Shown one piece after another: positions 1 to 64,000 of a DNA stretch of 64,000 bases (within the stretch, counting starts at the first letter, position 1; each line of letters opens with the position of its first letter). The translations under genes were made by a program, and so were the position numbers. This DNA comes from Cordylochernes scorpioides (Eukaryota > Arthropoda > Arachnida > Pseudoscorpiones > Chernetidae): the NCBI GenBank assembly GCA_030710605.1, contig CP092863.1, forward strand, positions 61,928,393-61,992,392. The letters run 5' to 3'. The notes under the pieces are model-generated. The model was not told the origin of the DNA and made no database searches. It saw only the letters and a program-made list of their open reading frames with translations.

Positions 1-8
1 AATATTAC

Positions 9-32
9 ACACACACACACACACACACACAA
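9..32. repeat. (AC)n microsatellite
   Basis: Uninterrupted AC dinucleotide run. It sits at the 3' end of the minus-strand LINE fragment that follows and may be its microsatellite tail. Confidence 0.9.
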
Positions 33-1235
33 GCCTTTTTATTGGGGCATCCAGCCCTATACATGATTCCCCTCTACGGGATTTAGGAAAGGAAGATATT
101 TCAAAAGTAAAAACTAGAATACAAGAAGTAATAAGGAAAGAGAGAAGAAAGAAAAACCAAACAAAAAGAAATATAACCATATATACAAAAAATAAACATA
201 CAGAGCAAAAGAAACCGTACATGATTAAATATTTAAATTAAAGTATCAATGTTTAGAATATGTCAAGGTTAAGATATCATTGAGAGGGCTAGTGTGGAAT
301 CAGCCGCATTCAATCTTCGCTTTCCTCCTCCGAGCAAACCACGACATTCGGCGAATCCATCATTCTCCAACGGACATTGACTGCGGCCTTGTAGAATCTA
401 TATAAACCGAGGGAGAGACCCTGATCAACCATCAGTGTGTTCATCCAGCTGCAAATTTGTTGGCAGTCAGGTTGAGACAAGGGTAAGTCACCCAAAATTT
501 CTTTCCTCTGTTTCTCTAAGCAAGAGCATCCAAATATTATATGCATAATTTCGTCTTGGATTTTGTTTTCACACAGATCGCAAGTTAGAGTCAAATCAAT
601 TTTCCAGCGCTTTGAACGATTTTCTGGGAAGATCGTCCAAAGGAGTCTCAGTTGTGCAAAATATCTTTTAATTGCTAGAGGAATAGTTGTGAATAAATAT
701 CGTTCTGCTGTTATTGAATTTTTTAGGTATTTGAAGTGACTGTAATGTGAAGTATTTAGAATTTTCGCCATGTCGTTTTGGATGCTTTGTTCGGTTGCTA
801 TTCGAATTATAGCAGGGATATCAGTCAGTATTGCAGTGTAATCCGGACAACCCTTCAGGAACGAAAAACCGTTTGAGTCTAAAATGGTTGACAGGTTTTC
901 GACAAAGGTTAAACCAGCCCTTTGATTGCTGTGTAATGTCCAGAGGTGTGACAAACATGCCCGGGGCAACCTACTCTCTTCCATTTTCATAATCCTCACC
1001 CAAAATCTCAGGACTTGTTTAGTTATAATAACTTCCTGTGATACTCGTCCACACTCCATTCTTAGCATAAAGCCCGGAGTATACTTTGGTAAATTTAGGT
1101 AGCGTCTTAGGAAAATATTCTGAACCTGGTCAACTACCTTTACTTGGTTGAGTGCCCAGCAGGGTGCGGCGTATAGCATGTGAGGCAAGACCGTCGAATC
1201 AAGTAATCTCATTGCCGCATTTAGAGAGTTCATCT
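33..1235 (-). mobile_element. 5'-truncated non-LTR retrotransposon (LINE) fragment
   Basis: Minus-strand LINE 3' part: an RT C-terminal coding region (310-1233), a 3' UTR, an AATAAA-like signal near position 40 and an AC/TG tail. Its upper edge is sharp: from about 1236 the sequence matches the paralogous block around 50526, whereas 1-1235 has no counterpart there. This agrees with a 5'-truncated insertion, or with the edge of the duplicated block. Confidence 0.8.
310..1233 (-). pseudogene. LINE reverse transcriptase C-terminal region (partial)
   Basis: An open 307-residue reading frame holding only the region downstream of the RT catalytic core. It has an LLDSTVLPHMLYAAPCW-like start, the LPKYTPGFMLRMECGR segment typical of LINE RT thumb regions, and near the C-terminus a C-x2-C...H...C cluster (CDLCENKIQDEIMHIIFGCSC) like the zinc-knuckle end of many LINE ORF2 proteins. 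No endonuclease and no YADD motif are present, so it is a 5'-truncated, inactive copy. The Met start is only the first ATG within the fragment. The LINE clade is not certain (CR1/Jockey-like by appearance). Confidence 0.75.
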
Positions 1236-1760
1236 TGGCATATTATATATTACAAAAGTTACAAAATGAAAATTTAAGTATCCATTGAATATAAATGCAC
1301 TATCTTAATGAGATACACTCTGTAAAAAAACAGACAACACATATCAAGATGGAGTTATCCAATTTATATGAAAATAGATAAACTCCTCGAAATGGTAAGT
1401 AGAATTGATTAAAAAGAGCTTCAAAATCACAACCTTAACGTCTTGCACAACAATGCGCATTTTCCTAAGCCAAATGAAACTATCCAAATGAAGGTAATGC
1501 ATTTGAGGGTATAAATGTTCCTCTTTTTTATCACTACACATTGGATTGAAAGATGGCTGGTTGTTCAAATAGATTAATCGCGAGACATCTGTGTTGAAGT
1601 GATGCGGCAATTGACGATGTTGGCAAGAGTGGGTTAACAACCGAATAATTTAACATTTAGAAAGGCTGCGGTTAAATAAAGGACACAACAAAACCGGACA
1701 CGACAAAACGATTTCCAGAACGGCTGTTGTAGCACCGTATTTATGGGCTGTTTTTATATA
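1236..1760 (+). mobile_element. Tc1-like transposon remnant, left part
   Basis: Together with 14452-14960 this forms a decayed Tc1-like element that was later split by the 12 kb TIR element and a Helitron. The same remnant without those insertions is at 49630-50526 (opposite strand as assembled). The N-terminal transposase residue pattern is in 1553-1642. Confidence 0.65.
1553..1642 (+). pseudogene. Tc1-like transposase N-terminal fragment
   Basis: Reads MAGCSNRLIARHLC, stop, SDAAI, then after a frameshift RCWQEWVNN. This matches the helix-turn-helix start of Tc1-like transposases (family knowledge). It has an in-frame stop and a frameshift within 30 codons, so it is dead. The equivalent in the other duplicate is 50127-50216 on the minus strand. 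Confidence 0.6.
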
Positions 1761-2160
1761 CAGGGTGATCCAAAAGTCCCGCACAACTTTAAAAATTAAT
1801 AACTCCGCGAATATTTGCGCTAGAGCAATGCGGTAAACACCATTGTGTTCAGAATGCAATGGGATTTTTTATGGCAAATAATGAAAAATTCGAAATTGAT
1901 TTTAGTTACAACTTTACTTGCTAGATGGCGCTCTACCAGAATCAGCTATTCAGCGGCCAAATTGTTTGATAAATTGAAAAATATAACTGAACGACACGTA
2001 TTTTTCCTTTTTGAATACCAGGAAAGAACAACTAATAATATCAAATGATAAATTAATAAAACACCATTTCGCCAAAAGTTAGAAGAAATGGTTAACGATT
2101 TTTAAATACAATCTGAGATATGTAAAATAGGTATATGCAAATTAACATGTAGCAAAAAAA
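1761..2160 (+). repeat. Left terminal inverted repeat of the 12.2 kb element
   Basis: Pairs with 13514-13915 in inverse orientation with scattered mismatches. Similarity runs from CAGGGTGATCC to the poly-A stretch near 2154. Confidence 0.9.
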
Positions 2161-2754
2161 AAACTGATATTTTAGATGCTGTTTGCTGGAATCCTCTCAG
2201 CTATTTAAATTTCGAAAATAATAATTTTCTAATTTTTTAAATTCAACTCTCTCTCAGTATCGATTATATTTATTTTAATTCATTTGAAAAATATTTATCT
2301 ATCTCTGATGATTTATTTTACTCTGGAATGCCGTTGTTGTTTTTGTCGTGTCCAATAAAGAGCCTCAGATGTCTCCATGCATCTCTATCACAGCAGCAGC
2401 AGAATTCTCCACTATCTTGGGTGTGTAAAGCAGCTGCTCTGGGTCTATGTCAATTTTCTGCAAGGCTGCGGGCATGAGAATATGTGGGTAGGTGTTAGTT
2501 CCACACCAGGACAGTTGTTGCATTTTCTATAGGTTCTTGTGCCATCTGGATGCATTGTCATTCCTTTATAATGTTTTGTTCTAAATCTTGTTATAGTTTT
2601 GTCATTTTTCTCTCGGAGTTTATTTCACATTTTGATCTTTTCTTATTTTTTGTTTAATTATCTTGTATTTTGCAAAAGCAAGAGCGTCAAATAATGACAT
2701 TTGTTCTTTCCTTTGGCTCAACATTATAGCTTCCTTTGCAAATTCAACTGTCAT
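2161..2754. other. AT-rich internal sequence and LINE 3' region
   Basis: No supportable gene. The first part is internal sequence of the TIR element. Somewhere near 2280-2330 the 3' end of the minus-strand LINE begins; its exact end could not be fixed. Confidence 0.5.
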
Positions 2755-3207
2755 TTAATTACCCCCTATCCAAACACTGGCAAGAATCCATTGTATAATG
2801 CAGTTATTCTCCAATGATATCAGTTGAGTAAGCAACGAGTGTATTTTCTGTGTGATTTTAGTATTGCCCTTCTGAATTGCTTCTAGATCGGATATGAAGT
2901 CGCTGTATATTATAATTCCTTCTGCTTGATGCAGGGATGGTTGGTTAAGGCATACATCAAGAGCTTTCCAGATAGCTGTCAGTTCACAAGTGAAGATTGA
3001 CGAAATCTTTCTTGCTCCTTCTTTGATTTTGATGTATGTTCCATCTTGCAGTATTATGTTAATTGCAGCCCCTCCATTACTTATGGTAAGGTCTGATGAT
3101 CCATCTGTATATGCTGTTAAATAATTTATCTGATCGCATAAACCAATTGTGTCAAGTCCTTTCTTTTTAAGAATGTTTTTGTTCTCTTTTTTTTTTGCAG
3201 GGTTCAT
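2755..3207 (-). pseudogene. LINE RNase H domain
   Basis: 150-residue open stretch. YTDGSSDLTISNGGAAINI carries the first catalytic aspartate of RNase H, ELTAIWKALDV the glutamate, and IIYSDFISDLEAI the second aspartate. It lies directly downstream (minus strand) of the RT remnant, as in I-type LINEs. The C-terminal aspartate/histidine region is missing or out of frame. Confidence 0.75.
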
Positions 3208-3406
3208 TCAGGTTAAGATTGATGATTACATTTGATGGAAATGGGGTGGAAAATATTGTTATTTTCGAATTTGAAATTCATTATGTTTCATATTTATACC
3301 CTTTCTAATATTGTTGTCGTATGAAATGTTGAAGATCTTTTGAGTCTTTATTTTTATGTCCAGTTTAAATAGGTTCTATGGAATATGTGTTCGGTTTCTT
3401 TACTTT

Positions 3407-4043
3407 TTAGCTATTGGTGAATTTCATTGTTTTTAATTGTCTTCTGCTTTCGAGTAGGTCTAGACCACATTCTCTCTGAATTTTCTCTTTGTTGGTGGAT
3501 GAAACAGCACCAGTGATTAATTTGGCCGCTTTTGCTTGAACACTGTCTAGTCTTCTTTTTAGTGATGAACTTGAGGGAGCCCAGACAGGTGTTGCATATT
3601 CCATTATTGGCCTTATTAAGGTGATATATGTTGTTATGAGAATTTTGGGTTTTGCTCCCCAATTTGTTCCACATAGCCTTCTCAGAATGGTTAGATTTCT
3701 GGTAGCTCTATTTGAGGTGCTAATTATGTGTTCTGTAAATCGCAATTCCTCATCAAGTATCACACCTAGGTATTTTGGAGATCTAATTTTATCAATTATC
3801 TGGTTGTTTATGCTTATTTTGGAGTTAAATTCATGCCTTTTTTCCTGTCAGTGAAGGAAACCTATAGGTTCGTGTTTATTGGGTTTATGGTCATTTTGAG
3901 TTTCATTGCCCACTTCTCCAGTCCTCTCATTGATGTGTTCAGTATTTTTCTGATATTTCTATACTGCTACTTGTGTGCGATATGGCTATATAATATGCAT
4001 AACAGGCAACTTTTGTGTCTTCAGTGAGGTAAGGATGGATGTT
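3407..4043 (-). pseudogene. LINE RT, catalytic core end and thumb
   Basis: From 4043 downward the reading gives ..NNIHPYLTEDTKVACYAYYIAI.., in which the RT box normally written YADD is YAYY, so both catalytic aspartates are lost. It is followed by LDEELRFTEHI, TLIRPIMEYATPVWAP and VQAKAAKLITGA, typical LINE RT C-terminal motifs. A frameshift near 3760 separates the parts. Its upstream half is at 9622-10613, beyond the Gypsy insertion. Confidence 0.75.
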
Positions 4044-4048
4044 GTTAA
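4044..4048. repeat. Target-site duplication of the Mag-like Gypsy (left)
   Basis: GTTAA, repeated at 9617-9621 on the other side of the element. Removing one copy plus the element restores the LINE reading across the junction. Confidence 0.75.
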
Positions 4049-4217
4049 GGTTGTGTCGTAATTAGATATACAACAACTCAAACTTGACTATGACTCTTTT
4101 TAGCTCTTATTCTTTTCGTTTGGCCAACAAAAAATGTCCAATTTATATGCACACATATTCTTACATAATGAGACTTTAAAGAATGCAAATAATCTTCATC
4201 TATTTACATACACAACA
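4049..4217 (-). repeat. 3' LTR of the Mag-like element
   Basis: Matches 9479-9616 with substitutions and a roughly 30 bp length difference. On the element strand both begin TGYTGTGYRTGTAAATAG and end in ACACAAC(C). Confidence 0.8.
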
Positions 4218-4230
4218 CATCTCCCCCCTT
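4218..4230 (-). promoter_or_regulatory. Polypurine tract
   Basis: On the minus strand AAGGGGGGAGATG immediately precedes the 3' LTR. This is the expected plus-strand primer site of an LTR retrotransposon. Confidence 0.7.
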
Positions 4231-4603
4231 AATAATACTCCAGTCGGTCTGGGAGTTTCCTGGCTCTCTGAGGTCTATGACTGAGGACGGGCACTTGCAC
4301 AGCGGCAGGCTCCGGTTTAGGAGTGCAAGAGATCACGTGCACAGCAGCAGGCCCCGGTCTAGGAGTGCAAGAGGGTACGTGCACAGAATCAGTCTCCTCC
4401 TTGTTTCCTGATGTAACCTCTAGAACCTCCTCTTCACTTTCTTTCTGACTTCCACCTACAGGCTTCTCTCCTGATGTTCGAGGAAGTATCAAATTTCTTG
4501 TCTCCACTTGTTTCTTTCTCACAGGTCGCAATTGATTGATATGCCTTTTATACACGAGGCCCTCGCAACTTATAAGGTAGTGACGGTAGCTCAATAATTT
4601 CAA
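4229..4603 (-). pseudogene. Pol C-terminal tail of the Mag-like element
   Basis: Open stretch after the integrase ending against the polypurine tract. It begins with a segment resembling the integrase C-terminal SH3-like fold (LLSYRHYLISCEGLVYKRHINQLRPV) and ends in a repeated acidic and proline-rich tail with two similar VHV.SCTP.P.PAAV blocks. The ending RPQRARKLPDRLEYY is a common shape of Gypsy Pol C-termini. Confidence 0.65.
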
Positions 4604-4622
4604 AATGGTACCTTTTTACCGT

Positions 4623-5240
4623 TTAGGTCCAGTTGCATAGTTGCGGAAATAAAACCTCGCAACCTGTAGTAAACTGCTCCTGCCTTCTTACGGCCTCATG
4701 AAATACCTCTCGCGGATTTCCCATCTTGGTATTAAATTCGAGAATTTTGATCTTAAACTTCTCTTCATTAGCAGTTCCGCGGGGGAATTCCTTTATTACA
4801 GTTTGGGGGAATGCTCTATGAGCAAATAATAATCTTTGTAGATTCGTCTCTAAATCAACCTTCCCATTATTCTTTCTTAAAAGGTTTTTAAACTCTCTTA
4901 CATATCTCTCAGTTAAACCATTTGTACTAGGATTATACGGACTGGTCTTAGTGTGCCGTATACCATTCATTTTGGTAAATTTCTCGAATTCACCGGAGAC
5001 AAACTGTCTTCCGTTATCTGTAACCAGAAATTCGGGCAATCCAAATCTGGCAAAAATTTCTCTAAGATGATTTAAAATCGTTTTGCTGGTAATAACTTTG
5101 ATAAAAATTTCTATCCACTTTGAGTATGCGTCCACGAGAACCAAAATCATCCTTTCCATGAACGGATTCGCTTGATCAAGATGAAGTCGATGCCACGGTT
5201 TTTCGGGCCAAGTCCATTCCGAGATGGTAGCCGGGGGCAT
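4623..5240 (-). pseudogene. Integrase core of the Mag-like element
   Basis: rve-type integrase core with LHLDQA (first D), FLVTDNGRQF (second D) and NPSTNGLTERYVREFK (E). WTWPEKPWHRLHLD is the usual lead-in. It is roughly full length for the core, but frame breaks separate it from the zinc-binding segment (about 5240-5290) and from RNase H. Confidence 0.85.
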
Positions 5241-5289
5241 GCTTGCCGATTCTTGGCATGCTCTACATTCTCTAGTTAACTCCTCGATG

Positions 5290-6027
5290 TTACTGTCTAT
5301 GCCTGGCCACCTGAAAATACCGTCTGGCCATTATCTTCATTTTAACAATCCCCATGTGTATTTCATGCAAGTCATTTAATTTTAAAGATCTTAATTTTTG
5401 GGGAATTACCACTCTTTCACGCCATTGAAGACAACCAAACTCCAAACTTAATTCCTCATTGATCTTATAATGAGGAGCTAGTGGATTTTCCCTCGGTACC
5501 CTTGTGAATTTCCACACACACACACAGTTGCCTTCTCTAACATTCCTTAATACTATAGACAATATTTTATCTTGGGACGTCTCATATGCCACCTCCATAA
5601 AAGAGAACGGTACCTCATTCAACTTCCTGAGAAGAAGTACCTGGTCTTCATCAAGAGACTCCCTGACACTCAATTCTAAAGGAGGACGTGACAATGCGTC
5701 AACATTGTGATTATCACTAGTTTTTGGAAATTCCACAGTATAATTAAATACAGCTAATTTCAAAGACCATCTTTTAATTCTGGATGATGCACATATGGGA
5801 ATTGGTTTCTGAGGTGAAAATATATTGTCTGTGACCAATACAAATTTTCGTCCCAGTAAGTGTTGTCTGAATTTCTCAACGCCATAAGTTATGCTCAACG
5901 CTTTCTTTTCTAGTTGAGAGAAACGTTTTTCCGCTTCAGTTAATGTTCTAGAAGCAAAAGCTATAGGGCATTCTTCCTTTTTATCATTTCTATGACTCAG
6001 AATTACGCCTGGTCCATAATAGTCCAT
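5290..6027 (-). pseudogene. RNase H and connection region of the Mag-like element
   Basis: DYYGPGVILSHR, PIAFASRTLTEAEKRFSQLE and KKALSITYGVEKFRQHLLGR are the standard Ty3/Gypsy RNase H motifs. FVLVTDN carries a catalytic aspartate, although the usual H-x-P/A-L that follows is altered (NIFSPQKPI). NVDALSRPP marks the end of the connection region, followed by the start of the integrase zinc-binding region near the C-terminus. Confidence 0.85.
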
Positions 6028-6098
6028 AGTCCATTAATAATGATTTACATTTTTTAAATAACATTCGATATTCTTTCGTCCAATTCAATCTACAATTT

Positions 6099-6677
6099 TT
6101 ATTCAAAAGTTGATAGAATAGCGCTAATGAAAGATCTTAATTGCGAAACATTTTTTATGTTCAGTGCCTCTATCACTGCTTTAATTTTATTTTCTAAGGA
6201 ATTCAGTCCATATTTATCCATTTTAAAGCATAAATATTCCACCGATTTCTTTTTAAATTTACATTTATATCTGTTTAACTTTAAACCTTTTTCTAGCACT
6301 CATCTAAACACTAGTTCCAACTTTTGTTCATGATCTTCAAAGTATTTTCCTGCAACCAAAATATCATCTATGTAGCAGGCCACACCTGGCAAATCAGCAA
6401 ATAGACCTTCCATAATCCTCTGAAATTTATTTGGTGCTACCGCTACGCCATATGGTAGTCTTTTATAAGAAAACAACCTCTTTGTTGTGTTTATATCAAC
6501 AACAGCTTTGGCTTCTTCCGCTAACATTACTTGTAAGTAAGCCTGTGATAGGTCTAGAGTCGAAAGTACGGTGCTTGTAGATAATTTTGAAAAGATCTCA
6601 TCGATCGATGGAATGGGATACCTATCTAATTCTATTGCTTTATTAGCTGTACATCTAAAATCACCACATACCCTCAC
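6099..6677 (-). pseudogene. Reverse transcriptase core of the Mag-like element
   Basis: RVCGDFRCTANKAIELDRYPIPSI, TLDLSQAYLQV, RLPYGVAVAPNKFQRIME and the active-site CYIDDILVAG are all visible in 6300-6677, so the YxDD box is intact. The RT end and tether (CKFKKKSVEYLCFKMDKYGL..) continue at 6099-6299 in another frame. Upstream N-terminal RT residues lie in 6680-6860 with stops. Confidence 0.85.
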
Positions 6678-7216
6678 ACTACGATCTTTTTTTAATACTG
6701 GTACTATTGGAGCGGTCCAATATGCATGAACTATAGGTTATAAAATGTAAGAATTCACTAAACGATCAATTTCATTCTCTACTTTGTTTTTTAGAGAGAA
6801 AGGTAAACTTCTGGCCTTACAAAACACAGGAGTCACATCCTTTTTTTAAATTAAAATATATTTTAACATCCTTTAGACAGCCCGAATCTTTGTTAAACAA
6901 ATCTGCATATCTATCAATCAAACTATTTCTATTAGATTCATTATTTAAGGTTTTAACTGTTTAAGCCATTCTCTTTCTAACAAAATCACCTGGATTTTTC
7001 ATTTACAACTATTAATCGTAAATATTGGTTGGCCTCTTTTACAAAAACATTTCTTTGCCCTATAATCTCCATTGATTTACCACAAAAGGATTTTAATCTT
7101 AAATTTGTTGGAAATAATTTTTTACCAATAAATCTTATAGATATCTTTAGGTATTAACGTAACTGGACTTCCTGTATCTATTGTAAAGCTCAAAGAATTA
7201 TCATCTACTGTTAAAT

Positions 7217-7429
7217 TTATTGTGGCATCAGTTTCGCCCTGTACAGAATATATAGAGTCCTCTTGTACAAATTTACATCCCCATATTTTTTACCAGCTTT
7301 GCAGACCCTACTTAAATGACCCAGTTTTTTACATTTTAAAACAGGTCTTTGTTCTATGAGGCCAAACAGAGGCCACGTGTGAATGTCTTTCACCACATCT
7401 ACAGGGTCCATTATAAAAGTAATGAGCAT
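7217..7429 (-). pseudogene. Gag zinc-knuckle/protease boundary of the Mag-like element
   Basis: KCKKLGHLSRVCK is a degenerate CCHC knuckle in which the first cysteine is lost. The first residues of the open stretch come from the mariner end inserted at 7402. Downstream, at about 7130-7215 on the minus strand, come aspartic-protease-like remnants (..DTGSPVTLIP-type reading, broken). Confidence 0.55.
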
Positions 7430-8709
7430 AATGTTATTGTGACGCGACGATAGATAGCAGCACGGTAAAACCGTGGGAAATGTGCTGGAGGGATATGCCC
7501 TTTCAATCCATGCAGCCGTCAGTTGAGTTCGAGCAGTGTGAGGGGAGATACATGCCTCCGCTTAAAGTGTGTTTTCAACTTTTGTAACATTGCGCGATGA
7601 AGCGTTCGCTTGAACAACGATACGCCATAAAGTTTTGCGTGAGGCTTGGAAAAAATGCAACCGAAACATTCCAGATGCTGCAAAAAGCCTTCAAGGACGA
7701 TTGAATTTCAAGATCACAGTCTGGTAAGTGACACAAGGCGTTCAAGGAGGGCCGGGAGGAGGTCGCCGACGAACCCCGTTCAGGACGCCCAACAACGGCC
7801 AGAACTGACGAGAACGTGGATCGTGTGCTCGAAGTTTTGCGTACCGACCGTCGATTAAGCATCCAGCAAATTGCTGACACATTACACATTTGGGGTACAT
7901 GGGATAGTGACCGAGGATCTGCAAATGCGTAAGGTCTGTGCGAAGTTTGTGCCGAAAGTGTTGACGCAAGACCAGAAAGAACTAAGAGTCTTGTGCTGTC
8001 AAGAATTGTTGGATTTGATTCAAAATGAACCGGGCTTTCTGAACTCTGTAGTAACCGGAGACGAATCCTGGATGTTTGAATACGACCAAGAGTCGAAAAG
8101 GCAGAGCTGTGCATGGCACAAAAAATCATCCCCTCGCCCCAAGAAAGCGCGAATGAGCAAGTCGCGCATCAAAACGATGATCATTGTCTTCTTTGACATC
8201 CGAGGAATAGTCCATTGTGAGTTTGTTCCGCAGGGACAAACTGAAAACTCAGCCTTTTACCTGGAGGTGCTCAGGAGATTGAAACGCCGGATCGCACGCG
8301 TGAGGACTGACATTAAAGACACGGTCAAGCTCTACCATGACAATGCCACCAGTCACATAGCCTTCATCATTACCAACTTCCTGGTCCGGAGCAACACCCC
8401 GGTGATCCCTCACCCCCCTTACAGTCTCGACTTAGCTCCATGTGACTTCTTTTTGTTTCCGCGACTCAAGAGAGAGATGAAAGGAAAACATTGGGAAACG
8501 GTGGAAAACATCCAACACCATGTTACAACGTTCTTGAGAAGCATTCCTGTCGAGGAGTTTCAGGGTGCCTTTCAGGCGTGGCTAACGCGTCTCGGCAAGT
8601 GTATTGATGCAGGAGGAATGTATTTTGAAGAATATTGAACATTTGCACAAATTACGATCAATAAATGTATTTTGCCAGTAAATGCTCATTACTTTCATAA
8701 TGGACCCTG
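7402..8709 (+). mobile_element. mariner transposon (1308 bp)
   Basis: Inverted ends CAGGGTCCATTATNAAAGTA (7402.. and ..8709) with TA duplications at 7400-7401 and 8710-8711. It sits inside the gag region of the Mag-like element. Length and the DD34D transposase fit mariner. Its coding frame has two in-frame stops and one frameshift, so it is a dead copy, although the catalytic residues in the C-terminal half are intact. Confidence 0.93.
7597..8638 (+). pseudogene. mariner transposase (DD34D), broken
   Basis: Begins MKRSLEQRYAIKFCVRLGKN and carries the N-terminal helix-turn-helix (FKEGREEVADEPRSGRP) and the catalytic half. TGDESW holds the first aspartate and YHDNA the second. LAPCDFFLF holds the third aspartate 34 residues later. 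In-frame TGA codons occur near 7702 and 7729, and a frameshift near 7890 divides the frame. From 7900 to the stop at 8636-8638 it is fully open. Expected length is about 345 residues. Confidence 0.9.
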
Positions 8710-8841
8710 TATAACACATTATTTCTCCCCATTGCCTGAAAGCCCTATGCTGCACCATACTATTATTGTACTCACCCTTTTTATCTTTTCCATTCACAGG
8801 GGATATCTAGGCCACTAATTTAACTTATAATTCTCTTGTAT

Positions 8842-9347
8842 TTATCTCCGCCAGTTCGAACGAGATCGCCACTGCAAAATATTATCCAAGGTGACATCGT
8901 CGTCCTCTTGTAGTAGCTTCTTTTGCAGGCTTTCCAACTTGATTCCAGCCACAAAACGGTCTCGCAACATGGTTCCCAGCATATCGCCGAAATTACAATT
9001 TATTGCTAAATGTTTCAATTCTCTAAGATATTCCGAAATTGATTCTCTTTCCTGTTGAATTCTCTTCAAAATTCTGCATAGCTGTAGTATCACTTTCTTC
9101 TTTGGATCCAAATGCAGCATAATTCTTTGAATGATAATATCATAGGGTTGATCTTTCATTAGTCCAGGAAGAAAATGTCGTTTCCCAGCTTCAAAGTTTC
9201 AGAATCTGGTAGCGAGGTAAAAATCAGTACTTTAATCTCCTCTTTCAGATGCCAAAAAGAAAGCCTCAAATTTTTGTACAAAAAGATCGAAGTGTCCTCC
9301 ACTGGGCTATAGCATCTAAAAGGTACTATTAACTTTGAACTTGTCAT
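8842..9347 (-). pseudogene. Gag capsid region of the Mag-like element
   Basis: Two overlapping open stretches. The first (9347-9159) has an N-terminal capsid-like part. The second (9159-8842) contains RESISEYLRELKHLAINCNF and MLRDRFVAGIKLESLQKKLL, the usual Gag motif of Mag-like Gypsy elements. The mariner lies between this capsid part and the zinc knuckle. Confidence 0.7.
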
Positions 9348-9455
9348 GCTGATCTTTTCTACTCTTTTGTTTTCTTGATCTAGATAGTTTAAAAGATGTA
9401 GTTGTTATACTTGCGTAGACGCCGTTTTCCTCAGATTTTTACTGGCTCTGTAGAT

Positions 9456-9473
9456 CCCGCATCCTCGTCGCCA
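9456..9473 (-). promoter_or_regulatory. Primer-binding site, serine tRNA
   Basis: On the minus strand TGGCGACGAGGATGCGGG lies five bases from the end of the 5' LTR. It is complementary to CCA plus the acceptor/T-arm 3' end of a serine (GCU) tRNA except for one position, judged from general knowledge of that tRNA's 3' end. Confidence 0.7.
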
Positions 9474-9478
9474 CTTTT

Positions 9479-9616
9479 GTTGTGTCGTAATTAGATGTAC
9501 AAGAGCTCAAACTTGACCATGGCCAACAACAAATGCCCAATTTATATATACATATATTTTTACATAATGAGGCTTTATATAATACAAATAATATTCATCT
9601 ATTTACACGCACAGCA
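9479..9616 (-). repeat. 5' LTR of the Mag-like element
   Basis: Shorter (138 bp) partner of the 3' LTR at 4049-4217, lacking about 30 bp in the middle. Followed by GTTAA (9617-9621). Confidence 0.8.
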
Positions 9617-9621
9617 GTTAA

Positions 9622-10613
9622 TATATAGCGAGAAGAGTAGAGGACTGAGCACAGATCCCTGAGGTACACCAGCCCATGTTCTTCGGTCCTTGGAAAATGT
9701 TCGATTGACCCGAACCTTTATCCTTCTTTCCCTTAAGAAGTCTGCAATCCAGATTAAGGCTTTTCCTCTTACTCCGATGTTGTGCAGCCTTTCAAATAAT
9801 TTCTCCCTCTACACTCGATCAAAAGCTGAGGTCATATCCAGGAATACGGCCGTTGTCTTCTTTGGCAGTTTGGTAGTAGTTTATTTTATTATTGTTAGTG
9901 AGCCAGACTATGAGCCTAGAGTGGATAATTCATTCTGTTATTTTACAAAGTATGCTGGTAAGAGCAATTGGTCGATAGTTCTTGCATTCCTTGGCATCTT
10001 TGTGTGGTTTCAGTATTGGCACTATAATTGATATCTTTCAATTCTTTGGTAGTTTACCAGTTTGCCATGAAATGTTCAGTATTCGTAGGAGTTGATTTTT
10101 AGCTTCGTCTCCAAAGTGTTTAATCATTTGACCAAAGATTAGAGCATATCCAGGTGACATCTTGAATTTAACTTTTCTATTGATGAGTTTAGCTCATTCA
10201 GTGTGAAGTCTCTAGAGAAAATATCTTGATGAAGGTAATTTCTTGCTCGTTTAACTAACTTGTTTACATTATTTTTAAGAGTCCCGCCTTCATTCATATA
10301 GCTGAGTCTGGAAGTGCTTGAAAGATATTCAACAATTATTTCAGCCATCTGTTTTTCGTTCTCGCTATTCATATCGGTTAGAGTTTTGGAGAATTAGTGT
10401 TGGTTTTGATTGTTTTATAACACTAATTATATTCCAGTGATGGCTTTCCTTTTTTGGATCCATTTTCTTCGCAGAATTCTGCCCATTTTTCACTTGTTTG
10501 AATATATAAATTTCTTGTTCTAATTTGTGACTAATTTCAATGTGTTCCTTTATGATTTTTTCTGTTTTATTTGTTTTAAGAAGTTCATTGATATTGTCTC
10601 TCTCTGCAATCAT
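9622..10613 (-). pseudogene. LINE RT, N-terminal half
   Basis: Minus-strand RT half upstream of the Gypsy insertion. FTLNELNSSIEKLN is the LINE RT entry motif. AGVPQGSVLSPLLFSLYIN is read at 9690-9622 and is the conserved PQGSxLSPxLF box. NYRPIALTSxLCKxxE-type residues are read around 9990-10030. Several frames are used because of indels. Confidence 0.7.
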
Positions 10614-10860
10614 TGCCTCGATATTGTGGTCCTTCCAGTAAGGTATTCATAGGTCTTTACGTCTACCTCTTAGTATCGATAATTTTGCAGCTTTGGATAT
10701 GTTCGAAGAGAGTTTTTCCAATTTTTTTGTCAATCGTTCTGTGATTTAATTCTTCGTTGCACAGTTACTCAAGCTTTTCTGTGAATCTTTTTCGAGTGTT
10801 CTTTTAATCTGTTGGACATTCTCAATTTTGAATTTTAGGGTTGTTAAAATTGGTCTGTGG

Positions 10861-11594
10861 TCACTGATTGCACTTTTCAGAATTTTCCATTGTGTTGTGG
10901 GTGCGATGTTGTAATTTATCGCTGTGATGTCTATTGCGGATTTTGTGCCTGTGGACTCTATCCAAGTCCATTTCGTTATTAAACGGTGTAAGGTCGAGGT
11001 CGGTTAGCATTTCCTCAACCTGCTGACCTTTGTTATCCTGGACAGGTGATCCCCAATTTGGTCTTTCGGCGTTAAAATCACCAAGTATGATTGCGATATC
11101 CGAAGACGCTTCACTTAATGTCTCTATCAGGCCTGTATTGATGCTAGTATTATCGTGGTAAAAACATTCATGATTGTTATTGTTTTTTTCTGGGAGGTAG
11201 ATTTCTATTGCCTGAGCTTCTGTTGTGCTTTCTGTAGGCTTATTCTGATTATAGGCGATTTCCTTAAATTTGATTTCTAGAGTTTTAATCAAAACGGCAA
11301 GTCCTCCTCCAAATTTTCCCGGTCTGTTCTTTCGCAGTGTTGTATAACCTTTGATATTGAATCTCAGATTCGGATTCAATTTTGTCTCCTGAAGACAAGC
11401 AATATGCACATTGTTGTCACAGAGAAGACAAGTCAGCTCTTTATTTTCCTCTGGATACCATTTATATTGAGTTGTAGTAGATTGAATTGTGTCCTCGTAG
11501 TAGATTTCTCATCATGAGCTCGAGCTGCAGCTCCTGACGCGGCGGTTACCCCGGACGCGGTAGCATTACTGGAGATATCAGTTTTGCTATTCAT
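10861..11594 (-). pseudogene. LINE AP-like endonuclease domain
   Basis: MHIACLQETKLNPNLRFNIKGY carries the QET catalytic glutamate motif. GGGLAVLIK and AIILGDFNAERPNWGS carry the G-D-F-N motif of exonuclease-endonuclease-phosphatase domains. The likely ORF start is the ATG at 11594, giving MNSKTDISSNATASGVTAAS and a short linker before the domain. A stop near 11435 and others break it. Confidence 0.75.
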
Positions 11595-11717
11595 TTGAAA
11601 ATGGGTGCCGTTGCAACGTTAGTCACCTTGGAAACGAACCAGAATTTGGTCAAATATTCCAAGGGTCCAGGGGGGACCGCAAGGAGGTGTGGTCGGACTT
11701 CTCCCCTTCCCCCTGGA

Positions 11718-12815
11718 ATGCCGTCACTACAGGATAAAGCACTCTTGGTGAATTTTTTAAATTGTGATTCAGAATCTGCCACTGAAGCTTTACGAGCGTT
11801 TCGTTCCTTTAAAGATATTCGAAGAGGTAAAGGACCAATGCGTTGCTACTCTCTAAGGCGAATGATTAAAGGTTTTGAGGAAACTGGATCTCTGGAAGCA
11901 AAACCTCGGAGTGGAAGACCATCGACATGCAAGTCAGTGGCTGTTACGGTTTTGCAGAATGCTGAGACTATTGAAACGTTATCCACGTATGGAGAAGTAA
12001 GTGCTAGACAAGTTTCTCGACAAACGGGGATTTCGTATGGAACAGTTTGGAGAGAACACACATTTAGAAATTTCCTTTAAAAATACCCTAACAAAATTCA
12101 AAGTTTTCACGAGTTGAAAGTCAGCGATTTTGAGAAGCGTCAAGAATTCGCTGCATGGGTTTTACGGCAAATTGATATTAATGAAAACTGTCTGTCAAAT
12201 GTTCTAAGAACAGATGATGCTCACTTTTATCTAAAGGGAGAATTTAACATTCAAAACTGCCTCATTTTGGCAACAGAAAACCCTAGGATTTTTACAGAAA
12301 TGCCACTTCATCAGCCCAGAGTTACAGTTTTGGGTGGGTTCACTTCTTCTTTTATTATTGAGCCATTTTTTTTAATCAACGGAAGAACTTTTAAAACCGT
12401 TTCTGTAACTGGTGAACTTTATGTTCAACTTTTGAGAGAAAAGGTTATTCCCGTATTGCAGGACAGACAAGAATTAAGCGAAATAACATTCATGCAAAAT
12501 GGTGGACCTCCTCATATCTCCCGCGGTGCCAAACAATTGCTGAAGGATACGTTCGGTGAAAATCGTGGGATAAGTCGCCACTTTATATACCAGTGGCCTC
12601 CAATATCACCAGACTTGACGCCTTACAATTTCGGTTATGGGGGTACATTAAGTCGCGTTTTTATCGATGCCGGCCTACCACATTGGCCATGTTGAAGGCT
12701 TCTATCAGATGGCAGGTTTTATAAATTTTAAATATCTAATTGTGACCATTTTGTCATCTATCGTCTGCAGGCGGTGTTTGAGAATGAAGGGCGCCACATT
12801 GAGCAAGGATTGTGA
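11718..12815 (+). pseudogene. Transposase of the 12.2 kb TIR element (DUF4817-type, Tc1/mariner superfamily), broken
   Basis: Start chosen at MPSLQDKALLV because the helix-turn-helix (LRRMIKGFEETGSLEAKPRSGRPS) follows at the usual distance. A second helix-turn-helix, EVSARQVSRQTGISYGTVWR, precedes an in-frame TAA at 12078-12080. The frame then continues with RTDDAHFYLKG (first catalytic site), ITFMQNGGPPH (second, D changed to N) and SPDLTPYNF (third, D changed to N); the last two sites are 42 residues apart. A frameshift near 12640 leads to RLQAVFENEGRHIEQ, a typical end. Inactive. It is the only transposase lying between the long TIRs that is not explained by a smaller element. Confidence 0.8.
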
Positions 12816-13513
12816 CCTAATACAAGAGAGAAGGCAGTTACCTCATGTGTTATTTTTTGCAGCTCTTTGTTTTGGGTTATGGGAATAATAAATGCTGTCC
12901 TCACATCTTGACTCTTTTTTTTCTATGAACAGTAATTTTTTTGTCTGTCATTTGCCCACATCTTATATTATGTCGTGCAGGCCAAAGTGTTATAACTTCT
13001 CGAATAACACTGGTATACACAATTTTACCCCTTATGTTTAGTTTATCTCTCTTTTCGCTCATTAGAAAAATAGCATAAGGAATATTCTTCGTACCCCCCC
13101 AACTTTAGAAATTTTGCGCAAAAATTATACAAAATGATTTTACTACCACGTTTTTCAACGCAAAAGGTCGATTTAAAAATGATTTTTTTAGTGGATACAT
13201 TTTCAAAATTATGTACGGTATAATAAACAATGATAACATTTGACAAACCCATAAGATATTTGGAATAAAGTAAAAACAAATAGATTTTGTCACCCCCCTC
13301 TATATTTCATTTTTGGATCATGACAAATATCCAGTTAAATAGTCAAATGTCGCCAATCAGTCAAGAAACTACACATTCTTATAGCAAGAAATCCTATTAA
13401 TAGTGCCATCATAATTTTTGGTACTATATTAACATTTCAAAAATCGTGTATTGATATCAGCAGTGTTTTTCAAACATTCAATCTATTTCACAAAACTCGA
13501 TCTAAAATATAAA
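12816..13513. other. AT-rich internal sequence of the TIR element
   Basis: No coding region, RNA gene or further repeat recognised between the transposase remnant and the right inverted repeat. Confidence 0.6.
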
Positions 13514-13915
13514 TATTTTTTGCCACATGTTTTAATTTGCATATACCTATTTTACATATCTCAGATTGTATTTAAAAATCGTCAACCAATTCTTATAGCC
13601 TTTGGCGAAATGGTGTTTTATTAATTTATCATTTGATATTATTAGGGTTCTTTCCTGGTATTCAAAAAGGAAAAATACGTGTCGATCAGTTATATTTTTC
13701 AATTTATCAAACAATTTGGCCGCTTAATCTCTGATTCTGGTAGAGCGCCATCTAGCAAATAAAGTTGTAACTAAAATACATTTTGAAATTTTCATTATTT
13801 GCCATAAAATATCCCATTGCATCCTGAACACAATGGTGTTTACCGCATTGCTCTAGCGCAAATATTCGCGGAGATATTAATTTTTAAAGTTGTGCGGGAC
13901 TTTTGGATCACCCTG
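13514..13915 (-). repeat. Right terminal inverted repeat of the 12.2 kb element
   Basis: Inverted copy of 1761-2160, ending GGATCACCCTG next to TA. Both arms include the microsatellite-free 400 bp with matching indels. Confidence 0.9.
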
Positions 13916-13921
13916 TATATA

Positions 13922-14451
13922 CTAGACGAATGGCCCGGGCAACGCCCGGGGTTTACCCGAGTGCGAATATATTTTAAAAACGTTGTCTTGGGTGGTCGCT
14001 ATTGACAGGGTGGTCTGTATAGACAGGTGGATGTATCACACAGCTGATAACAGGGTTGTCTAGAGTGGTCGCTATAGACAGGGTGGTCTGTATAGACAGG
14101 TGGATGTATCACACTGCTGATAACAGGGTCGCCTAAGGTGACCGCTATAGACAGGGTGGTCTGTATAGACAGGTGAATGTAACACACTGATGATAACAGG
14201 GTTGCCTATGGTGACCGCTATAGACAGGGTGGTCTGTATAGACAGGCAGCTGATAACAGGGTTGTCTAGAGTGGTCGCTATAGACAGGGTGGTCTGTATA
14301 GACAGGTGTATGTATCGCACAGCTGATAACAGGGTTGTCTAGAGGGGGGCAAGGAGGCCACGTGTTCGCTGGCAGCCAATGGGCGCGCATTCTATCCGTG
14401 AGCTTCAGACATACAGACAAACAGACAGAATAAGGCAAATATATAAGTAGA
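13922..14451 (-). mobile_element. Non-autonomous Helitron, family H1, with internal minisatellite
   Basis: On the minus strand it starts TCTACTTATATA and ends with the hairpin CCCGGGCGTTGCCCGGG, ten bases, then CTAG. It is flanked by A and T without target duplication, the Helitron signature. The body contains five copies of a roughly 70 bp repeat (13990-14345). A second H1 copy lies at 48298-49211. No protein is encoded. Confidence 0.8.
13990..14345. repeat. Minisatellite, about 70 bp unit, 5 copies
   Basis: Unit core CGCTATAGACAGGGTGGTCT then TGTATAGACAGG and CTGATAACAGGGTTG. Some units are shortened. Internal to the H1 Helitron; the copy at 48.3-49.1 kb has about 11 units. Confidence 0.9.
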
Positions 14452-14960
14452 TATTCCCCCCCCCCCCCCATATCACACACACACCCCGGGGTTACTTTTG
14501 AAAATATAATTCCCGGTCTAATACAAAACGTGTTACTATGGATTGTTTTTAATCTTGCCGAACTTCTCCTATAGCCAGCAAGGTCGCTTGAACTCTCACC
14601 TTAAAGAGCAAATCTGAGACGTGGTGGGTAGGCGATTGCAACCAACCTGAAATTTTCACTACTTAGCCCGACAGTTTGAGACAAATTGGCAAGAAATCCC
14701 AAAGCACACCATCCGGAATCACTATCAGTCCATGACACGCCGGGTGGCTGCCTACATCCAGACCAGTGGGGATCCAACGACATATTGACATTCTCAATTT
14801 GTGACGATCAAACTCTTATATAAATAATTAATTGTTCTGAATTTTTAATCGTTTTTTCCCCTATACATTTTATTCACAATTACCAATTTAAACCCAATTG
14901 GAAATCCTCTTCTTGGTGCCTCGACTTTTTTGCTATAGTGTACATCATGTGACGCCGAGA
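14452..14960 (+). mobile_element. Tc1-like transposon remnant, right part
   Basis: Continuation of the remnant beginning near 1236. Contains the transposase C-terminus (14602-14788) and a 3' region shared with 49510-49660 on the opposite strand. Confidence 0.6.
14602..14788 (+). pseudogene. Tc1-like transposase C-terminal fragment
   Basis: Reads DVVGRRLQPT, stop, NFHYLARQFETNWQEIPKHT and YQSMTRRVAAYIQTSGDPTT before a stop at 14786-14788. The W-x-E-I-P and S-M-x-R-R-V-x-A motifs end Tc1 transposases. An internal stop shows decay. Equivalent at 49663-49851, minus strand. Confidence 0.7.
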
Positions 14961-15278
14961 GATTCTAAAAACAGTTAAATATTCAAATTCATACCATTAC
15001 TACCTTAGCAAACATCGTACATTTGCTATATCATATTGGATTTCATCCAAAGGTGTTTAAAAAGGGTCAGGATTCCAGATATTTGTACCTCAATCACTTC
15101 AGCATCCTTTGTGTATTTAACCTTTCTTCAAGTTCACTATTCAATTGTGAATACAAAGGCTTTAATATATTAACAAGCGCTTTATTCCAATGAAATCTAT
15201 CCAATGAAGTATTATTTGCCAATTTCTTAAAGCTATCCTATGAATATATAAGCACATATTGTACATTTGGCATATAAA

Positions 15279-15453
15279 CAGTAGAACCTTACTGTAAAGG
15301 ACACTTTATTGCGGTGCCAAAGTGTCCCTTAGGAAGAGGTGTCCTCTGACCGGAGAGTTGCTGAATAGTAAAAATGATCATTTTACAAATGAAAACTGTC
15401 CTTTGTAGAGAGGCATCCGCTAGCGGGGTGTCTGCTAAAGGGAGGTTCTACTA
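15279..15453. mobile_element. MITE, pogo/Tigger-like ends
   Basis: Inverted ends CAGTAGAACCTTACTGTAAA and its complement near 15453, enclosing a palindromic body (tgtccctt / aggggaca type). The duplicate copy is at about 48088-48259. A related member is at 53188-53347. Confidence 0.7.
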
Positions 15454-15589
15454 TATTATTTATTTCCATTTACCTATATGGTTACGAATGTTTAAATATA
15501 TTTTTAAAGTTGTAACATTAAAATTTAAAAACCATTGTACAGTCGCTTTCACTCATTGAAATCTTTGCATTGTTGGAGAGGCAAAAGGT

Positions 15590-16170
15590 TAATTTCTTCA
15601 TTTTTTCATAATAAATTTCGTAGCAACCATTTTGAACCTTCCATATCTTAACGAACTCTAATCAAGGGTGGGTAAAAATTGTTAATATTTTGAAGTGGTT
15701 ACCCCATAAAATTCATAGCAACCACTGTAAACCTTTTATATCTTAATGGGCTATAAATCAAGAGTGGGTACAAAAATTGTTAAAATATTTAAGACTTATA
15801 CCATAAAATTCGTAGTACCATTGTAAGCCTTTTATATTTTAATGAACTCTATCCAAGGGAGGGTACAAATTGTTAATATCTTGAAGGTTACACCATATAT
15901 TTTGTAGCAACCATTGTAAACCTTCCATTTATCATAATGAACTATATGCAAGGGTGGATTAATATTGTTAATATTTTGAAGCAAAAAAAAAATATTGTAA
16001 ACCTTTTATATTTTAATAAACTCGATCCAAGGGTGAGTACAAAGTGTGAATATTTTGAAGGTTAAATCATAAATTTCGTAGCAATTATTGTAAACCTTCC
16101 ATATAACTTAATAAATTCTAATCAAGGGTAGCTATGAATTTTTAATATTTTGAAAGGGATTACACCACAT
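15590..16170. repeat. Degenerate tandem repeat, about 95 bp unit, six copies
   Basis: Each unit carries versions of GTAGCAACCATTGTAAACCT, then TATCTTAATGAACTC, AAGGGTGGGTACAAATTG and TTAATATTTTGAAGG. Units differ at many positions. The duplicate copy is at 46640-47165 plus 47869-47960. Confidence 0.85.
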
Positions 16171-16515
16171 GAACGACTTTATAAAGCAACCATTTTCCAT
16201 TTCCCTTATATAAAAATTATATTTACTGAATATAGAGTTGGCGATTTATTATCAAGGTATTCAAAGTTTGAAAAGACATATTGAACTATTTTGAATAATT
16301 AAAGACTAAGATCAATGACATGGTTTTCAAAATTTTCATTAATTTAAAACTCTTCATCACCAATAATACTTAATTGTATTCATTTATTTTGTGGTATTTA
16401 AAAATATTATTGCAAACATGTTTTAACGACCATGTCAATGTGCTGTTATGACCGTGTGTATAGTAGGTGTCTGGAAAGTTAAGATATGACTCGAGAGAGA
16501 TTTATGATAGTGGAG

Positions 16516-16521
16516 TTTATT
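16516..16521 (-). terminator. Polyadenylation signal, lipocalin gene B
   Basis: AATAAA on the minus strand, 14-19 bases after the stop codon. Conserved at the same place in genes A, C and D. Confidence 0.75.
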
Positions 16522-16534
16522 TGTACGTCTCTCC

Positions 16535-16686
16535 TTAGCGTGGAAGCCTGTCGCAGTTGTCGAAGGAGATCTTCTCCAGCTCCTTGACGTGCAGGTCCTT
16601 AGACTTGAGTTTGGAAAGGATCTTCTGGTAGTCCTGCTCACTGAAGTCCTTGTACTTCTTCTGGTGAATCAGCACGCGCAGTTGGG
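16535..16686 (-). CDS. Gene B exon 5 (C-terminal helix, stop)
   Basis: Acceptor TTCCAG before CCCAACTGCGCG. Encodes QLRVLIHQKKYKDFSEQDYQ onward and ends ISFDNCDRLPR with TAA at 16535-16537. The last cysteine would pair with an N-terminal one in typical lipocalins. Confidence 0.9.
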
Positions 16687-19600
16687 CTGGAACACACGGG
16701 TGTCATCTCAATATGAACATGGGTTTATATTTTAAAATCATCTTCAACCATCTTTTTTTGCGTTTAAATTAATATGAGAAAAAAATGTTTTTTTTTTTAT
16801 TTATATTATTTTAAAATATAAATCTAGGATATTCAATAAAACAAGGAAGGTGAATTTTCAAAGGATATAAAATTATTAAATATAGTACAGTTAAACCAGT
16901 CTATAGCGCCCCCTCTAAATAGCGCCTTCCTCTCTATAGCGCCCGATTTTACAAATAAAATGTAAACATTTTTCATTAAAAGTGACCTGTATATAGCACC
17001 CCCTCTTTATAGCACCCTATTTTGGTGAGTCCCTAGAGGGGGCGCTATAGATAGGTTTAACTGTAATAAAGTTTGTAACAATTAACATAGAAAGATATTT
17101 AATTGGTATTCAAACCACATTCAAGAATCACTTTTAAAATTTCTAATTTTCATCGCACATAGAAAGAGTCTCTACTACAACTGATGATCAAACATGAAAT
17201 TTGATTTTAGAGGAGAATGAAATAATTAGAATATCATAGGATTCGAGTGGTTCTATTCTAGCATAGATTTATAACATATAATATTAACCTCAATATTTGT
17301 CAAGAAAAAAAAATTATGTTCTCTCTAATTTATATTTTACAGAAAAAGATTTTCTCTGCTACAACTAGTGATCAAATATGAAATTGGTGATAGCGGGGAG
17401 TGATATATTAGAATCTGAGAGAATTTGGTCGATTCTATTCCAGCATAGATGACTAACAATTCAATAAAAGAATTCCTTGTACCAGTATACAGTAGGAATA
17501 TCAGGCCTCCTCAAAATTGACACACGGGAGAATTTTATTGCATTGTCAACTCTAGTTTACCGTAAACCTATCGCCAAATAAAATCAATTATCAATATTGT
17601 TAAAATATGTCCAGGAGAGCCTAGTGGACATGGCATCTGCCTGGTAAGCGAAACGCTGTGGGTTCGATTCCCTGGACACTTTATTTTTCCGTTTATCATT
17701 ACTCTTGATAATTCATCCTTTCATACTTCATCCCTAAGGTTAGAAATAATCGCTATTTCTCCTTAAAATAAATTTCGATTTTTCGTTTAAAAGAAACGCA
17801 TGCCCGATAATTTTCAAATGTTGTTTTAAAATCAATTATTACTTGAATCATATTAACTAAAAATTATTGCAGTTAACCTGGAGGACTGATATTTTTACTT
17901 GATAGATGTATAGCATATATTAATAACCCAAATATTCGATATAAATGTGAGCTAATAAGATAATTCTATAGTGAGGACGGAGTAGGGGTTTACCGAGGAA
18001 GAGGAGGGGCCTCTCAGTGCAGGACCACAGGACCATGTGGGACTTGGCCTCGAATTCCACAATCATGTACACGATGGTGAAGGGGGTTTTGTCTGGACAT
18101 AATTCAAGTCGTTATGTCATGATTGTCAAACATAACAATACATATAAATATATATCTTAAGAGACAAGGATCGCCTCTCCCGTCAAAATAGACGTCAAAA
18201 CCAGACGCCATCTATTGACGGTTTTGACGTTTATTTTGACATGAGAGGCGACCCTTATCTCTTAAGATCAATATCCTCCCGGCTAAATTTCCATCTATAT
18301 ACATATATACATATATGAAAAAATAATAGAAAAAATAAAAAAGATAGGTGTTGATATAAAAAATAAAGAAGGCATATCCTGACCAGGAGCTCTGCCATCT
18401 AAAAAGCACATGTGCTCCTGGTAAGGATATGCCTTCTTTATTTTTAATATATATGTTTGTTGCCATATTGAAATAAATATTAATATATATATATATATGT
18501 CATAATTTGTACATAACTGGATGTAATCCCACTACATTATGTATGCACACGCACACAATGTATAATCTAAAGATTTTAATGAAGACAAGGCTTAGAAATC
18601 TGGGAGAGAAAGGCCATCAAAGAGGAAGCAATCATTAGCAGGTTTTATTTTCCAGGAACTCATAAAACTGGGTTCAAGAACCTAGTATTTCCTGGATCAT
18701 GTCAGAACAGGTCGAGAACAAAAGGATAGCAAGGATCCAATCAGATTATAGGAGGTTTAACTAGTAGCCAATGGAAGGCTTCCACGAGACAACCAACAGC
18801 CAATCAAAAGCCCTGAATAGCTTTCGTGTTAAATCGGGAACGGAGTTTAGTCAGGAGATCGCCGCCGTTGAGACCAGTTTGGAGCCAATCCCATCTCCTC
18901 AACCAATCAGATAAGTCCCATCTTCAATAATGTGAACAGCCATAGTTAATAGCCAACTCCGCCCAATAGCTTCAACCCCTTTCTCCCTAGATCGTTGGCC
19001 TATTTCAATTCAACTCTGTGTCCTCGTTATTTTCCCTTGTGAATACCTTACCAACTCAGCAAATACGACCACCATCACCAATCAATTCAATCAATCTCAA
19101 AAAGGTAATCTTCAAGCATTACATAGAGTCGAAAGGATAAAATGGAAAACAAACGAGACCAAGTGGCGAGAAGTAACGGTAGCGAGATCGGGGAGAAAAG
19201 GAAGACCGCACGACGCACCCTAGCGGCGATTCTAGTACAGTTAGCGGCGACCCTGCAAGGACTGAGGTCTACCCGACGAGACGGGGACCGGGGCTCCGCC
19301 TGCGGGACAGACGCCGCCCACGCCCCCCACCCCAGGCCGGAAGACGAACGGAGCCACCGCCGACACGTGGCCGAGCGACCTGACGCGCCACCCCATGGAA
19401 CCATCACCCACCATGCCGGATCCATACACCAGTGCCCAGAAAAAAACAAGTAGGTGGACTGAACCATCCCAACGAGCTCGACACTCGAACGCATGGGCAG
19501 TGCAATCAGCCCCAAATCCACACGCGAACGCGCGGGCAGTGCAAATAGCCCAAAATCGACATGCGAACGCGCGGGCAGTGCAAATAGCCCAAACTCGACA

Positions 19601-22600
19601 GCACGCCGGGCGTCCCAAGCCTCCACAACCAACCGCACAAGCCTTTCGCCCATCAGCAGGTAGGAAGGCAACCAATAACTCTTTTCGTCAAGCGATTGAC
19701 GCTGAAACTGCCTCTTACCCATGAAATGTCAACCCCATTTATAATTGACACAGTCGCAAGCTTGAATATAGTGCCCCATAATCTGTATAAAATGTTAAAA
19801 ACTCACCTCTCTAATTTAAAAATAAAAGAACAGTCTATAGATCTACAGACCCTAAATGGTCTTGCAACAACAAAAGGTAAAATAGTACTTCTCCTAACAA
19901 TAGGTAAAATAACTAGAAAAGAGAATTTCCACGTGGTGGAAGCACCTCTGCCATTTGTAATTATCAGCATAAATACCCTCCGTAATTTTGAAATAGCAAT
20001 AGATTTTAACAACGGCACTATATTCCAGCTTGGCGCTCCATTGTCTACCCCTACCTATAATTTTAACCATGTACCCAATGAATGCGCGTATTGGGAGTGC
20101 CAAGCGATGTCACAAAGAACGCACCATGCACCCGAACCTTCCGCACATGGCACCCAATGCGCGCATTCGTTGGCCCAAACCCAATCACCCACCTGCCAGT
20201 CTAATCACGCGCCCGCTCAACCCAACTTTTTCACTAAGGCCAATTGCCTTTTTTATATGCCCTCAAGTAACAAGGCCACAATGGCTTCAACTTGCAACAA
20301 CAATGCACAAAACGTGTCCATCCAACAGGACAGCTCACACACCGAGCACATAGGTGACCACACGTCGTCACACAACTGTCACATGCACAACCAGCGCAAC
20401 AAACGCGACACTCACACTAAAACACAACAAAATTCTTGCCCATACACATGCTACAATACGACACACAACCCTCACTATCCACACCACTTCACCACAATTT
20501 TACAAAGATACAACCACATTTTCACCCAAAACAAATTCAGCGTACCATGCTTAAAGATCCCACAAGTAAAAATACCCACGAACTCCGACAAAATAATCAC
20601 CATACGTCCATATCGTGTTCCGATATGTGACCAACAGGAAATCCGCAACCAGGTCCAACAAATGCTGGAAAATGGCATTATAAAGCAGTCTTTTTCACCT
20701 TTCTCTAGCCCTGTCACTCTCGTCACCAAGCGCGACAAGACCAAAAGGTTTTGTATTGACTATAGAAAGGTGAACGAGCTAATCAGCTCTGATGTCCATC
20801 CCCTCCCTAGGATCGAGGATATACTCGACCGTCTCGCACGGGCCAAGTATTTCTCCACGGCCGACATATCCTCCGCGTATTAGCAGATCCCAATAAACCC
20901 CGATTCTCGACCACTGTTGGCCTTTGCCACGCTCGAAGGGTTATACCAGCCCACTCGATTGCCTTTCGGGTTGAAAACCAGCCCTCAGATCTACGAAAGA
21001 GCCATGAGTCAGGTCCTACAGAGACACGGACTTGACTGTGTGGCACATTATTTTGATGACTTCATCATTTTCTCCAACACACTGGAGAAACATCAAAACC
21101 ACCTGCGACAAATTTTCGCCTTTTGCGAGGTAGAGAAGTTACAACTTAACTTCGCAAAATGCGAATTTTTTAAACAGTCCATAAATTTCCTAGGCTACAC
21201 CATCACAGCTGGTACCACCACACCGCTCACACGCAAAACAGACATCATCCACGCCATCAAACAACCACACAACCGCAAAACACTACAATCCTTTCTAGGC
21301 GCTGTGAACGTCTATAACAAATTCATCCCGGAATACGCCCGCTTGCGGACACCACTTAACAACCTTCTCAAAAAGGATGTCATGTGGGTCTGGGATGAAA
21401 ATTGCCAAAAGGCGTTCATTAACCTGAAAGAGAGCCTCACACAACACCCCATTTTACACCTTTACAAAGAGGGCCTGCCCTGCCAGGTGTATTGTGACGC
21501 CTCCACCCTCGGTATAGAAGGCATCCTCAAAAAGGTTCACCCTGATGGGAAAATATATCTAGTCCAGTATTTCAGCCGCACTCTGCGTTCACACGAACGA
21601 AACTATTCCATCTCTGAACTTGAGTGCTTAGCAATCGTTGAGAGTGTGGAGAAGTTTCGCATCTATTTGATGGGCAGAAAATTTACTATATTTTCTGACC
21701 ATCACGCATTGCAGTGGCTGAAAACAATCAAAAACCCGTCAGGCAGATTGTTTCGGTGGAGTTTACGGCTGTCGAGTTACGAGTATGAGGTCCGCTACAT
21801 AAAAGGAAAACAGCAATATGAGGCGGATCTCTTATCCCGTAACCCGTTCTGTGGGTTCTTAGACGCCTCCCTTATTAAGAACCATCAGCCTTCTCCATCG
21901 GGAGATTCTAGCCTGACCATTGATCACAATGGACTGCATACCGTTTCCCGAAAAGGTGTAACTAAAATTATAATCCCAAAACACTCATCCACCAACTCTT
22001 ACAAACTGTACACACACAATACAACCACCCAGGTATGTCACAAATGACACGACTCATCTCCGCTCAATATTACTCGCAGGGCATGTCAAAAGACATTACA
22101 CAAAAGGTTAAAACCTGCCCAACCTGCCAGTTAACAAAACGTCCATTGGGACCCACTTACGGGGAATTAGGTCAACCGCCGGAAGCCAAAGGACCCTTTG
22201 ACCTACTATCCCTCGACACCATAGCAGGATTTGCCAAATATGGCAACACCAAAATATACCTCCATGTTGTAGTCGACCATTTTTCGCGCTCTACATGGAC
22301 GTTCCCATCCAAATCCACCAGCATTACCACCTATCAACAGGTACTCAAGTGAGTATTACAGGATGGCTCTCCGAAACGCCTTTTTACGGATAGAGCCCCT
22401 GCATTCACTTCGCCAAAATTCAGGAGCTTCCTGCTTAACAGGAGTATCCACCCGTTACTCACAACTAGCAATAATCCACAAGCCAACGGTCTATGTGAAC
22501 GCCTAAACGCCACCCTCACAGGAAAACTTAGGCTATTACATTTGGAGAACCCTAAGATCGCATGGACCAAGTTGGTCAAACGAGTTACAACTATATATAA

Positions 22601-25600
22601 CAGTACCCCACACTCTGTCACCGGTTTTCCGCCCATCTACCTGATGTTTGGCGTCCTACCCCCGGAACTCTCTAACCACACCACACCTTATCCCGACCTC
22701 GACAGAGCTAGGAAGATCGCACACTAACGAACCCAAAACAAACACATACAAGATAAGAACACTTATGACCAACGACACAAACAACCACACTTCCAAATAG
22801 GTGACCTGGTATTAGTTAAATTATATCATCACCCCAACACAGGAAAACTCGCCCCATATTTCACAGGGCCATACACCATATTAGAGATCATCTCACTAAA
22901 TGTAATCCATATCGATAGACCCAACCAACCTCTCCAAAGAGATACTGATATGATCCACGTCAACAAACTTAAACTATATACAGAAAACATCCAATACATA
23001 ACACCACCCGCCATTAAGATACACCATGTGCGACACAAACACAATTACACGTTCCCGTTTAAAGACCTCACACCCGAACTGTTTCCAGCAGAGCTGTTGA
23101 CATTCGAACCAACAAACAGCGAGCCTTTCAAGCATTTAGATCCTACCATTTTTTCCAAAAAACGATTCACGCAACTCACGCCTAATCTCAAGAAATACGA
23201 CATAACCCTTCCCCAAAAACACCTCGTTCCCAATCCGCCACAATCAATAGGAGTCCAACCAGATATTCAAGAGCCACAATTCATGGCAAAAACCTGGGAG
23301 AAGATGTGCCAATATCCCATTTTTCACCTAATCTCTGTTATTTGTGTTTTATTTCTACCCTATAGACTCGCCCCATTTTTATTCATCGTTCACGTGCTAA
23401 TTTATACCCTACCCTACCATCGGCTGTACCAGCTGCAGGAAGCAGTCTTCCATATAGGAAATTCCGTCTTAAAATCAATCTTCCATATAGGAAATTCCGT
23501 CATAAAAGCCATCTTCCATATAGGAAATTCCGTCTATAAAGCCATCTTCCATATAGGCAATGCCATTTTTGAATTTCGAAATCTGGTGTGGGAGATGCTA
23601 GGAGAATTCGTGAACAACACGGCACCCCAAGACGACGTGCAGATTCAATTAGGAGGACAATTAGGGCACCGGGGATTGACAATTAGCAGCCGGAAGTAAC
23701 ATGAAGACCATTTGCTCTCGCGGCAATAAAGACGTCCGCCATTACATGTCATCAAATTACTTACAAATGGAGGGTGGACAGATTTAGTATCTGCCCCAAA
23801 AGGGCCCCTCTCACTCTCCCCCACACATCCGGACATGGGTCATATTCCCCACCCCGCGGGCCCCTCTTGGCCGAAAATAAATTGAGGTCACCAAGTTTCC
23901 CCGTCCACAAATTTTAACGTCACCAATCTGGGATACCAGTTCGAGTCTACATATCGACTTTTATATACAAAACACAATTTAATTATATTAATAGCATTAT
24001 ATATTAATATTTTAACAAAACAACATTCCCAATGAATTTCATCCTTTCTATTATTTACATTTCTATTCCTATATTTCTTTTCCTGAAGACTTCCAAAAGA
24101 ACTTTTACATTTTTCCACATTAGGTACATATTCAACCCACATTAGACACACAGACACAACTCCAACAACACGCAGGTCTCAAGGTTAAATATGAACAAAA
24201 ACACGCACACGACCACTTAAAATATAGGAAAAAATTTGGTAAAAAGCTCTCGAGCTTACGTTTCTTCCGCAGGGAACAAACAATTATTTTTGGAGGGTCG
24301 AGGACTTTCCTCGAGTCCTGTATTCAAAGATTTTGACTCCGGTATTGACACCCGATATATAAAAAGTGGATATCGGGCGAGCACATCTTAAGTGCCCTAG
24401 GGAATTGCGTAAAAATCCCTAGAGCGCATTAAGGCTCGGGACACATTAACATACTACAATCGGCCTTGAGATCTCGAAAAACAACACAAACACAAAGACA
24501 AAATACACACGTAAGGTTAATTAGATTCCCATGTCTCCTGTATACATAATATAAAGCACAATTGGGAAAGATCATGTTTCTACCCATGAGTCGCACGGGA
24601 AAGACAAAAAATCTACGAGGCATACGAGGCATAGCGTGACATAGATTATGGCATGTGATTTTGATTATAAAAGGCGAGTTTGCGAACCTCGCTATACATT
24701 TTTCTTATTCCATTCATTTACATTATTTTCTTATTTTTAAAATCAAAATTCTTCATCAAATTTACCATTGCGCCCTAATTCAAATACTCATCATTTATTT
24801 TAATCAATTATTCACCATTTATATAACCACTTCTTTTTATTTTGTTCATAAACCAACAACTAAACAAATTATTGTCAACGAAAACTCACTGGTTTTCTTT
24901 TTAAAATTAGATATTTTATATATATATATATATTTTGATTTACAAAAAGCCTTTTTTTTTTTTTTTTCTCACCATGCACCAAGGCATTCACTTTGATTTC
25001 TTCCAACTTTTTATTTTTTGATTTCTCAAAAGCCCTAATAGAACTCCCTCGATTTCCTTCCCAATCTCGAGTAGAATATGGTTAGGCATTTTCCTTTTTT
25101 TTTTTCGCCATGCAACAAAGCATTCACTTTGATTTCTTCCAACTTTTTATTTATTTTTGATTTCTCAAAAGCCCTAATAGAACTCCCTCGATTTCATTCC
25201 CAATCTCGAGTAGAATATGGTTAGGCATTTTCCTTTTTTTTTCACCATGCAACAAAGCATTCACTTTGATTTCTTCCAACTTTTTATTTTATTTTTGATT
25301 TCTCAAAAGCCCTAAGAGAACTCCCTCGATTTCATTCCCAATCTCGAGTAGAATATGGTTAGGCATTTTCCTTTTTTTTCACCATGCAACAAGGCATTTA
25401 CTTTGATTTCTTCCAACTTTAATTTTTGATTTCGCAAAAGGACCTAGTAGAATTCCCTCGATTTTGTTCCCCATCTCGAGTAGAATATCGTTTAGGCGCA
25501 TTGTCTTTTCTTTTTTTCCCACTATGTACCATAGCATTCATTTTGATGTCTTACAATTACAAAATTTTTGATTTCTATTAATTATACGCAATCTATATAT

Positions 25601-28600
25601 CATCAACACCATTCTCTTTTATCTCTTATATCACTACCAATGCTTGCATATAACCTCTCTATAACCACAACTAATTTTCCCACAAAATTTTTTTTTTCCT
25701 TTACAGAACTCACTCAGGTTTACCCCTTCGTGAATTCTTCACGTGTAGGGGGCGCATCTTTCATAATTTGTACATAACTGGATGTAATACCACTACACTA
25801 TGTATGCAATGTATAATCTAAAGATTTTAATAAAGACAAGGCTTAGAAATCTGGGAGAGAAAGGCCATCAAAGAGGAAGCAATCATTAGCAGGTTTTATT
25901 ATCCAGGAACTCATAAAACTGGGTTCAAGAACCTAGTATTTCTTGGATCATGTCAGAACAGGTCGAGAACAAAAGGATAGCAAGGATCCAATCAGATTAT
26001 AGGAGGTTTAACTAGTAGCCAATGGAAGGCTTCCACGAGACAACCAACAGCCAATCAAAGCCCTGAATAGCTTTCGTGTTAAATCGGGAACGGAGTTTAG
26101 TCAGGAGATCGCCGCCGTTGAGACCAGTTTGGAGCCAATCCCATCTCCTCAACCAATCAGATAAGTCCCATCTTCAATAATGTGAACAGCCATAGTTAAT
26201 AGCCAACTCCGCCCAATAGCTTCAACCCCTTTCTCCCTAGATCGCTGGCCTATTTCAATTCAACTCTGTGTCCTCGTTAATTTCCCTTGTGAATACCTTA
26301 TCAACTCAGCAAATACGACTGCCCCCACCACAATTCAATCAATCAACAATTCACCCCATCTCCAAAAAGGTATTATCCCAACGTTACAGTGAGTCGATAG
26401 GATTCTACAGTGTAATACATCAAATATTACAGTGGTAACTATATTGAATATTACATATATATATTCATATAGATGAAATATTGTCGAAATAATAATGATC
26501 TATCAGAACAAATACTGCTTTTCCTTTTAAACAACTCAGGTAGGAATAACCTTTTTTTTTCTGACAGCCAATCTTTGTTTCTACATATATACAGTAGAAA
26601 CTCTATAAGGCGAATTAATTCAGAGAAACTGTGAAGTATTTTCATATAAATATTTTATCACAAACAGTTTTGTTTAATTCCACTTTCATTGTAATAATTA
26701 AAAACAAGTATTTGGTATGTTATTGAATATTTCATTATATAGTAAGTTTTCACTCTTTATAATATATCAATATATCGTTAATTAAAAAGGCATATATTGG
26801 ATTAAAATATTATTTATTCTACCAATATTTCAGTTGGCTAAACGCCAACCTTTTTCAAGGTATTATAACATTTTAAAGTATGTCAACAACAAAACTCAGC
26901 GCCACATAACTTCAACAGCATTGACAGCATAGACAGCCAGATGAATGTGCTGTTGACGTTATGTGGCGCTGAGTTTTGCTGTTGACACATTTTTAAATGT
27001 TATAACACCTTGATAAAGGTTGGCGTTCAGCCAACTGTAATATTGCTAAAATAAATAATATTTTGATCCAATATATGCCTTTTTAATTAAAGATATATTT
27101 ATGGATTGCTCTATTTTCAAAACGCGATATCAATATATATGATAGAATAATCCTTCATTCAATATGTGAATCTCCATATACACTTTCTTGGGTATATATG
27201 TGAATAGGTGTGTTGGGTTGGCAGTCGGATAATATAATCTATATTGAAAATTTAATAAATTATTATGAGAGAGATGAAACTCAAAAGCTTATCATTTGAG
27301 TTGAATATAATCCCATTCACAATAATTAGAGAGATAACCAAGAAGAACTTACAGTCACGAGAATATTCAGGGTGCTTGTCCAGATGGATACGGAGGTTGC
27401 GGTCAAGCTTGAGGTAGGGGAGCTTACCATCGACGAAGGTACCGTTCGCCTCGACTCTCATCGGAGCACTGAGGCAAACATTGAACATTCTGAGTACATC
27501 TTCATAGCTGTTGGAATGATGTCTGTTGGACATGTAACACATATCTGGATGCAAGCTCTTTAAACCTATAGTGTATCCCTTCAACAGAATAAGTCTTTAA
27601 TATATAAATCTTTAAGGATTGAAATGACAAGCTGGTAAAATAGAGAGTCAAGGAAAACAACATACGTTTTTGTCTGATTCTGTTAAAATTAAACAAGGCT
27701 ATTTTTCTTTATAAACTGCTGAAATTTTGTATTTATTTAAGTAAAAACAGGCTGTAGTGAAATAAACCTAAACTCTTATTTATATAAAATAAATTATATA
27801 TTAATTATAAGATGATAACGTGCTATCTATATATAAGAAATAGAAGCATTAAAATATGGCATTGAAGCATTAAGGCTTAGGTTTATTTCATTACCTAAGC
27901 CTTTTATTTATATAAAACAAATTATATATTAATATATATATATCTAATATAAAATATATTTCTGTTGTATATTTTGATTGTTATTTATATAGAATTACTA
28001 GGTGTTGCTTGATTTTTGTATCCATGAGTATATTACGTTATTGTTCTGCAGTCGTGGCCAAAATCTTGAAACTATAACAAAAATATTAAAGATCAGAGAT
28101 TTCTTTATTTGAACTCAGGAATATATATGAAAAACATTATTTGACCAAAGTGCTGCCTGGCTTAAGGCGAGTATAACAAGGAAAAACAAAAAATCATTTA
28201 CATAATGTACAAAAGGTTTTAGCCGGCCAGCGGGAAACAACAACAATCATTTTTTATAGAGTAAACGTGACCTCTGGCGGTCGATTTAACAGAGTATTTG
28301 TATCTATGAAATATATTTTTTTTTAAATAAAATAAAATTTTAATATAACATATATATATATTTAAAAACGAAACATTCGTGCTTAAATGCTTCCATTTCT
28401 TATTATAGATAGCACGTTATATATATGTAGTATTGTAGTTGTTGTATCTTGTTGGATGACTGTAGTGTGGCATGTTGGTTAAATGCAGTCGTTGTGGCCT
28501 CAATGTTAGAGTGGGTTCAGGCGTGAATGTATTACACCAAAGAACGAGACATGTTAGATGTCACCACGGAGATGGCGAGAGAGCAAGTGTAGCCGACACC

Positions 28601-31600
28601 GGTCAGGAGAAAACTGTCTAGAGGGGTCTGTCAATCATGTCTCAAAGCGGACTAATCTGTTTGAGTAAGAAAGGGGCACACCTGGGAACCCGACTTGTTT
28701 TTCGGATCTTTTTCCTTCTACAGGTGCCGACTGTCTCTCACTCGAAATTTTATTTGTTACCTTGGCAATTACATTATAACTATATAACAAATGAGTATAT
28801 AGGTATATATTGGAATATATTACAACATATATTATAAATTGTTCTCTCATTTTATATAATTTATTATACATTAAGTACATCATAAATTAATATTACTCAT
28901 CTAAAGTGAAAAATAAAGTTAGGAAACATGATAATAAATCAGTATGATATATGGGGGGTCGGTGGAAGGATGGTCTGAACAATTGGTTTTCGACCGGTAC
29001 GACCCGGGTTTGATTTCCGCATTGGGCACTTTTTTCTTATGAAAAAAAAAATGCTCCAATTGCCCCCGATCCTTGCAAAAGTCCAACCTTACTAACGAGT
29101 GCACGAAACCGAACAGGGCTCTGGCACATTTGTAAGTGCAAAGTCGAACTGCTTTTCACATTGTCTAGAATTGTCTAATGAAACATTGTCTAAACAAAAA
29201 AAAAAGATATATTATGTGAACATACATAAAAATATTAACCTTTGATATATTTATAATATGATACAATATTAAAAATTCACACAAGCTTTAAAAATGACTC
29301 TGAATAAGTTTCAGAATGCCCACACAATTTTGAAGATTCATTAGGGAATTTGTCTCATGACCTGAGATCAAATGTGTTAGAAAAAGGTTAACAAGAGGTT
29401 GTTATATCTACTATAGTATACAATATTCAAACTTACTCGTAGGCCTTTCCATAGGAATAGAAGTTGAGCTTGTTGTTGCCCATGGTGGTGATGTTGTTGA
29501 TCAGGCAGTGGACATCTTCGATGAAGTCAAAGGTGGTGTGGGCATACTCGTACCATTGGGCGTCGAGCTACCGTATCACACAACCCCATTACTGATTTTC
29601 TGTCTTAATAAAATATTTTAAAAGATATCAATATATCATACCTGAGAAACCTCAATGTGGTAAAAAGGTAAAAATATATATATTCACATTCAAAGTCATA
29701 ATAGAAAGAGACACGATACCATAATTTACTAAGGAGCCAATATAATAAAAATAAAAAAGGTAACAATTATTTGTATTAATAACAGCAATTTCATATGTTT
29801 ACCTCATTTGCTCTTTGAAACTCTTCGCCACGCTGTCACCTTAGAAACAATGAAACTGGAAGGTCTCTATATTTATTCCTCAAAAATTCCGATATTAGGA
29901 GAGTTCACTATAATTTTACCTAAGGAATATCAACACTGAAAAAATAGGGAAAATGAAGGGAACAGAAAACTCAAACTAATGCTTATATTTTAGTTGCAAT
30001 GTAATCAATAAACTTGCAAAACATTTAGGGGACTCTCCCTTTATTAGTCTGGCCTTTTTAATATTTTAAAAAGAGCTTTAGATATTAGTTTAAATTAAGT
30101 TGAAAAATCTGGAGTAATTCTTATGAGAGATGCAAATTCAAGTTGATGTAACTTCAAGCGACAAAGAATATTCGATATTTTAGTCAAGAGGATCTAATCA
30201 AATTCTGGCGAAGGTGGTGATGATTAATCTAGTAAGTTGTTGATATATGAATAAAGGTATTGATGGGTTATTCGAAATACAGTGTGAAGTTTCAATGGGT
30301 ATCCCGGCCACAGAAAATCCTACCATCAACCCATTACATCATTGATGGCAGATTAATAAATCATTCTACTCCAATACTTCAGTTGTGTAATCTTCCCTTT
30401 TTTTTCTGTGGGCTCTTTTATTCTTTAAAACTGGTTTAACTATATAGAGAGAGAGATGAGAAAAATTGCATATTAGATTAACCCCAACTATGAGTATTGC
30501 ATTATATCTATATTATCAAGTTTTATCTTTCTGTTAATCAAATTATACTTTAATATTAAAAATTTATTTCTTCCAAGTGTTACATTTCCTTCTCCCATTT
30601 TGATAGCAAATATATAATATTTTAAAAATGATATTTTTAAATCGTTGATTTTGTATGATATATATGTTTTACTCTCAGTAAGCTAGTTAAACTTTGGTAT
30701 TTTACATGTTCTTATAATAAGCAATATGCATGGTTGACACCTGTATCAAAGTAAATTTTAAAAATAGTAATTGGCTTCAATTGCTACATGAATTTTGCAC
30801 ACCCTAAAAAACCGTACAAGTAAATAAACTGATGGACTAAATTAAACTCTTCGAATAAAAATAGCAAAATATAATGATGATTGAAGAGGAGTGTCTTATA
30901 AGAACTTTATATTCGGCGAATAAAGTTCTTATTGTTGGAATATTACAGAGTAACATAGATGGCTATAGATAAGATTGAGTTTGAAAAGGAACTTGTATGT
31001 ACATATTGTTTTATTATTTTTTTTTTCATGTAGACATATATATACCAAGATTTATTTCATATAATTGTTATTAATAATAAATAATATGTAAAGTTAAATT
31101 GGTTATGGATTCATCCTTCTTACTTACTTTAATTACATAACACTTATAAGACACTCCTCTTCAATCGTCATTATATTTTGCTAAATAAACTGATGTCTTT
31201 CAAATACAAAGTCGATATATTTTTCAATGTGTAGCGAGGTAGTGTACTTAGAGTATAGGTATTCCTAAATAAACAAGAATTAGGATAATCATATGGTCTG
31301 TATAAAGTGAATTTGATAAAGTACCAACAACAATTATAGAGTATAACCTATAAATCACATAAACAGGATTATTATGCATGTTTATTTGAGAAATGTGTCA
31401 TATTGGTATAAAAGGGTTTCTCATATGTAATGCTTTACTCTAATGAAATCTCACTATAAATTGCAAAATTGTGCATGTTATGAGGTGGAGGTGGTACTCA
31501 CGGAGTCGTAGGACACGGGGTCCACGTCGTCGATACGAGGGCAGGAAGGTGAATAGGCCGCAGCGGCTCCCAGGGCGAGGAGGGTCAGGAGAAGGACGTA

Positions 31601-31603
31601 CAT
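16535..31603 (-). CDS. Secreted lipocalin, gene B (five exons)
   Basis: Coding exons on the minus strand: 31502-31603, 29437-29567, 27353-27489, 17994-18092, 16535-16686. They total 621 nt, or 206 residues. All introns begin GT and end AG, with phases 0, 2, 1, 1. Residues 1-16 form a hydrophobic signal peptide (MYVLLLTLLALGAAAA). Exon 2 opens with LDAQWYEYAHTTFDF, the lipocalin strand-A region with A-Q-W instead of G-x-W, and exon 5 carries the C-terminal helix (SEQDYQKILSKLKSKDL). Five cysteines and two N-x-T sequons are visible. Lipocalins bind small hydrophobic ligands in a beta barrel; the ligand here is unknown. Domain layout resembles apolipoprotein D or crustacyanin-type proteins. Intron 3 is 9.3 kb because a Gypsy element is inserted. 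No stop or frameshift, so probably functional if splicing tolerates the insertion. Confidence 0.85.
16888..17063. mobile_element. MITE in gene B intron 4 (CAGTTAAACC ends)
   Basis: 176 bp with inverted ends CAGTTAAACCNGTCTATAGC and flanking TA, pogo/Tigger-like. The internal sequence is itself palindromic. The duplicate copy is at 45758-45933, and a different insertion of the same family lies in gene A intron 3 (37196-37373). Confidence 0.85.
17609..17850 (+). mobile_element. SINE, tRNA-Thr-like head (family S1)
   Basis: Positions 17609-17678 read like a tRNA: acceptor halves GTCCAGG/CCTGGAC, box A AGCCTAGTGGACATGG, anticodon-loop CTGGTAA (GGT, threonine) and box B GGGTTCGATTC. This copy has a 6-base deletion in the T arm. 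The tail (to about 17850) recurs without or with a truncated head at 36560-36812, 40345-40535 and 60202-60343 (all minus), and in full at 45040-45268. So it is a dispersed retroposon, not a tRNA gene. Confidence 0.75.
17994..18092 (-). CDS. Gene B exon 4
   Basis: 99 nt between acceptor TATGTCCAG and donor GTAAAC. Encodes KTPFTIVYMIVEFEAKSHMV and LWSCTERPLLFL, a lipocalin late-strand region with one cysteine. Compared with gene C it has V-Y-M in place of E-Y-K. Confidence 0.88.
18156..18266. repeat. Foldback element 1 in gene B intron 3
   Basis: Long imperfect palindrome: CTTAAGAGACAAGGATCGCC at one end and its complement at the other, arms about 50 bp. Present in gene C's copy at 44604-44713 and absent from gene A's intron 3. 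Confidence 0.8.
18361..18443. repeat. Foldback element 2 in gene B intron 3
   Basis: Hairpin with arms AAATAAAGAAGGCATATCC (18361-18379) and the complement at 18425-18443. The inner part, CCAGGAGC/GCTCCTGG, also pairs. Duplicate at 44439-44516. Confidence 0.8.
18500..19138 (+). repeat. 5' LTR of the intronic Gypsy element
   Basis: Nearly identical to 25760-26404. Differences are a few substitutions and short indels (for example ACACGCACAC near 18550, absent from the right copy). The exact end near 19123-19138 is uncertain. Confidence 0.85.
19142..19695 (+). pseudogene. GC-rich leader of the Gypsy element, no recognisable Gag
   Basis: Markedly more GC-rich than its surroundings. A 103-residue open frame starts at 19142 (MENKRDQVARSNGSEIGEKR), and an overlapping frame from 19395 contains a threefold repeat (HANARAVQIAQ). 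I see no capsid major-homology region and no zinc knuckle. Either Gag is replaced by a deletion derivative or this element's Gag is very divergent. Confidence 0.45.
19481..19602 (+). repeat. 39-42 bp tandem repeat, three copies
   Basis: Unit core GCGAACGCGCGGGCAGTGCA followed by AATAGCCCAAAATCGACA. Copy 1 is diverged and copies 2-3 are almost identical. It lies in the GC-rich leader of the Gypsy element. Confidence 0.85.
23001..23699 (+). pseudogene. C-terminal extension of Gypsy Pol: hydrophobic segment and FHIGNSV repeats
   Basis: After the integrase C-terminal domain the frame continues for about 230 residues. It contains a strongly hydrophobic stretch (FHLISVICVLFLPYRLAPFL then FIVHVLIYTLPY) and then four tandem 11-residue repeats of the form FHIGNSV-x-K-x-I. 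No signal peptide, furin-like site or cysteine pattern suggests an envelope protein. The end is a stop at 23697-23699. Function unknown. Confidence 0.6.
23445..23574 (+). repeat. 33 bp coding repeat, four copies
   Basis: Unit core TCTTCCATATAGGAAATTCC followed by GTCATAAAAGCCA. The copies are nearly identical, which is a sign of recent tandem expansion within the reading frame. Confidence 0.9.
23700..24950. other. Non-coding 3' part of the Gypsy element
   Basis: Follows the Pol stop. AT-rich, with a few GC-richer patches (23800-23870, 24240-24440). No domain recognised on either strand. Confidence 0.5.
24951..25570 (+). repeat. 138 bp tandem repeat in the Gypsy 3' region, 4.4 copies
   Basis: Each unit has a T-tract, then CACCATGCAACAAAGCATTC, TTTGATTTCTTCCAACTTT, CTCAAAAGCCCTA and ATCTCGAGTAGAATATGG. 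Units begin near 24951, 25094, 25233, 25373 and 25513; the last is partial and the most diverged. Confidence 0.92.
25760..26404 (+). repeat. 3' LTR of the intronic Gypsy element
   Basis: Partner of 18500-19138. It is preceded by a purine-rich stretch GTGTAGGGGGCGCATC that may serve as polypurine tract. Confidence 0.85.
26776..27126. mobile_element. 351 bp foldback element with 12 bp target duplication
   Basis: Flanked by ATATCAATATAT at 26764-26775 and 27127-27138. The duplicate locus near 57645 has one copy and no insert, which defines the element exactly. Most of it is palindromic (AAAAAGGCATATATTGGAT .. complement). A related copy is at 43428-43593. Both arms contain ACCTTGATAAAGGTTGGCG-like sequence reminiscent of Penelope-like element ends. 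Confidence 0.8.
27353..27489 (-). CDS. Gene B exon 3
   Basis: Acceptor GATGTACTCAG, donor GTAAGT. The reading MFNVCLSAPMRVEANGTFVD through HLDKHPEYSRD is in phase with both neighbours. The acceptor four codons further upstream (CTGAAG or CTATGAAG) would put the frame out, so the inner AG was chosen. Contains one cysteine and the N-G-T sequon. Confidence 0.88.
27940..28360. other. Sequence present in gene B intron 2 only
   Basis: No counterpart at the matching place in the duplicate (58430-58440). It includes a short GC-richer part (28140-28290). Either an insertion in B or a deletion in C; ends not defined. Confidence 0.5.
28436..28760. other. Unidentified moderately GC-rich intron segment
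   Basis: Shared with 58505-58830. Stands out from the AT-rich intron, with GTGTAGCCGACACCGGTCAG and TCTCAAAGCGGACTAATCTG. No frame is conserved between the two copies. Possibly an old repeat. Confidence 0.4.
28952..29205 (+). mobile_element. SINE family S2 in gene B intron 2
   Basis: Begins TGGGGGGTCGGTGGAAGGAT, has a box-B-like GGGTTTGATTTCC and ends in a poly-A run. It is flanked by GATATA (28946-28951 and 29206-29211). The empty site is in the duplicate near 59020. A second copy is at 37931-38145. Confidence 0.8.
29437..29567 (-). CDS. Gene B exon 2 (lipocalin strand A)
   Basis: Acceptor CGGTAG, donor GTAAGTTTG. Encodes LDAQWYEYAHTTFDFIEDVH onward to YSYGKAYE. The conserved Trp and the first barrel cysteine (EDVHC) are here. 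N-I-T sequon present. Confidence 0.9.
29640..30860. other. Gene B intron 1, lower part
   Basis: AT-rich and collinear with 59470-60795. Apart from the S1 fragment inserted only in the other copy, no repeat, RNA or coding feature recognised. Confidence 0.55.
30864..31181. mobile_element. MITE in gene B intron 1
   Basis: 318 bp with 39 bp inverted ends GCAAAATATAATGATGATTG.. (30864-30902) and complement (31143-31181), flanked by TA. An inner hairpin lies at 30903-30935. Also in the duplicate at about 60797-61120. Confidence 0.75.
31502..31603 (-). CDS. Gene B exon 1 (signal peptide)
   Basis: 34 codons, MYVLLLTLLALGAAAA then YSPSCPRIDDVDPVSYDS, donor GTGAGT. One codon shorter than genes A and C between the cysteine and the donor. 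An in-frame upstream ATG at 31634-31636 overlaps the TATA box and is unlikely to be transcribed. Confidence 0.9.
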
Positions 31604-31635
31604 TGTGGTGTGGGGATGGTTCTGTGGTGTCGGCA

Positions 31636-31641
31636 TTTATA
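31636..31641 (-). promoter_or_regulatory. TATA box, gene B
   Basis: TATAAA on the minus strand, 33 bases before the start codon. The surrounding GCTATAAATGCCGACACCAC is conserved in genes A and C. Confidence 0.75.
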
Positions 31642-31659
31642 GCAGACGATAGTGTGTAG

Positions 31660-33398
31660 GCGGAGAGAACAACAATTTTGTTTTTCTGCCACCCTGCAAA
31701 TATGAGCAAGGAAGCAGGAACCAATTTCTTTAAGTGTAAGAAAAATACCAAGAATATTATGTTTCTCATATGTATTTTCAAATATAAATTTAAGATAACT
31801 TTTTTGGTTGTAAACATAGATGCAATTTCTGACAATGATGAAGAAAAAAATATATTTTTAGGTGTACTTTATGACATTTGTCTTTTTTTTTTTTGGATCA
31901 TCAATCTGGCTGTATCTTTGTTTAAGCATTGGCACAATTCTATTATTATTCATTGGACCTTTTCGATTTTTGTTATTATATGTGTCCTTCTTCCTAAATG
32001 TAATATGTAATTTCATTAAGTTGATTATTTGATGATCTAAAAGCATTTTCATTATTCTTGAATTCGTTTTGTTTCTTCTTCTAAAGGTAAATTGATTTTG
32101 TGTCATGTCTGTTAATGAAATGTGTCTATTTTCTGTGTTAATCATATCTTTATTAGGTGGGTATCCTTCAGAAATATCCAGCTGCTTCTTTGCAAATGTC
32201 GTTTTACAATTTCAAATTATTTTCGGCATTTTTTATAAAATCGTCCACATATATAGTAGATATCTGTCGAAAGAAACTTATTTTTTTTAGAAATACTTCG
32301 TCTTTTCTGTTATCAGTATTTCAACACGATTTCTTCATTCTATTATAGATGAATGGGTATATAATATTTTTATTAATATGTTTCAACAATTTTGATTCTC
32401 TTTAAGATATAAGACTGAAAGAGACAAAGTGCAAATATACTGTCTATTCTAAAATATATAGTATACTGCTGTCTTAAAAAAATCCTGATGAGGACAAAAG
32501 ATTTTTGTCGAAACGTCGAGGTAATAAAAATATTTACTGGCCTAAGTATCTTTATTTTCAAGAAATAAAAAAATCAGGTTTTCTATATAAATACATATCC
32601 AGAAAGGGGAGATGTTTAACCTTTTATTTTATTTTATTTTAATGATAGGCAATAAGAATTATGATAATCAAGAAAATTTTGTCACTGCCTGTCTTTTTGT
32701 GATGCAAAAATAATCTATATATCTCATCCATAACTTTATGTTTTGGTGCCTGTGTTTTTATTTACCCATATATTCCCATTCCTGAAAGACTTTTAAATTA
32801 TTTTAAAGCATGATTATGTTTTTCATATTCTATTAATAAAGTAATATTTGTGAAAAATTTTATTCAATAAATATATATATTTAAAATTTTCATTTCATAT
32901 CTTGATATCAACTAAGTGAAAGCTTTAACATTTAGGATCTATATTTCCTGAGATTCATGTACATAGAAAAAGGAAAAAAAGTTCCGATTTTTATAATAAG
33001 ATTTAATCAAGCAATAAAGGTTATTTTTCATCTTTTTGATTTTTGAATCTTCATGTATACTATTATCCTCCAGAAATATTAAATAAATTTGATTTCATTT
33101 TTTTTCAAAGACCTTGCCTTTATTCAGTTCACTACTAGGTCAAAATCATTAATAATAAAAATATTCCTTTATCTGGAAATAAGTATTTTAGTTTTGTATC
33201 AGTGAGGGAAAGGGATAGAACACTATTTAATGTTAGAACAAAATGCCTCCTCTCTATAGAATTGTTTTATTTATATTTCACAAGAAAAACTTTATTTGCC
33301 CAGTTAGCTCTCTTTTTATCATCACATTTTGTTTATAAATTTAATTATTTTTAGGAAATATTTTAACAACCTTGTCAATACATAGTTATGACTGTGTG
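31660..33398. other. Intergenic region between genes A and B
   Basis: AT-rich, nearly identical to 61600-63351. Contains the Penelope-like remnant below. Short reading frames (31678-32010, 32105-32348) show no domains and are not conserved beyond nucleotide identity. Confidence 0.6.
32400..32570 (+). mobile_element. Penelope-like element end with hammerhead-like motif
   Basis: Contains CTGATGA (32485-32491), a stem of GACAAAA/TTTTGTC (32493-32499 with 32503-32509) and GAAA (32510-32513), followed by CGTCGAGGTAATAAAAATAT. That order is the core of a hammerhead ribozyme, which Penelope-like elements are known to carry. One extra G between CTGATGA and the stem departs from the canonical core, so self-cleavage is doubtful. 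Duplicate at 62423-62451. Confidence 0.5.
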
Positions 33399-33714
33399 GA
33401 AGAGATTGGACAACCATCATGACTGGGTGAAGTAGAATGCGTCTGCCTTTGTCATTAAGACTGGGAGCACTACTAAGTGGCAGGCCGACTTACTCCCAAA
33501 AGGAACAGACACCATGTGCAGCCGCTCCTAACATGAAGTACAGACGCTGCTCATCCTGTATCCCTGGATTAAGAGCCCTTTCAGGATACTATCAGCCCGG
33601 GCCAGCTGAGCCCAGGTTTTTTTAGTGAGCTTGTTACTGCTCCCTCTCCTCCTTTTTAATCCGGGCTTGGGACCGGCAAAGACGGAGTTTGATTACGATT
33701 GTTATGACTGTGTG
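33385..33714. mobile_element. 302 bp retroposon with 14 bp target duplication, downstream of gene A
   Basis: Insert 33399-33700 between two copies of GTTATGACTGTGTG (33385-33398, 33701-33714). Gene B has a single version of this site (near 16443-16456) and no insert. The body is GC-rich, ends TCCGGGCTTGGGACCGGCAA then GACGGAGTTTGATTACGATT, and codes for nothing recognisable. The gene D copy is at 63352-63651. Likely a SINE or LINE 3' end; class unknown. Confidence 0.75.
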
Positions 33715-33768
33715 TATAGTAAGTGTCAGGAAAATTGAGATATGACTCGAGGTTATATGCTAGTGGAG

Positions 33769-33774
33769 TTTATT
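33769..33774 (-). terminator. Polyadenylation signal, gene A
   Basis: AATAAA on the minus strand, 14-19 bases after the stop. Confidence 0.75.
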
Positions 33775-33787
33775 TGTACGTCTTTCC

Positions 33788-33939
33788 TTAGCGGGGAAGC
33801 CTGTCGCAGTTTTCGAAGGAGATCTTCTCCAGCTCCTTGACGGGCAGGTCCTTGGACTTGAGTTCGGAAATGATCTTCTGGTAGTCCTGCTCACTGAGGT
33901 CGTGGAACTTCTCCTGGTGAATCAGCACGCGCAGTTGGG
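33788..33939 (-). CDS. Gene A exon 5
   Basis: Encodes QLRVLIHQEKFHDLSEQDYQ onward to LPR and TAA (33788-33790). Acceptor TGTTCCAG. Confidence 0.9.
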
Positions 33940-36900
33940 CTGGAACACACGGGTGTTATCTCAACTTGAACATGGGTTTATATTTGAATCATCTTTTATC
34001 ATTCAACACAGCTTCTTTCCCATATTTTCTTTGAACTAATTTAAGAGAGACAGTTTTTTCAACTCAAAATTTTTAATATAAAAATCTAGGCTATTCAATG
34101 TGACAAGTGAATTTATAAATGACTAGCCGAATGACCCGGGCAATGCCCGGGTTTTACCCTATTAAATGTACCCTATTCAAATACTATTCGTTACAATTAT
34201 AAATTGGCGCCGTGGATGTCACTCTTGTGAAACGTCCCGCTCCAAACTTTGTGTCTGAGAAGCGATATTTTTATAGAAAGATGATCTGGCTTTTGTTTTC
34301 TGCTCGAATGAATGTTTTTCTGTTAGAATTTTGTTCCTGCATACAAAATAATGAACTGGTTTCACCCGTGGTCTCTGCTTTTTGGAATTTTTCCCGATAT
34401 AATTCTGTATCTGATAATCAAACATGATACAGCAATATCGTCATCATCATTTTCTGACTAAAAATATATAGTTTTAATAATTGATTTATATATTTTTTAA
34501 AATAGCCTATCGTCTTCCCCGTATTCTTTTACCTATGTATGGAAATTTTGGTTTGAATTAGTGAACTATTGCGAATTTGTATACAGGACATACAGACAAA
34601 CAGACAAACATACAAACATTCATTTTATATATATAGAGATATTGTATTTATAGAATACTAGCGGATGTACCCGGCTTCGCCCGGGTTTTACCCGAGTAAA
34701 GGTTTGTCTAACGAATCTCTCGATAAAGTGAACATTTTTTCCCGATCCCTTGAAAAATACTCGATAAGTTGAATAAAATCAATATTAATTGGTTCCCTCG
34801 GCAATTGGAAGTTAAAGGAATAGTATCTTGCCTTGGAATTGTATCATTATTCTTGTCTTAAATAAATTGCCATGTCATCCTGAATTTTGTCTTTCCTAAT
34901 TTTCTACATTACAAAATCATCGTATCATCATGATAATATTTAGAGCAGATTGTGTTGAATTATAACAGATAAATTAGAATATTTATCTTGATTATTTTTA
35001 GGCAAAAAATTATTTCAAAAATTTTATTTGCAAGAAACCTTTCCAGTACTATACTAAATAACTTCCCAAAGTTTCATCGCGTTCCAATGAGTGGTTTGGT
35101 CAGGCATAAAGGACAGACAGACACACACACATACATTCATTTATATATATATTTATATATATATATATATATAGAGACTTTTAAATTTGTAATACATTTA
35201 ATTTTTTTAAAGTAAATCTAAATTCACATTCTTTTTAATTATCATTTCACAGCCTATGGTAAACTGATACCACATATTATTCTTTGTTATAAATAATAGA
35301 GATCTAGTATATGAATAAATATGGGCGATAATAGCAATACTATAGTAAGAGGAAGTAAAGACTTACCAGCATAGAGGAGAGGCTTCTCGGTACAGGCCCA
35401 CAAGACCATGTGGGACTTGGGCTCGTATTCCACAATCTTGTACTTGATGGTGATAGGGGTGGCGTCTGGACACAAGTCGCTTAGGTTATGATGGTCAATA
35501 TATAAAATTCAGTAAATACTCTATAATACAATTAATGAAAATATATTTGAAGTGTTTTCATCATAGAAACATTTAGGTATGCATTTTATGTATTTCATTG
35601 GAAATAACAAATAATTTTGTTTGTTATTGAAGTGTTTGATATAAAAAAATTCACTTAGTTATTTATTGTCAAATAAATAAATAGTTTTCCCATGTGACTT
35701 GAAAATATTTTAGAAAATTTATTCTAAGTACATCTTCAGGGCTGGTGGAATAAAGTTTGTTCACCTAGGATATATAATATACATCTTATATTATACGAAA
35801 CATGACTGGGGTTCAATATATCCATCTAGAGAAATTATATGTAGCCATTTATATTTTTATTTTCAAATAATAATTATATATTCTTTTATATATTACACTA
35901 TAATTGAACTCTATCTGACCCTATATGTGGAACCTAACTCAATAAAATGATAAAATGAATTATTGCATCTTCAAATTTTGTTTAGCAAATATTAATATTT
36001 AAGGAATCTCTCTTCCATATGTATGTACCTGGCTTTTTAACAGCTCACTAGCGCCTGATAATAAGCCTGAGGTTTACTTAGCAGCATCATAAAATTAATT
36101 ATATTGAACCCATTCAATTTTTCTTAATAATAAAAATCTACCAGAGTAATATATATATTACTACTCAAATTAAAATATCTATTTCAGCATTCATTAAAAT
36201 ATATTATATCTGGAGAAACTAAGTCATTTTATATTGAAATTGTCCTTTTAAATAAGGCCCCGAACTGTAAATATTTATATTCGAAATAGAGTTTGCCTGT
36301 GCAGAATTCATTTTTAAAAAGTAATAAACACTTTTGGAGGCGCCAGTAGATCTTTTATTTTTAAACTTTTTTTTTTCAAATAGTTAGGCACTTTTTGGAA
36401 GCTCTTACTAATAGACTATTTTCTCGGGTTATTGGCCTCTATGGAATTACTCGAGAAGTCTGAATTACTCGATTTTTTTTTTACTTCGGGGTAGTAAGAG
36501 TGTTATTCATATATTCGTAAAGTGTGAATGAATATATTTCCAGTTAGGATAGTACATGTATAATACAATATAATACGGCTTATGATTGTAAAACGACATT
36601 TGACAAGTTTTACCGCAAATGTTTCTTTTGAACGAAAATCATAATTTATTTTAAGGAGAAATGACTATTTCTATCCTTAGGTTCAACGCGCGCGCGCGTC
36701 ATCTAGCGTTTACATTGTTATTGAAATCCTTATTTCTATCCTTTGAGATGAAGTATGAAAGGATGAATTGTGAAGAGTAATAATGAGCGGAAAAATAAAA
36801 GTGGCCAGGGATGGGAATTGGGATGTATGCATGTTATTTTATTTTAGGGGGGGGGGGGAGTATTTTTATAAAATATTGTGAGGAAATACGAAAAAATATC

Positions 36901-39900
36901 AGTTGCATGAAAATAAAGCCATTCAAAATAAAACAACGCTATAACCAAGAAGAACTTACAGTCACGAGAATATTCGGGGTGATTATCCAGGTGGACACGG
37001 AGGTTGCGGTTGAGCTTGAAGTAGGGGAGCTTCTCATCGACGAAGGTACCGTTGGCCTCGACTCTCATTGGGGCACTAAGGCAAACATTGAACATTCTGA
37101 GTACATCTTCAGGAATAGTGGAATAAAGTTTGTTCATCTACATCTTATATTTATGAAACAGGACTGGAGTTCAAAATACCCATCAAGAGAAATTACAGTT
37201 AAACCTGTCTATAGCGCTCCTTCATGGGACACACCAAAATAGGGTGCTATAGAGATGGGAGTGCTATAGACAGGTCACTTTTAATGTAAATCGCATCGTA
37301 CAACGTATTTAAAATCAGGCCCTATAGAGAGGGAGACGCTATTTAGAGGGGACGCTATAGACAGGCGTAACTGTATATGTAGACATTTATGTTTTTCAAA
37401 ATGATAATTATATATTCTTTATATAGTGTCTGAGAATAATTTTAAAAAGGAAAAAGTCCTTGTGCTGTCTAAATAAAGTAGAATATGTAACTATATCTTG
37501 AACATGACAATTTGCTACTAGTCAATTGCAATTGAATTTATATACAAGCTCTGAAAAAATAAATAACTCCCTAGTCTCTTTATATATAAGACAAATTATA
37601 TTGTGTGTGAATATTTTATTTAAATAATTGAAATATATAATAAATTATGGTGCATTAGCGCGCCATCAGTTATGAAAATTTGAAACTATTATAGACGCGT
37701 GTGATTCTTGTTGTAGAAATTGTTTAATTTTCAAAAGAATCATATGCGTCTATAATAGTTTCAAATTTTTATATAATAAATTAGTTTTAAAATGTTTCTA
37801 AAAGAGAATCTTCTGAAACATTGAAAATTTTGCAATATATATATATTGAAAATTTATAACGTGTATACTAGTTTCAAATTACTGAATATTAACTACAGAA
37901 TACTCTTTACTTACAACATTCATTATATAAGGGGGGTTGGTGGAAGGATGGCCTAAACCATTGATTTTCGACCGCTACGACCCGGGTTTGATTCCTGCAT
38001 TGGGCACTTTTTTTCTGATTTAAAAATAAATGCTCCAATGACCCCTGATTCTTGCAAAAGTCCAACCCCACCAGCGAGTGCAAGTAACCAAAGGGGGCTC
38101 TGGCACATTTATAAGTGCAAAGTTGAACTGCTTTTCACATGTGTAGACATGTGGTGCACTTACAGTAAAAGCATTTGCTAGCTACCCACCATGATTATCA
38201 TGGCCTGTTCCACGTGTACTAGGGAAAAGCAAAAAAAATATATATATAATGTATTTGTCGCATAATCTAAAATAGAATTATAAATTATGATGTGGGTTAA
38301 CTGTACAAACTTACTCGAAAGCCTGTCCATAGGAGTAGAAGTTGAGCTTGTTGGAGCCCATGGTGGTGATGTTGTTGACCAGGCAGCGGACATCTTCAAT
38401 GAAGTCATAGGTGGTGTGGGCATACTCGAACCATTGGGCGTCGAGCTACAATACCACACAACCATATTATTAAATTCTCCAATGGTAGAAATGAATTCAT
38501 TTCTAATTTCACAATGATCAGATTTAAAGGAAAATCAATATATTACACTTTAGAAACAAAGAAGTTGGAAGTATTATAAAATTCACCCTCCCCAAGACCT
38601 GTTAACTGCCTCAAAGTGGCGGGGGGGTGACCCTGGCGGGACAGGTGAAGTATCTGGAGTTCTGAACTTCTGGTAGGGCCACCCAAGGCATGAAGACTGT
38701 CCCACTATGTCCAGCTAAATGTTAACAGTCGTATGTTAACAGTCGTAACCTACATCAGATGTCCCATCACGTTTCCAAAGTTATCGAAAAAGACAAAACT
38801 ATAATGCTAGTAAATATGATGGAAAGAAAAAAATGAAGTTATATTTTATATCTCACACACAAAAGGGAAGTAAAATAATTTTAATTTAGGTAACCATTGT
38901 GTGTTTAGTTGAAATTTACTATATATATATTGCAAAAAAAGTGAACTGAAGTCTTGTTCTTCGCAAGCACGAGACCCTAACAAACATCTGTTAAGATACC
39001 TTGAAGGATTTAATTTAATATTTCACTTATATAATTGAAGCTGATCCAAAGATATTCTAGCCTACAGTAATACAGTTTGGGCTAGTGACACCAATGATAG
39101 TTGATAAACGGGATAATCAGCTCTTACTATTCATTCTTTCTTAATGTATGGAGGTAAAACAGCATCGTCGACAGTTAGAGACTTAAGGCCTTTATTTCGC
39201 TCACATATATCTAAAAAAAATGAAATATCTAACATATGTCTCAAATCAGATTAGATTAGTATGTGAAAATCGAAATACTGTTGATTTTTTACATTAAGAA
39301 CATTAAGTCAAAGTATCTTGTACTTCGTACCCTGTTCGAGGAACACTGTTTAAGGGAAAGGTCGACAAGCAGAAACTTCGATTTGTACTATAAATCTAAT
39401 GTATATAACCTGGCTAATATCTTCACCATAAGTCTCAACAAAAATGCACATCAGTAGGCTTTTTCCGATATGAACAGTGTGGATTAGGGCACAAAATTCT
39501 GAAAACTTAAAGTGAGGATTTGAAGATATGTTTTTAGTCACACATAACATTTCTCACTGCACAAACCCTGCAACTGACCCTTATCATTAATGGCTGCCAA
39601 CTAGAGAATCACGATATGATTATATGTCTGCTGTAAGATAATTTCCCTCCTCTCTAGGTAAATTGAACATTTATTATAACCAGAAATATCATGGTAAAAT
39701 ATATGTTTCTATGAGAATTATTTTATTTACATTGAATAATTATATAAGATACTTATCCTCAGTGGCAGTATTTTGTTACAATTTGTATTTCAGAGGGTTC
39801 TATCTTTGATTATTTATCGTCTCTACAATATTGATACAATATTATTTAGGTTCAATTGAGGAAAGAAATTTATCAGATTGTTGAGACTTTACAATATGAA

Positions 39901-40066
39901 ATTATTTTTCAAATAGAGAAATATTCTCCATTTAATCTCCCATTTGGTGAGCTATACTCACGGAGTCGTAGGACACGGAGACTTCCTGGTCGTCGATACG
40001 AGGGCAGGAAGGTGTGGAGGCCGCAGCGGCTCCCAGGGTGAGGAGGGTCAGAAGGAGGACGTACAT
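33788..40066 (-). CDS. Secreted lipocalin, gene A (five exons, complete)
   Basis: Coding exons: 39962-40066, 38315-38445, 36960-37096, 35367-35465, 33788-33939 (minus strand), 624 nt, 207 residues. Signal peptide about residues 1-16. Cysteines at 21, 56, 84, 149 and 202. Strand-A motif A38-Q39-W40-F41-E42. N-glycosylation sequons at N60 and N94. Late strands are TPITIKYKIVEYEPKSHMV (126-144). The C-terminal helix SEQDYQKIISELKSKDL is near residues 173-189, and the protein ends NCDRLPR. Family length is about 180-200 residues, so this is full length. The protein should be secreted and bind a small hydrophobic ligand, which the sequence does not reveal. A crustacyanin/apolipoprotein-D-like lipocalin is the best family guess, from the spacing of W-Y-E, cysteines and helix. 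Introns carry Helitrons, SINEs and a MITE, but no coding damage. Confidence 0.88.
34123..34639 (-). mobile_element. Non-autonomous Helitron, family H2, gene A intron 4
   Basis: On the minus strand TCTCTATATATATAAAATGA.. to ..CCCGGGCATTGCCCGGGTCA then TTCGGCTAG, inserted between A and T. 517 bp, no conserved coding frame. It is the intact reference for the copy split between 43995 and 57301. Confidence 0.82.
34658..35177 (-). mobile_element. Non-autonomous Helitron, family H3, gene A intron 4
   Basis: Minus-strand 5' end TCTCTATATATATATATAAA and 3' end with the hairpin CCCGGGCGAAGCCGGG, then TACATCCGCTAG. Only 18 bp from the H2 element. The base before the 5' end is G rather than A, so this end may be slightly misplaced. 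Confidence 0.75.
35367..35465 (-). CDS. Gene A exon 4
   Basis: 99 nt, acceptor TGTCCAG, donor GTAAGT. Encodes ATPITIKYKIVEYEPKSHMV and LWACTEKPLLYA. Confidence 0.9.
35480..36555. other. Gene A intron 3, lower part
   Basis: AT-rich. A region near 36340-36490 with TCTCGGGTTATTGG and ATTACTCGAG may be an old repeat. Otherwise nothing recognised. Confidence 0.5.
36560..36812 (-). mobile_element. SINE S1 copy, truncated head, gene A intron 3
   Basis: Body ATTTTAAGGAGAAATGACTA, GAAGTATGAAAGGATGAATT and the start of the head (CCAGGGATGGGAATTGG) match the S1 tail and T arm. The remaining tRNA-like part is missing. A GCGCGCGCG run interrupts it near 36690. Confidence 0.75.
36960..37096 (-). CDS. Gene A exon 3
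   Basis: Encodes MFNVCLSAPMRVEANGTFVD, EKLPYFKLNRNLRVHL and DNHPEYSRD. Acceptor GATGTACTCAG, donor GTAAGT, phases 2 and 1. Confidence 0.9.
37196..37373. mobile_element. MITE (CAGTTAAACC ends) in gene A intron 2
   Basis: Inverted ends CAGTTAAACCTGTCTATAGC and complement, with flanking TA. 178 bp. Same family as 16888-17063 but an independent insertion. Confidence 0.85.
37931..38145 (+). mobile_element. SINE family S2 in gene A intron 2
   Basis: GGGGGGTTGGTGGAAGGATG start, GACCCGGGTTTGATTCC box-B-like element and the common body ending CTTTTCACATG. About 85 percent like 28952-29205 by eye. Confidence 0.78.
38315..38445 (-). CDS. Gene A exon 2
   Basis: Acceptor TTGTAG, donor GTAAGT. Encodes LDAQWFEYAHTTYDFIEDVR onward to GQAF and the first two bases of a Glu codon. 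Confidence 0.9.
38580..38770. other. GC-rich patch in gene A intron 1
   Basis: Clearly GC-richer than its surroundings. Ends with two copies of ATGTTAACAGTCGT. No counterpart in gene B or C introns and no coding frame. Probably a repeat of unknown class. Confidence 0.45.
38780..39955. other. Gene A intron 1, upper part
   Basis: AT-rich. No coding, RNA or repeat feature recognised. Not alignable by eye with intron 1 of genes B or C. Confidence 0.5.
39962..40066 (-). CDS. Gene A exon 1 (signal peptide)
   Basis: 35 codons: MYVLLLTLLTLGAAAASTPS then CPRIDDQEVSVSYDS, donor GTGAGT. Cleavage expected after the run of alanines. Confidence 0.9.
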
Positions 40067-40098
40067 TGTGGTGTGGGGATGGTCCTGTGGTGTCGGCA

Positions 40099-40104
40099 TT
40101 TATA
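40099..40104 (-). promoter_or_regulatory. TATA box, gene A
   Basis: TATAAA, 33 bases before the ATG, in the same conserved context as genes B and C. Transcription about 25-30 bases downstream would leave a very short 5' leader. Confidence 0.75.
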
Positions 40105-40344
40105 GCAGACGGTGGTGTGTGGGCGGAGAGAACAACAACATTGTTTGGCTGCCACAACACCACCTCGCTGACAATAGAAACATAGAAATAGTAATCGGCT
40201 TATTTACCATTGAAAAATTATCAATAATGTCATGTTTCATATATTGAAAAATATTTTTGAAACAACCAAAACATTTTATTTAAATAAATTCCTGTGAAAC
40301 ATGTGAGATTAATTAATGAAATTATATTTAAAACTCTAGTTACT

Positions 40345-40535
40345 TAATGAAATAATATAATACAATATAATATGCGGCTTGTGTTTGTAAAACGACATTT
40401 GAAAACTATACCGCATGTGTTTCTTTTCAACGAAAAATCCAAATTTATTTTAAGAAGAAATAATGATTATTTCAAACCTTAGAGATAATGTATGAAAGGA
40501 TGAATTGTGAAGAGTAATGATAAATATAGAGTGGT
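40345..40535 (-). mobile_element. SINE S1 copy, headless, upstream of gene A
   Basis: Matches the S1 body from the (TATTA)n-like end to GAAGAGTAATGATAAATATA. Lies about 240 bp upstream of the TATA box. Confidence 0.7.
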
Positions 40536-40539
40536 TATA

Positions 40540-42475
40540 TAAACATAATAATAAACTCAATGAAAATTGATTGGAATGAACAAGAAAAGGCGCTTATAGG
40601 AAAAAGTTCGAAGGAGGTTGAACTCTAAAATATAAAACACATATCGTTAAAATCAAAAATGTATTTTTGATGAGAAAAACCCTTAATTTTTTATATTCTT
40701 TAAGTTTAAGTCCCATTCTAAAACTTTTTACCTGTAGAAGGGTCATTTAAAACCCGAAATCTTGTAAACTCGTTAAAAGTGTAATTAAGAAACCTCGGAA
40801 ATTTATATTTGATCAATCTAATTGATACATATGATTATAATTCTGATACATTCTTTAAATTATTATATTTCATTCTTAGCAATTCTTACTATTGTTCTTA
40901 ATAAACTATTAGACTTTATACCACTTCTGGAATATCAGTTTTTGTAACTCAAAAATGCTGATTTAAAGAAAAATAGAGTTCTGGCATTTTGAAATATACA
41001 CCTGCTACCCGACTAAAATAGTGTATAGCCATCATTTAGTTTCACCATGTCCTCATCACAATGATAGTCATAAATATACATTCACCTCGCCCAGCGTAAG
41101 CTATTTACACCCTTATTTTATTCCACAAATCAGTTAATTATAACAACGCCACTTTCAGAAAGAAAAACTCTTGACTTTCAAACACAAATTGCAAATATCT
41201 CGCCCTCATATCTTTTTCCATTGCCTTCACCTGTACCTAAACTATTGACCAGAGCAAATCTTATACATACCTCCATGGGATCGCCATAGCCCAGCGCTAA
41301 TATACAGAACTCTCAATAGAAGATTCAGGAGGCCCAGCCTTTGCACTGCGGTTAGGTTGATTATGGTCACTTACCCAAACTGGGATAGCTGAGGCGCGTA
41401 ATTTTTGGTAGTGGGAACTAGGTAAGCGCTCTCCCCTTTAAAAAAAATAAACAAGAGAAGAAAAGAATAGGAGATTCAATACCCGTCAGGCATTCCAACA
41501 TAATACGCCATGGTACCATTTAAAAAGAGAATCAAGAAAGCCTACTACCCTCACCATGCCAACCATTGTAATGATCATCACTATTCCCTCATCATATCTT
41601 ATGAATCTTGCAATCCCAATAAAGTTAAATTTCCACAGAGATCACCTTCCAAATCAAAAGGTTTAAAACCCCCCCAAACTTATCACCATTCAATCACTTA
41701 CCCGCAGACCTTTTTCCAAGCAACCAAATAACCGCCATATTTTTTCCCAGACCAATTGAGCCGTGCCTACATTTAACACCAGATACTTTTAACGATTTTT
41801 AACACCCTAATTGACTTTAATACTTCATTGAAACCATAACTTTCAAAACAACACATCAACAAGAAAATTATTTGAATTCTTCTTTCTCATCCAAACTTCC
41901 ATCGAATAATCATGTAAATCACAAATTTCCCAGCACACTCAAGCCATATCAAGAATATATATTTTCATGCAAGTTGCCTAAATGGTCAGCCGTCATATCA
42001 TACCATAAAGTCCCTAGTTATAGCAGAAGTCGACACACGCGCGCTGCCCCTCCTGGCAAAAGGACCTCAATCGTGCTATCTTCTGATTTTCACTTCCTCT
42101 CATACCTCACTTGTGATATAACTCAGGCTACACTTCCCAATAAATTACACACTTTCTAATTCTTCAAATCACACTTTTAGGCACATATACTATTGTACAT
42201 AATAGTTATAAATTTATATAATAAATATGAAGTCTTTGTGATTATTAACATTATATTATTTCATTTATTTATTATAATTTTATTATTATATATTTATTTC
42301 CAAGATCATAGTCTTTGACGAGTTATTATTTGTTTTTGACTGGTGCTTCAGATGTAATAAATTCGAAAAATTGCATGAGAACGCCCTTGCAACCTCAGAA
42401 CAATTTTTAACGCCTTGCCAAATGCATATTTTCATTTATTTCTCTTGACGAAAACAAAATAATTTTAAAAAATAA
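40540..42475. other. Intergenic region
   Basis: AT-rich on the left. From about 41080 to 42170 the plus strand is C-rich and G-poor, with a GC-richer patch at 41320-41450. Reading frames at 41510-41731 and 41872-42159 lack domains. No confident feature. Confidence 0.45.
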
Positions 42476-42479
42476 CAGT

Positions 42480-42830
42480 AAGCTTCCAGGGAAAAGTTTC
42501 TTTTAAAAATATTTTTAACTTAAAATTATCTCAAGCTTTCGGGCAAGTAAGCCCTTCTACGGGAGAAAATATTTTACATCATTAATACGCCAATAAAATA
42601 AGATTTAAAATTGAATTTCTCCCGTAGAAGGGCTTACTTACCCGAAAGCTTGAGAGATTTTTAAATAAAAAAACTATTTTTAAAATAATCCTTTACCCGG
42701 AGGCTTACTTTTCTTATTTTAATATTGATTCAAGGGATTATTTTATCGGACAAAATAATTTTGTTGAAACGTTGTGAAATAAAACTCTAACTGACCGAAG
42801 TTTCTATTTTTTAACAGAAACATATACTAA
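42480..42830. mobile_element. Nested foldback element with Penelope-like end
   Basis: Inner hairpin with 39 bp arms CTCAAGCTTTCGGGCAAGTA.. (42530-42568) and complement (42616-42654), nested in an outer pair (CTTCCAGGGAAAAG / TTTACCCGGAGGCTTAC). The right flank, GTTGAAACGTTGTGAAATAAAA, resembles the Penelope-like end at 32500-32540. A similar outer hairpin is at 53021-53068. Confidence 0.6.
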
Positions 42831-43087
42831 AATTCCTCACAAAATAAAAATTACCACCAGGTTCAAGTTTTATCTCCCTCCTATTTGTTAATAATATAAT
42901 CATCTCTCTTCTCACACACAAAATTATAAATAAAATACAATCAGTTATAAGGAATTGTTTTTTTTTTTCATACCATGACCATACACAAGCTTTCAGGCAT
43001 AACAGCTGTTTTACAAGTAAATTGACGATTCTAAAACTTGAAAATTAAATAATTCCATATATACACACAAAAAGGTTGGAAAACTCC

Positions 43088-43195
43088 TCATGAAAACCTC
43101 ATTTTGAATCTAAAATGATGGATATTCTCTTTGATAACTCTACCTTTGTTCCCATAACAGAAGCAGACAAACTTCAAAAATACAATAATTTAAAA
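43088..43195 (+). pseudogene. Penelope-like RT N-terminal fragment, copy 1
   Basis: Reads MMDILFDNSTFVPITEADKL. The pattern I-L-x-D-x-x-x-F is typical of the region just before the fingers of Penelope-like RTs. Same sequence at 43735. Short, so only a suggestion. Confidence 0.4.
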
Positions 43196-43427
43196 TATGA
43201 GAGTTGGATATGCAAATATCCATTAACATAACACCGTAAAATCATAAAAACTATAGATTACCATTTAAAACTAATGCGCTATTGAGACTATGAGTGACAA
43301 AAATACAAATCATATTGAGTTTTATACACCAAATAAATATTAATGGCAGGGCAAAAAAGTAAAAATTATGTTGGGAAGACGGAAATTACTTAAGGTATAA
43401 GATTCCGAAATTATATTATTATATTTA

Positions 43428-43593
43428 ATAAAAAAAAAGGCATATATTGGATCAAAATATCATTTAATCTACCAATATTTCAGTTAGCTGAAAGCGAACC
43501 TTTATCAAAGTATTATAACATATTAAGTTGACGTTCAGCCAACTGAAATATTGGTAAAATAAATGATATTTTGATCCAATATATGCCTTTTTA
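43428..43593. mobile_element. Foldback element related to 26776-27126
   Basis: Arms AAAGGCATATATTGGATCAA and complement. The centre has TTCAGTTAGCTGAAAGCGAA and TTGACGTTCAGCCAACTGAA. Shorter than the gene B copy. Confidence 0.7.
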
Positions 43594-43734
43594 ATTAAAG
43601 ATTTATTCATGGATTGCTCTATTTTCAAAACCTCTAAATATATATTGCAATTATCCTGATTGATATAACGTATCTAAATATTTGCAATTATATAAAAATC
43701 GAAAAAAAAATATTTAATGATAGAAAAGACCCTC

Positions 43735-43894
43735 ATGAAAACCTCATTTTGAATCTAAAATGATGGATATTCTTTCTGATAACTCTACCTTTGTTCTTAT
43801 AATGGAAACAGACAAATTTGAAGCCTACCATAATTTCAAAAAAGCTCTCTTAGACCAAAAAATAAACAATCATATTACACCTGAGGATTAGAAT
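43735..43894 (+). pseudogene. Penelope-like RT N-terminal fragment, copy 2, cut by the assembly gap
   Basis: MMDILSDNSTFVLIMETDKF, ALLDQKINNHITPED and a stop. Direct repeat of 43088-43195 and somewhat longer. The contig ends just after it, so a repeat of this kind may be why the assembly broke. Confidence 0.45.
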
Positions 43895-43994
43895 NNNNNN
43901 NNNNNNNNNNNNNNNNNNNNNNNNNNNNNNNNNNNNNNNNNNNNNNNNNNNNNNNNNNNNNNNNNNNNNNNNNNNNNNNNNNNNNNNNNNNNNN
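43895..43994. other. Assembly gap, 100 N
   Basis: Exactly 100 N, the conventional placeholder for a gap of unknown size. Confidence 0.99.
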
Positions 43995-44434
43995 TTATAA
44001 ATTGGCGCCGTGGATGTCACTCTTGTGAAACGTCCCGCTCCATACTTTGTGTCTGAGAAGCGATATTTTTATAGAAAGATGATCTGGCTTTTATTTTCTG
44101 CTCGAATGAATGTTTTTCTGTTAGAATTTTGTTCCTGCATACAAAATAATGAACTGGTTTCACCCGTGGTCTCTTCTTTTTGGAATTTTTCCCGATATAA
44201 TTTTGTATCTGATAATCAAACATGATACAGCAATATCGTCATCATCATTTTCTGACTAAAAATATATAGTTTTAATGATTGATTTATATATTTTTTAAAA
44301 TAGCCTATCGTCTTCCCCGTATTCTTTTACCTATGTATGGAAATTTTGGTTTGAATTAGTGAACTATTGCGAATTTGTATACCGGACATACAGACAGACA
44401 AACATACAAACATTCATTTTTATATATATAGAGA
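43995..44434 (+). mobile_element. Helitron H2, larger part of a split copy
   Basis: Corresponds to 34194-34639 of the intact H2 copy. The missing 3' end lies at 57228-57301 in opposite orientation. The last bases before each gap abut without loss when this contig is reversed. Confidence 0.85.
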
Positions 44435-44777
44435 TATAGAAGGCATATCCTTACCAGGAGCACATGTGCTTTTTAGATGGCAGAGCTCCTGGTCAGGATA
44501 TGCCTTCTTTATTTTTTTGATATCAACACCTGATCTTTTTTATTTTTTCTATTATTTTTTCATATATGCATATAGATAAAAATTTAGCCGGGAGGATATT
44601 GATCTTAAAAGATAAGGGTCGCCTCTCATGTCAAAATAGACGTCAAAACCGTCAATAGATGGCGTCTGGTTTTGACGTCTATTTTGACGGGAGAGGCGAT
44701 CCTTGTCTCTTAAGATATATATGTATATGTATTGTTATGTTTGACAATCATGACATAACGACTTGAATTATGTCCAG

Positions 44778-44876
44778 ACAAAACCCCCTTCACCATCGAG
44801 TACAAGATTGTGGAATTCGAGGCCAAGTCCCACATGGTCCTGTGGTCCTGCACTGAGAGGCCCCTCCTCTTCCTCG
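44778..44876 (+). CDS. Lipocalin gene C exon 4 (misoriented contig)
   Basis: 99 nt, acceptor TATGTCCAG, donor GTAAAC. Encodes KTPFTIEYKIVEFEAKSHMV and LWSCTERPLLFL. Exons 1-3 of this gene are on the minus strand at 57865-61539. Phase 1 at both ends fits them. Confidence 0.88.
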
Positions 44877-45039
44877 GTAAACCCCTACTCCGTCCTCACT
44901 ATAGAATTATCTTATTAGCTCACATATATATCAAATATTTGGGTTATTAATATATGCTATACATCTATCAAGTAATAATATCAGGCCTCCAGGTTAACTG
45001 CAATAATTTTTAGTGAAATATGATTCAAGTAATAATTGA

Positions 45040-45268
45040 TTTTAGAACAATATTTGAAAATTATCGGGCATGTGTTTCTTTTAAACGAAAATTCGAAATT
45101 TATTTTAAGGAGAAATAGCGATTATTTCTAACCTTAGGGATGAAGTATGAAAGGATGAATTGTGAAGAGTAATAATAAATGAAAAAATAAAGTGTCCAGG
45201 GATGGGAATCGAACCCACAGTGTTTCGTTTACCGGGCAGATGCCATGTCCACTAGGCTATCCTGGACA
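45040..45268 (-). mobile_element. SINE S1, full copy with tRNA-Thr-like head
   Basis: Head at 45193-45268 (minus strand) keeps the complete T arm that the duplicate at 17609 has partly lost. GTCCAGG/CCTGGAC acceptor pairing is perfect, while the anticodon stem has a mismatch. Body extends down to about 45040. Confidence 0.78.
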
Positions 45269-45757
45269 TATTTTAACAATATTGATAATTGATTTTATTT
45301 GGCGATAGGTTTACGGTAAACTAGAGTTGACAATGCAATAAAATTCTCCCGTGTGTCAATTTTGAGGAGGCCTGATATTCTTACTGTATACGGATACAAG
45401 GTATTCTTTTATTGAATTGTTAGTCATCTATGCTTGAATAGAATCAACCAAATTCTCTCAGATTCTAATTAAAATTTATTTTCTTGACAAATATTGAGGT
45501 TAATATTATATGTTATACATCTATGCTAGAATAGAACCACTCGAATCCTATGATATTCTAATTATTTCATTCTCCTCTAAAATCAAATTTCATGTTTGAT
45601 CATCAGTTGTAGTAGAGAATCTTTCTATGTGCGATGAAAATTATAGATAAAATAAACATTTATTTTCTTTACGGGAAAACATTTTAAAAGTGATTCTTAA
45701 ATGTGGTTTGAATACCAATTGAATATCTTTCTATTTTAATTGTTACAAACTTTATTA

Positions 45758-45933
45758 CAGTTAAACCTATCTATAGCGCCCCCTCTAGGGACTCACCAAA
45801 ATAGGGTGCTATAAAGAGGGGGTGCTATAGACAGGTCACTTTTATTGAAAAATGTTTACATTTTATTTGTAAAATCGGGCGCTATAGAGAGGAAGGCGCT
45901 ATTTAGAGGGGGCGCTATAGACTGGTTTAACTG
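45758..45933. mobile_element. MITE (CAGTTAAACC ends), gene C intron 4
   Basis: 176 bp, TA-flanked, duplicate of 16888-17063. Confidence 0.85.
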
Positions 45934-46140
45934 TACTATATTTAATAATTTTATATCCTTTGAAAATTTACCTTCCTTGTTTTATTGAATATCCTAGATT
46001 TATATTTTAAAATAATATAAATTAAAAAAAAAAAAAAAACATTTTTTCTCATATTAATTTAAACGCAAAAAAAAGATGGTTGAAGATGATTTTAAAATAT
46101 AAACCCATGTTCAAATTGAGATGACACCCGTGTGTTCCAG

Positions 46141-46292
46141 CCCAACTGCGCGTGCTGATTCACCAGGAGAAGTACAAAGACTTCAGTGAGCAGGACTACC
46201 AGAAGATCATTTCCAAACTCAAGTCTAAGGACCTGCACGTCAAGGAGCTGGAGAAGATCTCCTTCGAAAACTGCGACAGGCTTCCACGCTAA
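46141..46292 (+). CDS. Lipocalin gene C exon 5 (misoriented contig)
   Basis: Acceptor GTGTTCCAG. Encodes QLRVLIHQEKYKDFSEQDYQ onward to ISFENCDRLPR, with TAA at 46290-46292. Nearly identical to gene B exon 5. Confidence 0.9.
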
Positions 46293-46305
46293 GGAGAGAC
46301 GTACA

Positions 46306-46311
46306 AATAAA
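46306..46311 (+). terminator. Polyadenylation signal, gene C
   Basis: AATAAA, 14 bases after the stop codon. Confidence 0.75.
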
Positions 46312-46639
46312 CTCCACTATCATAAATCTCTCTCGAGTCATATCTTAACTTTCCAGACACCTACTATACACACGGTCATAACAGCACATTGACATGGTCG
46401 TTAAAACATTTTTGCAATAATATTTTTAAATACCACAAAATAAATTAATACAATTAAATATTAATGGTGATGAAGAGTTTTAAATTAATGAAAAATTTGA
46501 AAACCATGTCATTGATCTTAGTCTTTAATTATTCAAAATAGTTCAATATGTCTTTTTAAACTTTGAATACCTTGATAATAAATCGCCAACTCTATATTCA
46601 GTAAATATAATTTTATATAAGGGAAATGGAAAATGGCTG

Positions 46640-47165
46640 CTTTATAAAGTCGTTCATGTGGTGTAATCCCTTTCAAAATATTAAAAATTCATAACTACCC
46701 TTGATTAGAATTTATTAAGTTATATGGAAGGTTTACAATAATTGCGACGAAATTTATTATTTAACCTTCAAAATATTCACACTTTGTACTCACCCTTGGA
46801 TCGAGTTTATTAAAATATAAAAGGTTTACAATATTTTTTTTTTGCTACAAATTTATGATATGACCTTCAAAATATTAACAATATTAATCCACCCTTGCAT
46901 AGAGTTCATTATGATAAATGGAAGGTTTACAATGGTTGCTACAAAATTTATGGTGTAACCTTCAAGATATTAACAATTTATACCCTCCCTTGGATAGAGT
47001 TCATTAAAATATAAAAGGCTTACAATGGTACTACGAATTTTATGGTATAAGTCTTAAATATTTTAACAATTTGTACCCACTCTTGATTTATAGCCCATTA
47101 AGATATAAAAGGTTTACAGTGGTTGCTATGAATTTTATGGGGTAACCACTTCAAAATATTAACAA
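46640..47165. repeat. Degenerate tandem repeat, about 95 bp unit
   Basis: Mirror copy of 15590-16170, cut by the Helitron at 47166-47868 and resuming at 47869. More degenerate units with the same GGTTGCTA..TTTATGGTGTAAC words continue through 50700-50900, 52560-52850 and 53340-53640, indicating a once larger array. Confidence 0.75.
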
Positions 47166-47868
47166 CTAGCGGACGTACCCGGCTTCGCCCGGGTTTTACC
47201 CGAGTAAAAGTTTGTCTAACGAATCTCTCGATAAAGTGAAAATTTTTTTCCCGGTCCCTTGAAAAATACTCGATAAGTTAAATAAAATCAATATTAATTG
47301 GTTCCCTCGGTAATTGGAAGTTAAAGGAATAGTATCTTGCCTTGGAATTGTATCATTATTCTTGTATGGATGTACCCGGCTTCGCCCGGGTTTTACCCGA
47401 GTAAAGGTTTGTTTAACGAATCTCTCGATAAAGTGAACATTTTTTCCCGGTCCCTTGAAAAATACTCGATAAGTTGAATAAAATCAATATTAATTGGTTC
47501 CCTCGGTAATTGGAAGTTAAAGGAATAGTATCTTGCCTTTGAATTGTATCATTATTCTTGTCTCAAATAAATTGCCGTGTCATCCTGAATTTTGTCTTTC
47601 CTAATTTTCTACATTACAAAATCATCGTATCATCATGATAATATTTAGAGCAGATAGTTGAATTATAACAGATAAATTAGAATATTTATCTTGATTATTT
47701 CTAGGCGAAAAGTTATTTCAAAAATTTTATTTGCTAGAAACCTTCCCAGTACTATACTAAATAACTTCCCAAAGTTTCATGGCGATCCAATGAGTGGTTT
47801 GGTCAGGCATAAAGGACAAACAAACAAACAAACAGACACACATACATTCATTTTTATATATATATAGA
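47166..47868 (-). mobile_element. Helitron H3 with partial internal duplication
   Basis: Minus strand TCTATATATATATAAAAATG to CGTCCGCTAG. The roughly 200 bp 3' end occurs twice (47166-47366 and 47367-47570). Inserted exactly between A and T of GGGTAAAAA^TTGTTAAT, whose empty version is in the duplicate at about 15671-15686. Confidence 0.85.
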
Positions 47869-48087
47869 TTTTTACCCACCCTTGATTAGAGTTCGTTAAG
47901 ATATGGAAGGTTCACAATGGTTGCTACGAAATTTATTATGAAAAAATGAAGAAATTAACCTCCAACAATGTAAAGATTTCAATGAGTGAAAGCGACTGTA
48001 CAATGGTTTTTAAATTTTAATGTTACAACTTTAAAAATATATTTAAACATTCGCAACCATATAGGTAAATGGAAATAAATAATATAG

Positions 48088-48259
48088 TAGAACCTCCCTT
48101 TAGCAGACACCCCGCTAGCGGATGCCTCTCTACAAAGGACAGTTTTCATTTGTAAAATGATCATTTTTACTATTCAGCAACTCTCCGGTCAGAGGACACC
48201 TCTTCCTAAGGGACACTTTGGCACCGCAATAAAGTGTCCTTTACAGTAAGGTTCTACTG
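48088..48259. mobile_element. MITE, pogo/Tigger-like (CAGTAGAACC ends)
   Basis: Mirror copy of 15279-15453. Internal words CTAGCGGATGCCTCTC and GGTCAGAGGACACC pair into a near-palindrome. Confidence 0.7.
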
Positions 48260-48297
48260 TATATATGCCAAATGTACAATATGTGCTTATATATTCA

Positions 48298-49211
48298 CTA
48301 GACGAATGGCCCGGGCAACGCCCGGGTTTTACCCGAGTGCGGATATGTTTTTAAAACGTTGTCTTGGGTGGTCGCTATAGACAGGGTGGTCTGTATAGAC
48401 AGGTGAATGTAACACACAGCTGATAACAGGGTTGTCTAGAGTGGCCGCTATAGACAGGGTGGTCTGTATAGACAGGTGGATGTATCACACAGCTGATAAC
48501 AGGGTTGTCTAGAGTGGCCGCTATAGACAGGTGTATGTATCACACAGCTGATAACAGGGTTATCTGGAATGGCCGCTATATACCGGGTGGTCTGTATAGA
48601 CAGGTGGATGTGTCACACAGCTGATAACAGGGTTGTCTAGAGTGGCCGCTATAGACAGGGTGGTCTGTATAGACAGGTGGATGTATCACACAGCTGATAG
48701 CAGGGTTGTCTAGAGTGGCCGCTATAGACAGGTGAATGTAACACACAGCTGATAACAGGGTTGCCTAAGGTGACCGCTATAGACAGGGTGGTCTGTATAG
48801 ACAGGTGGATGTATCACACAGCTGATAACAGGGTTGTCTAGAGTGGCCGCTATAGACAGGTGTATGTATCACACAGATGATAACAGGGTTATCTGGAATG
48901 GCCGCTATATACAGGGTGGTCTGTATAGACAGGTGGATGTATCACACAGCTGATAACAGGGTTGTCTAGAGTGGTCGCTATAGGCAGGGTGGTCAGTGGT
49001 CGCTATAGACAGGGTGGTCTGTATAGACAGGTGGATGTATCACACTGCTGATAACAGGGTTGTCTGGAATGGCCGCTTTAGACAGGTGTATGTATCACAC
49101 AGCTGATAACAGGGTTGTCTAGAGGGGGGCAGGGAGGACACGTGTTCGCCGGCAGCCAATGGGCGCGCATTCTATCCGCGAGCTTCAGAATAAGGCAATT
49201 ATATAAGTAGA
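48298..49211 (-). mobile_element. Helitron H1 with expanded minisatellite
   Basis: 914 bp. Minus strand TCTACTTATATAATTGCC.. to ..CATTCGTCTAG. Inserted between A and T of AGCTATCCTA^TGAATATATA; the uninterrupted site is at 15232-15250. Confidence 0.88.
48360..49125. repeat. Minisatellite, about 70 bp unit, 11 copies
   Basis: Eleven occurrences of the CTGATAACAGGGTT core (one as GATAGCAGGG, one as GATGATAACAGGG). Some units lack the GGGTGGTCTGTATAGACAG part, giving two unit lengths. Corresponds to the five-copy array at 13990-14345. Confidence 0.9.
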
Positions 49212-49662
49212 TAGGATAGCTTTAAGATATTGGCAAATAATACTTCATTGGATAGATTTCATTGGAATAAAGCGCTTGTTAATATATTAAAGCCTTTGTA
49301 TTCACAATTGAATAGTGAACTTGAAGAAAGGTTAAATACACAAAGGATGCTGAAGTGATTGAGGTACAAATATCTGGAATCCTGACCCTTTTTAAACACC
49401 TTTGGATGAAATCCAATATGATATAGCAAATGTACAATGTTTGCTAAGGTATTAATGGTATGAATTTGAATATTTAACTGTTTTTAAAATCTATCGGCGT
49501 CACATGATGTACACTATAACAAAAAGGTCGAAGCACCAAGAAGAGGTTTTCCAATTGGGTTTAAAATTGGTAATTGTGAAAAAATGTATAGGGGAAAAAA
49601 CGATTAAAATTTCAGAACAATTAATTATTTATATAAGAGTTTGATCGTCAAAATTGAGAATG

Positions 49663-49851
49663 TCAATATGTCGTTGGACCCCCACTGGTCTGGATGTAGG
49701 CAGCCACCCAGCGTGTCATGGACTGATAGTGATTCCGGATGGTGTGCTTTGGGATTTCTTGCCAAATTGTCTCAAACTGTCGGGCTAAGTAGTGAAAATT
49801 TCAGGTTGGTTGCAATCGCCTACCCTCCACGTCTCAGATTTGCTCTTTAAG
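49663..49851 (-). pseudogene. Tc1-like transposase C-terminal fragment
   Basis: Mirror copy of 14602-14788, with W-Q-E-I-P and S-M-T-R-R type ends and the same stop codons. Confidence 0.65.
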
Positions 49852-49982
49852 GTGAGAGTTCAAACGACCTTGCTGGCTATAGGAGAAGTTCGGCAAGATT
49901 AAAAACAATCCATAGTAACACGTTTTGTATTAGACCGGGAATTATATTTTCAAAAGTAACCCCGGGGTGATATGGGGGGGGG

Positions 49983-50018
<36 letters not shown>

Positions 50019-50126
50019 CAGCCCATAAATACGGTGCTACAACAGCAGTTCTGGAAATCGTTTTGTCGTGTCCGGTTTTGTTGTGTCCTTTATTCAACCG
50101 CAGCCTTTCTAAATGTTAAATTATTC

Positions 50127-50216
50127 GGTTGTTAACCCACTCTTGCCAACATCGTCAATTGCCGCATCACTTCAACACAGATGTCTCGCGATTAATCTAT
50201 TTGAACAACCAGCCAT
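50127..50216 (-). pseudogene. Tc1-like transposase N-terminal fragment
   Basis: Mirror copy of 1553-1642. Here the middle of the transposase is missing: only about 280 bp, including a poly-G and an AT microsatellite (49974-50012), separate it from the C-terminal fragment. Confidence 0.6.
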
Positions 50217-50264
50217 CTTTCAAGCCAATGTGTAGTGATAAAAAAGAGGAACATTTATACCCTC

Positions 50265-51020
50265 AAATGCATTACCTTCATTTGGATAGTTTCATTTGGC
50301 TTAGGAAAATGCGCATTGTTGTGCAAGACGTTAAGGTTGTGATTTTGAAGCTTTTTTAATCAATTCTACTTACCATTTCGAGGAGTTTATCTATTTTCAT
50401 ATAAATTAGATAACTCCATCTTGATATGTGTTGTCAGTTTTTTACAGGGTGTATCTCATTAAGATAGTGCATTTATATACAATGGATACTTAAATTTTTA
50501 TTTTGTAACTTTTGTAATATATAATATGCATATATGGTTTGACCAAGGACTTGGTTGTTGTTGTGTGATGTAATCAATATATAGCGTGAGATGTTTTTAG
50601 TTCTTATGATAATTCTGTAATAATATTATACAAATATATAACAGTAGCATACAATATATTTTAATAGAAACTACACTACCTAAGTTTATTGAATATTAGG
50701 TAGAAGAGTACTGATACCATTGGAAATAGTTTGAGATTAAAAGTTTATAATAGTTGCTAAGGTGTTTATTATCTAACATTCAAGATATTTAGTAATTTTC
50801 TCGTCATTTTATCATTTAATTCAGATAAGACAATATACAATTGTTTCTAAGTTACCTTTTTGAAACCTTATAGAAATATGACCGTTTTTACCCACAAATG
50901 CATTACCTTCATTTAGATAGTTTCATTTGGTTTAAGAAAATGCGCAATGTTGTGTAAGACGTTTATGTTGTGATTTTGAAGCTTTTTTTAATCAATTCTA
51001 CTTACCATTCAAGGAGTTTA
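50265..51020. repeat. Direct repeat pair (50265-50395 and 50890-51020)
   Basis: Both contain CATTACCTTCATTTGGATAG / TTCATTTGGCTTAGGAAAAT, GTTGTGATTTTGAAGC and CTTACCATTTCGAGGAGTTT with few changes. Part of the Tc1-like remnant copied or inserted twice. Confidence 0.7.
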
Positions 51021-51059
51021 TTGAGATGACAAGTTTACAAAGGTTTTAAACACAAGGTA

Positions 51060-51130
51060 ATAAGACCAAATCCAAATAAATAAATAGTGTGTGACGTTTC
51101 GGTAACAGCGTTGTTACCATCTTCAGACAA
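51060..51130 (-). mobile_element. Penelope-like element end, hammerhead-like core
   Basis: Minus strand: CTGAAGA (51126-51120), stem GGTAACA/TGTTACC, then GAAACGTC (GAAA at 51100-51097). As at 32485, one extra base lies between the CTGANGA box and the stem. Flanking TTTATTTATTTGGATTTGG on the 3' side. Probably a remnant. Confidence 0.45.
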
Positions 51131-51139
51131 AAGTACTGA

Positions 51140-52146
51140 ATAGGAAATTTTACCACAGCTTGTTTTAAATAGTTACTGTTATCAAGTGTGTAAACAAGAT
51201 AGCAGATAAGAAGAAGATAGTTATCTGAGAAACACAGAATATTATTCTTAGAATTAAAAGTGGAAAAAATCCAATTTTTTTTTTTTAAATATAATTAAAA
51301 GCATATCAATAAATATCATTTATATTTCTTCTTTTTTCCATTCTGTTAATTGTAGCACATTTCTTTTGAATGAAAAAGGCTTCTTTAAATTGTCTCTTAA
51401 ATGGTTTCTAAAGATTAATTTGTCTAACCATGAATATAATTAAACTTTTGTACCTACAATTCGATTAAATTTATTCAAATAAATCAAGTTCACTCAGATT
51501 ACCATGATGTTTATATTGTAGCGAAGTATTTATCATTTTATTATCAGATTATCGAATATTGATATTTATATTTTGTTACTCTGTAAATTTCCCTCATTGC
51601 TTATCTTGTATTTTATCAATTTTAATTTGTTATTGCCTATAATAAATTTCTATATCATCCTGAAATTTGTCTTTGCTAATTTTCCACATAACAATATGGA
51701 TATTATATTATATTATTGTATATATTATATTATTGTATATATTATATTATTGTATATATTCAAATTTTATATCGACATAGAGCGCTATATCCCACTAGGA
51801 ACACTTGAACTTTAAAGGTAAACTGAACACAGAAATAAAAGAATATTTGAAATATGTATAAGAATTAATATTCATTTTAGTTATATGAAAATATAAAAAA
51901 TATCAACACAATTGAAATATGTACAAAGAGTTGGTATGCATATTTAGTTAAATAAAATAAATTGTAAATTATTGTGTGTATTCGAGGAAAACAATTTACA
52001 GATTGAAGGAAGTTTTTAAGGAATATTTTAGAATGAAAATGTGCAAGATATTAGATAACTATTCACAATACAAAACTATGTTAAACAGAGTTAATGTCTA
52101 AATAAATATATTTTATATTATATCAGAAGAGATATCGTATATAACA
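51140..52146. other. AT-rich intergenic sequence
   Basis: Contains a TATTATATTATTGTATA short tandem repeat (51705-51765). Nothing else recognised. Confidence 0.5.
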
Positions 52147-52150
52147 ATAT

Positions 52151-52453
52151 TGTCAAGTAGCTCGACAACCCCAGCCATAGGAAGCTCCATGGGACACCTG
52201 TCAATCATCACTGGACTCCGGGGGGACAGGTTTGAGGGGTTCTCGGAATCTTATCGGCAAATAAGGAAGACGAGACACCACGGTGGCTGTCCACTCTCAT
52301 TATTATTATCTTTACCTTGGGATAAGTTGTTATCTCTCTCCCTATAAATACCTCTTGTGTATAATTTTATTGGATAACTAAAAGGTAAATACCCACCTTT
52401 ATAATAAAGTAATTATCCCCAAATTTCTCTTTCTTTATTTTATCTCCTCGACA
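52151..52453 (+). mobile_element. Candidate solo LTR
   Basis: 303 bp starting TGTCAAGTAGCTCGACAACC and ending TATCTCCTCGACA, flanked by ATAT (52147-52150 and 52454-52457). Internal TATAAATA (52344) and AATAAAG signals sit in the order expected for an LTR. No internal element sequence next to it. GC-richer than its surroundings. Confidence 0.5.
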
Positions 52454-52459
52454 ATATGA

Positions 52460-53187
52460 ATATTTTACTATTTTCTTTCTTCTACAACATTGTTTAGAGT
52501 TAATTCAGATGATACAAGTGAACAATGATTACTAAAACATTTCCTTTTAGTTAACTTTACATAAATTTAACAATTAGTACTTACACATTTGGAAAGATTC
52601 CATTGAGATAAAGCAAAAAAAAAAAAGATTTTAAAGGTATTTATGGGGTAACTTTTATAAAAGAATATCTACATTGATACTCACCATTTGATAAAGTTTA
52701 TTTATATAAGAAAGTGTATAATGGTTGCTAAGAATTTTATTGTGTAAATTTAAAGTTTTTTGACCAAATATACTCAACATTGGATATAGCTCATTGAGAG
52801 AAATAAAATTTAAAATATTTGCGCAAAGAAGATAAATATTCTTATGGAAATAAAGAGGCATCTATATTGGATTGGATAAAAATATTTTATTAGATATATA
52901 CTTATATAGGTTTTTAACTTTTAATTAGACAATTTTAATTTATATTTAGACATTTTTCATTTTAATTTAGACACATGGACATTTTATAGAAATGAAAGGT
53001 ATAATAAAAACATAAAGCCTCCAGGGAAAATATTATTTTAAAAGAATCTTTTCCCTGGAGGTCTTATGTTTTATTTTAATATTGATTCAAGGGATTATTT
53101 TATCGAAAAATGAAAGTGTCTAAAATAAAATGAAAAATGTCTATATATAAATTAAAATAGTCTAATTGAGAGTTTAAAACCTATATA
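52460..53187. other. AT-rich region with degenerate repeats and a hairpin
   Basis: Holds decayed units of the 95 bp repeat (52560-52850) and the hairpin 53021-53040 / 53049-53068 (CATAAAGCCTCCAGGGAAAA and complement), related to 42480-42720. Confidence 0.5.
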
Positions 53188-53347
53188 CAGTAGAACCTCT
53201 CTTTAACGGACACCTTTCCACAAAGGATAGTTTTCATTTTCAAAATTACCATTTTTACAATTTGGTAACTCTCCGGTAAGAAGATACCTTTCCCTAAAGG
53301 ACTTTTTGGCTCTTAAATTAGGTGTCCTTTACAGGGAGGTTCTACTG
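53188..53347. mobile_element. MITE, pogo/Tigger-like (CAGTAGAACC ends)
   Basis: 160 bp, inverted ends CAGTAGAACCTCTCTTTAAC and complement, TA on both sides. Confidence 0.85.
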
Positions 53348-53641
53348 TATTATCCAAGATATTTAGCGATTTCTACCGCCATCGAATATAAATCATTGAG
53401 ATAAATCAAAAACATAAGTTGCTAAGTAGTTTATGGTGTAACCTTATTTCTTTTGAATCGACCGTTTGTATTCACCAATGGGTGAATTTCATATAGATTA
53501 GGTAGTGCTATTATTATAATGGTTGCTAATATTCTTTTTATATAAAACTTCAGCATATTGAACCATTTAAACTCAACATTGGGTGAAATTTCAACAGGAA
53601 ATATTTTTCGTCTGAAATAGATTTGACTCCTGATGTATATA

Positions 53642-54961
53642 CGAGGTGTGTTCAAAAGGTATCGCGACTTTTGAATTTTCGCGGGTTACGTATATTCGAA
53701 TTTCGATCTTTATGTGGCTTTATGTTGGTACTCATGTCTCTCAATTATGCCGACAAGCTCGGCCATTTTGAATGTTCACTTAATTGTTGACAGCTGCTTT
53801 GCTTGCAGGTGTTTTGGATCGTCTTCGATTTTTACCTATTAAAAAAAATGGATCAAAGAACCTGTATCAAATTTTGTGTGAAAAACGAAATTAAGTGCGC
53901 GGATGCATTCCGAATGTTGACTGTGGCATACGGAGAAGCTACCTTGGACCGAAGCAACGTTCTTCGGTGGTACAAAATGTTCTCAGAAGGCCAAGAAGAT
54001 GTGAACGACGAAGAGCGTGCCGGACGCCCGAGCACTTCAACAACAGACGAAAAAATTTATGAAGTGGAGAAAATGATATTGGCCAATCGTCGAATCACCG
54101 TTAGAGAAGTTGCTGAGGACCTAAACATATCGATTGGCTCGTGCCATTCGATTTTTATCAATGATTTGGGCATGAGACGGGTCGCCGCGATATTCGTACC
54201 AAAATTGCTCAATTGCGACCAAAAACAGCATCGCATGAACATTGCTAATGAGATGTTGGACTCTGTCCGCGACGACCCAAATTTGCTCCAGAGGGTCATA
54301 ACTGGTGAGGAAGCGTGGGTTTATGGTTATGACGTGGAAACCAAAGCTCAATCATCTCAATGGAAGCTGCCGCACGAACCAAGACCGAAAAAAGCTCGCC
54401 AAGTTCGGTCGAATGTGAAAGTTTTGCTGACAGTTTTCTTCGATTGCAGGGGCGTGGTGCATCATGAGTTCTTACCACAGGGTAGAACGGTCAATAAGAA
54501 ATATTACCTGCAGGTTATGCGCAATTTGCGCGAAGCAAACCGCCAGAAACGCCCGGATTTGTGGAAGAACAAAAATTGGCTTTTGCACCACGATAACGCC
54601 CTGCTCACACATCGTTGCTTGTGCGCGACCTTTTGGCCAAAAACAACACACTAATGATGCCGCAGCCACCGTATTCCCCAGAACTGGCCCCCTGTGACTT
54701 TTTCTTGTTCCCTAAACTGAAGAGGCCCATGAAAGGACGACGTTACGCTACGCTTGACGAGATAAAGACGGCATCGAAGGAGGAGCTGGAAAAGATTTTT
54801 AAACATGATTTTTTGAAGTGCTTCGAAGATTGGAAAAACCGTTGGCACAAGTGTATAATATCTCATAAAGATTACTTTGAAGGGGACAAAATAGGTATTC
54901 ATGAATAAATACATAATTTTTGAAAAACACAAAAGTCGCGATACCTTTTGAACACACCACG
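53642..54961 (+). mobile_element. mariner transposon, second type (1320 bp)
   Basis: Inverted ends CGWGGTGTGTTCAAAAGGTA then TCGCGACTTTTG, with TA duplications (53640-53641 and 54962-54963). Encodes a nearly complete transposase. Its ends and protein differ from the mariner at 7402-8709. Confidence 0.93.
53848..54908 (+). pseudogene. mariner transposase (DD34D type), one frameshift
   Basis: Starts MDQRTCIKFCVKNEIKCADA, chosen because it aligns with mariner N-termini. The longer open frame from 53803 is upstream noise. Helix-turn-helix (FSEGQEDVNDEERAGRPST) and WVYGYD follow. The first catalytic site reads ITGEEAW, with E where families have D. The second, LHHDNA, is intact, but a one-base deletion near 54600 shifts the frame. 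The rest (LVRDLLAKNNTLMMPQPPYS, ELAPCDFFLF) continues in the next frame to a stop at 54906-54908. Both a substitution and a frameshift make it inactive. Confidence 0.9.
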
Positions 54962-54963
54962 TA

Positions 54964-56853
54964 GTTGTTTAATTGTTTTGCATAATATTTCATTTATAAA
55001 TTTAGTTTGTGAAAATAAAAATATTGGGCTGGTGACCAAACAAACTGTAAATAGATGGCCTAATGTTATATAGTTATGATATATAATTAAATGTGATGGC
55101 TATGTAATTTTTATATTCATTGAATAAAATATATAAATTTTAAATGTGTTTTAAACTTTAATAATAACCACAGAACAACTCCTAAATTAACTAATTTTCC
55201 AAATCAATTTCCGAACGAATTGTCAATTTGGAACCATAAAATGATTATAAGAATGTATTGATAAATGTTTAACTTCATCCCAAATACATTTATATGCATA
55301 TAGAGTGTTAAACGATCAGAAGAACACAAATTACTCATATTGACAATTGTTAAAAATAAAAATAAACTTCAAAACACAAACACAATCTAGACCTTTTATA
55401 TTGGTATAGTCTTAAAGATGCCATCCCTTTTTAATAACAGCGAGTAACAAATCCAAAATCACATAAAAAAGAAAGATTTAGAGGAAATCCATTAAATGCA
55501 TATGACCATAAAGAAATTAAACAACTAGCTTGTCGAAATGTCGAAAAGAATTGACAATATTATATAATCAAAATCTAAAATCAGTTGAATCGTGTTTTAA
55601 AAAAAATCTACTATACATCTCTAGAATGAACTGAATGAATATTGGTATAAAATATAGAGATTATTCTGGAGAGAGAGAGATTTAGATTGAAACTGATTTA
55701 TTTCACAATGTTCATATGAGATTATATAGGGTTAATTACAAAATTGAATAAATACGAATAAATGAGATTATATAATAATAAATATAGGAATAAATAGATA
55801 AAAATAATTGATAAATATACATATATATATATATAAAATATATACAAGGTCTTCATTGGTGGAGCTCACCGCGGGAGAGAGAGAGAGAGAGACCATTTAA
55901 GGATCACTATTTTTTTTAATACATAGTTGTTGAGGCAAATCCAAATAAGCAGAAGTAAATATCTCGATATTCTCAACTATCATATATGCATATAATACAC
56001 TATCGAATTATTTTCTGACATTTTGCAACTCACGGATATCACTATGGTTATAAAATTATATTATTGGTAAAAGAAGTAATTCAAATAATTTTGCACATAA
56101 ATTTATTTTTTCAAAATTTTATTGTGCCTGTAGACCCCCTTCCCCAAATGGATTAGCGCTGCTTGATATTAGCAAATCCTAAAGAGCGATTGAACCTGAT
56201 GGTATATATGAACAATTGCCAATGCAGGTGTAAAAAGAGAAATAATTTTAAGGTTGAGAGCAACACGTCTGTTAAATGGGTAAAGTCCCCTCCGTTTTAT
56301 TATACATATTCACCTTGAAGCAGTTTGATCAATGAATTATTCTTAAAATTTAAAAACAATATTGCATATCGACAGTTAAGAGTAAGAGATAGAATACAAA
56401 ATAGATGTTGAGTGAACAACATTTTGGAAGCTAGTAATAATTATGCAAAGTGGATAAAGCTACAATATCAAGTAAAGTTGGTGGATTTTCGAAATACACA
56501 TCAAACAATTAAGAAATCCTGATTGCCTGAAAAGAACAATACATACAAGTGTGTATGCCACAGATACAGAAAATTTCTTAAATCACAGTCCCATAAGGAT
56601 TAAATATTATGAACCTGTAGGAAATTCTCAATAGCCAAATAAAACTAGTAATTTGAACCAGTGCTATTCAGGAAGCTTTTCAATCAGAACCAGAGACTCA
56701 AATTCGTAAGTCAACAGCCCAACACAGACATCCAGCCTACATGAAGTACTAAAGGACGATATAACTTGAATTTTATCACAAGAAATTACTGGAAAAACTT
56801 TTATAAATAATTTTGCCATCATGCAGCCACTAATCATCCTTATTTCTTATATA
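54964..56853. other. AT-rich intergenic sequence
   Basis: GA-rich microsatellites near 55667-55680 and 55873-55892. No gene, RNA or known repeat recognised. Confidence 0.5.
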
Positions 56854-57008
56854 CAGTAGAACTTGGATAATTCGAAAATCTTTAATTCGAATATTTATCT
56901 TGGGCCCTAGTATTTCCTATGAATAGAATTTCCGTTTTTAATTCGAATTTTCAGATGATTCGTTTTTTTTTTGGTTCCTTGGGCTTCAAATTATCCAAGC
57001 TCGACTAT
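56854..57008. mobile_element. MITE, Tigger-like (CAGTAGAACTTGGATAATTC ends)
   Basis: Ends ACAGTAGAACTTGGATAATT and TTCAAATTATCCAAGCTCGA are inverted partners. Interior AT-rich (TTAATTCGAATATT). Confidence 0.7.
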
Positions 57009-57127
57009 ATATATATATATAAAGTAGAGAGTACCTATATATATATCATATATTCCCAATCTATTTTAATATATTGCTCTTGAATCTTCTCTCTTATAAT
57101 ACAATGCTATTTACTTTTAAAGCGATC

Positions 57128-57227
57128 NNNNNNNNNNNNNNNNNNNNNNNNNNNNNNNNNNNNNNNNNNNNNNNNNNNNNNNNNNNNNNNNNNNNNNNNN
57201 NNNNNNNNNNNNNNNNNNNNNNNNNNN
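57128..57227. other. Assembly gap, 100 N
   Basis: Exactly 100 N, so the size is a placeholder. Both flanks have partners elsewhere that suggest the preceding contig is reversed. Confidence 0.99.
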
Positions 57228-57301
57228 TTTTAACGAATAGTATTTGAATAGGGTACATTTAATAGGGTAAAACCCGGGCGTTGCCCGGGTAATTCGGCTA
57301 G
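57228..57301 (-). mobile_element. Helitron H2, 3' end of the split copy
   Basis: On the plus strand ..AATAGGGTAAAACCCGGGCG TTGCCCGGGTAATTCGGCTAG, i.e. hairpin then CTAG at the Helitron 3' end, followed by T. In the intact copy the next base inward is the first base of contig position 43995. Confidence 0.85.
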
Positions 57302-57864
57302 TTTTTAATATATATGTTTGTGGCCATCTTTAAATAAATATATATTTATATAGATGAACTATTGTTGAAATAATAATGATCTATCAGAACAAATACTGCT
57401 TCTCCTGGTAAACACCTGAGGTAGGAATAAGCTTTTTTTGACAGTCAATCTTTGATTATAAATATATACAGTAGAAAATTTATAAGGCAAATAAATTCAG
57501 AGAAACTGAAGTATTTTCATAAAAATATTTTATCACAAACAGTTTTGTTTAATTCCATTTTCATTGTAATAATTAAAAACAAGTATTTGGTATGTTATTG
57601 AATATTTCATTATATAGTAAGTTTTCACTCTTCATAATATATCAATATATATGCTAGAAAAATTTGTCATTCAATATGTGAATCTCCATATTCACTTTCT
57701 TGGGTATATATGTAAATAGGTGTGTTTTAGGTTGGCAGTCGAATAATATAATCTGTATTGATAAATTTAATAAATTATTGTGAGAAAGATGAAGCTCGAA
57801 AGCTCATCATTTCATTGAAAAGAGACTCTCAAAATAATTAGAGAGATAACCAAGAAGAACTTAC

Positions 57865-58001
57865 AGTCACGAGAATATTCAGGGTGCTTGTCCAGATGGA
57901 TGCGGAGGTTGCGGTCAAGCTTGAATTTGGGGAGCTTCTCATCGACGAAGGTACCGTTGGCCTCGACTCTCATCGGAGCACTGAGGCAAACATTGGACAT
58001 T
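57865..58001 (-). CDS. Gene C exon 3
   Basis: MSNVCLSAPMRVEANGTFVD, EKLPKFKLDRNLRIHL, DKHPEYSRD. Donor GTAAGT, acceptor GATGTACTCAG. Confidence 0.9.
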
Positions 58002-61000
58002 CTGAGTACATCTTCAGAGCTGTTGGAATGATGTATGTTGGACATGTAACACATATCTGGATGCAAGCTCTTTAAACCTATAGTGTCACCCTTTTTTCAA
58101 CAGAATAAGTCTTTAATATATAAATCTTTAAGGATTGAAATGACAAGCTGTTAAAATAGAGAGTCAAGGAAAACAACATACGTTTTTGTCTGATTCTGTT
58201 AAAATTGAACAAGGCTATTTTTCTTCATAAACTACTGAAATATTGTATTTATTTAAGTAAAAACAGGCTGTAATGAAATAAACCTAAACTTTTATTTATA
58301 TAAAATAAATTATAAATTAATTATAAGATGATAGCGTACTATTTATATATAAGAAATGGAAGCATGGCAATGGAAGCAAGGTTTATTTCATTACCTAAGC
58401 CTTTTATTTATATAAACAAATTATATATTAATATATTCATATTTAAATACGAAACATTCGTGCTTAAATGCTTCCATTTCTTATTATAGATAGCACGTTA
58501 TAAATATCTAGTATTGTAGTTGTTATATCTTGTTGGTTGACTGTAGTGTAGCATGTTGGTTAAATGCAGTCGTTGTGGCCTCAATGTTAGAGTGGGTTCA
58601 GGCGTGAATGTATTACACCAAAGAACGAGGCATGTTGGATGTCACCATAGAGATGGCGAGAAAGTGAGTGTAGCCGACACCGGTCAGGGGAGAACTGTCT
58701 AGAGGGGTCTGTCAATCCTCGTGTCTCAAAGCGAACTAATCTGTTTGAGTAAGAAAGGGGCACACCTAGAAACCTGACTTGTTTTTCGGATCTTTTTCCT
58801 TTTACAGGCGCGGACTGTCTCTCACTCGAAATTTTATTAATTTCCTTGGCATTATAACTATACAACAAATGAGGATATAGGTATATATTTGAATATATTA
58901 CAAGATATATTCTATATTGTTCACATTTTATATAATTTATTATTCATTAAGTACATCCTATATTAATATTACTCATCTAAAGTGAAAAATAAAGTTAGGA
59001 AACATTCTAATAAATCGATATGATATCTTATGTGAACCTACATAAAAATATTACCTTTTGATATATTTAGAATATGATACAATATTAAAAAATTAATACA
59101 AGCTTTTAAAATGACTCTGAATAAATTTCAGAATGCCCACACAATTTTAAAGATTTATTAGGAAATTTGTCTCATGACCTGAGATCAAATTTGTTAGAAA
59201 AAGGTTAACAAGTGGTTGTGATAACTACTATAGTATACAATATACAAACTTACTCGTAGGCCTTTCCATAGGAATAGAAGTTGAGCTTGTTGTTGCCCAT
59301 GGTGGTGATGTTGTTGATCAGGCAGCGGACATCTTCGATGAAGTCAAAGGTGGTGTGGGCATACTCGTACCATTGGGCATTGAGCTACAGTACCACACAA
59401 CCCCATTACTGATATTTCTGTCTTATTAAAACATTTTTAAAAAGATATATCAATATATTATACCTGAGAAACCTCAATGTGGTAAAAGAGGTAAAAAATA
59501 TATTCAAATTCCAAGTCATAATAGAAAGAGACATGACACCAGAATTTACTAAGGAACCACAATAATAAAAATAAAAAAGGTAACAATTATTTGTATTAAT
59601 AACAGCAATTTTAGATGTTTTACCTCATTTGCTCTTTGAAACCTTTCGTCAGGCTTTCACCTCAGAAACAATGAAACTGGAAGGTCTCTATATTTACTCC
59701 TCAAAAATTTCGATTCAGGAGAGTTCACTATAATTTTACCTAAGGAATAACAACACTGAAAAAATAGGGAAAACGAAGGGAACAGAAAATTCAAACTAAC
59801 GCTTATATTTTAGTTGCAATGTAATCAATAAACTCGCAAAACATCTGGGAGACTCTCCCTTTATGAGTCTGGCCCTTTTAATATTTTTAAATGAGCTTTA
59901 GATATTAGTTAAAATTAAGTTGAAAAATCTGTAGTAATTCTTATAAGAGATGCAAATTTCTAGTTGAAGTAACTTCAAATAAAAAATATTAATCGATTTT
60001 TTAGTCACGGGGATCTAACCATATTCTGGCAACAGTGGTTATGATTAGCCTAGTAAAATTGTTGATATATGAATATAGGTGTTGATGGGTTATTCGAAGT
60101 ACAGTGTGAAGTTTCAACGGGTATCCCGACCACAGAAAATCCTAACATCGACCCATGGCATCATTGACGGCAGAATAATAAATCATTGTACTCCAATATT
60201 TCTAATACAATATAACGCGGCTTATGATTGTAGAACGACATTTGAAAATTATCCTGAATGTTTTTTAAACGAAAAATCGAAATTTATTTTAAGGAGAAAT
60301 AACGATTATTTCTAACCTTAGGGATGAAGTATGAAAGTATGTGGGCGCTCTTATTCTTTAAAACTGGTTTAACTAGAGAGAGAGAGAGATGAGAAAAATT
60401 GCATATTAGATTAACCCCAACTATGAGTATTGCATTATATCTATATTATCAAGTTTTATCTTTCCGTTAATCAAATTATACTTTAATATTTAAAATGTAT
60501 TTCTTCCAAGTGTTACATTTTCTTCACTCATTTTGATAGAAAATATATAATATTTTAAAAGTGATATTTTCAAATCGTTGATTTTGTATGATATAAATGT
60601 TTTACTCTCAGTAAGCTAGTTGATTTTTGAAATTTTACATGTTCTTATGATAAACAATATGTATGGTTGACACCTGTATCAAAGTAAATTTAAAAAAATA
60701 GTAATTGGGTTTAATTGCTACATGAAATTTGCACATCTAAAAAACCGTACAATTAAATAAACTGATGGACTAAATTAAACTCTTCGAATAAAAATAGCAA
60801 AATATAATAATGATTGAAGAGGAGTGCCTTATAAGAACTTTATATTCGGCGAATAAAGTTCTTATTGTTGGAATATTACAGAGTAACATAGATGGCTATA
60901 GATAAGATTGAGTTTGAAAAGGAACTTGTATGTATATAATGTTTCATTGTTTTTTTTTTTTCATGTAAACATATATACCAAGATTTATTTCATATAATTG

Positions 61001-61539
61001 TTATTAATAATAAATAATATGTAAAGTTAAATTGGTTATGGATTCATCCTTCTTACTTACTTTAATTACATAACACTTATAAGACACTCCTCTTCAATCG
61101 TCATTATATTTTGCTAAATAAACTGATGTCTTTCAAATACAAAGTTGATATATTTTTCAATGTGTAGCGAGGTAGTGTACTTAGAGTATAGGTATTCCTA
61201 AATAAACAAGAATTAGGATAATCATATGGTCTGTATAAAGTGAATTTGATAAAGTACCAACAACAATTATAGAGTATAACCTATAAATCACATAAATAGG
61301 ATTATTATATATGTTTATTTGAGAAATGTGTCATATTGGTATAAAAGGGTTTCTCATATGGAGTGCTTTACTCTAATGAAATCTCACTATAAATTGCAAA
61401 ATTGTGCATGTTATGAGGTGGAGGTGGTACTCACGGAGTCGTAGGACACGGAGACTTCCACGTGGTCGATAGGAGGGCAGGGAGGTGCGGAGGCCGCAGC
61501 GGCTCCCAGGGCGAGGAGGGTCAGGAGAAGGACGTACAT
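57865..61539 (-). CDS. Secreted lipocalin, gene C exons 1-3 (gene continues on the misoriented contig)
   Basis: Exons 61435-61539, 59254-59384 and 57865-58001 on the minus strand, with the same phases as genes A and B. Signal peptide MYVLLLTLLALGAAAASAPP. Strand A LNAQWYEYAHTTFDF. Exon 3 begins MSNVCLSAPMRV. The frame then needs an exon starting AC in phase 1, which is exactly what 44778-44876 provides on the other strand, followed by 46141-46292. All five would give 207 residues with no stop. As assembled the gene is broken; reversing contig 43995-57127 makes it colinear. Confidence 0.85.
58505..58830. other. Unidentified GC-richer intron segment (duplicate of 28436-28760)
   Basis: See the gene B counterpart. 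Several indels between the two copies break any shared frame, which speaks against coding. Confidence 0.4.
59254..59384 (-). CDS. Gene C exon 2
   Basis: LNAQWYEYAHTTFDFIEDVR onward to YSYGKAYE. Acceptor CTGTAG, donor GTAAGT. N replaces D in the second position compared with A and B. Confidence 0.9.
60202..60343 (-). mobile_element. SINE S1 fragment, gene C intron 1
   Basis: CGGCTTATGATTGTAGAACG, ATTTTAAGGAGAAATAACGA and TTAGGGATGAAGTATGAAAG match the S1 body. Absent from gene B intron 1 (near 30375), so inserted after the duplication. No head. Confidence 0.75.
60797..61120. mobile_element. MITE in gene C intron 1
   Basis: Duplicate of 30864-31181, with the same inverted ends and inner hairpin. 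Confidence 0.75.
61435..61539 (-). CDS. Gene C exon 1 (signal peptide)
   Basis: MYVLLLTLLALGAAAASAPP then CPPIDHVEVSVSYDS, donor GTGAGT. More changes than in gene A after the signal peptide. Confidence 0.9.
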
Positions 61540-61571
61540 TGTGGTGTGGGGATGGTTCTGTGGTGTCGGCA

Positions 61572-61577
61572 TTTATA
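61572..61577 (-). promoter_or_regulatory. TATA box, gene C
   Basis: TATAAA 33 bases before the ATG, same context as genes A and B. Confidence 0.75.
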
Positions 61578-61599
61578 GCAGACGATAGTGTGTAGGCGG

Positions 61600-63337
61600 A
61601 GAGAACAACAATTTTGTTTTTCTGCCACGCTGCAAATATGAGCAAGGAAGCAGGAACCAATTTCTTTAAGTGTAAGAAAAATACCAAGAATATTATGTTT
61701 CTCATATGTATTTTCAAATATAAATTTAAGATAACTTTTTTGGTTGTAAACATAGATGCAATTTCTGACAATAATGAAGAAAAAAATATATTTTTAGGTG
61801 TACTTTATGACATTTGTCTTTTTTTTTTTTTTGGATCATCAATCTGGCTGTATCTTTGTTTAAGCATTGGCACAATTATATTATTATTCATTGGACCTTT
61901 TCGATTTTTGTTATTATATGTGCCCTTCTTCCTAAATCTAATATGTAATTTCATTAAGTTGATTATTTGATGATCTAAAAGCATTTTCATTATTCTTGAA
62001 TTCGTTTTGTTTCTTCTTCTAAAGGTAAATTGATTTTGTGTCATGTCTGTTAATGAAATGTGTCTATTTTCTGTGTTAATCATATCTTTATTAGGTGGAT
62101 ATCCTTCAGAAATATCCAGCTGCTTCTTTGCAAATGTCGTTTTACAATTTCAAATTATTTTCGGCATGTTTTATAAAATCGTCCACATATATAGTAGATG
62201 TCTGTCGAAAGAAACTTATTTTTTTTAGAAATACTTCGTCTTTTCTGTTATCAGTATTTCAACACGATTTCTTCATTCTATTATAGATGAATGGGTATAT
62301 AATATTTTTATTAATATGTTTCAACAATTTTGATTCTCTTTAAGATATAAGACTGAAAGAGACAAAGTGCAAATATACTGTCTATTCTAAAATATATAGT
62401 ATACTGATGTCTTAAAAAAATCCTGATGAGGACAAAAGATTTTTGTCGAAACGTCGAGGTAATAAAAATATTTACTGGCCTAAGTATCTTTATTTTCAAG
62501 AAATAAAAAAATCAGGTTTTCTATATAAATACATATCCAGAAAGGGGAGATGTTTAACCTTTTATTTTATTTTATTTTAATGAGAGGCAATAAGAATTAT
62601 GATAATCAAGAAAATTTTGTCACTGTGTGTGTGTGTGTGCCTGTCTTTTTGTGATGCAAAAATAATCTATATATCTCATCCATAACTTTATGTTTTGGTG
62701 CCTGTGTTTTTATTTACCCATATATTCACATTCCTGAAAGACTTTTAAATTATTTTAAAGCATGATTATGTTTTTCATATTCTATTAATAAAGTAATATT
62801 TGTGAAAAATTTTATTCAATAAATATATATTTAAAATTTTCATTTCATATCTTGATATCAACTATGTGAAAGCTTTAACATTTAGGATCTATATTTCCTG
62901 AGGTTCATGTACATAGAAAAAGGAAAAAAAGTTCCGATTTTTATAATAAGATTTAATCAAGCAATAAAGGTTATTTTTCATCTTTTTGATTCTTGAATCT
63001 TCATGTATACTATTATCCTTCAGAAATATTAAATAGATTTGATTTCATTTTTTTTTTTCAAAGACCTTGCCTTTATTCAGTTCACTACTAGGTCAAAATC
63101 ATTAATAATAAAAATATTCCTTTATCTGGAAATAAGTATTTTAGTTTTGTATCAGTGAGGGAAAGGGATAGAACACTATTTAATGTTAGAACAAAATGCC
63201 TCCTCTCTATAGAATTGTTTTATTTATATTTCACAAGAAAAACTTTATTTGCCCAGTTAGCTCTCTTTTTATCATCAAATTTTGTTTATAAATTTAATTA
63301 TTTTGAGGAAATATTTTAACAACCTTGTCAATACATA
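61600..63337. other. Intergenic region between genes D and C
   Basis: Duplicate of 31660-33384, with the Penelope-like hammerhead-like motif at 62423-62451. No gene. Confidence 0.6.
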
Positions 63338-63665
63338 GTTATGACTGTGTGGAAGAGATTGGACAACCATCATGACTGGGTGAAGTAGAATGCGTCTGCC
63401 TTTGTCATTAAGACTGGGAGCACTACTAAGTGGCAGGCCGACTTACTCCCAAAAGGAACAGACACCATGTGCAGCCGCTCCTAACATGGAGTACAGACGC
63501 TGCTCATCCTGTATCCCTGGATTAAGAGCCCTTTCAGGGTACTATCAGCCGGGCCAGCTGAGCCCATATTTTTTTAGTGAGCTTGTTACTGCTCCCCTCC
63601 TCCTTTTTAATCCGGGCTTGGGACCGGCAAAGACGGAGTTTGATTACGATTGTTATGACTGTCTG
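63338..63665. mobile_element. 300 bp retroposon with target duplication, downstream of gene D
   Basis: Insert 63352-63651, flanks GTTATGACTGTGTG and GTTATGACTGTCTG. Same insertion as at 33399-33700, so it predates the A/D duplication. Confidence 0.75.
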
Positions 63666-63719
63666 TATAGTAGGTGTCAGGAAAATTGAGATATGACTCG
63701 AGGTTATATGCTAGTGGAG

Positions 63720-63725
63720 TTTATT
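63720..63725 (-). terminator. Polyadenylation signal, gene D
   Basis: AATAAA on the minus strand after the exon 5 stop. Confidence 0.75.
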
Positions 63726-63738
63726 TGTACGTCTTTCC

Positions 63739-63890
63739 TTAGCGGGGAAGCCTGTCGCAGTTTTCGAAGGAGATCTTCTCCAGCTCCTTGACGGGCAGGT
63801 CCTTGGACTTGAGTTCGGAAATGATCTTCTGGTAGTCCTGCTCACTGAGGTCATGGTACTTCTCCTGGTGAATCAGCACGCGCAGTTGGG
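63739..63890 (-). CDS. Lipocalin gene D, exon 5 only (window edge)
   Basis: Same acceptor, length and stop (63739-63741) as the other genes. Encodes QLRVLIHQEKYHDLSEQDYQ onward to LPR. Upstream exons would lie beyond position 64000. Nearly identical to gene A exon 5. Confidence 0.88.
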
Positions 63891-64000
63891 CTGGAACACA
63901 CGGATGTTATCTCAACTTGAACATGGGTTTATATTTGAATCATCTTTTATCATTCAACACAGCTTCTTTCCCATATTTTCTTTGAACTAATTTAAGAGAG

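Follow-up and report, generated by a model that had tools for sequence, protein, structure and literature searches.

In Hi-C scaffolding, short input contigs commonly end up inverted, since the link weight of the wrong orientation is much like that of the right one, according to the available excerpt of PMC6719893. With instaGRAAL/GRAAL, bins of restriction fragments may be flipped or relocated, and the part of that report at hand names DpnII among the enzymes used (PMC7386250). False duplications, including diverged haplotype contigs in the primary assembly, are counted among the commonest errors in the accessible portion of a third report, which also describes a real inversion splitting exons (PMC8081667). 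The piece of DNA considered here, termed P1, resembles the orientation errors in the excerpt of PMC6719893 in that it is a short, apparently reversed contig between two gaps. Unlike these, P1 seems to have been moved as well, and the error became visible through exact joins to uncut copies instead of a reference. Moreover, PMC6719893, as far as the excerpt goes, deals with Hi-C scaffolding, whereas for the present assembly we infer the use of Hi-C. As in the excerpt on instaGRAAL/GRAAL (PMC7386250), the units flipped or moved would be restriction fragments, but one of the four exact joins described below lies at neither GATC nor GANTC. The locus may further resemble a heterotype false duplication, in which diverged haplotype contigs of one region occur in one assembly (PMC8081667); such cases are recognised by read depth and k-mers.

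The window is a stretch of 64,000 nucleotides (C1:61928393-61992392) from contig CP092863.1, here called C1, of the Cordylochernes scorpioides assembly GCA_030710605.1. Genome-wide searches covered the 2.62-Gb genome in 24 sequences. P1 is flanked on both sides by gaps of conventional length, and the earlier note on this DNA, which had proposed that the contig between them is placed in reverse, gave both gaps as exactly 100 N, a figure borne out by a base count in the window. Runs of 100 N are the convention for gaps of unknown length, and the length alone carries no information on orientation. The pieces into which the region falls and the features discussed are compiled in Table 1. In our reading, P1 is very probably the product of a scaffolding error by which continuous sequence was cut, flipped and interleaved among pieces of two nearly identical copies. 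Most likely, nothing biological is inverted at P1, and the piece would stand backwards and misplaced in the assembly.

Table 1. Pieces and features of the region in window coordinates. A slash marks a junction or cut point.
Feature	Position	Strand	Remarks
X	up to -100632
P0	-100531..43894
Left flank, end of P0	40200..43894	+	40200-43893 corresponds to 70468-74165 at 97.5%; 43894 joins 124015, not P1
Gap 1	43895..43994		100 N; false junction P0/P1; spanned by no alignment in the region compared
P1	43995..57127	- (true orientation relative to the window)	13,133 bp, placed in reverse
GATC at the end of P1	57124..57127		first four bases once flipped; cut exactly at the restriction site
Gap 2	57128..57227		100 N; false junction P1/P2; supported join reversed P1/P2, length zero
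P2	57228..74349
P3	74450..119506
P4	124015 onward
Gene C exon 1	61435..61539	-	in P2
Gene C exon 2	59254..59384	-	in P2
Gene C exon 3	57865..58019	-	in P2
Gene C exon 4	44778..44876	+	in the reversed piece P1
Gene C exon 5	46141..46292	+	with stop codon; in the reversed piece P1
Gene B	16535..31603	-	intact counterpart of gene C; exons 16535-16686, 17994-18092, 27353-27507, 29437-29567, 31502-31603
Helitron, 5' part	43995..44434	-	5' TC at 44434-44433 once P1 is flipped
Helitron, 3' part	57228..57301	+	terminal hairpin, CTAG end
Helitron, intact copy	34123..34639	-	5'-TC to CTAG-3'; length yardstick
Helitron, empty target site	18433..18449	+	second copy (gene B)
Cut points before GATC	X/P1; P2/P3; end of P3; 187277/187278		end of P3 judged from its copy

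Gene C, the exon borders of which were taken directly from the sequence, is distributed over P1 and P2. It belongs to a tandem array with 13 gene copies, two of them incomplete, in the 264 kb around the window. In 12 of the 13, all detected exons lie on the minus strand in the order e5-e4-e3-e2-e1, and gene C is the only copy with exons on both strands; a 14th copy farther left and three diverged exon matches farther right are on the minus strand as well. According to the earlier note, exons 1-3 and exons 4 and 5 of gene C are on opposite strands with phases that match across the break, and the frame indeed remains open: spliced over the flipped join, the five exons encode 213 residues with no internal stop. 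Their lengths equal those of gene B except for three bases in exon 1. As gene C is intact only with P1 flipped, it supports a reversed placement of the piece, and the gene, broken as assembled, would probably be whole. Where gene B differs from nine other full genes, gene C has the residue of B at 6 and that of the others at 7 of the 13 sites in exons 1-3; in exons 4 and 5 the counts are 9 of 13 and 3 of 13, a residue pattern that moderately supports a single gene C. A genuine inversion of 13 kb, whether fixed or heterozygous, that broke inside the Helitron and at 57127 would also leave gene C split; however, exons 4 and 5 have kept their frame and splice sites, which speaks against such an event.

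A second feature is interrupted by gap 2. Helitrons begin with TC at the 5' end, terminate in CTRR just after a hairpin at the 3' end and insert between an A and a T, where they leave the target unduplicated. The interrupted element carries TCTCTATATA at one end and the hairpin CCCGGG..CCCGGG followed by CTAG at the other. It is a non-autonomous Helitron, the insertion of which was confirmed by comparing the filled site with its empty counterpart in gene B. Positions 43995-44437 are 97.5% identical to 34197-34642. The expectation that the two halves abut at the length of the intact copy once P1 is reversed proved correct: the aligned halves (43995-44437 plus 57228-57301, 517 bases) and the intact copy at 34123 agree in 507 of 521 columns, five of which are gap columns, and the 25 bases on either side of the join contain no gap and one mismatch. 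Likewise, the empty site in gene B was found to link the flanks starting at 44435 and 57302, as had been suggested. When these flanks were joined and one base of the Helitron was retained, they were identical to the empty site in 306 of 331 columns (14 gap columns). In the genome search, the best 40 of 2402 candidates, query included, were 98-100% identical over nearly all 517 bases.

Comparison with the second copy, which carries gene B, points in the same direction. P1 as assembled together with the right flank yielded six blocks of 14.6 kb in total, which cover the right flank only, whereas flipped P1 with the same flank yielded 14 blocks of 25.8 kb. Reversal restores the gene, the Helitron, its target site and collinearity across gap 2. 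When X, reversed P1, P2 and P3 were arranged in this order and compared with P0 plus P4, a single chain of 24 blocks and 57.9 kb emerged, as opposed to 17 blocks and 47.5 kb when P1 was left as assembled. Measured against the second copy in 1-kb bins, identity is 97.2% in the last full bin of P1, falls to 92.8% in the neighbouring bin with the flipped join and is back to 98% within 4 kb. A drop of this kind at the flipped join would be compatible with a patchwork of copies as well and is a point against a scaffolding error.

The other end of P1 does not belong where the assembly has it. In the copies of the first bases of flipped P1, these bases are preceded by DNA other than P0; a zero-length join between 43894 and flipped P1 was rejected for this reason, and the true left neighbour was sought elsewhere. 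A copy of these bases (the first 118, 98% identical) lies at window position -20312, one of four genome matches with self included, and the bases before this copy are unlike the end of P0. Those preceding 388 bases have one other full-length copy among the best 40 of 2293 candidates, which ends at C1:61827760. The end of X was thus predicted by sequence search, and inspection of that locus then confirmed a 100-N gap directly after it, which begins at C1:61827761 (window -100631), 100.6 kb before the window. In alignments to uncut copies, the joins X/reversed P1, reversed P1/P2, P2/P3 and P0/P4 are identical in 514 of 522, 515 of 553, 578 of 589 and 573 of 584 columns, respectively, with zero gaps within 25 bases of any of them; P2/P3 matches 124197/124198 and P0/P4 matches 74166/74167. 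With the N omitted, no alignment in 324 kb spans X/P0, P0/P1, P1/P2 or P3/P4 by 20 bases on both sides. The order supported by these comparisons is X, flipped P1 (57127 to 43995), P2 and P3, with P0 and P4 joined separately.

Since the other end of P1 fits the gap edge at C1:61827761 and 43894 fits 124015, the block appears to have been moved as well, with the end of X and not 43894 as the left neighbour of flipped P1. The picture drawn in the earlier note, a piece reversed but correctly placed, accounts for the orientation and the gap-2 join. It is nevertheless very unlikely, as the bases that precede the first GATC of P1 in copy 1 are those of the end of X, not of 43894, and 43894 fits 124015 with zero bases missing. 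The proposed reversal of P1 is therefore upheld by the gene, the Helitron, the empty site, collinearity and the joins, and this orientation is supported in each test made, while a flip in place mends the gap-2 side only. The fault at P1 is an ordinary artefact of known kind, which was spotted correctly but is larger than stated.

These joins also bear on a biological origin of the as-assembled order. A heterozygous inversion would presumably break an assembly exactly at both ends. However, the two flanks share no inverted match longer than 60 bp in a self-comparison of the window, P1 is cut exactly at a GATC, and another piece of the same signature exists elsewhere on the chromosome. Furthermore, 43894 joins 124015 and P1 joins X, 100 kb off; because the left flank and P1 join elsewhere, turning the piece round where it stands still leaves an order different from that of the other copy. 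Taken with the intact exons 4 and 5, this makes a real inversion very unlikely. An origin by two separate tandem duplications was rejected by reasoning, as it needs independent breakpoints at the same base (74166/74167) and one at the GATC where X ends.

GATC is the site of DpnII and a common site of Hi-C enzymes. Four of seven cut points fall exactly before GATC (binomial P 6.5e-10 with one site per 481 bases), and a fifth, P0/P4, splits a GANTC site (GAAT/C). Neither GATC nor GANTC is present at the remaining two, the join within the Helitron and the start of P0 (judged from its copy), which we count against a scaffolding error. One of the four cut points belongs to a second case. The stretch 186000-189000, which lies outside the array, is matched at 99-100% by a second copy that is cut at 187277/187278. 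The cut copy consists of C1:62178192-62179470 and, inverted, C1:61377355-61379079; the two pieces are about 800 kb apart and each ends at a 100-N gap. The far sides of these two gaps have no GATC at their start; they were left out of the seven-point count and are likewise counted against. Together, the GATC cut points and the second case suggest a recurrent fault on this chromosome. According to the mechanism we favour, continuous sequence would have been cut, several times exactly at GATC, probably by a Hi-C based scaffolder, which would then have rejoined the pieces in the wrong order with 100-N gaps and inserted the short P1 backwards into the bargain. In this way, pieces of two collinear array copies, probably haplotypes, would have been interleaved into one scaffold. 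The run of 4508 N between P3 and P4 (119507-124014) is left unaccounted for by a scaffolding error and counts against it.

The two copies diverge unevenly, by 1-3% for the most part and by up to 8% in some patches. Several transposon insertions also set them apart. Identity is 96.8-98.5% in 14 of the 24 collinear blocks, 95.2-96.3% in three and 90.1-91.9% in seven. The fraction of each piece with a second copy, defined as at least 94% identity over 500 bp within the region compared, is 0.56 for X, 0.15 and 0.49 for P0 left and right of -27500, 0.73 for P1, 0.81 for P2, 0.58 for P3 and 0.79 for P4 up to 157007; it falls to 0.00 at 157008-174000 and 0.01 at 174001-214000. Two or more further copies exist for no more than 0.07 of any piece. 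Left of X, 3 kb of sequence match the DNA upstream of the gene at -83.3k at 96.8 and 98.4%, so that the partner of the left half of P0 lies partly beyond the region compared. As the copies are mostly single and interleaved, two haplotypes of an outbred individual within one scaffold most likely explain them. Alternatively, the two collinear copies might represent a true young segmental duplication, with the block order still wrong. This alternative differs from the preferred explanation in the haplotype part alone, and the probabilities of the two overlap. The uneven divergence with seven of 24 blocks at about 90-92%, the near absence of a second copy from 157008-214000 within the region compared and one place on C19, where no full-length second copy was found among the best 40 of 4640 candidates, would all suit a duplication. 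In contrast, few stretches have more than one further copy, and DNA that flanks the array is doubled as well, at 99-100%, as retained haplotypes would be. A duplication is thus possible but rather unlikely, and the copies are probably haplotypes.

The array proteins have no significant match in Pfam, PDB or the protein database; they might at most be lipocalin-like in look. For the 213-residue protein of gene C, no Pfam family was found at E 0.1 or even at E 10, and no protein-database entry at E 0.001 among 198 candidates that shared words with it; a PDB match with an E value of 0.13 was taken as chance. A PDB search with a six-sequence profile of the array family returned nothing at E 5. Against Pfam at E 10, six members hit three weak families (three, two and one members, best E 0.04). 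That the scaffold mixes two haplotypes of a fast-changing array of secreted-protein genes, which would be a strongly diverged, perhaps selected locus if both copies are alleles, is a doubtful proposition.

In summary, gaps can be tested without reads by joining their edges exactly and comparing the result with a second copy that is uncut. With the assembly as it is, gene C would be annotated as broken, an inversion would be called, and copy number and order of the array would be wrong. As the fault seems to be recurrent on the chromosome, inversion and copy-number calls based on this assembly need checking.

The LTR retrotransposon in gene B, the intact counterpart of gene C, carries RT and RNase H domains, and self-comparison of the window gave 95.8% identity between its LTRs (18500-19096 and 25761-26344). 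Comparison of the two collinear copies of the region, probably haplotypes, showed that the element is absent from the corresponding part of gene C. An insert of approximately 11 kb with transposon remains, bounded by the inverted 425-bp repeats, separates blocks that are adjacent in P1 (50009|50001), the piece read as misplaced and placed backwards; similar repeats occur elsewhere in the region. A stretch with a minisatellite (13916-14438 and 48290-49198) differs between the two copies in site and lies in opposite orientation.

Features in and around the window
Feature	Window	CP092863.1 (C1)	Remark
425-bp repeat	1755-2177 and 13500-13921		inverted pair, 93.6%
LTR retrotransposon	18500-26344		within gene B, flanked by exons 4 and 3
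4508-N run	119507-124014	62047899-62052406	
Two more 100-N gaps		61379080-61379179 and 62179471-62179570	

The second copy of window 186000-189000, DNA outside the gene array, is cut in two; one half lies beside each of the two further 100-N gaps, on a single side, and one of the halves is inverted. The 4508-N run follows P3 (74450-119506), the copy of which goes on with GATC.

The array spans window −106511 to 172300 (C1:61821882-62100692) and holds at least 14 tandem copies, two of them incomplete, of a five-exon gene. Searches with its protein against Pfam, PDB and protein sequences returned no significant match; the predicted product has approximately 210 residues and appears to be secreted.
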